Virus record (IMG/VR): IMGVR_UViG_3300022935_002598
Coordinates: 1 to 48,989 of that record
DNA: 48,989 nt
Direction: 5' to 3' (one strand)
Source: a virus
A model generated the notes under the pieces. That model searched no databases. It saw only the letters and a list, made by a program, of their open reading frames with translations, and had not been told where the DNA came from. This document shows, piece after piece, positions 1 through 48,989 of this stretch. The position numbers and the translations under genes were made by a program. Positions within the stretch are counted from its first letter, which is position 1; each line of letters begins with the position of its first letter.

Positions 1-1
1 G

Positions 2-37
2 GACGGCCGGGAGTACATCGTGCCGGTGCAACTGTGA
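2..37 (+). CDS. 3' end of an unidentified CDS (partial)
   Basis: Only the last 11 codons are inside the window. They read DGREYIVPVQL followed by TGA. The stop overlaps the ATG of the next small gene (TGATG), which suggests translational coupling. Too little is visible to assign a family. Confidence 0.5.
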   Translation, partial: DGREYIVPVQL

Positions 38-144
38 TGAGCAAGAAGAGATACGACACCATAGAACGATACGCGGTGGACTGCTGGATCTTCATAGGAT
101 TCATGGCCACGTGCTCGCTGGCGGCATACGTCAACACATTATAA
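37..144 (+). CDS. 35-residue single-pass membrane protein
   Basis: The ATG overlaps the stop of the preceding partial gene, and the frame stays open for 35 codons to a TAA. The N-terminus is charged (MSKKRYDTIERY). One hydrophobic stretch follows (residues about 16-31, WIFIGFMATCSLAAYV), so a single-pass inner-membrane protein is expected. The family is not recognised. The overlapping start and coherent membrane topology favour a real gene, but at this size homology would be needed to be sure. Confidence 0.45.
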   Translation: MSKKRYDTIERYAVDCWIFIGFMATCSLAAYVNTL

Positions 145-160
145 TAGCCTATTTGAAAGG

Positions 161-189
161 TTGACCTCCCGCGGGTTATAGTGTATTAT
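161..189 (+). promoter_or_regulatory. sigma70-type promoter of clpP, leaderless
   Basis: TTGACC (161-166), a 17-nt spacer and TATTAT (184-189). The clpP ATG lies 6 nt downstream (196), so transcription would begin at or next to the start codon. There is no Shine-Dalgarno sequence. Confidence 0.65.
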
Positions 190-195
190 AACAAT

Positions 196-795
196 ATGCC
201 ACTTACACCAATAGTGATAGAACAGACATCCAAGGGCGAGAGATCCTACGACATTTTCAGTAGGTTGCTCAGGGACAGGATAATCATGTTGGAAGGTCCG
301 ATAGGAGAGAACACATCCAGCGTTTTGTGTGCTCAACTGTTGTTCCTGGAATCACAGGATGCCTCGAAGGATATCACGTTGTATATCAATTCGCCAGGCG
401 GACTGGTAACGGCGGGCATGGCGATCTACGACACCATGCAGTATGTGAAGTCTGACATACAGACAATAGTGGTGGGCCAGGCGTGTTCGATGGGCTCACT
501 CCTAGCGTCAGCGGGTACACGGGGCAAACGCCTGATGTTGCCACACGCACGACACATGATACACCAGCCACTGGGCGGTGCCTCAGGACAGGCCACTGAC
601 GTGGAGATCAGGGCCAACGAACTGCTACGCTGGAAGCGGGAACTCACAGAGATATACCACAAGACAACTGGCCGAGACATAGAGACGCTGAAAGCGGACA
701 TGGAACGTGACAAGTTCATGACCCCGGAAGAGGCAGTGGCGTACGGACTGGCGGACAGGATCATCACGTCCAGAGCCGAAGACGACAAAGACTAA
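196..795 (+). CDS. clpP: ATP-dependent Clp protease proteolytic subunit
   Basis: A 199-residue serine protease of the ClpP family, close to the length of mature bacterial ClpP. The catalytic triad is complete: Ser98 in GQACSMGS, His123 in MIHQPLGG and Asp172 in ERDKF. The NSPGG oxyanion motif is at 65-69. ClpP forms a barrel that degrades proteins delivered by ClpX or ClpA. No Clp ATPase is visible here, so it would have to use host unfoldases. The open frame extends up to a GTG at 181, but that region contains the -10 box, so the start is placed at the ATG at 196, directly after a promoter. It is first in an apparent transcription unit with the sulfotransferase-like gene. Its role in infection (host protein turnover, regulator cleavage or head maturation) is inference. 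Confidence 0.95.
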
Positions 796-798
796 GAC

Positions 799-1311
799 GT
801 GTTCGTAATACATCCTACACGCAAGGGATTCATACACATTCCACGCACAGCCGGCAGATTCATAGAATCACAATGCAGATCCGTCGACGGATTCGAAAGC
901 ATAAGGCCACATCACACCCACATACCTGGAAATGTCAAAGGTTACGAATGGCACACGGTGCTGAGAGACCCAGTGGAGAGAGTCATTAGCATATACAGAC
1001 ACAGCCAAGGCGGAGCCCAGATGACCAAGCACAAGGGCAGTTTCGACGAATTCATTAATGGCGTGGCCACTGGGTTTGAGTGGCACACCAGACCACAGAC
1101 GGACTTCGTGACCGAGGGCGTTCGATGTTGGACCAGCGCATCAGAATGCGTCCAAGCACTGGGTGGCACGGTCACTGGCGTTCCTATAAATCAGAGTCAT
1201 TATCCCAGACCCACACTGACACAAGAGCAGATAGACAAGGTCAAAAGCGTTTACCGGTCAGACGTTGACCTGTGGAACAGTATCATAGACCAAGTTCAGT
1301 TTACCAACTAG
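799..1311 (+). CDS. sulfotransferase-like protein (Sulfotransfer_2 type)
   Basis: This 170-residue protein carries a PAPS-binding P-loop-like motif near the N-terminus (FIHIPRTAGRFIES, residues 11-24). A 3'-phosphate-binding motif follows (VLRDPVERVISIYRH, residues 54-68). This pattern is typical of heparan-type and bacterial Sulfotransfer_2 enzymes, which move sulfate from PAPS onto glycans. It is shorter than most family members, so the acceptor site may be reduced. The start is a GTG three bases after the clpP stop, with a poor ribosome-binding site, so translation is probably coupled. A second, unrelated sulfotransferase lies at 29801-30589. Confidence 0.7.
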   Translation: MFVIHPTRKGFIHIPRTAGRFIESQCRSVDGFESIRPHHTHIPGNVKGYEWHTVLRDPVERVISIYRHSQGGAQMTKHKGSFDEFINGVATGFEWHTRPQTDFVTEGVRCWTSASECVQALGGTVTGVPINQSHYPRPTLTQEQIDKVKSVYRSDVDLWNSIIDQVQFTN

Positions 1312-1312
1312 G

Positions 1313-1341
1313 TTGCGATTGCTAACTATTTGCAGTACAAT
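1313..1341 (+). promoter_or_regulatory. promoter of FTR1 gene, leaderless
   Basis: TTGCGA (1313-1318), a 17-nt spacer and TACAAT (1336-1341). Exactly 6 nt separate the -10 box from the ATG at 1348, the same geometry as clpP and tctA. Confidence 0.6.
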
Positions 1342-1347
1342 AACAAC

Positions 1348-1932
1348 ATGACAGGCATAACAGCATCAACGTTCATATGGTTCAGGGAAGGCCTAGAGGC
1401 CTATCTCATAGTGCAGATGGCGTGGCTGATGGCAAACACCAACAGGCAGAAACTCACCGTATTCGCCAGTACGGTCGTGGCGTTGATCGCCAGCGTGGTG
1501 TTGGGTTATTTTGCAATAGATTTCATACAGAACGATTTCGATTTGGTTGAAGCGTGGACGGCTTTGGCGGCCTCGGCCTTGCTCTTTTGGACAGCATGGT
1601 TCTGTCACGGTGCCACACAGCACATGAAAGACATCAGTAACAACATGTCGGGTAGCATGATGGCCCTGGCGACCATAGTGTTCCTCACGGTGTTCAGGGA
1701 AGGTGCGGAGGTCGTTGCTTTCCTTTCGGGACTCTGGGTGGCCGGAACCTCATTGATTGATATAGGTGTTGGCGCAGTTGCCGGCATAGGTGCGTTGGCC
1801 GTGGTGTGCTACTTGTTCAGCAACCAGATCAAGCGGATACCCATAGGCAAGATATTCCGTGCCAGCAGATGGATATTCACTGCGTTGGCGGTTTACTTCC
1901 TATACTATGGGATCCACGAACTGTTAGAATAG
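1348..1932 (+). CDS. FTR1-family iron permease
   Basis: A 194-residue polytopic membrane protein with two copies of the FTR1 REXXE iron-coordination motif: REGLE at 13-17 and REGAE at 117-121. Hydrophobic segments (about 15-30, 36-60, 68-88, 104-131, 138-157, 173-190) give about six or seven passes. FTR1/EfeU proteins move ferric iron across the membrane, usually with an oxidase or the EfeO/EfeB partners. Bacterial EfeU is normally about 270 residues, so this is a compact version. No EfeO, EfeB or ferroxidase gene lies nearby, so host partners would be needed. The open frame begins with a TTG at 1330 inside the promoter; ATG 1348 is preferred. An iron permease carried by a lytic phage is unusual. 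Confidence 0.88.
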   Translation: MTGITASTFIWFREGLEAYLIVQMAWLMANTNRQKLTVFASTVVALIASVVLGYFAIDFIQNDFDLVEAWTALAASALLFWTAWFCHGATQHMKDISNNMSGSMMALATIVFLTVFREGAEVVAFLSGLWVAGTSLIDIGVGAVAGIGALAVVCYLFSNQIKRIPIGKIFRASRWIFTALAVYFLYYGIHELLE

Positions 1933-1950
1933 CAGATGTGAATTTACAAG

Positions 1951-1979
1951 TTGACATCTGTGGGCCGAATAAGTAAACT
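1951..1979 (+). promoter_or_regulatory. promoter of the 2OG-oxygenase-like gene
   Basis: TTGACA (1951-1956), a 17-nt spacer and TAAACT (1974-1979). Unlike its neighbours, this gene has an mRNA leader of about 24 nt with an AAGGAAAT ribosome-binding site ahead of ATG 2010. Confidence 0.6.
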
Positions 1980-2009
1980 AGGTATTGGCACACTAATAAA
2001 GGAAATTAA

Positions 2010-2729
2010 ATGTACAAGACCAATCTAGACCTGCAACCTCTCAAAGATAACATCAAACCCTGGGGCGTCAGCCAGATGAACTCTTGGAGGCTGTACGAGA
2101 AGAACAAGAAGAAACCAGGATACGTGAAGCACGGCAACGTGTGGAAGTCATTCGAGAAGTTTGGCGTAACGCAAAAGAGGATGACCGACTGGGAGGTACC
2201 ACCGGTTATAAGCAACGGCGGAACATTTGGCCTGCAACCACAACTGCCCACGTCCAGACCGAGATTGAATTACATCTACGAACTCAACATCTACTGTGAC
2301 GAGACCAAGGACCTAACAAAGACCAACAGGACCATAGTTGACCAGACCGGTGACCGTGAACTGTCACGGGACGTACACAACGCACTCAGGGACTTCCTAG
2401 AACCCATGGGTTGGGAGAAACTGCGTTACTCAAGGTTTCAACAGGCCGCGGGCGAGCACACCGGTAGCCACGTCGACGTACACAGGCAGATGGCCGGAAT
2501 CCACGACAGCCTTGACGATCCGATCCTCAGTGGTGAGGTTCGCATAGGTGTCATATTCCTCACGGACTGGGCATACGGACAAGGGTTCGGAATGGGCGAG
2601 AGCATCGCACAGGATTGGAAGATGGGCGACTTCTACGAGTGGCCTTGGTTCTTCCCGCACCACACATTCAACAACTCGAACGTGCAGAGAGATTCACTCA
2701 CAGTAATAGGCCGAAAAAGAATCAAATAG
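2010..2729 (+). CDS. 2-oxoglutarate/Fe(II)-dependent oxygenase-like protein
   Basis: This 239-residue protein has the features of a double-stranded beta-helix dioxygenase in its C-terminal half. There is an HxD motif (H154-V155-D156, in GSHVDVH), a distal His (H217/H218 in FFPHHTFNN) and an Arg-x-Ser that would hold 2-oxoglutarate (R227, S229 in QRDSLTVIG). Such enzymes hydroxylate proteins, small molecules or nucleic acid bases using Fe(II), O2 and 2-oxoglutarate. Family members of this kind are common in marine T4-like phages, with mostly unknown substrates. The first 90 residues are basic and not recognised. The gene has its own promoter and a good SD. It is followed directly by the PP-loop gene, so the two may be co-transcribed. 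The family assignment rests on motifs only. Confidence 0.6.
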   Translation: MYKTNLDLQPLKDNIKPWGVSQMNSWRLYEKNKKKPGYVKHGNVWKSFEKFGVTQKRMTDWEVPPVISNGGTFGLQPQLPTSRPRLNYIYELNIYCDETKDLTKTNRTIVDQTGDRELSRDVHNALRDFLEPMGWEKLRYSRFQQAAGEHTGSHVDVHRQMAGIHDSLDDPILSGEVRIGVIFLTDWAYGQGFGMGESIAQDWKMGDFYEWPWFFPHHTFNNSNVQRDSLTVIGRKRIK

Positions 2730-2731
2730 CA

Positions 2732-3817
2732 ATGGACAAAGGCGCCATTACATCCGGGAATGCATTCGCGGAAGGCATCGTTGATCAGAGGACTGGCAAG
2801 CGATACGCGACCGCCATCAGTGCCATGCTGGAGTGCGAACACTTCGATGATCTCAAGGTATACACAGAATTCACGAAGCAAGGACCCGCACCCGCGGTTT
2901 CACTGGCACAACTGTATCAAGACAGGATCTCCAGTCTGCGTGAACAGTATGACTACGTAGAACTGAGTTGGGGAGGCGGACACGACAGCACTATGATACT
3001 GAAGGCGGCCGAGCAGGCCGACTGCCAGATAGATCTTATATCCATGCAGGTGCATGGCGATCCAGCAACACACAGGACAGGGTTCAACTCTGAGATATCA
3101 GAGAACATGCACCACGTGGAGTCATATGTCGAGAGATTCCCCCAGACCAAAGTGAGGTATCTTGACATAGACGAGTGCTACGATAAGACCATAGAGCAAC
3201 ACCACGACCACGCACTGTGGTGCAGTCTAACCACAATGGAGATGTTGGACGACATCTGTAGGATAGGCACAGATCACTTTGTTCCAGAGCGCATGGCCGG
3301 CAACGGAGTCATACTGTCAGGCCAGGGTTGGAAGAATGCGATCCACAACAGATTGACGGACACCTGGTCGCTGTTCCTGGGAGACACGGAGGTCAACCAA
3401 TTGGGAGCGATCAGTTTCCGGTTGCCAACAGTGAGGTTCTATGAAACACATGACATAATGATAAAGGTGGGTGAGGAGATTAGGAACTGGTACAACAACG
3501 CCACGGAACAAGAAAGGTTGCGTGTGAACATCACGGGCAATGATGACCTGTGGACCACCAACAACGAATGGGTACACGACGAGATCATGTACAAGGGACT
3601 GGACATCTTCCACGACAGCAAGAGCAAGGACTGGCTGTTGCCATGGCAGGAGCAACCTCGCTTCTCGTTCTGGACGAAGGAGAATGACAAGTACAAGGAG
3701 TATTACCAGTGGATAAAAATGCTCAACGAGAAGGTACACAACTCATGTCTTCTAGGCACAGGCGGCATACTAGGAGATGGACGCAAGAACATCACTGCCG
3801 CGGTGATTGACTTTTAG
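2732..3817 (+). CDS. PP-loop (asparagine synthase-like) ATP pyrophosphatase
   Basis: A 361-residue protein starting two bases after the stop of the upstream oxygenase-like gene. The frame is open further upstream, but ATG 2732 fits the operon spacing. Residues 77-87 (VELSWGGGHDS) form a PP-loop of the asparagine synthase/adenine-nucleotide alpha-hydrolase superfamily, which activates a carboxylate or amide by adenylation. The first Ser-Gly of the canonical SGGxDS is altered to WGGGHDS. There is no N-terminal glutaminase domain with a catalytic Cys, so any amidation would use free ammonia or another nucleophile. A second PP-loop protein of similar layout lies at 42700-44028. The true substrate is unknown. 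Confidence 0.6.
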   Translation: MDKGAITSGNAFAEGIVDQRTGKRYATAISAMLECEHFDDLKVYTEFTKQGPAPAVSLAQLYQDRISSLREQYDYVELSWGGGHDSTMILKAAEQADCQIDLISMQVHGDPATHRTGFNSEISENMHHVESYVERFPQTKVRYLDIDECYDKTIEQHHDHALWCSLTTMEMLDDICRIGTDHFVPERMAGNGVILSGQGWKNAIHNRLTDTWSLFLGDTEVNQLGAISFRLPTVRFYETHDIMIKVGEEIRNWYNNATEQERLRVNITGNDDLWTTNNEWVHDEIMYKGLDIFHDSKSKDWLLPWQEQPRFSFWTKENDKYKEYYQWIKMLNEKVHNSCLLGTGGILGDGRKNITAAVIDF

Positions 3818-3834
3818 GATGTATACATTATAAT
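3807..3834 (+). promoter_or_regulatory. promoter of tctA, leaderless
   Basis: TTGACT (3807-3812, inside the end of the preceding gene), a 16-nt spacer and a perfect TATAAT (3829-3834). Six nt then precede ATG 3841, and no ribosome-binding site is present. Confidence 0.65.
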
Positions 3835-3840
3835 AACGCT

Positions 3841-5250
3841 ATGGATCCGGTTTTCTTGAATCTAATAATAATGTTTGCGGGTATACTGCTTGGCCTAGTG
3901 GCAGGAGTACTGCCGGGCATTGGTAATGTCATAACACTGATATTGGTTTACCCATTCATAACGGACTTCGATCTATTCCAGATAGTGCTGTTCTATATGT
4001 GCCTGGCGGGAGCCGCACAGTACACGGGCAGTGTGGTGGCCACCACCCTCGCGGTGCCAGGCGAGACTTCCAGTCTACCTGCGGTCACTGAAGGACACAG
4101 GATGTTCCTTTCGGGCAGGGGCAACTACGCGATCAGCAACAGTGCCATAGGCAGTTTCTTTGGCGCCGGTATTGCTTCTGGCATAATGTTGTTGCTGTTG
4201 CCTGTGGGGGTGTACGCCATATCAAAATTCTACAACACACACATACAATCTGTGATACTGATAGGTGTCGCGATATTCCTGATAATGACCTACGCCGGAC
4301 AGAAGTGGTATCACAATCTCTTGCTGTTCGCCATAGGTTGGTTCCTGAGTTCCATAGGATTCTCCAAGGAACTGATGCAGTACAACTACGAATGGCTGAT
4401 AGACTACAAGAAGTTCTACTACCTACACTTCGGTCTGCCCCTGTATCCAGTGGTGGTGGCACTGTTCGTGTTCCCAATCTTCCTCAAGGAGTGGAACAGT
4501 CCTAGGCCCGACTCCAGCGCACTGGACAAGTTGTGGGACAACAAGTTCGTGCAACACCTGAGAGAGTTCTGGAACAACATAGGTTCCAGCATACGTGGGA
4601 CAGTGATAGGCAGTCTATGTGGACTGGTGCCACACATGACATCTACCCTGGCCAGTAACGTGGCCTACATCAGGGAGATGAACAGGCAGAAGAAGAAAGG
4701 CGCCTATGACGAGAACGGAGACATCAAGAGCCTTGTCAGTGCAGAGACGGCCAACAACGCGGCCGGACTGACACAACTCACACCCCTGCTGTTGATAGGG
4801 ATACCGATCACCACCAGCGAGGCGATCGTGCTGAACATAATCGAGAACAATATGCAGGTCATAAATTGGGAGACCACAGTGGCTTCAGGCATGTTTGGTC
4901 AGTTAGTGATTTACTTCATAGTGATGAATGCTCTGTGTCTACTAGCGGCATGGCCATTTGCCAAGCACCTACACGTGCTGTTCAAAATTAATCAGAAACT
5001 GCTGTACACTCTCACGTTCATACTGTTGATGTGTCTGGTGTTCTACATGGGCACCATTGTGCAACAGCAGATGTACTACATGATGGTTACCGCCGCACTG
5101 TTGCCTATCGGATACCTACTGCGAAGATGGGACACACTGATAGTGATCTTCGCATTTGTTCTGCAGGGACAGATACAGGGTGCAGTGATAAGGCTGTTAC
5201 ATATCTACTCTGACTGGTTACCACACATTCCAAATCTCGGTATCAGATAA
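3841..5250 (+). CDS. tctA: tripartite tricarboxylate transporter, large permease TctA
   Basis: A 469-residue protein with about 12 hydrophobic segments. It carries the two TctA signature repeats: GLVAGVLPGIG near residues 18-28, and a degenerate second copy, GSLCGLVPHM, in mid-protein. A PEAANNA-like block (SAETANNAAGLTQLTPLL, then LIGIPITTSEA) is typical of the family. TctA uses an ion gradient to import carboxylates such as citrate handed over by TctC. Family members are usually about 500 residues, so this one is slightly short but intact. The second PGxG is lost (CGLVPH), a notable divergence. The small subunit TctB, normally encoded beside TctA, is absent. Isoleucine is mostly encoded by ATA, in contrast to tctC downstream. 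Confidence 0.88.
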   Translation: MDPVFLNLIIMFAGILLGLVAGVLPGIGNVITLILVYPFITDFDLFQIVLFYMCLAGAAQYTGSVVATTLAVPGETSSLPAVTEGHRMFLSGRGNYAISNSAIGSFFGAGIASGIMLLLLPVGVYAISKFYNTHIQSVILIGVAIFLIMTYAGQKWYHNLLLFAIGWFLSSIGFSKELMQYNYEWLIDYKKFYYLHFGLPLYPVVVALFVFPIFLKEWNSPRPDSSALDKLWDNKFVQHLREFWNNIGSSIRGTVIGSLCGLVPHMTSTLASNVAYIREMNRQKKKGAYDENGDIKSLVSAETANNAAGLTQLTPLLLIGIPITTSEAIVLNIIENNMQVINWETTVASGMFGQLVIYFIVMNALCLLAAWPFAKHLHVLFKINQKLLYTLTFILLMCLVFYMGTIVQQQMYYMMVTAALLPIGYLLRRWDTLIVIFAFVLQGQIQGAVIRLLHIYSDWLPHIPNLGIR

Positions 5251-5317
5251 TATTACCAAAATAAATACCCACGTAACGCCGATAGCAACATCGACGTCGG
5301 GATAAAAACTGACGCCT

Positions 5318-5350
5318 GAGAGATCGCAATATGCCAATATCAGATCTCTC
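5318..5350 (+). terminator. stem-loop after tctA
   Basis: GAGAGATC (5318-5325) pairs with GATCTCTC (5343-5350), with ATAT/ATAT pairing possible inside the loop. It is followed by TTTACT, which is only weakly U-rich. It may end tctA transcription or act as an RNA-processing site. Confidence 0.4.
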
Positions 5351-5400
5351 TTTACTCATTAGAGAACGCCAGCCCGTGAGCATTCGCAAACATTTCCAAA

Positions 5401-5459
5401 ACAGACAGGACACGTACAGGAATAACTAACTCCTATTGCTTGACTCGTGTCCTGACTGT
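5401..5459 (+). repeat. long inverted repeat upstream of tctC
   Basis: ACAGACAGGACACG (5401-5414) pairs with CGTGTCCTGACTGT (5446-5459): a 14-bp stem with one mismatch and a 31-nt loop. The loop holds a small AGGA/TCCT stem. The right arm ends at the first T of the tctC -35 box (5459-5464), so it could be an upstream terminator or an operator. Confidence 0.6.
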
Positions 5460-5487
5460 TGACACGTTGTACTCAAAAATGTATAAT
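5459..5487 (+). promoter_or_regulatory. consensus sigma70 promoter of tctC
   Basis: TTGACA (5459-5464), a 17-nt spacer and TATAAT (5482-5487): a perfect consensus promoter. A leader of about 25 nt with AAAGGAAAA precedes ATG 5520. Confidence 0.8.
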
Positions 5488-5519
5488 GTTGAAAGTTAAC
5501 TTAAACAAAGGAAAAATAA

Positions 5520-6392
5520 ATGAAGAAGACAATCATCGCGTTTTTTGTTTCACTGATGTCCCTTACGTCTGTGAATGCAAAGACAATCGATTACCTAGTA
5601 ACAGGTACCCCGGGTGGAACTGCTTACGACAACGCTGAATTGTTCATTCCTATCTTGGAAAGAGAGACAGGATACAAGTTCAACAAGATCATCGTTGACA
5701 GCACAGTTGGAGCCACTATCTATCTAAAAACAAGCAAGAACCCAAGTGTTTGGATCCAAAACACACTGGAGCACGAAACTGTAGGAAATGAATTACAGGC
5801 CTCTCCGGAATCATGGATCGGAACAGGTTGGGGCAGAGCAATGGCATTCTGTTCTAACGACAGCATTGACATTGCGGTAAACAAATTGAAAGCCGGTAAG
5901 AGACTTACATTCGCAGTTTCAAACTCATACGGTCAGCACTTGATTGACCCGTTGGTTGAAGTGACTGGCACACCTATGAAGTTCGTTCCATACGGTTCAT
6001 CAGGTAAGAGTCTCAAAGGTTTCATTGCAGGTGATACAGATATGTTATTCACTAACATGCCAAAAGCAGTTAGCGGTGTGACAAAGAACGGTATCTCTTG
6101 TTGGGCGAACACCGGACCTACAAAGATCTTAGACATGGAGCCAATGGCAGACCTATTCCCAGACTACAAGTACAATGACATCCAAACGTTCACTTACTTG
6201 GATTCTGCTAACATGAGCGAAGCCGATGTAGCCAAACTTAGAGCGGCATGGGTGAACGTGTTAAAGGACGGTTCTGTTACAGGACACATCGAAAAGAAAA
6301 AACTATTCCATCCATCTGTGTACGGAGACTTAGACTCCACAGGTTGGTCCGCGATATTAGATAAAGCGGGAAAAAGTTGGGTAGGAAAATAA
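5520..6392 (+). CDS. tctC: periplasmic solute-binding protein TctC (Bug family)
   Basis: A 290-residue protein with a classic Sec signal peptide (MKKTIIAFFVSLMSLTSVNA, cleavage expected near Ala20). The mature N-terminus has the Bug/TctC ligand-loop motif TGTPGGTAYD. A second loop contains FVPYGSSGKSLKGFIAGDTDM, matching the family pattern in which the carboxylate is bound between two lobes. TctC captures tri- or dicarboxylates in the periplasm for TctA. The promoter is perfect consensus and the SD is good. Isoleucine is almost always ATC or ATT, with a single ATA, unlike surrounding genes. Together these suggest abundant synthesis, as for normal binding proteins. The exact ligand cannot be read from sequence. 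Confidence 0.88.
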   Translation: MKKTIIAFFVSLMSLTSVNAKTIDYLVTGTPGGTAYDNAELFIPILERETGYKFNKIIVDSTVGATIYLKTSKNPSVWIQNTLEHETVGNELQASPESWIGTGWGRAMAFCSNDSIDIAVNKLKAGKRLTFAVSNSYGQHLIDPLVEVTGTPMKFVPYGSSGKSLKGFIAGDTDMLFTNMPKAVSGVTKNGISCWANTGPTKILDMEPMADLFPDYKYNDIQTFTYLDSANMSEADVAKLRAAWVNVLKDGSVTGHIEKKKLFHPSVYGDLDSTGWSAILDKAGKSWVGK

Positions 6393-6402
6393 TACACCAG
6401 TG

Positions 6403-6426
6403 GTGCGTGGCCTCCGGGCCACACAC
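6403..6426 (+). promoter_or_regulatory. intercistronic GC-rich hairpin after tctC
   Basis: GTGCGTGGCC (6403-6412), loop TCCG and GGCCACACAC (6417-6426), with one C-A mismatch. No U-tract follows, so it is more likely a 3'-end stabiliser or attenuator between tctC and the dehydrogenase genes than a full terminator. Confidence 0.55.
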
Positions 6427-6445
6427 TTCAATACAAGGAGAATAG

Positions 6446-7225
6446 ATGACAGTTTTGATTTGCGGTGCTAATGGTTCGATAGGAAGTTTCGTGGCACAGG
6501 AAGAAGCAAAGACACACAAGGTGGTAGGTACATACAGGAAGTACGACGACCACGCAAAAGAATTAGAGAAGAATCCAAACATCACAATGGTGCAAAAAAA
6601 TATGTTTGAGGGCACCGACATGAAAGATGTTGTGGAGACAGCAAGACAACAAGGACCGATAACAAAGGTGTACTGGCTGGTCGGCGAAAGTTGGAACATA
6701 GGCTGGGACAAACTGAAACTTGAGGACATACAACACGCGGTGAAGATGTGTGCAGAGCCGTTGGCAAGTTTGATCATTGAGTGCAAACCTGAACTCTCTG
6801 ACGAGAACAATCTAATGAAATGGGCAAGTATATCTGGGATCAGTTCCTTGATCTACGCAGGTGGTCCGAACAAGCCAGCGACTGGTGGGGCCAAACACAT
6901 GGCGGAGTTCTACTTCAGGTCTGCGAGTGCTTTCTGGACCTGGAAGAAAAACTTATTCAATAATGTGATACTTGGAAACTCAAAGAGAACCAAGAACTTG
7001 TACGTGGGTTACCATGGCGAGGCACTGAAAAAGATATACAAAAATGATATACCATTGGGCACGGGAACGGAATCAGAAAACGTTGCCAACGTGTTGCTTT
7101 GGTTGAACAGCGATACCAACAAGTTCATGACAGGGCAGAACATTGTGTTCGATGGTGCAGAGACGATCAGGACCAGGGACAATGTCAAGGACACTCCCAT
7201 GAAGGACCATCCCAAGTACTACTAA
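6446..7225 (+). CDS. short-chain dehydrogenase/reductase-like protein (atypical active site)
   Basis: A 259-residue Rossmann-fold protein of the SDR superfamily. The N-terminal nucleotide-binding motif GANGSIGSF is at 7-15, and a conserved C-terminal segment (TGQNIVFDGAETIR) matches the typical SDR end. Ser128/Ser130 lie where the catalytic serine is expected. The usual YxxxK appears as TGGAK (T146-K150), so the catalytic tyrosine is missing and the activity may be altered or lost. An AAGGAG ribosome-binding site precedes the ATG. It lies between the tctC hairpin and a second SDR gene with only one base between the two coding regions, so the two SDRs are probably translated together. The substrate is unknown. 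Confidence 0.75.
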   Translation: MTVLICGANGSIGSFVAQEEAKTHKVVGTYRKYDDHAKELEKNPNITMVQKNMFEGTDMKDVVETARQQGPITKVYWLVGESWNIGWDKLKLEDIQHAVKMCAEPLASLIIECKPELSDENNLMKWASISGISSLIYAGGPNKPATGGAKHMAEFYFRSASAFWTWKKNLFNNVILGNSKRTKNLYVGYHGEALKKIYKNDIPLGTGTESENVANVLLWLNSDTNKFMTGQNIVFDGAETIRTRDNVKDTPMKDHPKYY

Positions 7226-7226
7226 G

Positions 7227-7844
7227 ATGAAGATCGCAATCACAGGAACCACTAGTGGCATAGGCAAGGCCACTACCGAATTACTGTCGTCAAAGGGTCA
7301 CGAGATATTTGAAATCAATAGGCCGGAATGGGATCACCATGACCTCGACAAGTTACAGGGCATAGACCTCAAGGGTTATGATGTGTTGATCTGCAATGCG
7401 GGTCACGACAAAGGACACCAAAAGTTCATAGACTCGCCTTTCGAACAATGGATGAATGTCATGAAGTGCAATCAACTGGCACCAATGTTGCTGACACAGA
7501 TATTCACCAGGCAGAACGAAAAAGGGACAATAATCTATATGACCACCCACCAGGATTCAAACTCCAGCAGTGCAGGTGCCTATCACACTGCCAAGTACGG
7601 ATTGAAGTTTATGATAGAAACTTTACGCAATGAAACCAAGCAGTTTCGATTTGTTGACTTCAGCCTAGGTAGGATAAAATCTTCCATGAGGAAGAACTGG
7701 GGTGTGCCGTTGACCGATGACCAAGCGAACTGGACGGGTCCACACGCCAACGCTCTGGAGTCGAGAGACATCGCTGTGCAGGTGGATCACGTGATCAATA
7801 ACGAACACGTCACCAACATCTTCGTCAAGCACATACAGAGATAG
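7227..7844 (+). CDS. short-chain dehydrogenase/reductase
   Basis: A 205-residue SDR with all core motifs: GTTSGIGKA (7-15) for NAD(P), CNAGHD (57-61 region) for the NAG motif, and the catalytic YHTAK (Tyr119, Lys123). It starts one base after the stop of the upstream SDR. At 205 residues it is a compact 'classical' SDR without an extra C-terminal domain. Pairs of SDRs next to transport or sugar genes often modify a hydroxy-acid or sugar, but no substrate can be assigned. It converges with the minus-strand small-gene operon ending at 7846. Confidence 0.85.
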   Translation: MKIAITGTTSGIGKATTELLSSKGHEIFEINRPEWDHHDLDKLQGIDLKGYDVLICNAGHDKGHQKFIDSPFEQWMNVMKCNQLAPMLLTQIFTRQNEKGTIIYMTTHQDSNSSSAGAYHTAKYGLKFMIETLRNETKQFRFVDFSLGRIKSSMRKNWGVPLTDDQANWTGPHANALESRDIAVQVDHVINNEHVTNIFVKHIQR

Positions 7845-7845
7845 A

Positions 7846-8007
7846 TTATTCCTCGTATCTTGTTTTTGGGACTGGACCTTTACTGAACCGTTTGTGTTTG
7901 ACGAAACGCTTGTTGCCCACCTTGTAGATTACAGGTGGCTTCTCCTCGTAGGATTTGATAGTGAACTCGTAGTATCTTTTCCATAACTTCTTAATCCATT
8001 TAAGCAT
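7846..8007 (-). CDS. 53-residue basic protein, unknown
   Basis: The ORF begins MLKWIKKLWKRYYEF and ends TRYEE. It is very rich in Lys, Arg and Tyr, and a strong SD (CGGAGGACG) precedes its ATG. It is the last of three small minus-strand genes (8288 to 7846). No family is recognised. The basic, aromatic composition would suit a nucleic-acid or membrane-surface-binding peptide, which is inference. Confidence 0.55.
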   Translation of the reverse strand: MLKWIKKLWKRYYEFTIKSYEEKPPVIYKVGNKRFVKHKRFSKGPVPKTRYEE

Positions 8008-8025
8008 ATGTCGTCCTCCGTCATA

Positions 8026-8178
8026 TTAGTTCAGTACAGTTACAGACACCGGCACCACAGGCACGGCGACTAACACGTTTCTTTCTTCAGGATAGGTGTA
8101 CGCTTCGGGCCATACCCATGTTGTTTGCTCGGGCGTGGACCCTACAAGCAACAACATGAATACGAATTTCGCCAACAT
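8026..8178 (-). CDS. 50-residue secreted or membrane-anchored small protein
   Basis: The N-terminus MLAKFVFMLLLVGS is signal-peptide- or anchor-like. The remainder is rich in Val and Pro (VAVPVVPVSVTVLN). Its ATG overlaps the stop of the upstream 36-residue gene (TAATG), which supports coupled translation. The family is not recognised. Confidence 0.5.
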   Translation of the reverse strand: MLAKFVFMLLLVGSTPEQTTWVWPEAYTYPEERNVLVAVPVVPVSVTVLN

Positions 8179-8288
8179 TATTTTTTCCAAAACATTGCCT
8201 TTGAACTTGCAGATTTAAGGTCATCCCATTTCTCATTGGCAAACCAACCCACTGCTATTCCGATGATTATTCCTAATGTAAAAAACAT
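8178..8288 (-). CDS. 36-residue small membrane protein
   Basis: MFFTLGIIIGIAVGWFANEKW gives one transmembrane segment, followed by a short charged tail. An AAGGAGAAC ribosome-binding site precedes the start. The stop overlaps the start of the next gene. Phage small membrane proteins of this form can act on the host envelope, but no function can be assigned. Confidence 0.5.
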   Translation of the reverse strand: MFFTLGIIIGIAVGWFANEKWDDLKSASSKAMFWKK

Positions 8289-8320
8289 ATTGTTCTCCTT
8301 ATAGTAACCATATTTATTTC

Positions 8321-8348
8321 TTTACATACAGCCAAAATATGTTATAAT
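8321..8348 (+). promoter_or_regulatory. promoter of small lipoprotein gene
   Basis: TTTACA (8321-8326), a 16-nt spacer and TATAAT (8343-8348), 8 nt before ATG 8357. It is another nearly leaderless arrangement, divergent from the 8288 operon. Confidence 0.55.
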
Positions 8349-8356
8349 TACTGCAT

Positions 8357-8554
8357 ATGAAAACTAGTATTATAATAGCACTTGCATTAATGCTCACAGG
8401 TTGCGCGATACCTTCGAACCCAAAGTTAAGTTTTGGTAAGAAGTGTCAAGTATCGGGCTCGGACATCACATATTCATATGTGTGGCTCTATGACAAAAAG
8501 GCAGGACTCAAGGCCTCTGAAGGTCAGTGTGTCCACCTACCCGAAGGCAAATAA
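8357..8554 (+). CDS. small lipoprotein, 65 residues
   Basis: The protein begins with a short type II signal peptide and a lipobox (LTGC, Cys16). After lipidation the mature part is about 50 residues with two more Cys that could form a disulfide. It would sit in the host inner or outer membrane facing the periplasm. Its stop overlaps the start of the next gene (TAATG). Small phage lipoproteins can block superinfection or assist lysis; either role here is inference. Confidence 0.65.
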   Translation: MKTSIIIALALMLTGCAIPSNPKLSFGKKCQVSGSDITYSYVWLYDKKAGLKASEGQCVHLPEGK

Positions 8555-8865
8555 TGTACAAGATACTGATACTGGCCTACTTGATAGGCCAGGACCCTAT
8601 AATCACCATGCAGACATTTGAGATGGAGAAAAAATTTGGCTCCATGGAGGAGTGTAAGAATGAACTGCTACTCAAAGATCCCGTGAGGGACACCTATGAT
8701 GTACTCTGGGAGTTTGTCAACGACATGGAATTCCAGTATGATTGGTTGTTAGCGGGTTGTAAGAATGACGAGACAGGTGAGGAGTTTCATATAGAACCCA
8801 CATATCCCAAAGGGAAACCAGCAGAGTTGGAAGGCTTACAATTAGACGGTCAACTTAAGGTTTAA
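8554..8865 (+). CDS. hypothetical protein, 103 residues
   Basis: Begins MYKILILAYLIGQDP, a weak hydrophobic segment that may be a signal. An acidic region with two Cys follows (EECKNELL and LLAGCKNDE). The start overlaps the lipoprotein stop, so the two genes are translationally coupled and probably act together at the envelope. The frame is open upstream to 8527, but ATG 8554 fits the overlap. It converges with the minus-strand lipoprotein gene, overlapping it by 4 nt. The family is unknown. Confidence 0.55.
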   Translation: MYKILILAYLIGQDPIITMQTFEMEKKFGSMEECKNELLLKDPVRDTYDVLWEFVNDMEFQYDWLLAGCKNDETGEEFHIEPTYPKGKPAELEGLQLDGQLKV

Positions 8866-9149
8866 GAGTTCTCATCAAACTTTTCAAAACTTTCATCAAC
8901 TTCTTTAAGATATTCATCTTGTGTCTGATGTGGGTTATCATCCGACTTTTTGTTCCTGTACTTTTCACAGTCCGGATTGTTTGGTGCGAACATACATCCG
9001 AGCATTAGGCCTAGATTCTTTACATTACCAACTGTGTCCAAAGTGGTGGGTTGTTTTGGTCCCTTTGTCTCCAACTGTTTGTTGGCACAGCCAGACAGAG
9101 TGATGGCGATCAGTATGGTCGCAAGTGTCTTGAGTGTTTTGGATGTCAT
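8862..9149 (-). CDS. small lipoprotein, 95 residues
   Basis: A signal peptide and lipobox (ITLSGC, Cys21) are followed by a charged, hydrophilic mature chain with a CMFAPNNPDC motif, which could make a disulfide loop. The acidic C-terminus ends FEKFDENS. A TTAAATAA box lies 6 nt upstream of the ATG, so it may be expressed late. The family is not recognised. An outer- or inner-membrane lipoprotein facing the periplasm is expected. Confidence 0.65.
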   Translation of the reverse strand: MTSKTLKTLATILIAITLSGCANKQLETKGPKQPTTLDTVGNVKNLGLMLGCMFAPNNPDCEKYRNKKSDDNPHQTQDEYLKEVDESFEKFDENS

Positions 9150-9155
9150 CGCGGT

Positions 9156-9162
9156 TATTTAA
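9156..9162 (-). promoter_or_regulatory. TTAAATA late-promoter-like box
   Basis: On the minus strand this reads TTAAATA, just upstream of the 9149 lipoprotein gene. It matches other T4-type late-like boxes in the window. Confidence 0.35.
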
Positions 9163-9181
9163 CCACGAACAGTATTAGCCT

Positions 9182-9361
9182 CTATTGGAAAGAATCTTTT
9201 ACAGCGATCTTTCCAGCGTTGGCGCCGTTCTTGATAACATACTGTTGTGTGCCGTTGGCACCAACTTCAACTTCTCTACGCAACAGTTTACCTAACACAG
9301 ATTCTTTGGCCTTCTTCTGCATTTGTTTTGCGTAAGCAATTATTGACTTTGTGTCTCTCAT
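9182..9361 (-). CDS. 59-residue small protein, unknown
   Basis: A 59-codon ORF starts MRDTKSIIAYAKQMQKK and ends KIAVKDSFQ, with a near-perfect ribosome-binding site (AGAGGAGAAC) ahead of its ATG. An N-terminal amphipathic basic helix and a C-terminal beta-like segment (GTQQYVIKNGANAGKIAV) are visible. The family is not recognised. It lies upstream of the 8862-9149 lipoprotein gene on the same strand. Confidence 0.6.
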   Translation of the reverse strand: MRDTKSIIAYAKQMQKKAKESVLGKLLRREVEVGANGTQQYVIKNGANAGKIAVKDSFQ

Positions 9362-9526
9362 ATGTTCTCCTCTAATACCTTGTTGGGTCTATTATTTATG
9401 TGTTACTTGCATATCAGTTATGCTTTTATAACATAGCATATTTTACTAGGTAAATCAACTCGATAGGCAACTACTCCAGAAGTATTTTTACCAGCAATAT
9501 ACAGGCGTCTGTGTGCGTTTAAAAGG

Positions 9527-9558
9527 TAGACTAGAACGGGTTTATAGTGTAATATAAT
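9527..9558 (+). promoter_or_regulatory. promoter of the tRNA cluster
   Basis: TAGACT (9527-9532) followed by overlapping -10 boxes TAATAT/TATAAT (9550-9558), about 10 nt before the first tRNA base. The segment CGGGTTTATAGTGTAATATAA closely resembles the clpP promoter. The rest of 9362-9526 shows no gene. Confidence 0.5.
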
Positions 9559-9567
9559 AACTGTGAT

Positions 9568-9643
9568 GCCGCTTTAGCTCAGTTGGTAGAGCAACTGATT
9601 TGTAATCAGTAGGTCCGCGGTTCGAATCCGTGAAGCGGCACCA
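9568..9643 (+). tRNA. tRNA-Thr (anticodon UGU)
   Basis: A complete cloverleaf: acceptor GCCGCTT paired with AAGCGGC, a D-arm with AGTTGG, anticodon stem ACTGA/TCAGT with loop TTTGTAA (anticodon TGT), T-loop TTCGAAT, and an encoded CCA end. It is the first of four clustered tRNAs. Confidence 0.95.
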
Positions 9644-9715
9644 TTTGAACCAATTATGCCAGAATTACCATATACACCAAAAAACTCATTGGTCTTGCAT
9701 GCGATTGGTTCGTTT

Positions 9716-9789
9716 GGGGGATTGGTGAAGTGGGATCACGCATCCATGGCATGGATGAGTCAGGAGTTCGACTCTCCTATCCTCCACCA
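9716..9789 (+). tRNA. tRNA-Ala (anticodon GGC)
   Basis: Acceptor GGGGGAT pairs with ATCCTCC (one G-U). D stem GTGA/TCAC, anticodon stem CATCC/GGATG with loop ATGGCAT (anticodon GGC), T stem AGGAG/CTCCT with loop TTCGACT, and encoded CCA. The short variable and D loops are slightly unusual. GGC would read GCC/GCU codons. Confidence 0.75.
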
Positions 9790-9794
9790 CACAG

Positions 9795-9871
9795 GTGCCC
9801 GTAGTTCAGTTGGATAGAATACGAGTTTCCTAAACTTGGGGTCGCAGGTTCGAATCCTGCCGGGCACGCCA
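9795..9871 (+). tRNA. tRNA-Arg (anticodon CCU)
   Basis: Acceptor GTGCCCG/CGGGCAC, anticodon stem CGAGT/ACTTG with loop TTCCTAA (anticodon CCT), T-arm GCAGG TTCGAAT CCTGC, and encoded CCA. It reads AGG, which is used frequently for Arg in the neighbouring phage genes. Confidence 0.93.
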
Positions 9872-9873
9872 AA

Positions 9874-9950
9874 GGACCGGTAGCTCAGTTGGATAGAGCG
9901 TGAGTTTGCGGAACTCAAGGCCATAGGTTCGAATCCTGTCCGGTCCACCA
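9874..9950 (+). tRNA. tRNA-Arg (anticodon GCG)
   Basis: Acceptor GGACCGG/CCGGTCC, anticodon stem TGAGT/ACTCA with loop TTGCGGA (anticodon GCG), T-loop TTCGAAT, and encoded CCA. Most bacteria read CGN with an ACG (inosine) tRNA, so a GCG anticodon is uncommon. Two bases separate it from the previous tRNA. Confidence 0.9.
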
Positions 9951-9970
9951 TTAGCACAATAATTAATTGT

Positions 9971-10273
9971 GTGAAAAGATTCTATTCCATACAACTCAGC
10001 GAACGCAACGAGAACGTGCCTGCCTATGTGGCAAAAATGTTGCTGAAAAAGGAATCACCCTTGATACAGTACCTGGATGAGAACAAGGCTTTGAGATTTA
10101 GACACCTCAAGAAGAAGAACATCCTGGAATGCTACGGCGACGAGAAACACCTCGTGGTTGGCAAACTAAAATACCCGGATCTGTTCGGACGCAAGGGCAG
10201 GATGGGTTTCATGGAACTGTACATAAGCATGAAGATCAAGCAACAGATGATGCTGTCGAAGGGGAGCGTATGA
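9971..10273 (+). CDS. hypothetical protein, 100 residues
   Basis: A GTG-started ORF, strongly basic (RFRHLKKKN, LKYPDLFGRKGRMGF, MKIKQQMMLSKG), lying just after the tRNA cluster. It overlaps the next gene (TATGA) by 4 nt, which supports translation. The family is not recognised. The start is uncertain because no strong SD is present. Confidence 0.5.
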   Translation: MKRFYSIQLSERNENVPAYVAKMLLKKESPLIQYLDENKALRFRHLKKKNILECYGDEKHLVVGKLKYPDLFGRKGRMGFMELYISMKIKQQMMLSKGSV

Positions 10274-10965
10274 GGTACGGATTTTTCTCTGACAGAGAGC
10301 CCAAGGCTTTTGACGACTGGCCGTTCAGGTGCCCGTCGTGGAACCCCATGCCAGATGGCAAGAAGAACGTGGTCATACTGGGTTGTTCGCACACCTGGGG
10401 AGTGGGATTGGAGCCAGAGGAGACATGGGCACACCACGTCAGCCAATGGAACACACAACGACTTAGGTACTGGAACCTCGGACAACCTGGATACAGTCCG
10501 GAGGGAGTGGTACGTATGCTGTACAGCACAGAGAAGACGCTGGACCCAAACATTATCATAATATGCTGGCCCGAGACCAGCAGGCGAGAATGGTATAGTG
10601 GTTCCAAGAACACACCACTGAACCTCCTGGGCACCGACGAGAAGTTGCGATACCAGACCAGTGATGATGACCTACAGGTGTTCTACCGTTCACTTTTCTT
10701 CGTGCAGAAATTCGCAGAGCACAAGCGGGCCAAGGTGTTCCACTGTTTCGCACAGACATACGTGGACATCAAGCAGGTGGATCCTCAACTGAACGTGCTG
10801 GAGGATTACACGCTGAGGAACTGCTGGCCCCACTGGGACAAGTTCACTGCCAGGGACCTCCACGCCTCACCATCATACGCCAGGGATGGCGCACACTACG
10901 GCATCGAACACCATGAGCGTTTCGCAAAGTTGTTCCTGGATAGGTTCGGTCCCAAATTGAAATAA
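10270..10965 (+). CDS. SGNH/GDSL-type hydrolase
   Basis: A 231-residue protein. The SGNH block I is seen as VVILGCSHTWGVG with catalytic Ser40. Block V appears as DGAHYG with the Asp-x-x-His pair (Asp206, His209). SGNH hydrolases remove acyl groups, often O-acetyl groups from carbohydrates or cell-wall and surface polymers. A start within the overlapping upstream gene (ATGA at 10270) is chosen for operon logic and to place block I correctly. No signal peptide is seen, so it is cytoplasmic or virion-associated. A related SGNH protein sits in the glycan island at 33506. The substrate is unknown. Confidence 0.75.
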   Translation: MRYGFFSDREPKAFDDWPFRCPSWNPMPDGKKNVVILGCSHTWGVGLEPEETWAHHVSQWNTQRLRYWNLGQPGYSPEGVVRMLYSTEKTLDPNIIIICWPETSRREWYSGSKNTPLNLLGTDEKLRYQTSDDDLQVFYRSLFFVQKFAEHKRAKVFHCFAQTYVDIKQVDPQLNVLEDYTLRNCWPHWDKFTARDLHASPSYARDGAHYGIEHHERFAKLFLDRFGPKLK

Positions 10966-10966
10966 T

Positions 10967-11998
10967 CTAATTGCGTTTGTAGAGCCTGGGAGCCTGCACC
11001 CTGGGTCTGGTGTGCTCGTGGTCCAGCAACGGCTTCACACGCTCCAGTTCCTGCTGGAACCTGTCATGCTCTGGATGGTCTGGATGGAATATGTCCTGCT
11101 CGCGCCAGTCCGACATCACGCCCCAGTCCTCGATCTTGTTCAGCCACAACCGGTCCACCTCGTACTGCTCCGCCAGGTATATGATATCACGCATCTCGTG
11201 GTAGTTGTGCCTCTGCACCACGAAGTGCATGACGAACTCGAACCCGTGCTCGCGCTTCTGTTGTCGCATGCACTCCAGGTTCTCTTGTATCTTGTTCCAA
11301 CGCCCGCCCAGCCTCAGCCGCTCGTAGGTCTCTCGGGTGGCGCCATCTATGCTCACGCCCAGTTGCGTCGTGCGTCCTATCACGTGCGGAACACGTGTGT
11401 GGAACTCCTGGAACATGAGCCCGTTGGTGAGGATGGTGTATTCTATGTTGTCGCGCACGGGCGTGTGCTCCATGAAGTGCCTGTACACATGGGAAGCGAA
11501 CGGGTCACCATCGGATCCTATGTGCACCTGTATCGGTGTGTCGCACATGGCCAGCCAGTCGTTGACCCTGTCCGCCAGCAAGATGCCCCTCCGGTACGCT
11601 GAACCCTCCTTGTGGAATATCATGCCCTTGCGGCAACTTGGACACCTCAGGTTGCAACTGTCATCTATGGCCAGCCTCACCTGGAACGGCCTGCCCTCGT
11701 CCCAGCCTATGCCGTGCCGCAGGTGTGTGCACCTGTGCTCGTTGCAGTACCTGAACGTGCCGTCCTCTATGGTGGCCTGCAGGTGCCGGTGTGTGTTGCC
11801 GCCCAGTATCTCCGATAGTGGTTTCAACTGAAGGTTGCCTATGCTCTGTGGCAACCAGGCCTGGCACTCACAGGCGTAGCACGATCCCTGCTTGTCTATC
11901 AGCACGGTGTCGAACGGCCTCGGACACCTGACCTGCATCTTGAGGTCCTTGCCTGTGTCTATGCCGTAATGGTCAAACAGTCGTTGGTTTATCTTCAT
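10967..11998 (-). CDS. radical SAM protein with N-terminal SPASM-like Cys cluster
   Basis: A 343-residue protein. The radical SAM cluster motif CNLRCPSC (Cys115, Cys119, Cys122) sits in mid-protein, not at the N-terminus. Ahead of it is a Cys-rich region (Cys25, Cys40, Cys43, Cys45, Cys85, Cys90) that resembles an auxiliary-cluster SPASM/twitch module normally found at the C-terminus. These enzymes use SAM and 4Fe-4S chemistry to modify peptides or sugars. The gene is visibly richer in G and C than its neighbours and than the other radical SAM genes in the window, suggesting a separate acquisition. It is transcribed opposite to the SGNH gene, 1 nt apart. The substrate is unknown. Confidence 0.78.
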   Translation of the reverse strand: MKINQRLFDHYGIDTGKDLKMQVRCPRPFDTVLIDKQGSCYACECQAWLPQSIGNLQLKPLSEILGGNTHRHLQATIEDGTFRYCNEHRCTHLRHGIGWDEGRPFQVRLAIDDSCNLRCPSCRKGMIFHKEGSAYRRGILLADRVNDWLAMCDTPIQVHIGSDGDPFASHVYRHFMEHTPVRDNIEYTILTNGLMFQEFHTRVPHVIGRTTQLGVSIDGATRETYERLRLGGRWNKIQENLECMRQQKREHGFEFVMHFVVQRHNYHEMRDIIYLAEQYEVDRLWLNKIEDWGVMSDWREQDIFHPDHPEHDRFQQELERVKPLLDHEHTRPRVQAPRLYKRN

Positions 11999-12096
11999 TT
12001 GTTAAAGTTGTTTTATGAACTGGTCTATATGTAATTATTTGTTTGTAACCGTGAGGAGAAAGTTTACCAAATGCAATTATTAAGTGTTGCTTTTTT

Positions 12097-12104
12097 GATA
12101 AATA
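12097..12104 (+). promoter_or_regulatory. late-promoter-like GATAAATA box upstream of porin
   Basis: GATAAATA differs from T4 TATAAATA at one position. It lies 88 nt before the porin ATG, with a hairpin in the leader. It is a candidate only. Confidence 0.3.
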
Positions 12105-12120
12105 TAACTTACAATCCAGA

Positions 12121-12143
12121 GCGGTCACTAGGCCAGTGATCGC
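12121..12143 (+). promoter_or_regulatory. hairpin in porin 5' leader
   Basis: GCGGTCACT (12121-12129), loop AGGCC and AGTGATCGC (12135-12143): a 9-bp stem with one G-U pair, 48 nt ahead of the porin ATG. It may stabilise or regulate the porin mRNA. Confidence 0.5.
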
Positions 12144-12191
12144 ATTTATAAACCTTATAGAAAAAGAAAAAGATATAGGAGACAATCTATA

Positions 12192-13130
12192 ATGAAAATG
12201 ACAAAGAAGAAGACGGCCATAGGTGCGGCCATAATAGTGGCACTTGTGGTAATCGGTTGGTTGATGAAACCAACACCGGCCGAAGCGGCTGATATGAAGG
12301 TTTATGGTTCACTGAACTATATGCTTTCTAACAACGAGGACGCCAACGGCGTCTCAACATCAAAGGCAGAGAACAATGGTTCCAGCATCGGTGTTGACTT
12401 CTCGAGCAACATCTCAGAGGGCGTTGACGGTTTCGCCAAGTTGGAAGTGGCGATCGATGCAGATGACTCTGGTTCCACACCATTTGATTCAAAACTGGCT
12501 TTCGCCGGCGTTGACATGGGTGGAGCAGGTGTGCTATCAGCCGGAAGACAGAATTCTGTGTTCAAGGGTGCTGTGACATCTAAGACGGATGTGTTCCCGG
12601 AATACGGTAATACTGCCGCACAGAAACTGTTCAGCAGAGACTCACACACAGTGATCTACTCGAACACGCTTGGTGCGATCCAGATCGACAACTTGGTAAA
12701 AGTTGACGGTACAACTGGTAAGTCAGGCGTTGACGTGTACGAGACTGCGGCGTCTATGGACATCAGCGATAGCCTAAACGTGGGTATCGCCTACACGGAT
12801 GACAAAGTGAACAACATCGAGTACAAGGGTGTTGGTGCTTCTTTTGACATCACAGATGCCACAACGATCGGTTACAACCACACAATCAAGACTGTGGAAT
12901 CAACCGATCTTGACACCAAAGCCAACGAATTCGTTGCTTCGCACGTGATCGAAGACACAACGTACTCAGTGGGTTACGGCAAGATCAAGGATGGAAACAC
13001 ATACACAACAGTGGGAGCCGAGAAGAAGATCGGTGAAAACTTCAGCGTGTATGGTGCCTTTGAAATGACAGACGTCACATCAGGTGTTGACACACAAGAT
13101 GCCGCGGCTGGAATCAAATTCACATTCTAA
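12192..13130 (+). CDS. outer-membrane porin (Gram-negative porin family)
   Basis: A 312-residue protein with a long signal peptide (hydrophobic core 9-25, cleavage expected at AEA/AD near residue 32-33). The rest shows alternating beta-strand patterning (MKVYGSLNY, LNVGIAYTD, TIGYNHTIK, YSVGYGKIK). It ends in the aromatic signature GIKFTF, with the C-terminal Phe needed for BAM-dependent outer-membrane insertion. This is the architecture of 16-strand general porins. The N-terminal strand with YGSLN matches the common porin start. An AGGAGAC ribosome-binding site precedes the ATG. Isoleucine in the mature part is almost entirely ATC, unlike neighbouring genes. Phage-encoded porins are known (phage PA-2 Lc, NmpC) but rare in T4-like phages. 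Confidence 0.88.
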   Translation: MKMTKKKTAIGAAIIVALVVIGWLMKPTPAEAADMKVYGSLNYMLSNNEDANGVSTSKAENNGSSIGVDFSSNISEGVDGFAKLEVAIDADDSGSTPFDSKLAFAGVDMGGAGVLSAGRQNSVFKGAVTSKTDVFPEYGNTAAQKLFSRDSHTVIYSNTLGAIQIDNLVKVDGTTGKSGVDVYETAASMDISDSLNVGIAYTDDKVNNIEYKGVGASFDITDATTIGYNHTIKTVESTDLDTKANEFVASHVIEDTTYSVGYGKIKDGNTYTTVGAEKKIGENFSVYGAFEMTDVTSGVDTQDAAAGIKFTF

Positions 13131-13144
13131 TTTAAACACAGTGG

Positions 13145-13208
13145 AGCCGGCGGAGATCAGAGATGGTCAAGGTCGGCTTTACGCTTTTTAACGCTTCGCG
13201 TTATTTTC
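13145..13208 (+). terminator. terminator region between convergent porin and radical SAM genes
   Basis: Stem 1: AGCCGGC (13145-13151) pairs with GTCGGCT (13172-13178), followed by TTACGCTTTTT. Stem 2: AACGC-TTC-GCGTT (13190-13202) followed by ATTTT. Several short TTTACGC repeats follow. Either stem could terminate porin transcription, and the region may work in both directions. Confidence 0.55.
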
Positions 13209-13231
13209 CTAATTTACGCTTTTTTGGTAAT

Positions 13232-14218
13232 TTACGCATTGGTAAAATGCTTGTTGTATTCTATCACGTCTTTTGATTGTTTTGTGTCCCAACTGAATCT
13301 TGCCCTACTGCAAGTGTTACACATCATATTTTTTTTCTCTTCTTGCCATTTGTCACTGTAAAGCATGTTATGGTATTCCCTGAGGTTGTTCCATACACCT
13401 GCCATACCTAGTTCAAACACGTTGCCAAAGTTTGTTTGTTTGGTGGCATCATCACAGCAAAGCACAGCAGTGCCGTCTACCATTATCTCTAAACGTCTTA
13501 GTATCTTGCCATGCACCATTGAACATCCTTTTACAAAATTTTTTTCGTTTATACCAAAATTGATACCGTCGTCGTCAAACTTGTTATAGACCAATCTGTT
13601 CTCAAGCCAATCCTTTTTCACTTTGACTTTTCCTAAAGTCAACTTCTGTATTTTGTCTACAATTTGTCCGTACTGTTTTTTCTCAGGGTGTTGTATCTTA
13701 TGTTTAATGCCTATGTTCATTTTCTTACTCAGCTCGGGATATTTTTCTTTAATCATCTTTAAACGTTCTTTGGTCACGTTCCAATCTATGTCCATGTATT
13801 CTCTGATTTCCTCCCTGTTGTATCCGATTATAGAAATGTTTATTTGTTTGATGTAAGATGTGTATTTCACCAGCCACTTGCACTTAGGTTCGGTAAAACT
13901 CACTGCGTTTGTGGTCAGTACCACTTGTAGGTTGTGACTTGCACACAGTTCGAAAATTGTTTCCAGATCGGGACACACTAGTGGGTCACTGTATCTCCAT
14001 GGGGATACAACAGAGTGATTGGTGTTTATGCTATGCTTTTTCAGACCGCTGGCAAACTCATCAATGAGACCTGATATTTGTTCGCCGGTCATACGTTTGC
14101 CTCTGTACTCCTTGTCCTTCTCTAGGAATGTGTAAGGACAACAGAAACACCTAGCATTGCAGAGGTTAATTGGTTCGAAAGCGAGCTCTATGGGTGTCGG
14201 TAGTGTAGCGTTAAACAT
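13232..14218 (-). CDS. radical SAM/SPASM domain protein
   Basis: A 328-residue protein with the radical SAM motif at the N-terminus: CNARCFCCPY (Cys20, Cys24, Cys27). A C-terminal SPASM-like region follows, with Cys in KGCSMVHG, AVLCCDDAT and CNTCSRA, and the typical GNVFELGMAGVWNN spacing seen in such proteins. It probably modifies a peptide or sugar by radical chemistry. It is the last gene of a four-gene minus-strand cassette. Its start overlaps the end of the FkbM gene by 8 nt, indicating coupled translation. The substrate is unknown. Confidence 0.82.
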   Translation of the reverse strand: MFNATLPTPIELAFEPINLCNARCFCCPYTFLEKDKEYRGKRMTGEQISGLIDEFASGLKKHSINTNHSVVSPWRYSDPLVCPDLETIFELCASHNLQVVLTTNAVSFTEPKCKWLVKYTSYIKQINISIIGYNREEIREYMDIDWNVTKERLKMIKEKYPELSKKMNIGIKHKIQHPEKKQYGQIVDKIQKLTLGKVKVKKDWLENRLVYNKFDDDGINFGINEKNFVKGCSMVHGKILRRLEIMVDGTAVLCCDDATKQTNFGNVFELGMAGVWNNLREYHNMLYSDKWQEEKKNMMCNTCSRARFSWDTKQSKDVIEYNKHFTNA

Positions 14219-14801
14219 GAGTCATTATCCAATCATCCATACCGTCATAGTCTGCGATCTTGTAATCGTTCTGCTCCAACCATCTCACTGCGTCACCGTA
14301 CTTGCCCTTGTTGTAGGTCTCGGTGGTATGGTTCTGTTCGAGCACCACAACTGGTTTATGTTTTTTTAAAGTGTTCACAGCACCCTTGAGTACGTTCAGT
14401 TCGTCGCCCTCCACATCTATCTTTATGAAATCCACATCATCGAAGTTAAAACTGTCTATGGTCTTGAGTTGTGCTGTCTCGCCGGCCACGTTAGTCACGG
14501 CACCGTTGAAAGTTATAGTGCCGTTGTGGTCGCCCACTGCACACCGGTGTATCTTGCATTTGTTGGGATTGAGGTTACGCCATTTCAGTTTTGGTCTCAT
14601 GTCGAACATATGCACCTTGCTAAAGTCTTTCTGCATGTGTTTGGCGAAGTGTCCTCTTTTGGCTCCTATGTCTAGTGCTGTCCTCGTGTTGGTAAAGTAA
14701 GGCCTGCATCTCGCATAAGTGTGACCGCATATGTCTTCGATGCTCTTTATGATGTCGGCGTCGAGCCTTTTGAATTTGTTAGATAGCATTGTCATCACCA
14801 C
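14211..14801 (-). CDS. FkbM-family SAM methyltransferase
   Basis: A 196-residue class I methyltransferase. The SAM motif ALDIGAKRGHF and the FkbM signature (VDFIKIDVEGDELNVLKGA) are both present. FkbM enzymes typically O-methylate sugars or polyketides. It overlaps the DUF115 gene upstream by 23 nt and the radical SAM gene downstream by 8 nt. Within the cassette it would methylate the product of the cytidylyltransferase/DUF115 pair, which is inference. Four FkbM-type genes occur in the window. Confidence 0.85.
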   Translation of the reverse strand: MVMTMLSNKFKRLDADIIKSIEDICGHTYARCRPYFTNTRTALDIGAKRGHFAKHMQKDFSKVHMFDMRPKLKWRNLNPNKCKIHRCAVGDHNGTITFNGAVTNVAGETAQLKTIDSFNFDDVDFIKIDVEGDELNVLKGAVNTLKKHKPVVVLEQNHTTETYNKGKYGDAVRWLEQNDYKIADYDGMDDWIMTHV

Positions 14802-15498
14802 CTGTAATTACGTTCCTGAGATTATCACAAAGCATACTGTCTTTCCATGGGAAGCCCTGCGACAAGTTAACGAACTTGATGCTCTCTGCCTCGAATTTTT
14901 TTGCATAGAATTCGAGCATGTGTATGCCCTTCGACCTGTGCCCGTCGGGGACCGTTTCTTCTCTTTTGCTGGTGTCTTTGTAGAAGTGTGTATCACCCTT
15001 CCTGTAAACCATTTCAACCCCCAGCAGGTATATTTCCGTGAATCCCATGAAGTATGCTATCACTGCCGCATTCAACACAGCGTTGCCTGCCTTGCCCCAT
15101 CCGTCTTGCCATGATTTCGGCCACTGATCCACGACTCTCACTTCTCTGGTCTGGACGCCGTATGGCCTGCCGGGAGGCACGTGATACTGGAACGGCAGGA
15201 ACGATTCTCCATGATATTCGGGCAAGTTTTTGAACCAATAGGGATATAGTCGTGTGCCTTGATCTGTTTCACACAACTCAGCGTGGAAATCCTGATACAC
15301 CACAAGATCACACACGACCAGGTAGTCGTAATGGTCTAGACCATGGTCCAGGGCCTTATATCCTCTGTTGGTGATGAACACCTTTTCATCTTTCAACAGT
15401 TCCAATTCTTCTTCGATGAGGTTTGGTGCATTTCCCAGTATGAAACACCTCTGTCCCTTGTGTTTGGTATCGAAATCGGTCCACGCAAGTTTGTTCAT
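14779..15498 (-). CDS. DUF115/Maf-like (6-hydroxymethylpterin pyrophosphokinase MptE-like) protein
   Basis: A 239-residue protein with the DUF115-type Rossmann features: an N-terminal RCFILGNAPNLIEEE glycine-rich turn, ITNRGYKAL, and a late IYLLGVEMVY strand followed by an acidic site. DUF115 is the core of Maf (motility-associated factor) proteins, which transfer CMP-nonulosonic acids to flagellin, and of archaeal MptE. The gene directly follows a CMP-sugar-synthetase-like gene (the stop codon shares a base with this start), so a Maf-type glycosyltransferase role is more likely than a pterin role here. A second DUF115-type protein is at 27282-28040. Confidence 0.65.
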   Translation of the reverse strand: MNKLAWTDFDTKHKGQRCFILGNAPNLIEEELELLKDEKVFITNRGYKALDHGLDHYDYLVVCDLVVYQDFHAELCETDQGTRLYPYWFKNLPEYHGESFLPFQYHVPPGRPYGVQTREVRVVDQWPKSWQDGWGKAGNAVLNAAVIAYFMGFTEIYLLGVEMVYRKGDTHFYKDTSKREETVPDGHRSKGIHMLEFYAKKFEAESIKFVNLSQGFPWKDSMLCDNLRNVITGGDDNAI

Positions 15499-16787
15499 TA
15501 GAACTCTCCCACATCATTTAATACTTGGGTGGGATCTGATCCAAAAGTTGCCTCCAACTTGACTGTCATCTCTGTCTTAAGTTTGTCTTTCAGTTTTGAC
15601 AGCACAGCATTCCATTTCTGTTGTGGCACACATATCACGCCGTCTGTGTCGGCAAATATTATGTCATTGTTCCTTACACTTACGTTGTTTATTTTTACTT
15701 TTGAATTCATTTGTTTGACCGTGCCTTCAAATCTGATATCGTCGGCCCTATTACCGTGTGCGTACACAGGTAACCCCATTGCTGATACCCTGTCTGTGTC
15801 GCGTGTATGTCCGTCTACCACCACACCGACCGCTCCTTCCCGGATGGCAAATATTGCATTAAGGTCCCCGAAGTATGCCTTCTCAGGCACATCGGTGGCC
15901 ACTACAATAACGTCACCGGGCACTATGAAATCATAACTTTGTAAGGCATCAAATATGCCTTTCCAGTTTTCATCCTTTAGTGTTTCTAGTTGTAGTGTCT
16001 TTGCATAACCTAGAAACTTCCCCTTCGATTGGGGTTTTATCTTATCACTTAAAAAGTGTTTGATGTTCATTTCTTTGCAGATGTCACTTAACATAGGACT
16101 TGTGATGACCTTTGATAAAAGTTTCAATTGTTGTGTCTTAAATGAACGCTGTCCTGCACAAATAACCTTTGCCAGTTCCAGATCCTCTTTGTTATTAATG
16201 TCTATGTTCTGCAAGGGTGTTAGTTCGTAAAGCATTACATTATCTGTAAATCTTTTTTGAACTGCCTGTCCGCCTGTCTTCACAGCATAAAAACTCATGG
16301 ACTCAGCCACTGTGCCTGGTAGGTCCTTGCTGTTGGGTATTCGATCGCCATATGTGGGTGTTCCATTTTTCCATTCGTAAATCTTTTGTGTGTTGGTAGC
16401 CACTAGACTAGTGTGTGAGCTCTCTTTGAATTTTTTCAGTGCTTGGTCTATTGTATTGGCATCCAAGAAAGGTGCAGTACACAGTACTTGAACAACTATG
16501 TCGGCGTCTGTGTGCCTCGTTTGATTTGCGAACATCTCGTGTCCGTCTGTTTTGTTGTTTGCCAGTTCTTTGTTCCGGTATAGGTGTTTGACAGGTAGGT
16601 CACTACACAGTTGGTGTATATTATCACATTCACTATCTATCCACACTTCGTCTACTTCCGAACACTGTAATACTTGGTGCAGTTTCCTTTTGAATAGGTA
16701 CTCGCCGTCTAGAATTGTTAGATTTTTATTTGCAATTCTTTCACTTTGACCTTTTGCGGGTACAAATATGGCTGTCTTGGATTTCAT
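15498..16787 (-). CDS. cytidylyltransferase fused to RraA-like aldolase domain
   Basis: A 429-residue fusion. Residues 1 to about 225 are an NeuA/KdsB-type nucleotidyltransferase, with the CTP-binding motif FVPAKGQSERIANKN (8-22) and QVLCTAPFLDA (100-110). Residues about 235-429 match the RraA/HMG-aldolase fold: YFGDLNA (305-311), VVVDGHTRD (322-330, catalytic Arg329/Asp330) and FADTDGVICVP (378-388). CMP-sugar synthetases activate Kdo or nonulosonic acids. RraA-like aldolases cleave or form 2-keto-acid C-C bonds using a divalent metal. Such a fusion would join keto-acid aldol chemistry with CMP activation in one chain. The gene leads the four-gene cassette, with a TTAAATA box upstream. I do not recognise this domain pair from described phages. 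The function is inference. Confidence 0.8.
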   Translation of the reverse strand: MKSKTAIFVPAKGQSERIANKNLTILDGEYLFKRKLHQVLQCSEVDEVWIDSECDNIHQLCSDLPVKHLYRNKELANNKTDGHEMFANQTRHTDADIVVQVLCTAPFLDANTIDQALKKFKESSHTSLVATNTQKIYEWKNGTPTYGDRIPNSKDLPGTVAESMSFYAVKTGGQAVQKRFTDNVMLYELTPLQNIDINNKEDLELAKVICAGQRSFKTQQLKLLSKVITSPMLSDICKEMNIKHFLSDKIKPQSKGKFLGYAKTLQLETLKDENWKGIFDALQSYDFIVPGDVIVVATDVPEKAYFGDLNAIFAIREGAVGVVVDGHTRDTDRVSAMGLPVYAHGNRADDIRFEGTVKQMNSKVKINNVSVRNNDIIFADTDGVICVPQQKWNAVLSKLKDKLKTEMTVKLEATFGSDPTQVLNDVGEF

Positions 16788-16792
16788 CCAAC

Positions 16793-16799
16793 TATTTAA
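16793..16799 (-). promoter_or_regulatory. TTAAATA late-promoter-like box
   Basis: On the minus strand this reads TTAAATA, 6 nt before the ATG at 16787. It is a candidate promoter for the four-gene sugar cassette. The rest of 16800-16898 holds nothing recognisable. Confidence 0.35.
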
Positions 16800-16898
16800 T
16801 CTATATATTTTTCTAGTCTAAATCCTTTGAAATCGTAACATTCCACGTAGTCTGAGTTGTTGCTGTGTCTTATTCTGCGTATATTATGTTAGGAAAAA

Positions 16899-18338
16899 TT
16901 ATTGTTCTTCGTCTGAGTGCAGTTCGTTCAACAGTTGTCTCAGTTTGCCGCCTTCCACAGTCGCTTTCACTTTGCCTATGGTGTCACCCTTGGTTGGGTC
17001 TGGTGCATTGTCTCTTGCATCTTTCGGAGTATCGTTGCCCGTGACTTTGGATGTCTTCTTGAGGTTATCGTATATGGTGCTACGCTGTTTGTCAAACTGT
17101 TTGTATTCTGGATCGTCCGCCAAGTCTCTGATACGTAAACTGTCCACATCAAACTCCAAGTCAACTTTTTGTCCAACGCCCGAACTTGATCTTGTCTTCA
17201 TGAACTGTATCTGATATCTGCCACGCTCCTTCATTGCCCTCGATGTGAATATACCTATCACGTTGTCAGCAGTCTGTATCTTAGACAGTCCGCCTGATAT
17301 GTGGCTGTGGTCGAACTCTATCTCCTCGACCGATGCCCTGTTCAACTGTGATGCTGTCGCCAACACACACTGTTTCTCTACAACCAAATTCCTCAGTTCC
17401 TCAGACACATACTTGTCCTTGATAAACAGGTCCGCTGGTGATATCCTTTTGCTCTTTGGCATCATAAGATCCAAGTAGTCTATCAATATACAGTCTATTT
17501 TCTTCTTGTTCTTCAGTTCTAGTTCTTTCAAATATGTCCTAACGTCTAGCACGTTACTACCACTTGGCAAGTATTTGATCTGCAAGTTTCCTGATTTCTT
17601 CTTCAACATCTTGACTTTCATCTCAACATTCTCTATCTCAGGAAACACTTTCTTGGTTGGAATGTTTGTCATCATAGCATCCAATCTCATTGCTGTCAGT
17701 TGTTCACTCAATTCAAAAGATATGTAACAAACGTTCAGACCAGCCAGTGCCCAGTTCACCGCAAGATTCTGCAAGAACAAACTCTTACCTGCGCCTGATC
17801 CACCTGCAAAAATGTTTAGTTCTCCACGGTTGAAACCGCCAAACAGTTTCTTGTCTAGGTTCTGCCAGCCAGTGCTGATCTGTCCGTTGTTTGCCTTGAG
17901 TGCCTCTAGTCTTCCCTTAGGATCCTCAAAGTAGTCTGTACCGAGATCACGTGTCAGTCCAACGTTGACAGCGTCCTTGACCATGTCCTCTACCGGAGCA
18001 TAGTCTCCCTTTTCAAGCAAGTCTGCTGATTGTAGGATTGCATGTTCCAGTGCCTTGTGTCTCGAGAATGTTTCAAATTCGTCCAGCAACCAGTTGAAAT
18101 GGCTAGGATCCAAGTCCTTGGCCGATTTCAGTTTGATGTCGTGTTTGGCGTTGACCTGTTCAACGTCTGGCATAACCTTGTACTCGTCCATGTAGTCCTT
18201 GACGAACTTGGCAATCGGTTGCAGTTTACGATCAAACGATTCCGGTTTGAATATGTTCTGTGCCCTCGCAAATGATTCTGCGTCCGCTAGGAGCATCTCT
18301 ATGTAAAGTTTCTGTACGTCAAATGTGTATTCTGCCAT
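16899..18338 (-). CDS. 41: replicative DNA helicase gp41 (DnaB-like)
   Basis: A 479-residue RecA-fold helicase, near the length of T4 gp41 (475). The Walker A motif GGSGAGKS is at residues 179-186, followed by NLAVNWALAGLNVCYISFE. The Walker B-like IDCILIDYLDLM and the ATASQLNR (motif Q/H3) lie further on. It forms the hexameric 5'-3' helicase of the phage replisome with the gp61 primase encoded next door. The ATG is preceded by a TATAAT box with a 6-nt gap (18345-18350), predicting a leaderless transcript. The gene lies downstream of gp61 on the minus strand, separated by the gene at 18346. Confidence 0.95.
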   Translation of the reverse strand: MAEYTFDVQKLYIEMLLADAESFARAQNIFKPESFDRKLQPIAKFVKDYMDEYKVMPDVEQVNAKHDIKLKSAKDLDPSHFNWLLDEFETFSRHKALEHAILQSADLLEKGDYAPVEDMVKDAVNVGLTRDLGTDYFEDPKGRLEALKANNGQISTGWQNLDKKLFGGFNRGELNIFAGGSGAGKSLFLQNLAVNWALAGLNVCYISFELSEQLTAMRLDAMMTNIPTKKVFPEIENVEMKVKMLKKKSGNLQIKYLPSGSNVLDVRTYLKELELKNKKKIDCILIDYLDLMMPKSKRISPADLFIKDKYVSEELRNLVVEKQCVLATASQLNRASVEEIEFDHSHISGGLSKIQTADNVIGIFTSRAMKERGRYQIQFMKTRSSSGVGQKVDLEFDVDSLRIRDLADDPEYKQFDKQRSTIYDNLKKTSKVTGNDTPKDARDNAPDPTKGDTIGKVKATVEGGKLRQLLNELHSDEEQ

Positions 18339-18344
18339 GCGTCT

Positions 18345-18350
18345 ATTATA
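18345..18350 (-). promoter_or_regulatory. -10 box of gp41, leaderless geometry
   Basis: On the minus strand this is TATAAT, then AGACGC (6 nt), then the gp41 ATG. No clear -35 is present, only an A/T-rich run. The geometry is the same as for clpP, FTR1, tctA and the 33506 gene. Confidence 0.5.
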
Positions 18351-19032
18351 TACTATTGTGATATTTTTTTAAATAAGTTTTTATCGATATTGGTAACTTA
18401 TCTGGTTTCTGTTTTGCGTTGTATTCGTCTATGATTTCTTCTAGCAACGTTCTGTCTTTTATTTCACAGCAGTTGGATAATTCTGAGAACTCTTTTTCCA
18501 ACACTCGATTCATGTTTACCGATTTCACACTATGCAAATGCTTGTTCTCTTCTTCAGTATACAGTTTAAACATTTTCATTATCAGAAGATTTTCTATGTC
18601 CTTGTGTCCTTTGTCTATTTTAAAGTTAATAGGCGTCTTGTGCATGGCATCTATTATTGCCTGCCTTTCTTTGATATACATGTTGTTTGCCTTCATCTCT
18701 TTATCACTGAGGTAGCATAGTATCAGATTTGGTAGATCTAGTTCCTGTATCGCATTTATCCATTGAGGATGACAGCGTTGGAACCAGGAATCGTTGTATT
18801 GGTTGTCACGCAAATGCTGTTCTATGCTTACGCCACTTTGCAAAAAGTCTTTATATTCATAGTACGAATGCGTTTTGGCTATTGCGTTTTGCTTGTATTG
18901 GTGTGCGGTGTTGTTTTCAAATCCTGCGAATGTAAACTTGCCATCTATCTGTGATCTAATTAACAGGCTCAGCAGTGTGCCACAACTGCCGGGCGTGTAA
19001 AAAATATAATATATTTTGTCAAGGTCAACCAT
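18346..19032 (-). CDS. hypothetical protein with sulfotransferase-like P-loop
   Basis: A 228-residue protein. The N-terminus YIFYTPGSCGTLLSLL (residues 8-23) resembles the PAPS P-loop of some sulfotransferases, but no clear 3'-phosphate-binding Arg-Ser motif can be identified. The rest is Lys- and Glu-rich and helical. It sits between gp61 and gp41, overlapping the end of gp61 by 8 nt. The family is not firmly recognised. Confidence 0.5.
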   Translation of the reverse strand: MVDLDKIYYIFYTPGSCGTLLSLLIRSQIDGKFTFAGFENNTAHQYKQNAIAKTHSYYEYKDFLQSGVSIEQHLRDNQYNDSWFQRCHPQWINAIQELDLPNLILCYLSDKEMKANNMYIKERQAIIDAMHKTPINFKIDKGHKDIENLLIMKMFKLYTEEENKHLHSVKSVNMNRVLEKEFSELSNCCEIKDRTLLEEIIDEYNAKQKPDKLPISIKTYLKKYHNSI

Positions 19033-20041
19033 GCATCTTCCTCTTCAAATCTATCTTCAGTTTACTTGTTTCTGTTGTGTTGAGTATAGACTGTAATGTG
19101 AACAACCTACCGTAATGACTCACTGCGTCTGCAACATCGCCCACGTCGTCTTGCCATTCTGGAAACGCCACACCCCATCCATACTCGATTGCTTGGTCTA
19201 TCAATTTTTCTCCTGGAGCGTCTCTGTCAGGCACTACTATCACTTGCCTTCCGAGACCGTCTATCAACTCTCTTTGTGTGTCATTTATCTCACTACCAAG
19301 TATGCTCACACCAGAAACGGCTATGGCATCGAAAGGACCCTCCGTTACTATCACAAACTTCCTGGTCCAGTCCTGTGCGTCCATGTTGAACACGTATCCT
19401 GGCCACACGTCGGTATAGTACTTCACACCTTTTGATTTTTGATCAAACAATCTTCCTGTGTAACCCACGATGTCACCCCTCCAGTAGAACGGGATCAACA
19501 GTCTCTGATGTATGTCCCACATCTTGTCTGGAGAGTACATGAAGTCATACCAATCTGCGCCCATTCCTCTGCTTTCTAGGTATTTCAGCAGGCCGTCTAT
19601 TTTGGTCCATTGCGGCTGTGTAAGATCGTTTGCCACATACTTCTCTAGCCACACGTCTAATTTGTGTGTGTTCCTCGGCAGTTCCTTTTTCTTGAATGAT
19701 ACGAATTTCTTTTTCTCATACTTGACGTCATTCTCTTCTTCACGCATGGCCTCGATGGCCAATTTTTTGATTGTGTCGTCGGGTATGCCTATGTAGCTCA
19801 TGAACTGTCTCATCTTGTATGTGAGCTTACGACCGATCACGTAACTGGCCTTGAACCCACAGTTGAAACAGTGGTAACTGACAGTGCCGTCCGCACTGGT
19901 CATAATGCCTCCACGTTTCTTTTTGTCTGCTGTCTCGCCGTTGTGTACACAACAGGGTGCGTTGAAACTTATCCACCCAGATGGTGTCTTCTTCCTACCC
20001 GCAGGCAGGCTCGTCAGAATAGTAGATTGGATCAGGTTCAT
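19025..20041 (-). CDS. 61: DNA primase gp61
   Basis: A 338-residue T4-type primase (T4 gp61 is 342). An N-terminal zinc ribbon is formed by Cys31, His33, Cys58 and Cys61 (CVHNGE and YHCFNCGF). The TOPRIM catalytic motifs are EGPFDA (234-239) and PDRDAPG (271-277). It synthesises RNA primers for lagging-strand replication and works with gp41. It overlaps the following unknown gene. TAAAAT lies 7 nt before the start, another candidate near-leaderless promoter. Confidence 0.93.
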   Translation of the reverse strand: MNLIQSTILTSLPAGRKKTPSGWISFNAPCCVHNGETADKKKRGGIMTSADGTVSYHCFNCGFKASYVIGRKLTYKMRQFMSYIGIPDDTIKKLAIEAMREEENDVKYEKKKFVSFKKKELPRNTHKLDVWLEKYVANDLTQPQWTKIDGLLKYLESRGMGADWYDFMYSPDKMWDIHQRLLIPFYWRGDIVGYTGRLFDQKSKGVKYYTDVWPGYVFNMDAQDWTRKFVIVTEGPFDAIAVSGVSILGSEINDTQRELIDGLGRQVIVVPDRDAPGEKLIDQAIEYGWGVAFPEWQDDVGDVADAVSHYGRLFTLQSILNTTETSKLKIDLKRKMHG

Positions 20042-20051
20042 ACCCTATATT

Positions 20052-20831
20052 TTACTGTCTATAAAGGATTTTGTCAATACGGCCGGTTGTGCCAGTAGTC
20101 CTTGTAGCCACAAATCTCACGTTTTGGAAAACACCTGTGAAGTTGAGTGTGGAAACACTAGATGCACTGCTCAGACTCGTGTTGGTAATATCAAAATAAT
20201 CGTTGTCTGATGTGGGATCACTTTCCATAGTGCCCTGTATCTTTAATGTACCTGAAAAGTTTTTTGGATAGATTGCAACAGTATGCAGAGCAATATTGTT
20301 GTTGATGCCTGGCTTGCCGTCAATTGCACTTGATGTGAATATGTCTCCTGACAATGTAAAGGCCGATACTGAAGTGCTTGGTACAAACTGGGGGTACGCT
20401 CCGTCTAGTAATTCTACTGTGCCGGCCGCCGCATATCCTGTATCAGCATAGGTAACCTCCCTGCTACCGTCTGATTTGACTTCTCGCACTGCAAAATTAT
20501 AGAACTTGGCGTCCAACTGTAATAGGTCACCCTCTGTTACTGTGCAACTTGCATCACCTTTTGTGCTCACCGTTGAGCCATCATCTAACACAGTTAGTGT
20601 TTTTGTTAGAACTGATTTTTGGCTTTCTGTGTCCACTATGTTGAACTCGTAGGTCTTGCTAGTGATATCCTGTGCCTTCTGATCCTCGTTTTTAAACGTG
20701 AAAGTGATAGGATTGTTCACTCCTCTGTGTAGTGTTAAACGTCTATCGTACACTTTTGAATTCCTCCCGTGATAACCATTTACGTAGGCTATTACCAACT
20801 GTGATAGTAAATACCTTGATACTGTTTGCAT
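20052..20831 (-). CDS. virion structural protein (probable baseplate or fibre component)
   Basis: A 259-residue protein rich in Ser, Thr and Gly and in beta-strand patterning. The N-terminal region has YDRRLTLHRGVNNPITFTF followed by a D-x-I-T pattern, resembling the N-terminal domain of baseplate upper-protein families. A perfect T4 late promoter box TATAAATA lies 17 nt upstream, which supports a structural role, because T4-type late promoters drive virion genes. No catalytic residues are apparent. The exact position in the virion cannot be deduced. Confidence 0.55.
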   Translation of the reverse strand: MQTVSRYLLSQLVIAYVNGYHGRNSKVYDRRLTLHRGVNNPITFTFKNEDQKAQDITSKTYEFNIVDTESQKSVLTKTLTVLDDGSTVSTKGDASCTVTEGDLLQLDAKFYNFAVREVKSDGSREVTYADTGYAAAGTVELLDGAYPQFVPSTSVSAFTLSGDIFTSSAIDGKPGINNNIALHTVAIYPKNFSGTLKIQGTMESDPTSDNDYFDITNTSLSSASSVSTLNFTGVFQNVRFVATRTTGTTGRIDKILYRQ

Positions 20832-20847
20832 AATACATATTTAACAG

Positions 20848-20855
20848 TATTTATA
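20848..20855 (-). promoter_or_regulatory. T4-type late promoter TATAAATA
   Basis: A perfect match to the T4 late -10-like sequence TATAAATA on the minus strand, 17 nt before the start of the structural protein gene at 20831. Confidence 0.65.
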
Positions 20856-20863
20856 GATAGAGC

Positions 20864-21238
20864 ATGAACGAAATTTTTAACACTTTGAGGGACAAATTCC
20901 CATTCCTAAGTCTGATCAGAAAGGGCGATTTGGAATACGTTGGTATTGTGCAAAACGAAGACGTAAATGTTATTAGTTTCTACGATTACGGGAGGCTCAT
21001 GCTACCACAGGACAAAATGAAATTTTTGAAATGTGGAGAGACCTGGTGGCACGAAAGCAACAGGAAACTGCCAATCAACATATTCCTTAAGGGGCAGTTT
21101 AGGTACTTCCGCACTACACTTGTAACACTGAATTCAAAGGATGTTGAGATAGTACATGGACCAACCGTGAGACTGTCTGATATTTCAAAGAAACGGGTGA
21201 AGAGACGAACTATCCAATTGGTTAGAAAACCTATCTAG
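20864..21238 (+). CDS. conserved hypothetical protein, 124 residues
   Basis: A small basic protein starting MNEIFNTLRDKF, with aromatic-rich central strands (YVGIVQNEDVNVISFYDYGRL, shown here in part) and an Arg/Lys-rich C-terminus (KKRVKRRTIQL). It is divergent from the structural gene at 20831 and is one of very few plus-strand genes in this core region. The AGAGC before the ATG is a weak SD. The function is unknown. The basic tail could bind nucleic acid, which is inference. Confidence 0.6.
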   Translation: MNEIFNTLRDKFPFLSLIRKGDLEYVGIVQNEDVNVISFYDYGRLMLPQDKMKFLKCGETWWHESNRKLPINIFLKGQFRYFRTTLVTLNSKDVEIVHGPTVRLSDISKKRVKRRTIQLVRKPI

Positions 21239-21392
21239 TCTTCTTTTTTTCAGGAAGTATAGCACCTGTTATAAGATAATGTTGTGTTAAACCACTATCC
21301 GGCTGATAACTGCCATACTCTGAACGTTTAGAAGACTTGGATTTTTGTTTGGATTTTTTAGATATTTTTTTCTTAGTTTTTTGACGTTGCAT
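21231..21392 (-). CDS. 53-residue highly basic protein
   Basis: MQRQKTKKKISKKSKQKSKS and onward: a lysine/serine-rich N-terminal half followed by a short hydrophobic segment (HYLITGAIL) and a basic end. It overlaps the end of the Pol III alpha-like gene by 20 nt and converges with the 21238 gene. A CTAAATA box (21401-21407) sits 8 nt upstream of the ATG. The family is not recognised. The composition resembles small DNA-associated or capsid-internal peptides, which is inference. Confidence 0.5.
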   Translation of the reverse strand: MQRQKTKKKISKKSKQKSKSSKRSEYGSYQPDSGLTQHYLITGAILPEKKKTR

Positions 21393-21963
21393 CAAAACTA
21401 TATTTAGCACGTGACATCAGATTCATCTGCACAACGATCGCCTGGGCGTAAGCGACGGCGTGTGACTTCTTGAAGAAATATGACCCGTCCTTTGGACGCA
21501 CCCATACCTCTGCCATTATGTCCTTCCAGTCCTTGTACATCAGATGCCTCTTGGCAGGACGTATTATGGCTAATACAGCCGCAAGTTGTTCGATAGTTTT
21601 GGGTTCTAGTTTCGACACTATGTTGAAATGGCCATTTAGGTGGAAAAGGTTTTCCACTGTCTTTGGATCCTTCAGCATGTCCCAGTCTGGTTCCTGTATC
21701 ATCAGTTCGACTAGTTCCTGTTCTGACTTGATTTCCTTGTAGATGTTCACGTTCAGCATGTCTATCTTGAAGTAGCCTCTGTCCTCTGCTTTCTTGTAGT
21801 CCAGTGTGCTGTGCCCTGTGACCGGATGTTCAGGTACTGCGTGGAAGTAAACACCTGTCTTGTGTTTTTCTGTCTTGCCATCTTTTATCATTGTTGCCGG
21901 CGTGTGTTTGAACAGTTTCAGCACACCGTCTCTGTCAAAAAAATCTATGTCAACATCAGGCAT
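21373..21963 (-). CDS. miniature DNA polymerase III alpha-like protein
   Basis: A 196-residue protein whose sequence lines up, in order, with the core of bacterial Pol III alpha (C-family). It starts with PDVDIDF (residues 2-8), equivalent to the catalytic PDFDVDF. FKIDMLNV (65-72) lies at the position of the third catalytic Asp (FDFLGL). LFHLN with a Leu-rich segment and AVLAIIRPAKRH (106-140) match the LFQLES and ALFRPGP region. FKKSHAVAYA (164-173) matches the KSHAAAY finger motif. The normal protein is over 1,100 residues; here the palm and fingers are compressed and the PHP and C-terminal domains are absent. T4-like phages replicate with a B-family enzyme, so this is not expected to be the replicase. 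The function is unknown. Confidence 0.7.
   Translation of the reverse strand: MPDVDIDFFDRDGVLKLFKHTPATMIKDGKTEKHKTGVYFHAVPEHPVTGHSTLDYKKAEDRGYFKIDMLNVNIYKEIKSEQELVELMIQEPDWDMLKDPKTVENLFHLNGHFNIVSKLEPKTIEQLAAVLAIIRPAKRHLMYKDWKDIMAEVWVRPKDGSYFFKKSHAVAYAQAIVVQMNLMSRAKYSFDATSKN
21401..21407 (-). promoter_or_regulatory. CTAAATA late-promoter-like box
   Basis: CTAAATA on the minus strand within the end of the preceding gene, 8 nt ahead of the 53-residue basic protein gene. Confidence 0.35.
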
Positions 21964-22196
21964 TAATGTACACTCCCTCTGTCTTTTTCATTGTACTTGA
22001 TGAACTCTTCTTTGCTACCAGGGTCCAACACATCTATTACATCTAGCAGTTTCCTGTATCCTTCTGTGTCTAGATATTCCTTATTCATGTCAGGCATTAT
22101 CACTCTTCCTATAGAACCGTCTTCCTTGATTATCACAGCACAGTCACCTTCTTCGAATTTCATTTCGTCGTTTATTTCCAACTTGACCTTAGACAA
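21963..22196 (-). CDS. conserved hypothetical protein, 77 residues
   Basis: A small acidic protein (MSKVKLEINDEMKFEEGD..., then IIKEDGSIGRVIMP and GYRKLLDVIDVLDPGSKEEF). Its start overlaps the preceding zinc-finger protein gene, and its stop abuts the next gene's start, so it belongs to a tightly packed operon running 25453 to 21373. It is probably a phage replication-region accessory protein. No family can be named. Confidence 0.6.
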   Translation of the reverse strand: MSKVKLEINDEMKFEEGDCAVIIKEDGSIGRVIMPDMNKEYLDTEGYRKLLDVIDVLDPGSKEEFIKYNEKDRGSVH

Positions 22197-22881
22197 TTTT
22201 GGCCTCCCTTGCTGTGTCCTGTACCAGCATTGTATCTGCTGGATAACTTTTCAACTTGCTTGGCCAGAAACTTGGGTTTATAAATTTTTCTATCATCTGT
22301 AATTGTTCGTCGTTGAATGATTTTAACATCCTTTTGCCTGCGTTGCAACCTAGCAACAACCATGGACTTATCTTGCCTTGCTGTATGTGTGCCACGGCCC
22401 TATTAGTGTTGACCAGTCTGAAGTAGTCTGACCACTGTGCGTTCTGTTCAGTTGCCCAGTCCATCATTGTTGTGATGCTCCTCTGCAATGCGGCCTCAAC
22501 TGGTTCTGTCTTTAATGCCTCTATCAGATACGTTTCATAGAGATCGTCTCTTGACCAATGGTCCAATTTAATCTTAGATCTTAACACAAAGTCTATGTAC
22601 TTCTCTGGATACAACGGGTTTATGTGCATGATGTATCTACCAAACTTAACAAATGCGTTGTAGTATGGACTCTTCACGAAATCGTCATAGGTCTTTTCTT
22701 TCGAATTGTGTTGGTGTATCTTGTAGAATCTCTGGAACACCATGAATGCGTTGACCACCCACTTCTCATCTCGTTGTAGATATCTACGCTTGGGCTCACA
22801 CAGATGCACTTGTAGTGTTCGTGCCTTAGCAAACTCCTTGCCACAGTATGTGCATTTATTCGTTGATGCCATGTGCTTCAA
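22189..22881 (-). CDS. zinc-finger-containing protein, 230 residues
   Basis: The N-terminus carries a C2H2-like finger (CTYCGKEFAKARTLQVHLC, residues 9-27) followed by a helical region of about 200 residues rich in aromatics. The start may be this ATG or the one at 22872 (MASTNK). It overlaps both neighbours and is co-transcribed with UvsW. Proteins with this finger are frequent in marine T4-like replication regions, but the function is unknown. Binding to DNA is inferred from the finger. Confidence 0.6.
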   Translation of the reverse strand: MKHMASTNKCTYCGKEFAKARTLQVHLCEPKRRYLQRDEKWVVNAFMVFQRFYKIHQHNSKEKTYDDFVKSPYYNAFVKFGRYIMHINPLYPEKYIDFVLRSKIKLDHWSRDDLYETYLIEALKTEPVEAALQRSITTMMDWATEQNAQWSDYFRLVNTNRAVAHIQQGKISPWLLLGCNAGKRMLKSFNDEQLQMIEKFINPSFWPSKLKSYPADTMLVQDTAREAKIV

Positions 22882-23308
22882 TTAACTCCTCAAGTTCTCG
22901 GTCTGTGATGACCTTATCAAGTGTTTCTAAATCTGTTTCTTTCCAGGTTGGATATATCTGTTGTAATTTTTTTAGACTCTTGTTTGGTACACGCTTCATT
23001 GGTTTGAGCCATGGATGAAACTGTTGTTGTAATGCACCACACATAGCAGTCAGGATCCATAGCAGTTTCTTGTGTTTGCCCAATGTGAAACAGTGTTTGT
23101 TCACGCACTCGTTCACCATCTCCACGTAGTGTTCAACGAAGAATTTGTCTTTGGATGAAACGTTTGATGCGTACCTCATCAACATATAAGGTGAATACAA
23201 AGATTTCTCTTTGTCGTCTATCCTATCAAAGTAGTCTTTGTTACGATAGTCTACGGCTTTTAGTCCGTTCCTTAAATCAAAAAATTTTCTATTTTTTTCT
23301 GCTGGCAT
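22856..23308 (-). CDS. conserved hypothetical protein, 150 residues
   Basis: A helical protein with a conserved-looking Cys-His-Cys segment (NECVNKHCFTLGKHKKLLW) and an acidic C-terminal tail. It overlaps the genes on both sides and belongs to the UvsW operon. No catalytic motifs or family can be identified. Confidence 0.55.
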   Translation of the reverse strand: MPAEKNRKFFDLRNGLKAVDYRNKDYFDRIDDKEKSLYSPYMLMRYASNVSSKDKFFVEHYVEMVNECVNKHCFTLGKHKKLLWILTAMCGALQQQFHPWLKPMKRVPNKSLKKLQQIYPTWKETDLETLDKVITDRELEELIEAHGINE

Positions 23309-23522
23309 ATTTTAATCCAAACATTGTACAATCCTTTGGTGTAACAAATGTTAATTTTATTTTCCTTTGCTTATGTTGTAAACCTGAAAGTTTAAATTTG
23401 TGTAAATGTAAAAAGTCAAAAAAATCGTGCATCCAATTTTCATCCATCCATACTGCTATCTTATTGCTAGTGATCATTACTGGTGCCTCAATGGTTATTG
23501 ATCTCCTACCAGACCGAGCCAT
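23289..23522 (-). CDS. small hypothetical protein, 77 residues
   Basis: The open frame extends upstream, but the preferred start is ATG 23522 (MARSGRRSITIEAP), which overlaps the preceding gene's end by 17 nt, as is normal in this operon. Basic and beta-rich, with tandem aromatic residues (WMDENWMHDFFDF). The function is unknown. Confidence 0.5.
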   Translation of the reverse strand: MARSGRRSITIEAPVMITSNKIAVWMDENWMHDFFDFLHLHKFKLSGLQHKQRKIKLTFVTPKDCTMFGLKYASRKK

Positions 23523-24009
23523 AATCAACCTGTTCACACTGTCTTGAAATATCTTTGACAAAGTATGCACACATGGGTTTGGCGCCATCCGACAAGGGAA
23601 CGGCAAGCATCTGCCCGGACTTGATCTTTGGGAAATACCATTTCACTTCTGTGTATATGTCTACTATGTCTATGGGCATAAAGTCAGGTTTGCTACTACT
23701 CAACGGATTAAATGTGAAGGCATCAAACCCTCTATCGTTGAGACTTGTCAATGGTAACACATGCATCTCAGATTGTCCGGCCTCGCCTATCAACATCTTC
23801 CAATCCAGAGGCATTTTAATTTTGTAATCCCCTATCTCTAGTACGGCGGCAGGTGCATTAAAACTTTCAAGGAATATCAATGGTATGTAGAAGAAATCCG
23901 GGTTGCTTGGGTCTGAATTATCCAAAACCGCAAAACGTAATTTCTCGTCCACCCATTCCGGGATCTTTTCTAGTGTGTATGTCTGGTTATCCAGAGTAAG
24001 GATTTTCAT
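23506..24009 (-). CDS. conserved hypothetical protein, 167 residues
   Basis: Begins MKILTLDNQTYTLEKIPEW. It contains a mixed alpha/beta chain with PLTSLNDRGFDAFTFNPL and KWYFPKIKSGQMLAVPLSDG. It lies immediately downstream of uvsW and overlaps it by 23 nt. Similar-sized genes sit beside uvsW in other marine T4-like phages in my general knowledge, but no function is known. Confidence 0.55.
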   Translation of the reverse strand: MKILTLDNQTYTLEKIPEWVDEKLRFAVLDNSDPSNPDFFYIPLIFLESFNAPAAVLEIGDYKIKMPLDWKMLIGEAGQSEMHVLPLTSLNDRGFDAFTFNPLSSSKPDFMPIDIVDIYTEVKWYFPKIKSGQMLAVPLSDGAKPMCAYFVKDISRQCEQVDYGSVW

Positions 24010-25453
24010 AATCTATCTTTTCTATATTATACGGATAATTTGCCTCTTTGTAAAACTTTTTTCTCTGGCCGAGGTGTCTTTTTGCAAACTTGCAACTGCT
24101 TGTGATGTCCCATATCTGCACACTGTCTTTGTCCTCTGCCTTCCTTATTCCACGTCCTATACTCTGTATCACTCTCACGAACGACTTACCAGGCTCTATA
24201 AGGACAAGATTAAAAATCCTAGGAATATTAATGCCAACAGCGGCAACTCCATATGTGGCAATAATAACTTTATTTTGGCTAGTAGATACTTCATCATACT
24301 GCTCCTTTCTATCTGTATTTTTGGTTGATCCAGATACAAACACTGAATCTTTTATTTTCTTTTCAAGTATTTCTCCTGCTGATATTCTATCAACGAGTAT
24401 CAGCGTGTTCCCCGATGTTGCGATACTTTGTATGGTCTGTGCTACCCAAGTCATTCTTGTAGAGTCTGTTGTCAGCCATTTCAATTCTTCTCCGTATGTT
24501 TTGAACTGTGGATGGTCCTGTGTCTGCAACACATTCACGTGGCAGTTGGCCAACACACCCTTGTCTTGCAATTCACTTGCCTGTATTCTATTTGCGACCT
24601 CACCAATGCTACATTTCAGACCCATGAATTCGTAATCTGCCTTTGGAACTGTGCCTGTGAGTCCCCATCTTATTCCACAGTGTGCAAATGGTCCTGTGAG
24701 AAGTCTTTTCAGTACATCTGCCTTTGCCATGTGCACCTCATCAATTATGATTGTGTTGATGCCTTGTATGGCTTCGAGGAACTCTGTTGTGTGTTCGTCT
24801 TTGGCTTTCTTTTCAAGCACGTTTAGGCTTTGCCAGGTTGCTATCGTGTTGTAGCGTCCTAACTCCTTTCGATCGCCGTAGTATACACCAACATCCAAGT
24901 TGCAAGTGAGAAAATCTTCTTCGGTTTGTGTGACCAAACTCTTGTTGGGCACGATTGTGAGAGTTCTACCATACGGCTCGACCAGTTGGCACAACGCCGC
25001 TGTGATTATGGTCTTACCTGCTCCGGTGGCGATCTCTTGTATGCACTGCGGGTTTTCGATAAACTTGTTGATTGTTTCTACCTGGTAGTCTCGTAGTTCG
25101 AGTTTCTGTCCTGCGCAGGGATGATTGTCCGGCCAAGTGATGTGTGATAGGTAGTCCTTATCTACCTTTTTAAATTCAAAGTTATGTTGTTCTCTCCTGT
25201 CCTCAAAATCAACATACACCCCTCCGTCCTCTAGTATTGGTAGTATCTGATCGACTAGATTTAGATAGGTTGTGCCTCCCAAGCCAAAAAACGAAACTTT
25301 GCCATCCCAACGGCCGAGTTTGACTGCAGGTAAATGCCTTGCATATGGTATCTCGTACTTGAACTTGTTTGACAGTTTCTTACGCCACTCGAGTGACAAG
25401 TTTTCAAACTTCACATTTACTTCGTCTTTGATTACTAGTTTACAACTGCTCAT
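23987..25453 (-). CDS. uvsW: UvsW-type RNA-DNA/DNA helicase
   Basis: A 488-residue SF2 helicase (T4 UvsW is about 500). Walker A is TGAGKT (143-148), the DEVH box is at 238-241, and GLTGT (motif III) and QSIGRGIRKA (motif VI, arginine finger) follow. The first 100 residues match the N-terminal domain that clamps DNA in UvsW. UvsW rewinds R-loops and remodels recombination forks, switching phage replication from origin to recombination mode. It begins next to the stop of the 25454-26788 gene (TAAATG). Confidence 0.93.
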   Translation of the reverse strand: MSSCKLVIKDEVNVKFENLSLEWRKKLSNKFKYEIPYARHLPAVKLGRWDGKVSFFGLGGTTYLNLVDQILPILEDGGVYVDFEDRREQHNFEFKKVDKDYLSHITWPDNHPCAGQKLELRDYQVETINKFIENPQCIQEIATGAGKTIITAALCQLVEPYGRTLTIVPNKSLVTQTEEDFLTCNLDVGVYYGDRKELGRYNTIATWQSLNVLEKKAKDEHTTEFLEAIQGINTIIIDEVHMAKADVLKRLLTGPFAHCGIRWGLTGTVPKADYEFMGLKCSIGEVANRIQASELQDKGVLANCHVNVLQTQDHPQFKTYGEELKWLTTDSTRMTWVAQTIQSIATSGNTLILVDRISAGEILEKKIKDSVFVSGSTKNTDRKEQYDEVSTSQNKVIIATYGVAAVGINIPRIFNLVLIEPGKSFVRVIQSIGRGIRKAEDKDSVQIWDITSSCKFAKRHLGQRKKFYKEANYPYNIEKIDYENPYSG

Positions 25454-26788
25454 TTATACTTTTTCAATCACATGATCATGCCAATCCCAACTGCTGGGTT
25501 GATGATCACTATAATACAACTTTTTTGGAAGATTCTCAAGAAGTCTTTTTAGGTTGTCTGTGCCTGTGGCATAATATCCACCACCCAAAGCGATCACCGC
25601 CGCTTTTGGTTTTACCTCGCTCTTGATTAGGGAACGTGGTATTCTGTTTCTAACAAATATAACCTTGGTGCTTTCATCTATGAACTTGAACTGCTTACTC
25701 ATCTGGTGGAGTTCATAAAGATTCTCGAAAAATTCTCTGGGTTTTTGACTATCCACTAAAAACTTTTTCTCGTCAAATTTATCTATTTCTTTCCTGTAAA
25801 TAGGTTCTTTCAGATCAAAACCCCAAGAACATTCTTTCATCATATCTATTCCTTTTGATTCAAAAACTTTTAACCATTCCCAAAATTCTCTGATCTCTGC
25901 TTCTTCATGTACATCGCTGTGGCATGGCATTATTACAGGAAATGCATCTAGTTCTATCAAAGCCTTGACCACTTCTTGCTTAGAATATTCTTTCGAGTTT
26001 ATCCATAACTTGTGGTAATCGTGATGTGCAATTTTACTTGCCAATCCTGATTCGCTAGGGACAGATATGCTCTTTGATGATATGTAGAAATTTTTTAAAC
26101 TGTCAACTTGATGTAACAAGGGTTTGTCCTTTAAGTGGGTGTTCCAATATTCTGCCAAAGGTTCACTGGCATTGTCTATCACTATCTTCTCACCGACTAG
26201 TCTAGCAGTTGGTTTTCTATGACCCATGATTTCTTTTTTGATTTGTTCGTAGTCATCTAGCAACTCAGGAGTTATAAACTTGAAATCATACCTGACTGCT
26301 ATCAAGGTTAGGTAGTACGCAGTAACATCAGTGTGAAGAGCAGTCCATTTTTTGGATTCTCCGTCATACTGCAAGTACAAACCAGGCAGGTCCTTTTTGT
26401 CCTTTAGGCAACGAATAAGTTGAATAACTTTCTTGTCATAAGGAAATCTAATTTCAATTTTGGTCACTTCGTCTTCGTCTACAAATTTTTCAATGCTTTT
26501 CTGAAAGTTTATTACCCTAAAAGCATCGTCATATATTGGGTTGTCCAATAAATTTTTGATGTCCATATGATGGGCCTGGAATTTGGACAGGTATCTCTTA
26601 AGAATCACTAGGGCCAATCTGGCCTGTTTTTCGGTCCATGCATACTGCGACTCTGCTAGTGAAGTCACGGTTGATCTGTCCTTAGGATGTGGATTAATCT
26701 TGCTTTTTTGTGGATCTCCCCAGAAATATTCATTATATGCTAATATTTTGAGTGCTTCGTTTATTGTTTTTGGCAAATCTGACTGCAT
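25454..26788 (-). CDS. conserved hypothetical protein, 444 residues
   Basis: A large, highly charged, mostly helical protein beginning MQSDLPKTINEALKIL. A middle segment SESGLASKIAHHDYHKLWINS and the C-terminal end VIALGGGYYATGTDNLKRLLEN, followed by KLYYSDHQPSSWDWHD, are distinctive. No Walker, nuclease or polymerase motif is obvious. It is the first gene of the operon containing uvsW, with its own TTGACA/TATAAT promoter. A role in recombination or replication restart is inferred only from position. Confidence 0.5.
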   Translation of the reverse strand: MQSDLPKTINEALKILAYNEYFWGDPQKSKINPHPKDRSTVTSLAESQYAWTEKQARLALVILKRYLSKFQAHHMDIKNLLDNPIYDDAFRVINFQKSIEKFVDEDEVTKIEIRFPYDKKVIQLIRCLKDKKDLPGLYLQYDGESKKWTALHTDVTAYYLTLIAVRYDFKFITPELLDDYEQIKKEIMGHRKPTARLVGEKIVIDNASEPLAEYWNTHLKDKPLLHQVDSLKNFYISSKSISVPSESGLASKIAHHDYHKLWINSKEYSKQEVVKALIELDAFPVIMPCHSDVHEEAEIREFWEWLKVFESKGIDMMKECSWGFDLKEPIYRKEIDKFDEKKFLVDSQKPREFFENLYELHQMSKQFKFIDESTKVIFVRNRIPRSLIKSEVKPKAAVIALGGGYYATGTDNLKRLLENLPKKLYYSDHQPSSWDWHDHVIEKV

Positions 26789-26821
26789 TTTAATACTGGT
26801 AATTTAGATAATTATTAGTAT

Positions 26822-26849
26822 ATTATACTATAATTGGTAATATTGTCAA
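26822..26849 (-). promoter_or_regulatory. divergent promoter (minus) of the uvsW operon
   Basis: On the minus strand: TTGACA (26844-26849), a 16-nt spacer and TATAAT (26822-26827). This gives an mRNA leader of about 25-30 nt ahead of ATG 26788. The same 60-bp gap must also drive the SprT gene on the plus strand. Confidence 0.6.
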
Positions 26850-26851
26850 CC

Positions 26852-27319
26852 ATGCAAAGAAGGAAAACACATTCAAAAGTCAGGAGTTTGAAAAAAGAAC
26901 TTAAACGTAGCCTCGAAACAAGGGGTCGTGTACAAGGTTACAAGCCAACTCCCATGGCGGTGGCTCATTGGTTTACCAAATTAAACACAATGTTGTTTGG
27001 TAATAGGCTCGGACGTGTACATATAGAAGTCAAAAAACTTCATAAGGACTGGGGCAGATGTATAGCAAGTTGGGATGGCAGACAAGCACCCAAAGGCAAA
27101 TTTGACCAACGTAAATTACCACATCATGTGGTCGAAGGATACTACATTCAATTGCACAGCAAATTCCCAACGTGGAAAGACTTTATCGAAACCCTGGCAC
27201 ACGAAATGGTGCACCTGTATCAGATGACAGTATTGAAAGATCCTTATTCGAACCACAATGAAAATTTTTATTCTTTCAGGCCTACTTTTGAGTCTGCTGG
27301 TTTAAAACTGTATCGCTAA
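26852..27319 (+). CDS. SprT-like zinc metalloprotease
   Basis: A 155-residue protein with the HExxH zinc site HEMVH (117-121). A third ligand, probably His135 in NHNENF, follows, as in SprT/Spartan-like proteases. The basic N-terminus (RRKTHSKVRSLKKELKRS) may bind DNA. SprT-like proteins act on DNA-protein crosslinks in other organisms; in phages the role is unknown. The frame is open to a TTG at 26834, but ATG 26852 gives a normal start. The 3' end overlaps the convergent DUF115-like gene by 38 nt. Confidence 0.7.
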   Translation: MQRRKTHSKVRSLKKELKRSLETRGRVQGYKPTPMAVAHWFTKLNTMLFGNRLGRVHIEVKKLHKDWGRCIASWDGRQAPKGKFDQRKLPHHVVEGYYIQLHSKFPTWKDFIETLAHEMVHLYQMTVLKDPYSNHNENFYSFRPTFESAGLKLYR

Positions 27320-28040
27320 ACTCTGCATAAGAAATAATCTTAGAATTCTTTAGATCTGTACCTGTCTGCAAGTAATTTAAAAATTCGGGAGGGTTATCAT
27401 GAACAACAGTGTAGTTCACGTAAGGCCTCATTTTCAGCATGTCTCTAAATTGTTTCAACCAACCTTCAAATATAGAATCACTGTGCCTTTCACCGTAACA
27501 GGTTGTGTCTTGGTATATGTTGTTCAATTGGTCCTTTCCATACTCTCTGAAGTCATATCCTATCAGGTAGATGTTCTTGTGTCCATGCACACCCGCGGTC
27601 CAGAATGCCTGATTGCCTGATATCCAGTGTGGATTGTTAGGAATAAGATGTAACATGCCTTTTGTTTGTTTCCGGTTTACTTCTAAAGCAGGTGCGTAGT
27701 GGACAGTCTTAAGTCCTACTTCGTCCTCGACCATCTGCATTGTCATTTTAGTATCAACGGAAAATATGAAATCAGGCATGAAGTCTCGATACAGAGCATT
27801 ACATCCGTATGTCTGTCCTGTCGACTTCAACAGATTTAGATCAAATTCCTTTCTCGAAGGACCATTACCTATACAGTAAGCATTGCCCTTTGGGGTGGCC
27901 TTGACCTTGTCCTCGTAGAACGCTGTCTCTATTATCTTTTGTCCTTTTCTCAATATTGTTCTCACAGTGATAGTTTCGCCTGTGTAGGGTTGCCATTCTA
28001 TAGGTTCTATGACATTTCGCTGATTTAGGTTGATTCTCAT
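27282..28040 (-). CDS. DUF115/Maf-like Rossmann protein
   Basis: A 252-residue protein with the same arrangement as the 14779-15498 gene: AYCIGNGPSRKEFD (glycine-rich turn), TYGCNALYRDFMPDFIFSVD, and a late IYLIGYDFRE strand. This matches the MptE-like/Maf DUF115 core. It is the last gene of a seven-gene minus-strand glycan operon starting at 33477. It is probably a glycosyltransferase-like enzyme using a nucleotide-activated sugar (inference). It converges with the SprT-like gene and overlaps it by 38 nt. Confidence 0.6.
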   Translation of the reverse strand: MRINLNQRNVIEPIEWQPYTGETITVRTILRKGQKIIETAFYEDKVKATPKGNAYCIGNGPSRKEFDLNLLKSTGQTYGCNALYRDFMPDFIFSVDTKMTMQMVEDEVGLKTVHYAPALEVNRKQTKGMLHLIPNNPHWISGNQAFWTAGVHGHKNIYLIGYDFREYGKDQLNNIYQDTTCYGERHSDSIFEGWLKQFRDMLKMRPYVNYTVVHDNPPEFLNYLQTGTDLKNSKIISYAEFSDTVLNQQTQK

Positions 28041-28909
28041 TTGATGTATTTCTCCTCTAGTCTCTTTTTGATCCTACGCCATGGAAGGCCTTCTTCTATT
28101 TCTTTTTTGAACCATTCCGTGTATGCCAGTTTGTTCGCCCACGTGATCCTGTTTGGCATTGCTGGAGTGTTGATATCTAAAAGTTTGGTGTTACCAACAT
28201 CGTGGCACAAACTCGACTGAGACACGAAAACCGGAATTCCTTTGATCACGGCTTCTATTGCAGGGTTGGAACTGTGATTTACAACCGCCCACGTTCTCTC
28301 GAGAGTTTGTTTAAAATCTGTGTCGTCATAGGTGCGGTAATCTCTTTTTGGTAAACGCACCTTGACGTTCTTGAAATCGTTAGAATTAAATCCTATTTGA
28401 TTTCTAGGGTGTGGTCGTACTAGAATTGGTCTAGTTGTGTATTTTCTTATTTCCGTGATTTGCTGGGCAATCCAGGTGTCCATCCTTGGCATATCCTTCC
28501 ATTGTTCTGATGCTTCATGTTGACCGCATATCACAATAATATCTCCTGTAGGATTCCATGGTCTGAGTTCATGTTTAAACAACGGCCAGCGTTTGTCGTC
28601 AAAATCTTGATTGGCAAAATCGGCATCTCTGTTTATTCCGTTGATGCCTATTTTAAAACTTTCATTACGTCTAAGACCTCCAACCTCGATCACTACAACA
28701 GGTTTGTTTTGACTGCGGTACTCGTTCCATATCCTACGGTACTGTTCCATCCTGCCTCGCCAAAGCACACTCCATATCACTGCCACGTCAGCGTTGGCAC
28801 GTTTGTTTAGGTAAACTTTATCACCGGCATCGTGCAAACTTTTTATGAAAGCCTCAAAAATAGGTTTAGAGTTCAATGGTCCATACTCTGTCCAAATTTC
28901 TATTCTCAT
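28037..28909 (-). CDS. KpsC/KpsS-like capsule polysaccharide protein (paralogue 1)
   Basis: A 290-residue GT-B-like protein. It carries the family marks IRKYTTRPILVRPHPR, VVNHSSNPAIEAVIKG, IPVFVSQSS and a C-terminal LAYTEWFKKEIEEG. The RPHP-R and NHSS-PAIEA pattern is characteristic of Kps-type beta-Kdo or related capsule enzymes. Three paralogues lie at 30579, 31558 and 34155. The gene overlaps its neighbours by 4 nt on each side (ATGA-type), typical of an operon. The substrate and the glycan built are unknown. Confidence 0.7.
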   Translation of the reverse strand: MRIEIWTEYGPLNSKPIFEAFIKSLHDAGDKVYLNKRANADVAVIWSVLWRGRMEQYRRIWNEYRSQNKPVVVIEVGGLRRNESFKIGINGINRDADFANQDFDDKRWPLFKHELRPWNPTGDIIVICGQHEASEQWKDMPRMDTWIAQQITEIRKYTTRPILVRPHPRNQIGFNSNDFKNVKVRLPKRDYRTYDDTDFKQTLERTWAVVNHSSNPAIEAVIKGIPVFVSQSSLCHDVGNTKLLDINTPAMPNRITWANKLAYTEWFKKEIEEGLPWRRIKKRLEEKYIK

Positions 28910-29811
28910 TTCAGTGCCGGTGGTACTTTCTTCCAGTAGTCAACGTTGAATATGTCGACCGGAGCATTTGGATTTCGCCTTAGGTCATTTTTTGCAGATG
29001 TGCCTAGATTTTTACGTTTACCTTTCAAGTGATCCATATACAATCCTAGTTCACTGTTAACGAACACATGGTGTCCTTTAACACCCTTCCAGTATCCTAT
29101 GTCATTGACTGTAATTTGTTTTTCTTTTCTGTAGATTTTTGAAAGGTACCAAAAAACATAACTGTCATGCCATTCTAACAATTTGAAAATCTCGTCAGTG
29201 ATATAAAGTTTTTCCCAATCATTAATGAAGTTTTGTATTTCGGGGTGTTTCATATTGTATCCCACAAAACCACATTCGGGGTATTTTCCGCCATCGTTGA
29301 GATTTGGATTTTCTCTACCGAGGTAGGTAAGCATGGTATTTTTAGGTAGCAAACTTTCAAAAAAGTTTATTGGCACTGGACGGAATGTAAAAGTGTCTCC
29401 GTCTATCCAAACTACATAATCATAATCTTTAGAATTACGCACAGCGTTCACGACACAAAAAACTTTGTTTGCAAATCTCACAGCGGCCCAGAGATATGAA
29501 CCTTTGTTCTTGTCCTTACCGCCTTTGGCCTGTAGTTCTTCAGGTCTCCTCACCCCGCCTGGTATTTCTTGCAGTTCACCGTTGGCCACGGGATCGTCTT
29601 TATGCTTGTTCTTGAATTTAAAGAGTTCTGGTTCGGCTGTGTTGAGGTCAACCCATTGCAATCTTTCATACTTACAATCAGGCTTTGGTTCTTCGGCGTA
29701 GACAACTATATCCACTTCTGGTGGAAACTGCTCGGCCATTGACTCGATGCCCTTCTTTCCGTACTGTTCCCAGGTACCTGGTTTGTATGATGTGACAACT
29801 TTAATCTTCAT
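28906..29811 (-). CDS. GT-A-type glycosyltransferase
   Basis: A 301-residue protein with the nucleotide-sugar-binding DxD in YVVWIDGDTFTF, ECGFVGYNMKHPE and WHDSYVFWYLSKI, a layout seen in GT-A enzymes common in marine T4-like phages. It would transfer a sugar from a nucleotide donor. Its start overlaps the sulfotransferase gene by 11 nt. The acceptor is unknown. Confidence 0.7.
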   Translation of the reverse strand: MKIKVVTSYKPGTWEQYGKKGIESMAEQFPPEVDIVVYAEEPKPDCKYERLQWVDLNTAEPELFKFKNKHKDDPVANGELQEIPGGVRRPEELQAKGGKDKNKGSYLWAAVRFANKVFCVVNAVRNSKDYDYVVWIDGDTFTFRPVPINFFESLLPKNTMLTYLGRENPNLNDGGKYPECGFVGYNMKHPEIQNFINDWEKLYITDEIFKLLEWHDSYVFWYLSKIYRKEKQITVNDIGYWKGVKGHHVFVNSELGLYMDHLKGKRKNLGTSAKNDLRRNPNAPVDIFNVDYWKKVPPALK

Positions 29812-30589
29812 TTATTCTCCTATTTAAATCTTTGTATCCCGGCCAGTTTTGTAAGATCTCCTGCTGTTCGTTTGGTAATTCATTTATATAATTTGATCCC
29901 CCGCGTCTGTAAAATTTAAGTTCGTCTGGAACATCTGTTTTATTTTTTTCTTGCATTTTTGTAAACGTTGTCTGGGTTTTAGCATATTCGAATGCTTCTT
30001 TATCCCAGGCATAGGCATATGAACTGAATATCAAGTCTATCATATTCCGCCATTGCTCGTCATCTTTCTTAAGATCTTCATAACGAACTTTCAGTTTTTT
30101 ACCTTTGTGCTGGTCATAATGATCTAGTTGTGCATTCATAAAGTTTATAATTATATCAAACCCCCACTGCTTGTCATGTGCAAAATCAATTATGTCCTTG
30201 TGCTGTGGAGGTGTAAAGTTTTTATAAGGCACACTCTTTAGGTAGGGCCAGTAACTGAACAAAACATCCAGTGGATTTCTAAAAAGGTAGATTATATTCT
30301 GTTCCTGCATCTCATCTAAAAAAATAAATTTTCGTTTGTCTTGTATTTGGAAATATTCTTCCCATGGGATATGTCCCGTGGCACTCATCCAGTCGTGTCT
30401 GAAAAGTATTCTTGGAATGCCCGGCCTAGGACGGTCAACCCATTTACTGAACTCAACGTTGTATTTTTTTGCAATATAGTGTCCGAACAGGTGTTTCATC
30501 CAAGTCCTCCCACAACGGGGAAAACTTAAAATCAAATTAGGAATGTTGACATACTGATTTTTCAGTACTCCTATCCGCCTATGCATCAA
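29801..30589 (-). CDS. sulfotransferase
   Basis: A 262-residue protein with the PAPS 5'-phosphosulfate-binding loop (ILSFPRCGRTWMKHLFG, residues 20-36) and the 3'-phosphate-binding motif (IIYLFRNPLDVLFSYW). A later KLKVRYEDLKKD matches the typical sulfotransferase 'YEDL' element. This is a fuller match than the short gene at 799. It likely sulfates a glycan, given its position between glycosyltransferases. The length is close to usual sulfotransferases (about 260-300). Confidence 0.82.
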   Translation of the reverse strand: MMHRRIGVLKNQYVNIPNLILSFPRCGRTWMKHLFGHYIAKKYNVEFSKWVDRPRPGIPRILFRHDWMSATGHIPWEEYFQIQDKRKFIFLDEMQEQNIIYLFRNPLDVLFSYWPYLKSVPYKNFTPPQHKDIIDFAHDKQWGFDIIINFMNAQLDHYDQHKGKKLKVRYEDLKKDDEQWRNMIDLIFSSYAYAWDKEAFEYAKTQTTFTKMQEKNKTDVPDELKFYRRGGSNYINELPNEQQEILQNWPGYKDLNRRINED

Positions 30590-31568
30590 ACCCTAACCTT
30601 TCTTTGAATCTTTTGAATACCAGTCCAGAACGTATCTCATCAGTTGTCCACTGCATGTATCCAATGTTGTTCAACCACTGTTGCCTGTCGGGATACAATG
30701 GTGTTTCAATGTTGTTAAGATCCTTATTTGCCACGGGATAACAAATGGCGAGGTCACTAGTTACAAAAGTCGGTATACCTCTCACACAAGAATCTATGCT
30801 GGCGGTCGAGTTGTGAGTGACAACAGCGTGACAGTTGGCGATTGCCTCCTGGAAGTTGAATCTGTAATATTTTTTTTCGTCTCCTTTGAAGTGTGCTTGT
30901 CCTTCTATGAGTGTGCAGTCTTCTGGGAATTCATTTTTACGATTAATCATTTGTGCCATGTGATTTGGGTGTGGACGTATTAAAAATTTTCTTTCTGTGA
31001 TTGGTCTCAGTTTGTCGTAAACACCCATGAACCAATCTATCGGGTCAAGTTCGTCCATGCTCCAGTTGTCCTTTGGCTGTAGGACAAACAGTATAGGGTC
31101 ATCTTGGTTTGACTTACGCCATGGTTCGTTTTTGACATTCCACAACTTTTTCATCATCTCCCACCTATCGCTTGGTGAGTTGTCATTCAAAAAGTCGCCG
31201 TTGTTCATGGGCGAATATAAACTGACACGCCAGTGATGTTGGGGGTGTGTGACAGTGTTGCCAAAACTAGAAAGTATGCCACCGTCAAATGTGATTATGT
31301 AAATGCCCTTTTTCTTAGCACGTTCCACTAGGTCCCTCCTACGCCCCTTGGTATGGTGTGGTTGGTTCTTACCACCGTAGCCAAACATACAACCTATCGG
31401 TGCTGTGGGTTCCATCTCGTTATCGTCCCATGGCCCTTCCTTGTGCTCATTAACTATTATGGGATTGTCGCCGCAGGCCCTAATGCCGTCAGCCATGTGC
31501 TGTAGAAGTTGCCAACTGGCACCTCGCTTACGGTCCTTTACTGTCCTTCTAAATATTTCAACGTCCAT
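30579..31568 (-). CDS. KpsC/KpsS-like capsule polysaccharide protein (paralogue 2)
   Basis: A 329-residue paralogue sharing LIRPHPNHM, VVTHNSTASIDSC, RGIPTF and a C-terminal GYMQWTTDEIRSG with the other three. The N-terminus is longer. The start overlaps the 31558 gene and the end overlaps the sulfotransferase start, so it is part of the same operon. Confidence 0.68.
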   Translation of the reverse strand: MDVEIFRRTVKDRKRGASWQLLQHMADGIRACGDNPIIVNEHKEGPWDDNEMEPTAPIGCMFGYGGKNQPHHTKGRRRDLVERAKKKGIYIITFDGGILSSFGNTVTHPQHHWRVSLYSPMNNGDFLNDNSPSDRWEMMKKLWNVKNEPWRKSNQDDPILFVLQPKDNWSMDELDPIDWFMGVYDKLRPITERKFLIRPHPNHMAQMINRKNEFPEDCTLIEGQAHFKGDEKKYYRFNFQEAIANCHAVVTHNSTASIDSCVRGIPTFVTSDLAICYPVANKDLNNIETPLYPDRQQWLNNIGYMQWTTDEIRSGLVFKRFKERLGFDA

Positions 31569-32373
31569 TTAGTATCTCCCAGGCGTATCCATTTTGCATT
31601 TCTTTTGCTGTAAATTGTCCATATGCGAGACTATGAAACAAAGGTCTAGGATCCTCATACACCGGTTGCTCGATTCGTGCTAGACTTTTTCCTGCAATGG
31701 GAAAAGCACAATTATTGCTGTCGGTGAACACCGGCACACCGTTTGCCAGTGCCTTTATTGTGATTGAACTGTTGTTAGTAACCACTGCGTGGATCTCGTC
31801 CCACACAATTGGTTGTTTTGGTACTTTGGTGCTGTTTTCTCCTGTGTGTATTATGCCATCAGAGCCTAATTGTGCTTCAGGATTGTAAGGTTTTTCCCTC
31901 ACTAAAATTTCTCTGTCTGTGTTTTGCTTTAATTCACTTATTGTTTTGTCCAACCAGTTTTCGCATTTGAAGAAAGTGCTTATGCTGTTTGTTGGAGGAC
32001 ACACTAATATCTTGCTTCCATTCTTATGGTATGGTTTCACTTCGAAAGGAAAAGTCGCCTTGAACCTATCATCTGGACGCTCTTCTATGAAATTTTTTAC
32101 GTGGTCGTTCTTTACTATCCTAAGGAAGTATGGTGCCTGTCTACTAAGACCCCAATACGGTCTATCCATGAAGAAGAAATCAATTTTATTTTTTTGACAG
32201 TGTTCGTACACAAGATTTGTGCCCCTCAAAATACCAAACAGCGATATGCTGTCGGCGTCGGTTGCCTGAATGCACTCGTTGTGAGGAAGTATTTTTGAAT
32301 TAGGTATTCCTTGTTTGAAAAATTCAATGTACTTTTCGGTAACGTGTCTGTTTGTTTTTGAAAGGTAATTCAT
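31558..32373 (-). CDS. KpsC/KpsS-like capsule polysaccharide protein (paralogue 3)
   Basis: A 271-residue paralogue with EILVREKPYNPEA, VVTNNSSITIKALANG, VPVFTDSN and LAYGQFTAKEMQNG. The RPHP motif has drifted to REKP. TAAAAT lies 5 nt before its ATG on the minus strand, a possible weak internal promoter. Confidence 0.65.
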   Translation of the reverse strand: MNYLSKTNRHVTEKYIEFFKQGIPNSKILPHNECIQATDADSISLFGILRGTNLVYEHCQKNKIDFFFMDRPYWGLSRQAPYFLRIVKNDHVKNFIEERPDDRFKATFPFEVKPYHKNGSKILVCPPTNSISTFFKCENWLDKTISELKQNTDREILVREKPYNPEAQLGSDGIIHTGENSTKVPKQPIVWDEIHAVVTNNSSITIKALANGVPVFTDSNNCAFPIAGKSLARIEQPVYEDPRPLFHSLAYGQFTAKEMQNGYAWEILNGR

Positions 32374-32391
32374 ATTACATTTTAATAATTT

Positions 32392-33477
32392 TTAGTCCAA
32401 ATGTCTAATCAAATCTTTGACATCTACTTCGAAATCTATCAAATCGTTGAGTCGTTTCACTCCTTTTGGCCTGTTTCCGCTGTATTGTATTGGAATAGTT
32501 TTTGCAAGGTAAAGTTCGTGATCTAGGGCCAAACAGTTTGCCAACACCGGGTAAACTTTTTTGTGTATCATTTTTGGATCTTGTATCTCTATTATTTTTG
32601 TTCCTTGTTCACACCATAAGATGTTCGTAAGTCCTGCGCCATGTGGCGCAACGATATGACTTGCTTCGGAAAAACATTTTACTTGTTCTTTTATAGACAT
32701 GTCTTCGAGAGTCACTGTTTGCCATCCTTTTAGAGCCATCATAAGTTTTTCAGCATTCAGTAATCTTCTGGTAGTTGCTTTGTTCCGTGACACGTAGATC
32801 TTCTTTCCTTTGCTTTTGCCCACCCCTATTACATTTTTTAACACGTGTAACCATGGAGCCAAAGACGGTGCTATCACTCCATCCTGATGATTACTAAGAC
32901 TGGGTACGATAAGGTGTTGGAACTGCCAGGTCTCTTTCTCGGGTAGCACCATGTATTTTAGATCCGGAAAGAATGCCTCTGCCACTTTATCAAAATATTT
33001 GCTTGGGTTAGATAACACGAAACAATACTTTGTGAACAATGTACTCCAACGTTTTTCGACTAACCTGAACTTTGATATTATATCTATCCATACGTGCCAT
33101 GGATTGTTAGCACTCTCTTTATCGATAGGCAACCATACGTAGGTGTACCTTTCATTGAAATGCCTTGTGACTTTGGGTAAACGTATCTCGATTTTCTCAC
33201 CCCAGGTGTCCCATAAGCCATGTGTCTTATTGGGTTTATTTTTGTACCTGTGTGTGAGGTTCCAGACGTGATTAGTGATAAGATGATTCTCGTTGGTCAC
33301 AATCAACGGACAGGAGTTGACCTGGCAGTCAAAAAATTCTGCCATGAATGTTGGTAAAGATTTATATGACGAAGGGGCATCGGGATGATACGGTACATGA
33401 TAATCGAAGCCTGAATCGATCGTTGGAAACCTGTTCAGAAAATATTTGATATCGGTGATGTTTTTGACTGTTGGCAT
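32392..33477 (-). CDS. GT61-family glycosyltransferase
   Basis: A 361-residue protein with the DUF563/GT61 signature: KKIYVSRNKATTRRLLN, VTLEDMSIKEQVKCFSEA, SHIVAPHGAGLTNILWC and KIIEI. The 'HGAGLTN' loop is the hallmark of GT61 xylosyl- and related transferases. It is the first gene of the seven-gene minus-strand glycan operon. The promoter of the divergent SGNH gene begins 6 nt inside its start region. The donor sugar is unknown. Confidence 0.88.
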   Translation of the reverse strand: MPTVKNITDIKYFLNRFPTIDSGFDYHVPYHPDAPSSYKSLPTFMAEFFDCQVNSCPLIVTNENHLITNHVWNLTHRYKNKPNKTHGLWDTWGEKIEIRLPKVTRHFNERYTYVWLPIDKESANNPWHVWIDIISKFRLVEKRWSTLFTKYCFVLSNPSKYFDKVAEAFFPDLKYMVLPEKETWQFQHLIVPSLSNHQDGVIAPSLAPWLHVLKNVIGVGKSKGKKIYVSRNKATTRRLLNAEKLMMALKGWQTVTLEDMSIKEQVKCFSEASHIVAPHGAGLTNILWCEQGTKIIEIQDPKMIHKKVYPVLANCLALDHELYLAKTIPIQYSGNRPKGVKRLNDLIDFEVDVKDLIRHLD

Positions 33478-33499
33478 TTCTAAATAACTAGTATATAAT
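33471..33499 (+). promoter_or_regulatory. promoter of the plus-strand glycan genes, leaderless
   Basis: TTGGCA (33471-33476), a 17-nt spacer and TATAAT (33494-33499). Six nt then precede ATG 33506. The -35 box overlaps the start of the divergent GT61 gene. Confidence 0.65.
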
Positions 33500-33505
33500 T
33501 ATCGT

Positions 33506-34183
33506 ATGACCATATCCAAATTGTTTATAAACGGTTGTTCATTTCTCACACCCAGACCAAAGGACAATGTAATCACACACACAGGCATTGAACTTGCTCG
33601 TCTATTAGATTTGGAAATAGCGGAAAATGTCGCACAAGGTGGCAGGGGAAATGACAGGATAAGTTTCACAACTAAACTTTGGTTCACACAGAAAAGGCCT
33701 GTGGATACAATGGCCGTTATAGGTTGGTCCAGCAGTGACAGGTACGATTATGTGACCGATGACGGATGGAAGAAGGGCAGAATACCATCTTTTGATTCTA
33801 CCTGGAGGACCTGGAAGGTCGGCGAACAACTGCGTTTTGTTTCCAAGCAACCAGGCTGGAGCATTGAACAGCAGTCGAAGATGAGATTCGTAGACCACGT
33901 GATTGATCTACAGAATTTTTTTAAACTGAACGGAATACCATACGTGATGTATAATAGCCTAAGCAATGATTTGTCTTCGGACAACAAAGATATCGAGCTG
34001 ATGAAAACTCAGATAGATAGATCCAGATTTTTCCGCTTGGACGATTGTCATTTCAATTATATTATGGATAATAAAATGATTGTTGCACCAAACGATCCAC
34101 ATCCGTCAACGGAAGGACATGAAAACTGGGCAAAAAAACTAAAGGAATTCATAGATGCTAACAATTTATGCACCACAAAATAA
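33506..34183 (+). CDS. SGNH/GDSL-type hydrolase-like protein
   Basis: A 225-residue protein. Block I is FINGCSFL with the predicted catalytic Ser, block II includes VAQGGRGNDRIS, and block V is DPHPSTEGH (Asp and His). Such enzymes remove acetyl groups from sugars. The gene has a leaderless promoter with ATG at +1. It overlaps the following KpsS-like gene by 29 nt. A deacetylation role on the phage- or host-built glycan is inference. Confidence 0.7.
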   Translation: MTISKLFINGCSFLTPRPKDNVITHTGIELARLLDLEIAENVAQGGRGNDRISFTTKLWFTQKRPVDTMAVIGWSSSDRYDYVTDDGWKKGRIPSFDSTWRTWKVGEQLRFVSKQPGWSIEQQSKMRFVDHVIDLQNFFKLNGIPYVMYNSLSNDLSSDNKDIELMKTQIDRSRFFRLDDCHFNYIMDNKMIVAPNDPHPSTEGHENWAKKLKEFIDANNLCTTK

Positions 34184-34967
34184 TCTAAACAGCAAGGCAT
34201 GGGAAGTCTTCGATGGAGTCAAAAAGTCCTGGCCAGAGCAAGTGTCAGTATTGAATAATCGGCAAGAAAATGATCCTAAACCAAATTCGATGTTTTGGGG
34301 TTTTGTGGGTAACAATTTGGAAATGGTCAAGAAGTTAGAAGCAAGAATGCACAATTATTGGTTCACTGACACACCTTACTTTGGCAGATTTGATAACAGT
34401 AATTTAAAATCAGACAACCACTATTGGCGAATTTGTAAGAACAGAATTCACGCACATTATATCAAAGATTGCAAAGCAGATAGGTTTGAAAAATTTGGAA
34501 TGCGAATTAAAGCACCTAACTTTGCAGGCAAACACGTTTTGGTGTGTCCTAGCAGTTCAGGTATACATGGATATCTGGATACACCCAACTGGACGAACGA
34601 AACAATCAAACAGATTAAAAGGTACACGGACAGACCAATCAGACTTCGACACAAGCCTAGGGGCAGGGGTACATCAGGGCCAAGTGAGGCAAAGGTACCC
34701 CTATCCGAGGACCTTAAGGAAGCCTGGTGTGTAGTGACCAGTTGCAGTATAGCGGCGGTAGAAGCAATATGTGAAGGTATACCTGTGTTCTGCCATAATC
34801 TAAGTTTTGCAGTAGATGTTGGAAATATCGAATTGTCAGATATAGAAAATCCTTATTATGGTGGACCGGAACCTTGGTTATACAGTCTTGCCTACCAACA
34901 GTTTACTCCAGAGGAAATCAACGACGGCAAGGCTGTTGAAATTTTAATGGACAAAGGATTGTTATGA
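34155..34967 (+). CDS. KpsC/KpsS-like capsule polysaccharide protein (paralogue 4)
   Basis: A 270-residue paralogue on the opposite strand to the other three. It shares IRLRHKPRG, VVTSCSIAAVEAICEG, IPVFCHNLS and LAYQQFTPEEINDG. It overlaps the SGNH gene upstream and the FkbM gene downstream (ATGA), in a plus-strand operon of four genes. Confidence 0.67.
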   Translation: MLTIYAPQNNLNSKAWEVFDGVKKSWPEQVSVLNNRQENDPKPNSMFWGFVGNNLEMVKKLEARMHNYWFTDTPYFGRFDNSNLKSDNHYWRICKNRIHAHYIKDCKADRFEKFGMRIKAPNFAGKHVLVCPSSSGIHGYLDTPNWTNETIKQIKRYTDRPIRLRHKPRGRGTSGPSEAKVPLSEDLKEAWCVVTSCSIAAVEAICEGIPVFCHNLSFAVDVGNIELSDIENPYYGGPEPWLYSLAYQQFTPEEINDGKAVEILMDKGLL

Positions 34968-35605
34968 AAATAGAAAAACTTAAAAACAATCTATGGGTTC
35001 CTTCCAATGACGCTCAGATAGAACAATGGAGAGAGAAAGGATATCCACATATGCAAGAACGTTGTCTCAATGACTTTGTAAAATGGTGCGAGTCGCAAAA
35101 CAAAAAATTTAATTGTATCATAGATGTAGGAGCATGGTGCGGAACCTGGAGTATGGTAATGCAAAAGTTCGCCAGGCAGGTTAAATGCTATGAGCCAAAC
35201 AAAACACATTTTGAATGTCTGACTAGGAATTTGGCACCATACAACCATACAAGTTTGTACAATCAAGCAATAGGAAGCCAGAACGGATTCATAAAATTAT
35301 CTGACGAAACAGCAACACAGAACACAAGGGTACTTGAAGAACCAGGAAACACTCCAATAACTACCTTAGACAGCCTCGAGATAAAAGGTGTAGAAATGAT
35401 AAAATTAGATGTTGAAGGATTTGAAATGGAAGTATTAAAGGGTGCGGAAAAAACACTTCAAGATGTCAAATTTGTAATGATAGAACTGAACAACAACAGT
35501 AAAAAATACGGAAGTAGTAATCTAAAGATAGAGAAATTTTTAGTTAAACTTGGGTTCAAAACACTGATAAAGGTGTGGCCCGATGTGGTATGGTATAGGA
35601 GTTAG
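34964..35605 (+). CDS. FkbM-family methyltransferase
   Basis: A 213-residue protein with the SAM site CIIDVGAWCGTWS and the FkbM signature MIKLDVEGFEMEVLKGAEKT. Typical length for the family. The start overlaps the KpsS-like stop (ATGA). It probably O-methylates a sugar of the phage-specified glycan. Confidence 0.85.
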   Translation: MKIEKLKNNLWVPSNDAQIEQWREKGYPHMQERCLNDFVKWCESQNKKFNCIIDVGAWCGTWSMVMQKFARQVKCYEPNKTHFECLTRNLAPYNHTSLYNQAIGSQNGFIKLSDETATQNTRVLEEPGNTPITTLDSLEIKGVEMIKLDVEGFEMEVLKGAEKTLQDVKFVMIELNNNSKKYGSSNLKIEKFLVKLGFKTLIKVWPDVVWYRS

Positions 35606-35606
35606 T

Positions 35607-36224
35607 ATGGAAGAAATGTATGTGTGGCTCAAAGAGAACTTGGCCGACAAAGGATACAAGCCAGAAAAAATTTTAGATATCGGTGCTTGGAATGGTTTTT
35701 GGACAATCAATGCAAAAACTTTTTGGCCGGACAGTAATTACACCTGTATTGAAGCAGGCCAAAAACATGAAGACAACTTGAAGAAAGTCGCAGATCAATA
35801 TCATATTGCAGTGCTAGGCGATGAAAACAAGGAAGTAGACATGTATATAAATCCTGTGGGTTACACCAAAGGTGCAACACTTTTGCCGGCCTCCACAAAC
35901 AAGAAAAAGAGACCCGACCGAAGGACGATGCAGACACTGGACACGCTAGTAGGTAAGGACGCCAAATTTGATTTCATAAAACAAGATATTCAAGGTGCTG
36001 AAATATTATGCATGAAAGGATGTCCTGAAATATTCCAACGGGCAGATTACGTGTTGAATGAAGTAAATCTTTTTTCCTACGCTCACTCTCCGAACACGCC
36101 TTGTAGGAAATCAATGGACGAGTATATGCGATCTATAGGCTTTCCCTATGCAATATCAATCAACACACACTTTGGTGACCCTAAGCAGGTAGATAGGTTG
36201 TACAGCAAAAAAGAATTTAATTAA
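35607..36224 (+). CDS. FkbM-like methyltransferase (divergent)
   Basis: A 205-residue methyltransferase starting at ATG 35607 with a TAGGAG ribosome-binding site. The frame opens at 35583, inside the upstream gene, so the ATG with the SD is preferred. The SAM motif is ILDIGAWNGFW, and a variant FkbM motif is FIKQDIQGAEILCMKG, with Gln-Asp replacing the usual Leu-Asp. It is probably a tandem duplicate of the upstream FkbM gene that has diverged. Its end overlaps the convergent 36221 gene by 4 nt. Confidence 0.72.
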   Translation: MEEMYVWLKENLADKGYKPEKILDIGAWNGFWTINAKTFWPDSNYTCIEAGQKHEDNLKKVADQYHIAVLGDENKEVDMYINPVGYTKGATLLPASTNKKKRPDRRTMQTLDTLVGKDAKFDFIKQDIQGAEILCMKGCPEIFQRADYVLNEVNLFSYAHSPNTPCRKSMDEYMRSIGFPYAISINTHFGDPKQVDRLYSKKEFN

Positions 36225-36775
36225 CGCACGAAGATATAATCATTAGGACGACCTTTTGTGTCCCACGTTCCCACATGTTTGTAACCGAGTCCCTTCAACA
36301 AGTCAGATGCTGAGAAGTCACCCCTGTTCTGTTCTATCACTATGGTCGGATTGCAACGCTCTATTGTGTCCAGTGATCCTTGTAATATCTTGGTCTCGTA
36401 ACCCTCAACGTCACACTTGATGAAGTCCACGTTGGCGAATTTGAACTTGTCAACGGTGGTTATGTTCACCTTTAATCCACTGTCTAGTTCCTTGATTCTG
36501 CCTACGCCTCTTTTGGTGTAACGCACATCATCCTTCTCGCCCAGCCCTGTGTTGTGGTAAGTGAACTTGTTCACGTCTTTTACTTCTTTAGCCAAGAATG
36601 ACTGCCTGTCCCTGAAGTCAAAACAATGCACGTGTTGGAAGTCGGGCTCGAGCCATTTGGCGAAGCCAAACGTGTCACAGCCTATGTCCAGGGCGTTCCT
36701 GAATTCTTTTATGTGGGGTTTGCACCACTCATAGAAGTTATTCCATACTACTAGTTTTTTTTGATACGTTGACAT
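36221..36775 (-). CDS. FkbM-family methyltransferase
   Basis: A 184-residue protein with ALDIGCDTFGFAKW (SAM site) and the FkbM signature VDFIKCDVEGYETKILQGS. It resembles the 14211 gene more than the adjacent FkbM genes (both have an N-terminal acidic-helix lead and end in a Trp/Asp-rich block). It overlaps the 36751 gene. It is another sugar O-methyltransferase candidate. Confidence 0.82.
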   Translation of the reverse strand: MSTYQKKLVVWNNFYEWCKPHIKEFRNALDIGCDTFGFAKWLEPDFQHVHCFDFRDRQSFLAKEVKDVNKFTYHNTGLGEKDDVRYTKRGVGRIKELDSGLKVNITTVDKFKFANVDFIKCDVEGYETKILQGSLDTIERCNPTIVIEQNRGDFSASDLLKGLGYKHVGTWDTKGRPNDYIFVR

Positions 36776-37188
36776 ATACTCTCAAATTTTTTATTTGACA
36801 TATCCAGTTGTACAACCGGGCGTCTTATGTAGTTTTTATTTTTCTCCAACACCTCTATATCTTTGCTTTTTGTTATAAGGAACGTATTAGGAAAGTAAAG
36901 TATATTTTTACCCGCGAGACGCAAGTCATCCCTGTTGTTACGATCATTCCTTTCCTTAAAAAACCAAAGGCATATTACTTCTTTTTGAAAATTTATGTGC
37001 CTTAGGTCGTCAATAAACTCGAATCCTGTTTTATATTGCTTGTCAAACTCCTGCCAGGTATGGTGATCTAGATTGTTTTGATTCTCATACAACTTGTCGT
37101 ATTCCTTAGTGTCAAATATGTTGGTAGCATACACGTGGGTTACCGGTTCGACAAAAATTTGATCTGACTGAATTTTTTCCCAATTCAT
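36751..37188 (-). CDS. hypothetical protein, 145 residues
   Basis: A start at ATG 37188 is chosen because it overlaps the stop of the upstream glycosyltransferase gene (TAATG). The protein is rich in Asn, Lys and aromatics, with NWEKIQSDQIFVEPVTHVY at the N-terminus. No conserved motif is recognised. The position inside a glycan operon suggests a related role. Confidence 0.5.
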   Translation of the reverse strand: MNWEKIQSDQIFVEPVTHVYATNIFDTKEYDKLYENQNNLDHHTWQEFDKQYKTGFEFIDDLRHINFQKEVICLWFFKERNDRNNRDDLRLAGKNILYFPNTFLITKSKDIEVLEKNKNYIRRPVVQLDMSNKKFESICQRIKKN

Positions 37189-37862
37189 TATGCCGAGAAA
37201 AGGTTTATAACTTCTTTCTTCCACACGTCGGCGTATTCACATTCTCTGTAACCATCAAACCAAGGACCACCTTCCGTGTAGTGAAGTATTTTTGGTTTTC
37301 CGTCTTTAGGTTCTTTGTACCATCCAACTAGCCAATTGTAATGATGTGGTAAAGATCCTATGTCTGCATCGTCTAGCCACGAAAACCTGTGTAGAAACTT
37401 TGGACTTTCTTGATTAAGCAGTGCAGGAGTTAGGATTTTATTTTTCTCGTGACCACAATTCCACAGAACCATGGAACTCCAATTCTTACGTGGGTACACG
37501 GATTGTACCTGTCCGTCCATCTTTGTAGTCTCTTTTGGTTGGTACTCATGTTGCACACATACAACTGCTTTTGATTCATCACAGTATTGCTCTAGTTCTG
37601 TGGTTGGAACTTTCCAAACAAAATCGCAATCGCAAAACACCGCCCAGCCTTTGAAGTCGTTAAGGTATGGAACAAAAAACCTAGTAAAAGTAAATTCTGT
37701 AGATGCAAGTTTATCGGACTCTCTGGTGTATATGCCTTGCGATCTCATGTCGTTCTGTTTTAATGGTATAACTTCTGCTGAGGGATCTCTGCGTTTGATC
37801 GAGTGTTCACACACCTGATATGCTATGTCTTCTCTGCTGTCCCAACCTACATAAACCTTCAT
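37188..37862 (-). CDS. GT-A/GT8-like glycosyltransferase
   Basis: A 224-residue protein starting MKVYVGWDSREDIAY, with a DxD motif (AVFCDCDFVW), a WSSMVLWNCGHEK metal-site region and a conserved SWLDDADIGSLPHHYNWLVG. This layout is common in glycosyltransferases of marine T4-like phages. A CTTAAATA box lies 7 nt upstream of the ATG, so it may be late-expressed. The sugar donor is unknown. Confidence 0.72.
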   Translation of the reverse strand: MKVYVGWDSREDIAYQVCEHSIKRRDPSAEVIPLKQNDMRSQGIYTRESDKLASTEFTFTRFFVPYLNDFKGWAVFCDCDFVWKVPTTELEQYCDESKAVVCVQHEYQPKETTKMDGQVQSVYPRKNWSSMVLWNCGHEKNKILTPALLNQESPKFLHRFSWLDDADIGSLPHHYNWLVGWYKEPKDGKPKILHYTEGGPWFDGYRECEYADVWKKEVINLFSA

Positions 37863-37863
37863 A

Positions 37864-39057
37864 TCAAATATTTAAGTCTTTGGCCAGTTCAGGTATAAAA
37901 TTAGATAGTTCTATCTTCCTATAGGCATCTCTTTTAGATATGACTTGCTTGAATCTTTCTATCTGCCTGTACACATCTGAGTCTAGATTTTGTTTGATGT
38001 TTTTAATCAAAGCATCAAAGTTAGTTGTGTGCATCAGTTTGTCTTGTTGCAGTCCTAACAATCTCTCGAGAGACTTCTCCTTGGATTTTTTTGGTAAAAC
38101 TCTTAAGTGTAGGTAATCTGGCCCTTCGAGAATATTGAAATTACAATGTATCTTGACAGCGTTTGCATAATCGATCATGTCTTTTATATACATCAAATTG
38201 AAATTTTGTACTGTATGATTAATCATGAACGTGGCATTCTTTAATTTTCTTAACATCTGCACGTTGTATTTGATTGTTTCAAAATTACTAGGAAATCTCA
38301 GGTAATCGTTCACTTTGTCTATGCCATCGATGCTGAAAATAATTTTCAAATTTCTAAATCTTTCTAGAAGTTTATGTAGGTCATCGTTATATATTGTGCC
38401 ATTCGTTGTTATCCATACAGCGAGATTATGTAGGTCCTTCTTCCAACTTAATTTTTCCAATAGTTGTATTATCTTTGGATTCATCAAGGGTTCACCACCC
38501 TGTAAAGTTATGTGTGTCACATTGTGTTTTTCGATTTGTTCTATGAGGTAGTCCAGTCTCGAGTCATCGTAATCATAGTTCTTCTGATCTAGTTTCTCAA
38601 ACCCCAGGTCGTTGTTCTCAACTAGCAACTTACTGCTTAAAGTTCCACTGCACATATAACATTTTAGATTACAAAGATTTGTGATGTCGAGGTTGTAGTC
38701 TTCGGGGTGTTCCAAGTTTTCTTTGCCAAGCAGTTTCAAATATTCCTCTGCTTTTTTATTACCAATCACTTTGTATTGGAAGTTTGAGTTTTGACGCAAA
38801 CTTCTTGATCCTATTGCCTCCTTCTCCCAACATATCCTACACTCCTTGGGAGTTTTGTTTTCTTTGAAGGCATTTATAAGATACTGCCTGTAATCACTAT
38901 TCCAATAATCCACTATATCGTTTTGTTTTAGATTGAATCTGTGTTGTCCTTTGAATTCTGTTTCGTTTGGTCTGGCGTCACAACATACTTTGATTGATCC
39001 GTCTGTGGTAATGTTGATGCTGTTGTAGGGTCTGATGCAGAATTTATTTTTTTCCAT
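37864..39057 (-). CDS. radical SAM protein with N-terminal SPASM-like Cys cluster
   Basis: A 397-residue protein. The radical SAM motif CNLKCYMC (Cys129, Cys133, Cys136) is in mid-protein. Ahead of it lies an N-terminal region with Cys7, Cys25, Cys26, Cys73 and Cys76 that looks like an auxiliary Fe-S module. The same order (cluster first, SAM core second) occurs in the 10967-11998 gene. It would modify a peptide or sugar. It overlaps the HAD gene start. The substrate is unknown. Confidence 0.8.
   Translation of the reverse strand: MEKNKFCIRPYNSINITTDGSIKVCCDARPNETEFKGQHRFNLKQNDIVDYWNSDYRQYLINAFKENKTPKECRICWEKEAIGSRSLRQNSNFQYKVIGNKKAEEYLKLLGKENLEHPEDYNLDITNLCNLKCYMCSGTLSSKLLVENNDLGFEKLDQKNYDYDDSRLDYLIEQIEKHNVTHITLQGGEPLMNPKIIQLLEKLSWKKDLHNLAVWITTNGTIYNDDLHKLLERFRNLKIIFSIDGIDKVNDYLRFPSNFETIKYNVQMLRKLKNATFMINHTVQNFNLMYIKDMIDYANAVKIHCNFNILEGPDYLHLRVLPKKSKEKSLERLLGLQQDKLMHTTNFDALIKNIKQNLDSDVYRQIERFKQVISKRDAYRKIELSNFIPELAKDLNI
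37869..37876 (-). promoter_or_regulatory. CTTAAATA late-promoter-like box
   Basis: On the minus strand CTTAAATA, inside the end of the radical SAM gene and 6 nt before ATG 37862 of the glycosyltransferase. It matches the boxes upstream of gp17 and the 46260 gene. Confidence 0.4.
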
Positions 39058-39670
39058 GTAGTAATGAATGAATTTCTTTCCAATTACTTACACGTATGAT
39101 TTCTGGGTGATCGAAGTCACGGTTGTATGGGTGGTCTATTAAAATAGGCTTTAAACCGTAATTGAGCCCTGCTAAGGCGTTGTGAGGCTTGTCCTCGACC
39201 CAATACAGTCCGGTTCCGTGAAATTCTGCTAATGCGCTGTCTTTGTCTGCACCTGTACCAAGAATATGGTAGTTTGTAAAAATGTGTTCACCAAATAATT
39301 CACCGAGTCTACGCTTTCTCAGTTCCTGTGCTGGCTTATCTGATGTCTGCGACGTGATGGGAATGAACGTCCAACCTTCCGCCGCTATCAGTTTAACCCA
39401 GGTCTGTGATTCGAGCATGGGACGTTGTGTGCCCATCCAAGCACTCCTATTGAATTCTCTAATTTCTTTCCTCACCTCTGTTTTTGTAAGTCCAAATCTT
39501 TCCGCCATTTCGTAGGTGTTTTCTTTGTCGGGGAGAAGTTTATAAGGATGATATCTCGCACCACGTTCGTCGAACAGTGTGCGTTGCAACATCCATTTGG
39601 TGAAATGGTGCTCCCATTCCAGTAGCACTCCGTCTACGTCTGTTAATATGATTCTATTTGATGTCGGCAT
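39044..39670 (-). CDS. HAD-superfamily phosphatase-like protein
   Basis: A 208-residue protein with the HAD motif I DVDGV (Asp11, Asp13, in ILTDVDGVLLEWE), the motif II region FIPITSQTSD, and the acidic motif YWVEDKPHNA. A wide insertion separates them, as in cap-containing members. It resembles nucleotide- or sugar-phosphate phosphatases. It is upstream of the radical SAM gene and may supply or clear a phosphorylated intermediate. The family assignment is strong, the substrate unknown. Confidence 0.8.
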   Translation of the reverse strand: MPTSNRIILTDVDGVLLEWEHHFTKWMLQRTLFDERGARYHPYKLLPDKENTYEMAERFGLTKTEVRKEIREFNRSAWMGTQRPMLESQTWVKLIAAEGWTFIPITSQTSDKPAQELRKRRLGELFGEHIFTNYHILGTGADKDSALAEFHGTGLYWVEDKPHNALAGLNYGLKPILIDHPYNRDFDHPEIIRVSNWKEIHSLLHGKK

Positions 39671-40115
39671 CTTCCATTCCAGCGACCCTCAGTTTCACAA
39701 TGTTGGTTATCTGCCATTGCTTCTGATCCAGTCCTTTGGTTATGCCCAGCCATTGGTTTCGCAGTAGTGCGAAATCGTTTACGATTTTTGTCAGGTCAAC
39801 AACGTCATCCTCGCCGTCGACATACTTCTCTGCGTCTCTGCTTGATAGTGCTCTGTTATAGTTCTCTAGAAATTTCTTAAATGTTTTTGATCTCAATCTT
39901 CTCAGTTCGATGTTTAGGTACTCTAATATTGCTTCTAATTGTTGAAGTTGTCCAAAACGTTCTTCCACTATACCTGGAAGTGCCGCGGATGCTCTTTCAA
40001 GGTTGCCGTATATCTTACACTGCTTCTTTGCTTCAAGCAGTTCCTTGTCAAAGTGTGCGACGCAATCTGGAATTTTTGCTAGACTTCTACTAACTTCGTT
40101 GTACCAATTAATCAT
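39654..40115 (-). CDS. conserved helical protein near uvsX, 153 residues
   Basis: A predicted coiled-coil/helical protein (LERASAALPGIVEERFGQLQ, then LEYLNIELRRLRSKTFKKFLENYN, shown in part). It sits two genes downstream of UvsX, and its start overlaps the acidic 81-residue gene. It could be a recombination mediator (UvsY-like), as T4 has one in this role, but the sequence does not clearly match UvsY from memory. This remains open. Confidence 0.45.
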   Translation of the reverse strand: MINWYNEVSRSLAKIPDCVAHFDKELLEAKKQCKIYGNLERASAALPGIVEERFGQLQQLEAILEYLNIELRRLRSKTFKKFLENYNRALSSRDAEKYVDGEDDVVDLTKIVNDFALLRNQWLGITKGLDQKQWQITNIVKLRVAGMEDADIK

Positions 40116-40353
40116 CTCTATACCTGTCGTCGTACGGCTCGTCTACTTCGTCCTCGTCTTCAAACACGGTATTGATTGCTTCTTCTAGTTTAGGATCAAA
40201 CTCTCCGGATGCCTTTATCTCGTCGGATTCCACACCAATGTCTTCTAGACTTTTGATAAAATCAATTGCCGCATCTAGTCTTGATCTTTCTGGTACGTAG
40301 TGCGAAATCGAACTCCAAAGACGTTCTATGTCTTCGTGGGTGAAATCAATCAT
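40108..40353 (-). CDS. acidic hypothetical protein, 81 residues
   Basis: Strongly acidic, particularly at the C-terminus (FEDEDEVDEPYDDRYRDD). Its start abuts the uvsX stop. Acidic tails of this form can bind ssDNA-binding proteins or act as DNA mimics; both are inference. The family is not recognised. Confidence 0.55.
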   Translation of the reverse strand: MIDFTHEDIERLWSSISHYVPERSRLDAAIDFIKSLEDIGVESDEIKASGEFDPKLEEAINTVFEDEDEVDEPYDDRYRDD

Positions 40354-41456
40354 TATTCTGCGTCGTCCTCTTCTATAGTTTCTGTTTTCTTCGCTTTTGA
40401 TTTTGGTGCTTCTTCAACACTTTCCGCTTTCGCTTCTGTGCTTTCTTTGAAGTTTGCCATTATCATATCTAATTTATCACCAGTCCACGCTTTTCTGAAG
40501 TCTATGTGTTCTTTCCCTTGTGGATCAACATATTTCAGTCTATTTCCGGTTTGTACAAGAATACCTTTCTTCTCGAACAGGTCCACCAGTCCACTGTAGG
40601 GATCCATACCTGTGTCATAAGGGATCTTGACCTGCACACCCTCAAACGGTTTAGCATATCTTGTTTTCATTACCTTACAAGCGGCCCTGATACCTCGAAC
40701 TTCAGATATCTTGTTGCCCTTCTCGTCTTCTTTGAGTTTCAATTTCTTCATTGCTATCACGATAGAACTTGCATAGATGAATCCCTGTCCGCCTGATATC
40801 TTGTCATCTGGATCAAACATGTCCTGTGATGCGTAGGTGTGGTTGGTCGCAATCAATCCCACGTTCCAACTTCCAAACATGTTTACACAGTTCCTGACCA
40901 GTGCGGTAAGAGCCTTTGGCTTCCTACCAAGGTCGCCTTTCATGTCTCCCGCTTCAAATTGGTTCACGTCTGTAGGTGTCAGCATCATGCCCAAACTGTC
41001 TATCACGAAAAGAACTTTAGGAGCACCTTCTTTGTTGTCAGCATGTTGTTCCTTGTAGCCTTTCATAAACTCTGATATGGTCTTGGCCACGTCATCCACC
41101 ATTGACATGCTCAGTTTTAAAAGTTTTTCTTCCGACGTGTCAACGCCCAGTGCCTGTAGCCATGTCTCATCAAGTGCGTTCTCTGTGTCTATCAATATAA
41201 CGAAGATACCCTGTGCTTGGGCGTTCTTGATTATGTTTCCTGATGCTATGTATGATTTACCTGCCCCTGATTCTCCTGCGAGCACAGTCACCTTACCCAA
41301 TGGAATTCCTTTGTTGAAATCACTGGTCATCAAATAGTTCAGAGCATAGTTGCCTGTAGATATCCAGTCTGTTGGATCACTGAAACCTATTCCTAGTCCT
41401 TGGATTGATTTTGTGATACTCTTTCTAAATTTTGTTGCGTCAAATACTTTTGTCAT
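40353..41456 (-). CDS. uvsX: RecA-like recombinase UvsX
   Basis: A 367-residue RecA/Rad51-family recombinase (T4 UvsX is 391). Walker A is GESGAGKS (61-68), followed by FVILIDTENALDETW, a Walker B-like VLFVIDSLGMM, and the Gly-rich loop region DDKISGGQGFIYASS. The acidic C-terminus with a Lys/Ala-rich lead is normal. UvsX catalyses strand exchange for recombination-dependent replication. Directly upstream on the same strand is a 34-residue membrane protein gene. Confidence 0.95.
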   Translation of the reverse strand: MTKVFDATKFRKSITKSIQGLGIGFSDPTDWISTGNYALNYLMTSDFNKGIPLGKVTVLAGESGAGKSYIASGNIIKNAQAQGIFVILIDTENALDETWLQALGVDTSEEKLLKLSMSMVDDVAKTISEFMKGYKEQHADNKEGAPKVLFVIDSLGMMLTPTDVNQFEAGDMKGDLGRKPKALTALVRNCVNMFGSWNVGLIATNHTYASQDMFDPDDKISGGQGFIYASSIVIAMKKLKLKEDEKGNKISEVRGIRAACKVMKTRYAKPFEGVQVKIPYDTGMDPYSGLVDLFEKKGILVQTGNRLKYVDPQGKEHIDFRKAWTGDKLDMIMANFKESTEAKAESVEEAPKSKAKKTETIEEDDAE

Positions 41457-41463
41457 ATTGCCC

Positions 41464-41568
41464 CTATAATATTATCCAAAGGATTATTGCCACAATCAAC
41501 ATCCACGCGGGTATTTGTTTGTACAATATCCATTCTATTGCTTTTGTAATTTTTCTTTTTATATCCAT
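41464..41568 (-). CDS. 34-residue single-pass membrane protein
   Basis: The ATG at 41568 opens a 34-codon frame: basic N-terminus (MDIKRKITKA) and one hydrophobic stretch (WMLIVAIILWIIL). TAATAT lies 5 nt upstream, a weak candidate near-leaderless promoter. It lies between gp32 and uvsX. It could be a real small membrane peptide or chance; no homology is known to me. Confidence 0.4.
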   Translation of the reverse strand: MDIKRKITKAIEWILYKQIPAWMLIVAIILWIIL

Positions 41569-41585
41569 ACGTTATATTACTACAC

Positions 41586-41614
41586 AAGGCCCTAACAGTC
41601 AATATCAGGGCCTT
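41586..41614 (-). terminator. hairpin downstream of gp32
   Basis: AAGGCCCT pairs perfectly with AGGGCCTT across a 13-nt loop, just after the gp32 stop. No U-run follows. It could stabilise the abundant gp32 mRNA or stop its transcription. Confidence 0.55.
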
Positions 41615-41628
41615 GGTAAAATGTCAGA

Positions 41629-42609
41629 TTATTTTGCTTGTCTTGATCTGATCAGTTTCAGTATGTCCTCTGCCCTCTTGGCACTGTCAGTTGCAGGAGC
41701 CGCCGGAGCCGCCTCTGGTTGTGGTGCTGGTGCAGATTCAGTTACTGGTGCCGGTGCAGGTTCAGATGCAGGTGCTGTCGTTGCCGCTGGTGCCTGTGCC
41801 ACAGGTGTCTGTGGTGCATTGTAGGCCACGCCCGCTGGTCTGAAGTACTGTCCGTACTGTTCTAGATCATAAGCCTCACCTTCAACAGATTTCTCAAATA
41901 ATTCCTTGATTATTTTTACCTCTGTCTCGGTAGGCTCTTTTGGTCTGAAGTCGTTCAGGTTGTGTAAACCATGGGTGTCGATCGCGGCTCTCTCTGCCTC
42001 GTCCAACGCTCTTTCTCTTCTTGACCATTTTGATGTTGAGTAGTCAGCGTAACCACCTTTAGTGGTTTTCGTTATCCTGAAGTCAACACCCTTCACGTAG
42101 TCAGTTGGCATTTCTTCCATCTCTGGATCCATCAGTGCCCCTCTGATAATGTTGAAGATCTGAGGTCCGATGATGAACCTTCTGATCGGATTCTCAGGTG
42201 TTGTGTCCTCTGATAACGGATTCGTGACTACGAAACCTTGGAATATGTAACTTTTCTTCTTCCAATATTTCCTACCCATGTCTTCCATGCTCTTGTCTTT
42301 GAACCATGGTCTCACTTCCGTTAGCACTGGACAAGTCTTGCCATACATCTCCATACACGGTACTTGTACTGTTACCGGTCTTGAATCTGTCTGACCCTTG
42401 ATACCTGCGAAAGGTAGTTTTATCATGTTCCTTTCAGTCCAGAAGAATGTGTTGGTCTCGTCCTTGTCTGGTAAGAACCTAACTACTGCTTCAGAACCTT
42501 CAGATATATTCCAGTGTGGGTAGATGGCGTTGTCTCCGCCTGATGATGAAGTGGAGCGATTCACTTCTTGTGCTTTTAACTTCGCTCTTATTTCAGCCAA
42601 TGATGCCAT
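41629..42609 (-). CDS. 32: single-stranded DNA-binding protein gp32
   Basis: A 326-residue T4-type gp32. The Lys/Arg N-terminal LAST-like region (ASLAEIRAKLKAQEVNRST) drives cooperativity. The OB-fold core follows (YPHWNISEGSEAVVRFLPD, IKLPFAGIKG) with Cys residues in VPCMEMYGKTCP. The C-terminal tail (about residues 270-300) is Pro/Ala/Glu-rich (PAPAPVTESAPAPQPE) and ends basic (LKLIRSRQAK), unlike the purely acidic tail of T4 gp32. An AAGGAGG ribosome-binding site is present. It is normally abundant during infection. Confidence 0.93.
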   Translation of the reverse strand: MASLAEIRAKLKAQEVNRSTSSSGGDNAIYPHWNISEGSEAVVRFLPDKDETNTFFWTERNMIKLPFAGIKGQTDSRPVTVQVPCMEMYGKTCPVLTEVRPWFKDKSMEDMGRKYWKKKSYIFQGFVVTNPLSEDTTPENPIRRFIIGPQIFNIIRGALMDPEMEEMPTDYVKGVDFRITKTTKGGYADYSTSKWSRRERALDEAERAAIDTHGLHNLNDFRPKEPTETEVKIIKELFEKSVEGEAYDLEQYGQYFRPAGVAYNAPQTPVAQAPAATTAPASEPAPAPVTESAPAPQPEAAPAAPATDSAKRAEDILKLIRSRQAK

Positions 42610-42699
42610 AATGTAAGCCTCCTTTATTGTGCCTATGTTTGTTTGTGCCTAAATGTATATTAGACATACTGCATAATATACACACTTATTTATCTAATG

Positions 42700-44028
42700 T
42701 CAATGATTATTTTTTTGTAGAAAACTTTCCATATGGCACAATGCAAGGCCATTGTCAATAATCCTGTTATACCTATCCATTAGCCATTGGCAAGCCATTA
42801 TTTCCCTGATCATTTTAAGATTTCCTCTGAACCGATTTAGCAGATCTGACAGCAGTCGTTGTAGAATTTTTTGGTTTTCTGTATTGGTTGAGTAAATTTT
42901 GGTAGAACTGTTCAATGTGTGAGTAAGATCTGCAAGTCCATCATCAACGTGCTGACTAATATAACTCTTCCAAATTTTTGCACTTAAACAATTATCAATC
43001 AAATCTAAATCTAATTTAGACCAATCTATAGTTTCCCATAGATCTAACCAATTTTCGTTTGCCAGGTTTAGAAATTTATCATCGTTATTTTCGTATTGTC
43101 TTGAGTAAGATCTCCAAGAACCGTGGTCAGTACATCTGACACTGTCGGAGTTCCAAGTTGGCACAACATACAAGTTGTCTCCCCATAACGGCGACCAATC
43201 TGAATATGCATTATATACAGTTTCAAATATACTAGGATATCCTACTTTAGAGAAAGTCTGCGAAGTAATAAATGATTTCCATTTTGTATCTAAACTGTTG
43301 AAAGCGGGCAAAATCCATTTACCGGTGTGTAACATGGTTGCATTGGAACCGTTACCATGTAATATCCAATCGCAATCTTGTTTCAACTCGCCTATTGTTC
43401 TTTCGTCATACCCATCCAAATTCATGACAGCAGGTTTAGGAACACTTGCAAGACTACTACCTGTTATGTAGTCATTCACCAGCAGGTGTCCATCTAGCTC
43501 TTTGATGTTTGCAGACACGTGCTTCCTTTTCCATATACTAATAGTATCATTGATAAGTTTTGTGTTTTTTATATTATACCGAGGGCCATCTGTGAATCCT
43601 ACCACGTTGAAATCAAGTTTATTCTTGTACAGCCATGACGCCATCATGTTGCTGTCTATTCCGCCCGAGCACAACACCGTGTACTTGCCTTTGTACTGTT
43701 CGGCTAAACTTGTCATGTGTGCATCGAACATTTTTTCAACACTGTTGTAGTATTCTCTTACACAATAATCGCGTTGGACAATTTTTTTGGTTTTAATTCT
43801 TTCATTGATCATTTCAAGATCGTCGGTAACTTTTATACCTTCATAGAAATCTAAATGCTGATCCACTAGGGTCGCACTGGTTAAATGATCTAAGATTCCT
43901 GGAGTAAAATTCGTGTCATTTTTCCAATCAGTCTTAGCAAAGCAACCGCCAACTTCACTGTGTGGAATTTCTACACCTTTGAATTTGTGTTTGACAGGGT
44001 ACCAATCTCGGTCGTAAGGCAACTTCAT
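42700..44028 (-). CDS. PP-loop ATP pyrophosphatase (asparagine synthase-like)
   Basis: A 442-residue protein with a canonical PP-loop (SGGIDS, residues 121-126, in YTVLCSGGIDSNMM). No glutaminase domain is seen. Its C-terminal half is long and helical. It is similar in layout to the 2732-3817 gene but has a better-preserved motif. It belongs to the asparagine synthase-like group and probably adenylates a carboxylate. A TTAAATA box precedes it. The substrate is unknown. Confidence 0.65.
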   Translation of the reverse strand: MKLPYDRDWYPVKHKFKGVEIPHSEVGGCFAKTDWKNDTNFTPGILDHLTSATLVDQHLDFYEGIKVTDDLEMINERIKTKKIVQRDYCVREYYNSVEKMFDAHMTSLAEQYKGKYTVLCSGGIDSNMMASWLYKNKLDFNVVGFTDGPRYNIKNTKLINDTISIWKRKHVSANIKELDGHLLVNDYITGSSLASVPKPAVMNLDGYDERTIGELKQDCDWILHGNGSNATMLHTGKWILPAFNSLDTKWKSFITSQTFSKVGYPSIFETVYNAYSDWSPLWGDNLYVVPTWNSDSVRCTDHGSWRSYSRQYENNDDKFLNLANENWLDLWETIDWSKLDLDLIDNCLSAKIWKSYISQHVDDGLADLTHTLNSSTKIYSTNTENQKILQRLLSDLLNRFRGNLKMIREIMACQWLMDRYNRIIDNGLALCHMESFLQKNNH

Positions 44029-44033
44029 GTGGA

Positions 44034-44040
44034 TATTTAA
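44034..44040 (-). promoter_or_regulatory. TTAAATA late-promoter-like box
   Basis: TTAAATA on the minus strand, 5 nt before ATG 44028 of the PP-loop gene. Confidence 0.35.
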
Positions 44041-44061
44041 TGTGCCTGATGTTGGTGGTGA

Positions 44062-46260
44062 TTATTTGTAGAACGCTAGGTTCTTGATACGATCTATCTG
44101 GGTGTCGTATGCCATTTCTTCTTCTGAGTAGAAATCTTCCAATTGTAGGCCTGCAAGTTCTATGGCATCTCTCAAAGTGTATTCCTGGTCGCCAACTTTG
44201 AACTTGTCGCCTGCCTTCATGCCCGCCGCCTTGGCTTTCTGAACTGCCTGTGCGAATTGATTGCCTTCAAATTTACCTGCGTGTGCACCGCCTTGCATTT
44301 TATCGTAGTGTTCCGCGGCTTCTTCTTGACTTAATCCTAGTTCATCTGCTTTACTCATGAATTCTTCCTTGCTCATGCTCTGTGCCATGTCTGCTATCTT
44401 GTCTCCCATTCCTTCTGTCTTGTCTGCGTACTTGGGATCACCTGATTTCATTCTTTGATATGCTGTGGTATTCATCATCTTGTCTGCCTTTGTCACATCA
44501 AGTTTTGTAGCGTTCTCTTTGTCTTTCTTTTCTATCTCAGGATCTTTTTTAGGTTCTGTTGTATATTCCTTTAATTTGTCATAGTTCTGATGTAGGTATT
44601 TTTCAGCCTCTTTGTAATCGGCTGACTTGAATGCCGAATTGCTGTCCTTGTCAAGCACGTCGTATATCATCTTGCCGTCTTCGCCCTTGTACATTGATAC
44701 ATAAGGCTTGATTGTAGATTCTCCAACGTTGTCGACCCAACTTTCAAACGCTTCTGTTTCTTTTGGTTTGCCCTTAAGGTCTTTCTTTGGTGCGAATTCG
44801 CCTGGATCTTTCCTCACCTCATCTTTGAATGCTGGATCATTCTGCATCTTCTTGTAATCGTCGATGTATCTCTTGGCAAGTTGTATTGCTATCTTCTTGT
44901 TCTTCATGTAGTCTGGAGTTGGTTTGAAGTTCGCGCTGTTCTCTTGTTCCATCTCGTCCGCTACCCTTGAAGCGAAGTTTGCCAGCCTGTCTTCCTCACC
45001 TGATTTTGTAAGGAGCCTACTTGCTATGTCTGATAGTATAGAACTCAACATTGTGTTCTTGTTTGTGAATTTCGTGTTCTTCAACATCTTGTCAGCGGCG
45101 TCATCTTTCCTCAGTACAAGTTTGCTGTCTGGATCTGTAAGGAATGACTGTACAATAGCACCGTGGTCCACTGGTGGTTGTATCGGTGCATCAATTGGCT
45201 CTGCATCTGGTTCAAGTTCGTTGATTGGTTCTTCCTTAGGTGCGTTTTCTAATTCAGCCATAACCCTGCTGATAAGAGGAAAAGCATCTTCCACCCTGCT
45301 GTCTAAATTTGTCTGTGTGAATTTTTCTCTCAACTTGTTCACTGTCTCGTCATCAAGCACCTGGTCTTCTTTTTTCTTGTAGCTCTTGCAACTTGATTCG
45401 TAGTGTGACTGTTTTGACAAGTTTCTCATGTATTCCCTTAGGTTCTCTAATTGTAGTTTCGTGTTCTCAATAATGTCGCCTGCGTTGTCGTTCAGTTGAT
45501 CCTTGTTTGAAACATATCTTGAGAATGATTGTAATTTTGCTATATCTTCGGAAGTCTGTATGATGTGTTCACCAAACTCGTCATGCGGTCTTCCACCGTT
45601 GGCCACGTGTCTCATCATTGCTCTCGCACCTGATAGATGTGTAAGTGGATACTTGAATCTCTCACCGTCTTCGTTTTCGATGTAAAGTGATTGTATCTGT
45701 CTTGACCTTGCACCTGGCACAGTCTCATCAACCTTGCCTTTGTGCCTGATTATCAATTTTGTTTTGTTTAGGTTCTCGAATGAACTCTTAGAAGTGCCTG
45801 TTAGGCCTTCTGCAACTGGTGCCTTTTCAACACCCGCTAGTTTAGTGATTCTTGCTAGTTCTTCCGACATCTCGTCAGTATTTACCGTTTTGTTCGTATC
45901 TGCGAGATTTTCATAATCCTGCTTCGTTAGGTTGTTTTTTGTGATATCTCTGACATCAAATGATAATTGATGCTCTACGGCGAAATCCTTCAACTCCTTC
46001 AAGAAAGCATACCATTCGTCTCTGCTGTCCTCGTCAATTTTGCTGACAAGGTCTCTGTTGTAGTAAACTTTCATGTGCTCACCGTCGGCTAGGCTTATGC
46101 TTACCGCACCAAAAGTGTCTGCATCTTCTCTGAATTCGAACTCAAAAAACACAGCATTTCCTGGGTCTCCTGTAGCGGCACCATTCTCGTCTCCTAGTCG
46201 TATGTTGGAGAACTGTGATCTTATCTTGTTGAATAGGTCATTTGATGTTTTTGGATTCAT
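44062..46260 (-). CDS. large conserved phage protein, 732 residues (probable virion-associated)
   Basis: A highly charged, Lys/Glu/Asp-rich protein. The N-terminus has FFEFEFREDADTFGAVSISL and YYNRDLVSKI, which resemble proteins found downstream of terminase in marine T4-like phages. The middle has long helical, low-complexity segments. The C-terminus is DFYSEEEMAYDTQIDRIKNL. No enzymatic motif is visible. A CTAAATA box lies upstream. An internal head or scaffold role is possible, but only from position and composition. Confidence 0.5.
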   Translation of the reverse strand: MNPKTSNDLFNKIRSQFSNIRLGDENGAATGDPGNAVFFEFEFREDADTFGAVSISLADGEHMKVYYNRDLVSKIDEDSRDEWYAFLKELKDFAVEHQLSFDVRDITKNNLTKQDYENLADTNKTVNTDEMSEELARITKLAGVEKAPVAEGLTGTSKSSFENLNKTKLIIRHKGKVDETVPGARSRQIQSLYIENEDGERFKYPLTHLSGARAMMRHVANGGRPHDEFGEHIIQTSEDIAKLQSFSRYVSNKDQLNDNAGDIIENTKLQLENLREYMRNLSKQSHYESSCKSYKKKEDQVLDDETVNKLREKFTQTNLDSRVEDAFPLISRVMAELENAPKEEPINELEPDAEPIDAPIQPPVDHGAIVQSFLTDPDSKLVLRKDDAADKMLKNTKFTNKNTMLSSILSDIASRLLTKSGEEDRLANFASRVADEMEQENSANFKPTPDYMKNKKIAIQLAKRYIDDYKKMQNDPAFKDEVRKDPGEFAPKKDLKGKPKETEAFESWVDNVGESTIKPYVSMYKGEDGKMIYDVLDKDSNSAFKSADYKEAEKYLHQNYDKLKEYTTEPKKDPEIEKKDKENATKLDVTKADKMMNTTAYQRMKSGDPKYADKTEGMGDKIADMAQSMSKEEFMSKADELGLSQEEAAEHYDKMQGGAHAGKFEGNQFAQAVQKAKAAGMKAGDKFKVGDQEYTLRDAIELAGLQLEDFYSEEEMAYDTQIDRIKNLAFYK

Positions 46261-46267
46261 TTTGTAT

Positions 46268-46274
46268 TATTTAG
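46268..46274 (-). promoter_or_regulatory. CTAAATA late-promoter-like box
   Basis: CTAAATA on the minus strand, 7 nt before the 46260 start. It matches the marine T4-like late box pattern. Confidence 0.45.
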
Positions 46275-46816
46275 CGCCTTTTGAACTTGAATATGGTTCC
46301 ATGGAGATGAACCTGTTTGGTACGGTGTACTAGTTCAAAGTCGTTGTCAACAGCAATTTTCAGCACCTCTGCGGCAGGCACACCCACCGTTTTTGAGACG
46401 TTTTTGTCTATTACTGGTATTCGTAGATAGAGCATGGAATTGCACTTCTTAAACATGGTATCAAGCGATCGCTGTCGCGATATGGTTTTAATTTTATGGT
46501 AAACTCCAAGACAGAAGATCTGGTCATAACTTTGATAATCGTAGGTCAGGTAGTTTTTCGTTGAAAAGAATATGTTCTTTATTCCCTTTGCGTTATTCTT
46601 GGCCTGCTGTATTCTGTAAGGTTCTATGTCAAAGGCATGGACCTCTTTGAACATTTTGGACAAAGATATTGAAATCAATCCCTCTGCACAGCCAACGTCT
46701 AATGCGATGTGTGAAGGGTCTGCTTCTATCAGGTCTCTGAGATCGTTCCATCTGTCCGCAAAGTCAACGTTGCCAATCATGTGTTGACCGGTCTTGTAGT
46801 AAAGGCTATGTTTCAT
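46271..46816 (-). CDS. class I SAM-dependent methyltransferase
   Basis: A 181-residue protein with motif I IALDVGCAEGLISISL and the acidic motif II VHAFDIEPYRIQQA, typical of Rossmann methyltransferases. YDQIFCLGVYHKI would be motif IV. It starts overlapping the gp17 stop (TAATG) and is co-transcribed with it. Methylation target unknown. It lacks the FkbM signature, so it differs from the glycan methyltransferases. Confidence 0.75.
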   Translation of the reverse strand: MKHSLYYKTGQHMIGNVDFADRWNDLRDLIEADPSHIALDVGCAEGLISISLSKMFKEVHAFDIEPYRIQQAKNNAKGIKNIFFSTKNYLTYDYQSYDQIFCLGVYHKIKTISRQRSLDTMFKKCNSMLYLRIPVIDKNVSKTVGVPAAEVLKIAVDNDFELVHRTKQVHLHGTIFKFKRR

Positions 46817-48408
46817 TATCCTGTGAACGATCCAAATATCGGCATTGGTGTTATCTCACTGGTGCGGTCAGTCCATTTCTCGAATATTTTTGGATCAAAA
46901 TCTGCCAACACTTTCATCATACGTGTCATCAGTAGACACGCACTGACTAGGTCGTCGTGCTGTCCAGGTTTGGCTTTGTAACTCAATCCCGACGCCACAA
47001 AATCCTTCATCTCGGATATAAGCAGTTGCGAGTTAATTTTCATCTTGCCACCCTCGACAAGTTCTTTGAATTTTGTACATGCGTCGATCTTGTGTTTGGC
47101 TGTGGTGTTGAATCCACGTCTAAATTTCCTCCTGTGTCCTTTCCTTATGGGTTCACTGAGGAACATTCCCACAATGTTTTCTTCACCTATGTCCATCACA
47201 CGCATCAAGGCGGCTTCACCTATGGTATTGTTTTCCATGCTGTAGAAAATTTGTGGAGTTGCACTGGCATCTCTCTCTAGTATTGTGTCGTGTATATGTT
47301 TGTTAATACCCTGTAAAATCCTTACCTGCTGGTTCATCGGAGTCATGTTGTGATGCCATTCTCCCACTTGCTCGAATGTTGGCAGTTCAAAAACTTGTAT
47401 GGCCGCGTAGTCTCCTCCTGTACCCATGCTTGGGTCTAGTGATACCATGTAGGTGTGTCCCGGTGTTGGACGTTTGAACCAACGCACCTGTCCTGTGGTT
47501 TCTACTGGCGGTACTCCTTCCATGTCTGCAAGTGTTAAACTGCTGATCAAGGTTTCGTCAAAGATCAAGAATTCACACTCGTGTTCCCTCCTGAATCTCT
47601 CTTCGCCAATTCTGGCACGTTCCGCGTCTGCCCATGCCTCGTCCCTATCTGGGTGTTCCGACCAATGCGCCTTCATGGCATAGAAACCGTTTGTACCTGT
47701 TATCTTGTCGTTGCCATACTCATCAAATCTTTTATTTGCTTCTTTCCATATCATAGCAAATTGGTCTTCATCACTGTTCGGAGTGGATGTGATCATACAC
47801 TTACCACCTGTACTCAATGTTGGTGACAGTGAAGTCCAGAACTCTTTGGCCTTTTCGGGTGGTTGCACGAACGCGAACTCATCACAGTAAATTAGCGTGA
47901 GTGACATACCCCTACCTGTGTTCTCAGTTGTTGTGGTTGCCATTATCTTTGAACCGTTGTCAAACTCTATCGAGTTCCTGTTGTATTGATTTACTCCGGC
48001 CTTTATCCAACTAGGTAACATCTCGTATGCATAACGCACCCTTGACATGATGTCAGATGCTCCTGCGTATTTGTGTGCGGCGATTAGTATCTGCGAATCT
48101 GGTCTGAACATCGCATACCATATTAGATAGCCTGAAGCACAGGTTGTCTTGCCTGTCTGTCTAGGCAACATAGCAATTGAAAACCTATGATTGTTGTAAC
48201 TTTCTATCAATCTCTCTTGGTATGGGAAAGGCTGGAATGACATTTCTCCCTTAGTAGGATGCTGTATCTTCATAAATTTCTTCATGAAATACAGAGGGCC
48301 TGTTTCGGGGTTCATGCACTGCTCAAGGGCTTCTACTTGTTCCTTTGAGTATTTGTGCTTCTTATTGGCTTTCTTTATCTGATCTGAATCTAAACTAACG
48401 TATGCCAT
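46816..48408 (-). CDS. 17: large terminase subunit gp17
   Basis: A 530-residue DNA-packaging motor subunit. Walker A is LPRQTGKT (81-88), Walker B is IYCDEFAF (173-180), and the C-terminal RNase H-like nuclease starts with VSLDPSMGTGGDYAAIQVF. The ATPase translocates DNA into the prohead, and the nuclease cuts concatemers. It is slightly shorter than T4 gp17 (610). A CTTAAATA box is 8 nt upstream of the ATG. Confidence 0.96.
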   Translation of the reverse strand: MAYVSLDSDQIKKANKKHKYSKEQVEALEQCMNPETGPLYFMKKFMKIQHPTKGEMSFQPFPYQERLIESYNNHRFSIAMLPRQTGKTTCASGYLIWYAMFRPDSQILIAAHKYAGASDIMSRVRYAYEMLPSWIKAGVNQYNRNSIEFDNGSKIMATTTTENTGRGMSLTLIYCDEFAFVQPPEKAKEFWTSLSPTLSTGGKCMITSTPNSDEDQFAMIWKEANKRFDEYGNDKITGTNGFYAMKAHWSEHPDRDEAWADAERARIGEERFRREHECEFLIFDETLISSLTLADMEGVPPVETTGQVRWFKRPTPGHTYMVSLDPSMGTGGDYAAIQVFELPTFEQVGEWHHNMTPMNQQVRILQGINKHIHDTILERDASATPQIFYSMENNTIGEAALMRVMDIGEENIVGMFLSEPIRKGHRRKFRRGFNTTAKHKIDACTKFKELVEGGKMKINSQLLISEMKDFVASGLSYKAKPGQHDDLVSACLLMTRMMKVLADFDPKIFEKWTDRTSEITPMPIFGSFTG

Positions 48409-48415
48409 AACGTAG

Positions 48416-48423
48416 TATTTAAG
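48416..48423 (-). promoter_or_regulatory. CTTAAATA late-promoter-like box of gp17
   Basis: CTTAAATA on the minus strand upstream of the gp17 ATG, consistent with T4-type late expression. Confidence 0.45.
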
Positions 48424-48447
48424 GCTGTGATTTGAAGTTGAAAAGTA

Positions 48448-48989
48448 TTACTTTGCTTCTTTGTCTTTGATGGCTTTTTTCATTGGTTCTTTTTTGTCGC
48501 CATCTTTGTCCATATCCAAGAAGTCAGGTTTTGCTTTTTTGGCTTCTGCCTGGTACGCTTCCTTGAAGTTCTCGTACTGATTCCTTAAACTGTTTGCAAT
48601 TTCTTCCTCAGTGATTTTATCTTCTGCGTATGCCATTGGACTGTCACCGCCTGCAACTTTAGGATATGATTTTTTCTGTCTGTTCAAACCACCAGAATTT
48701 ACATTTACCAAAGTGTCCACGTCTGACACTTTTTCTTGTGGCTCGTTTGCAAAAGTTTCTTCTTGTTGATCGTCTTTAGGCTTGTTAACTATGTCTCTCA
48801 TTCTAGCCATGTCCATTGAACCTGTTGCGTCGTCTGGATTCATTTCTGGTTCGTCTTTCGGCTCGTCCGCGCCAATCATTTTAGCGTCTACTGGTTGCAC
48901 ACCTGCAAGTTTTAATATCTGCATCATCATTGATGCTTCTTGTGGAGTGTCAGTTGAAATCTGGATTGCTTCTTTAACAGTTTCTTTTT
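48448..48989 (-). CDS. acidic phage protein, incomplete at window edge (possible gp16-position gene)
   Basis: The frame remains open to the right edge of the window (…KETVKEAIQISTDTPQEAS before the first Met at 48930), so the true start lies outside. The visible part is very acidic, with an EF-hand-like DMDKDGDKKEPMKKA near the C-terminus, a motif often seen in marine T4-like virion proteins. It lies immediately before gp17 on the same strand, where T4 has the small terminase gp16, but the sequence is not recognisably gp16. It may be a prohead or other virion protein. Confidence 0.55.
   Translation of the reverse strand, partial: KETVKEAIQISTDTPQEASMMMQILKLAGVQPVDAKMIGADEPKDEPEMNPDDATGSMDMARMRDIVNKPKDDQQEETFANEPQEKVSDVDTLVNVNSGGLNRQKKSYPKVAGGDSPMAYAEDKITEEEIANSLRNQYENFKEAYQAEAKKAKPDFLDMDKDGDKKEPMKKAIKDKEAK

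Follow-up and report, generated by a model that had tools for sequence, protein, structure and literature searches.

The binding proteins of the TctC family have mostly carboxylates as ligands, and TctB has been suggested to be an accessory protein that is not observed in archaea; in TRAP transporters the small subunit corresponding to TctB is essential (PMC5812351). Among marine phages, a SUP05 phage contig has been reported to carry a candidate auxiliary gene recognised by a tctA domain match (eLife 2014, PMC4164917), and a viral OmpL occurs together with amtB-glnK (PMC8115048). In a limited literature search we found no report of FTR1 or an iron permease as a phage auxiliary gene. Auxiliary genes of phages have mostly been described singly, whereas here one clade of T4-like phages exchanges complete or near-complete importers (TctA-TctC, TctCBA, a Liv ABC importer and FTR1) around fixed anchor genes.

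Four transport genes in a T4-like phage fragment

The DNA analysed here, called the window throughout, is a viral fragment of 48,989 bases from a T4-like phage (gp17, gp41, UvsX, UvsW and others). FTR1, TctA, TctC and porin genes all lie on its plus strand in uninterrupted reading frames, within the following set of features.

1313..1334, plus strand: palindromic promoter element TTGCGATT-N7-ATTTGCA, 22 bases, overlapping the sigma70-like FTR1 promoter at 1313-1341
1348..1932, plus strand: FTR1-family permease, 194 aa, six predicted helices, two REXXE motifs (Pfam FTR1)
2010..2729, plus strand: protein linked to Tct, a possible 2OG-Fe(II) oxygenase with invariant HxD, H and R
2732..3817, plus strand: Tct-linked PP-loop-like protein with an invariant WGGGxDS motif
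3807..3834, plus strand: TctA promoter TTGACT-N16-TATAAT, 11/12 consensus, 6 nt before the ATG (leaderless)
3841..5250, plus strand: TctA permease, 469 aa (PF01970, 216 bits)
5271..5391, plus strand: structured RNA of ~120 nt with an upstream TAAATA resembling a T4 late promoter (fold, covariation)
5397..5460, plus strand: hairpin of a long inverted repeat, after the RNA and before the TctC promoter (fold of 5265-5460)
5459..5487, plus strand: TctC promoter TTGACA-N17-TATAAT, a perfect sigma70 consensus (12/12)
5520..6392, plus strand: TctC-like periplasmic binding protein, 290 aa, signal peptide (profile methods)
12192..13130, plus strand: outer-membrane porin, 312 aa, signal peptide, C-terminal F (Pfam Porin_1)

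Independent contigs agree with the window at 99.99%, L005 and L020 jointly covering 1-23,127 and L019 covering 2,936-23,127, and there is therefore no assembly junction in the four-gene region; chimeric assembly is ruled out for the first 23 kb. The earlier note had described each of the four genes as intact and named disrupted frames or non-phage assembly junctions at 1-13 kb as what would speak against it. Neither is present, and its four gene identities were correct by Pfam or, for TctC, by profile methods. With dN/dS at about 0.06-0.20 where synonymous sites were unsaturated, all four genes are under strong purifying selection.

In two pattern scans of bacterial and archaeal genomes, neither TctA nor FTR1 had a cellular relative. 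GC content is about 49-58% at 1-5000 and 10000-12000 and about 42-45% in the phage core, with GC3 at about 0.65 for the genes of the first 5 kb, which suggests recent passage of these two stretches through a higher-GC background; the TctA and FTR1 homologues of some other phages are low in GC. Four tRNA genes (Thr-TGT, Ala-GGC, Arg-CCT and Arg-GCG) are clustered at 9568-9950.

The TctA protein aligns with the entire PF01970 profile and with cellular TctA over 433 columns (hhalign, 99.9%). Its TM1 signature, G-x3-G-x3-G-x2-PGxG, is exact, and the second copy of the signature ends in PHxT instead of PGxG. The TctC protein has no Pfam TctC match even at E<=10. When a profile of four phage homologues was compared with the PDB, the five best matches were TctC/Bug structures (2dvz at E 3.6e-4, TBP and 7ndr among them), and against cellular TctC it aligned over 235 columns (hhalign 92%, E 6e-7; unrelated control, 0.7%). 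By profile methods, then, the protein is a member of the TctC/Bug family that is too divergent for Pfam. An AlphaFold model of TctC was set aside for its pLDDT of 37 and shallow alignment. The family signature is P-F-x-A-G-G-x-x-D (PMC5812351); in the phage protein the loop keeps the GG, has the Asp shifted by one residue and lacks the Pro-Phe. As this binding loop departs from the family pattern, and so does the second TctA signature, the substrate could be an unusual one.

The FTR1 start was taken at 1348, a TTG at 1330 being the less likely start. The protein passes the Pfam family threshold (PF03239, 41.3 bits, cut-off 25.3), with an alignment that ends at profile position 211 of 284, and scores 56.6 bits against NCBIfam EfeU, under the equivalog cut-off of 255. 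Both REXXE motifs are intact, as had been claimed (REGLE at residue 13 and REGAE at residue 117 of the 194 aa form), and both are retained in nine homologues. Permeases of the FTR1/EfeU type are expected to have seven transmembrane helices, and the phage protein has six in an AlphaFold model of moderate confidence (pLDDT 68). Foldseek gave no significant match to this model, and no partner protein for FTR1 was recognised within the window.

The porin scores 38 bits against Porin_1 (cut-off 23.7), and it combines this homology with the signal peptide and C-terminal aromatic residue by which Gram-negative porins are recognised. Related loci number 44. In this T4-like clade, dozens of contigs have the porin next to gp41, of which it is a near-constant neighbour, and it is a near-core gene of the clade.

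A TATAAT-like box lies about 6 nt before the ATG of several genes, among them ClpP, FTR1, TctA and gp41, which are apparently leaderless:

Window 196, 1348, 3841, 8357, 16899-18338 (minus strand) and 33506: apparent leaderless genes with a TATAAT-like box before the ATG

Such a box stands before 9/32 genes and before about 2% of all ATGs, with a slightly wider range of spacings accepted for genes than for the background. The arrangement is kept in homologues of ClpP, FTR1 and TctA; for TctA it takes the form TATAAT-N5/6-start in four homologues. The hexamers of the TctC promoter are likewise conserved among the type-1 homologues.

Distribution of the modules among related phages

Relatives were gathered with each gene as bait and with the flanking ClpP as a neutral bait; TctA, FTR1 and porin were sought in 48 whole records, and TctC in 30 of these. 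TctA was present in 8/48 records and FTR1 in 26/48, and 22 of these 26 were without TctA. FTR1 accompanied TctA in 4/8 TctA-bearing records and was found in 22/40 TctA-less ones (Fisher p=1), and the co-occurrence of TctA and porin gave the same value (p=1, 48 records). FTR1 and porin showed an apparently negative association under this bait-based sampling. Only the window's own genotype, among the 48 records, had Tct, FTR1 and porin together. Baits and fragmentary records bias such counts, and nothing in them suggests that the four genes cooperate. The earlier note's proposal of a four-gene joint import set, for which it had asked whether the genes co-occur in related phages, therefore fails: the genes occur independently, Tct being unassociated with FTR1 or with porin.

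The two Tct genes, in contrast to the set of four, are linked. All six type-1 records carry TctA and TctC jointly, TctA first, with constant order and spacing and with the RNA-bearing gap between them. The protein encoded at 2732-3817 is found in 6/6 type-1 Tct contigs, and that encoded at 2010-2729 in the 5/5 that cover the stretch, the contig of G001 ending before it. The latter has no Pfam or PDB match and is possibly a 2OG-Fe(II) oxygenase, to judge by its motif; the motif of the former suggests a PP-loop enzyme, with no significant family match and no profile support for that assignment. At E<=10, a search that did recover TctB from G043 detected none in the window or in five type-1 relatives, all of these records being fragments, and none was found in the type-1, G005 or G010 cassettes. 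Only one other window ORF of at least 80 aa has at least three predicted helices, and it lies at 24 kb, antisense to UvsW. The earlier note did not mention the absence of TctB.

Three further TctA lineages, each beside a putative signal-peptide binding-protein gene, were found in G005 (as a second copy), G010 and G043, and a different importer was found in G006.

L181:4482-11058 (G005, contig 3300020404_002009): two different TctA genes side by side, each followed by a putative binding-protein gene
L179:5340-8272 (G043, contig 3300009068_004104): full TctC-TctB-TctA operon with a clear TctC; the contig also has FTR1
L206:5210-9813 (G006, contig 3300017951_000010): complete LivKHMGF-type ABC importer, of the branched-chain amino-acid type

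The second TctA of G005 is 33% identical and adjoins the type-1 cassette; its neighbour is a putative TctC by position, size and motif only. In G010, whose examined stretches have no core gene in common with the window, TctA overlaps a gene for a protein with a TctC-like N-terminal part. G043 has the core genes of the clade, and its TctC-TctB-TctA order is the usual bacterial one. G006 is a sister genome (gp41 98% identical to that of the window, UvsW 96%) with a five-gene Liv importer (binding protein, two permeases, two ATPases) just beyond gp41; no such importer was found in the window. Importers thus vary from one relative to the next, with the permease and its binding protein as the unit, and the swapping between phages is recurrent.

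The FTR1 gene is mobile, and its locus varies. The palindromic element TTGCGATT-N7-ATTTGCA has a single match in the window, even allowing two mismatches, and precedes FTR1 in many relatives; in relatives that lack FTR1 it instead precedes membrane peptides of 48-62 aa with one helix.

Window 1313-1341, L004:4280, L021:445, L024:4052, L030:577 and L042:5291: palindromic promoter with exchanged FTR1 or 48-62 aa peptides

An iron operator was considered for this palindrome and dismissed, as unrelated small peptides sit under an identical element in the relatives. Because it drives these peptides as well, the element is a phage promoter with swapped cargo and does not speak for iron control.

A structured RNA between TctA and TctC

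The sequence that separates TctA from TctC is conserved, and it folds far better than shuffled sequences (z -4.6). Stems of the RNA covary in four type-1 sequences, and a model of the RNA found three more phage contigs with no Tct gene nearby. In G006 it stands before the Liv importer, in G048 before desaturase-like genes and in G010 before a cluster with distant similarity to the protein encoded at 2010-2729. These seven divergent contigs represent three phage lineages.

Window 5271-5391 (plus strand), L004:8089-8215, L006:3549-3669, L181:9942-10060, L205:5350-5463 (minus strand), L206:5033-5138 and L207:4780-4883: copies of the structured RNA

Across the seven sequences, 97% of cells are paired against 29-49% in slid controls. 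Double changes occur in 9/28 pairs, including one pseudoknot pair seen as GC, AU and CG, in an alignment that was fitted to the nested-stem model and not to the pseudoknot. By eye, every copy has a TAAATA-like sequence resembling a T4 late promoter upstream and a sigma70-like promoter downstream, followed by an accessory operon. Among 4227 Rfam models there was no plausible match for the RNA at E<=10, and elsewhere in the window only the tRNAs matched; at blastn level no copy was found in cultured phages.

A role as a dedicated Tct regulator was dismissed, as the RNA also heads other operons. It is tentatively a new pseudoknotted family of phage RNAs that heads accessory operons (TctC; LivKHMGF) in several marine lineages, a reading to which we give slightly less than even weight. 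It could act as a late small RNA made from the T4-type late promoter or as a ligand-sensing leader, and these phages would then have their own means of regulating the imported-nutrient genes. This unclassified RNA provides a concrete candidate regulatory element beside some of the importer cassettes and may perhaps be more novel than the importer finding itself.

Interpretation and comparison with known systems

We consider it probable that the import genes of the window are separate and exchangeable modules of a marine T4-like phage and not one four-gene transporter: TctA and TctC as a secondary importer dependent on a binding protein, a separate FTR1, and a near-core porin. As TctA and TctC travel together and relatives carry other importers, the unit is a swappable importer cassette. 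TctC would be exported to the periplasm of the infected Gram-negative cell and there pass its ligand, a carboxylate or comparable small anion, to TctA; no phage TctB would take part, TctB being dispensable or supplied by the host. FTR1 would be a separate, short iron-permease-like protein from a variable locus, and the porin the product of a near-core gene of the clade. Expression during infection, transport activity and the substrates are inferred, import of carboxylates during infection being likely. The exchange of complete or near-complete importers suggests that the phages provide for uptake as a whole, with its binding protein, instead of tuning host enzymes.

The earlier idea of phage-borne nutrient import thus holds, while the co-occurrence counts remove its four-part system and with it the ferric-carboxylate proposal. 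In one cooperative system of that kind the porin would admit the complexes, TctC bind them, and TctA and FTR1 import them. That four genes spanning outer membrane, periplasm and inner membrane lie within 12 kb is what speaks for such a system. It is nevertheless highly improbable, because Tct, FTR1 and porin come together in one genotype only and without association, TctA, TctC and FTR1 stand under separate promoter-like sequences, and each module is distributed in its own way; a ferric-carboxylate link has no support. A different possibility is that the porin, and perhaps FTR1, remodels the surface of the infected cell, for superinfection exclusion or receptor replacement, and does not serve feeding. 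The near-fixed place of the porin beside gp41, whichever importers are present, is consistent with this, and the tiny one-helix membrane peptides driven by the FTR1 promoter in relatives would suit host-takeover genes; FTR1 nevertheless retains both REXXE motifs and the porin shows ordinary porin homology, and we regard surface remodelling as rather unlikely.

The absence of TctB could also mean that TctA pairs with TctB and TctC of the host, with the phage TctC as a further binding protein to widen or redirect the choice of substrates. Bacteria commonly have orphan TctC proteins (PMC5812351), and the phage TctC has a strong promoter of its own. TctA and TctC are nonetheless always adjacent, and an adjoining binding-protein gene recurs in other TctA lineages, so that we consider pairing with host partners doubtful, and favour the phage TctA-TctC cassette as the importer.

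Compared with described systems, the porin resembles the phage-borne porin of the cultured Pelagibacter phage HTVC008M, to which it is 39% identical, and differs from the viral OmpL found with amtB-glnK in being tied to gp41 and not to an importer. FTR1 shares two REXXE motifs and Pfam-level homology with the EfeU/FTR1 iron permeases (PF03239), but it has only 194 aa and six helices and falls below the EfeU equivalog cut-off. The Tct cassette has the TctA and TctC homology, the TM1 signature and the periplasmic binding protein of the tripartite tricarboxylate transporter TctCBA (TC 2.A.80); unlike it, the cassette has the order A-C, an altered TctC loop, and separate promoters with an RNA between the genes, and it is without TctB although the TTT family is defined as tripartite. 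The SUP05 phage contig likewise places a TctA-like gene in a marine phage, but as a domain match only, whereas here TctA is full-length and has an adjacent, in part putative, TctC in four lineages, once together with TctB.
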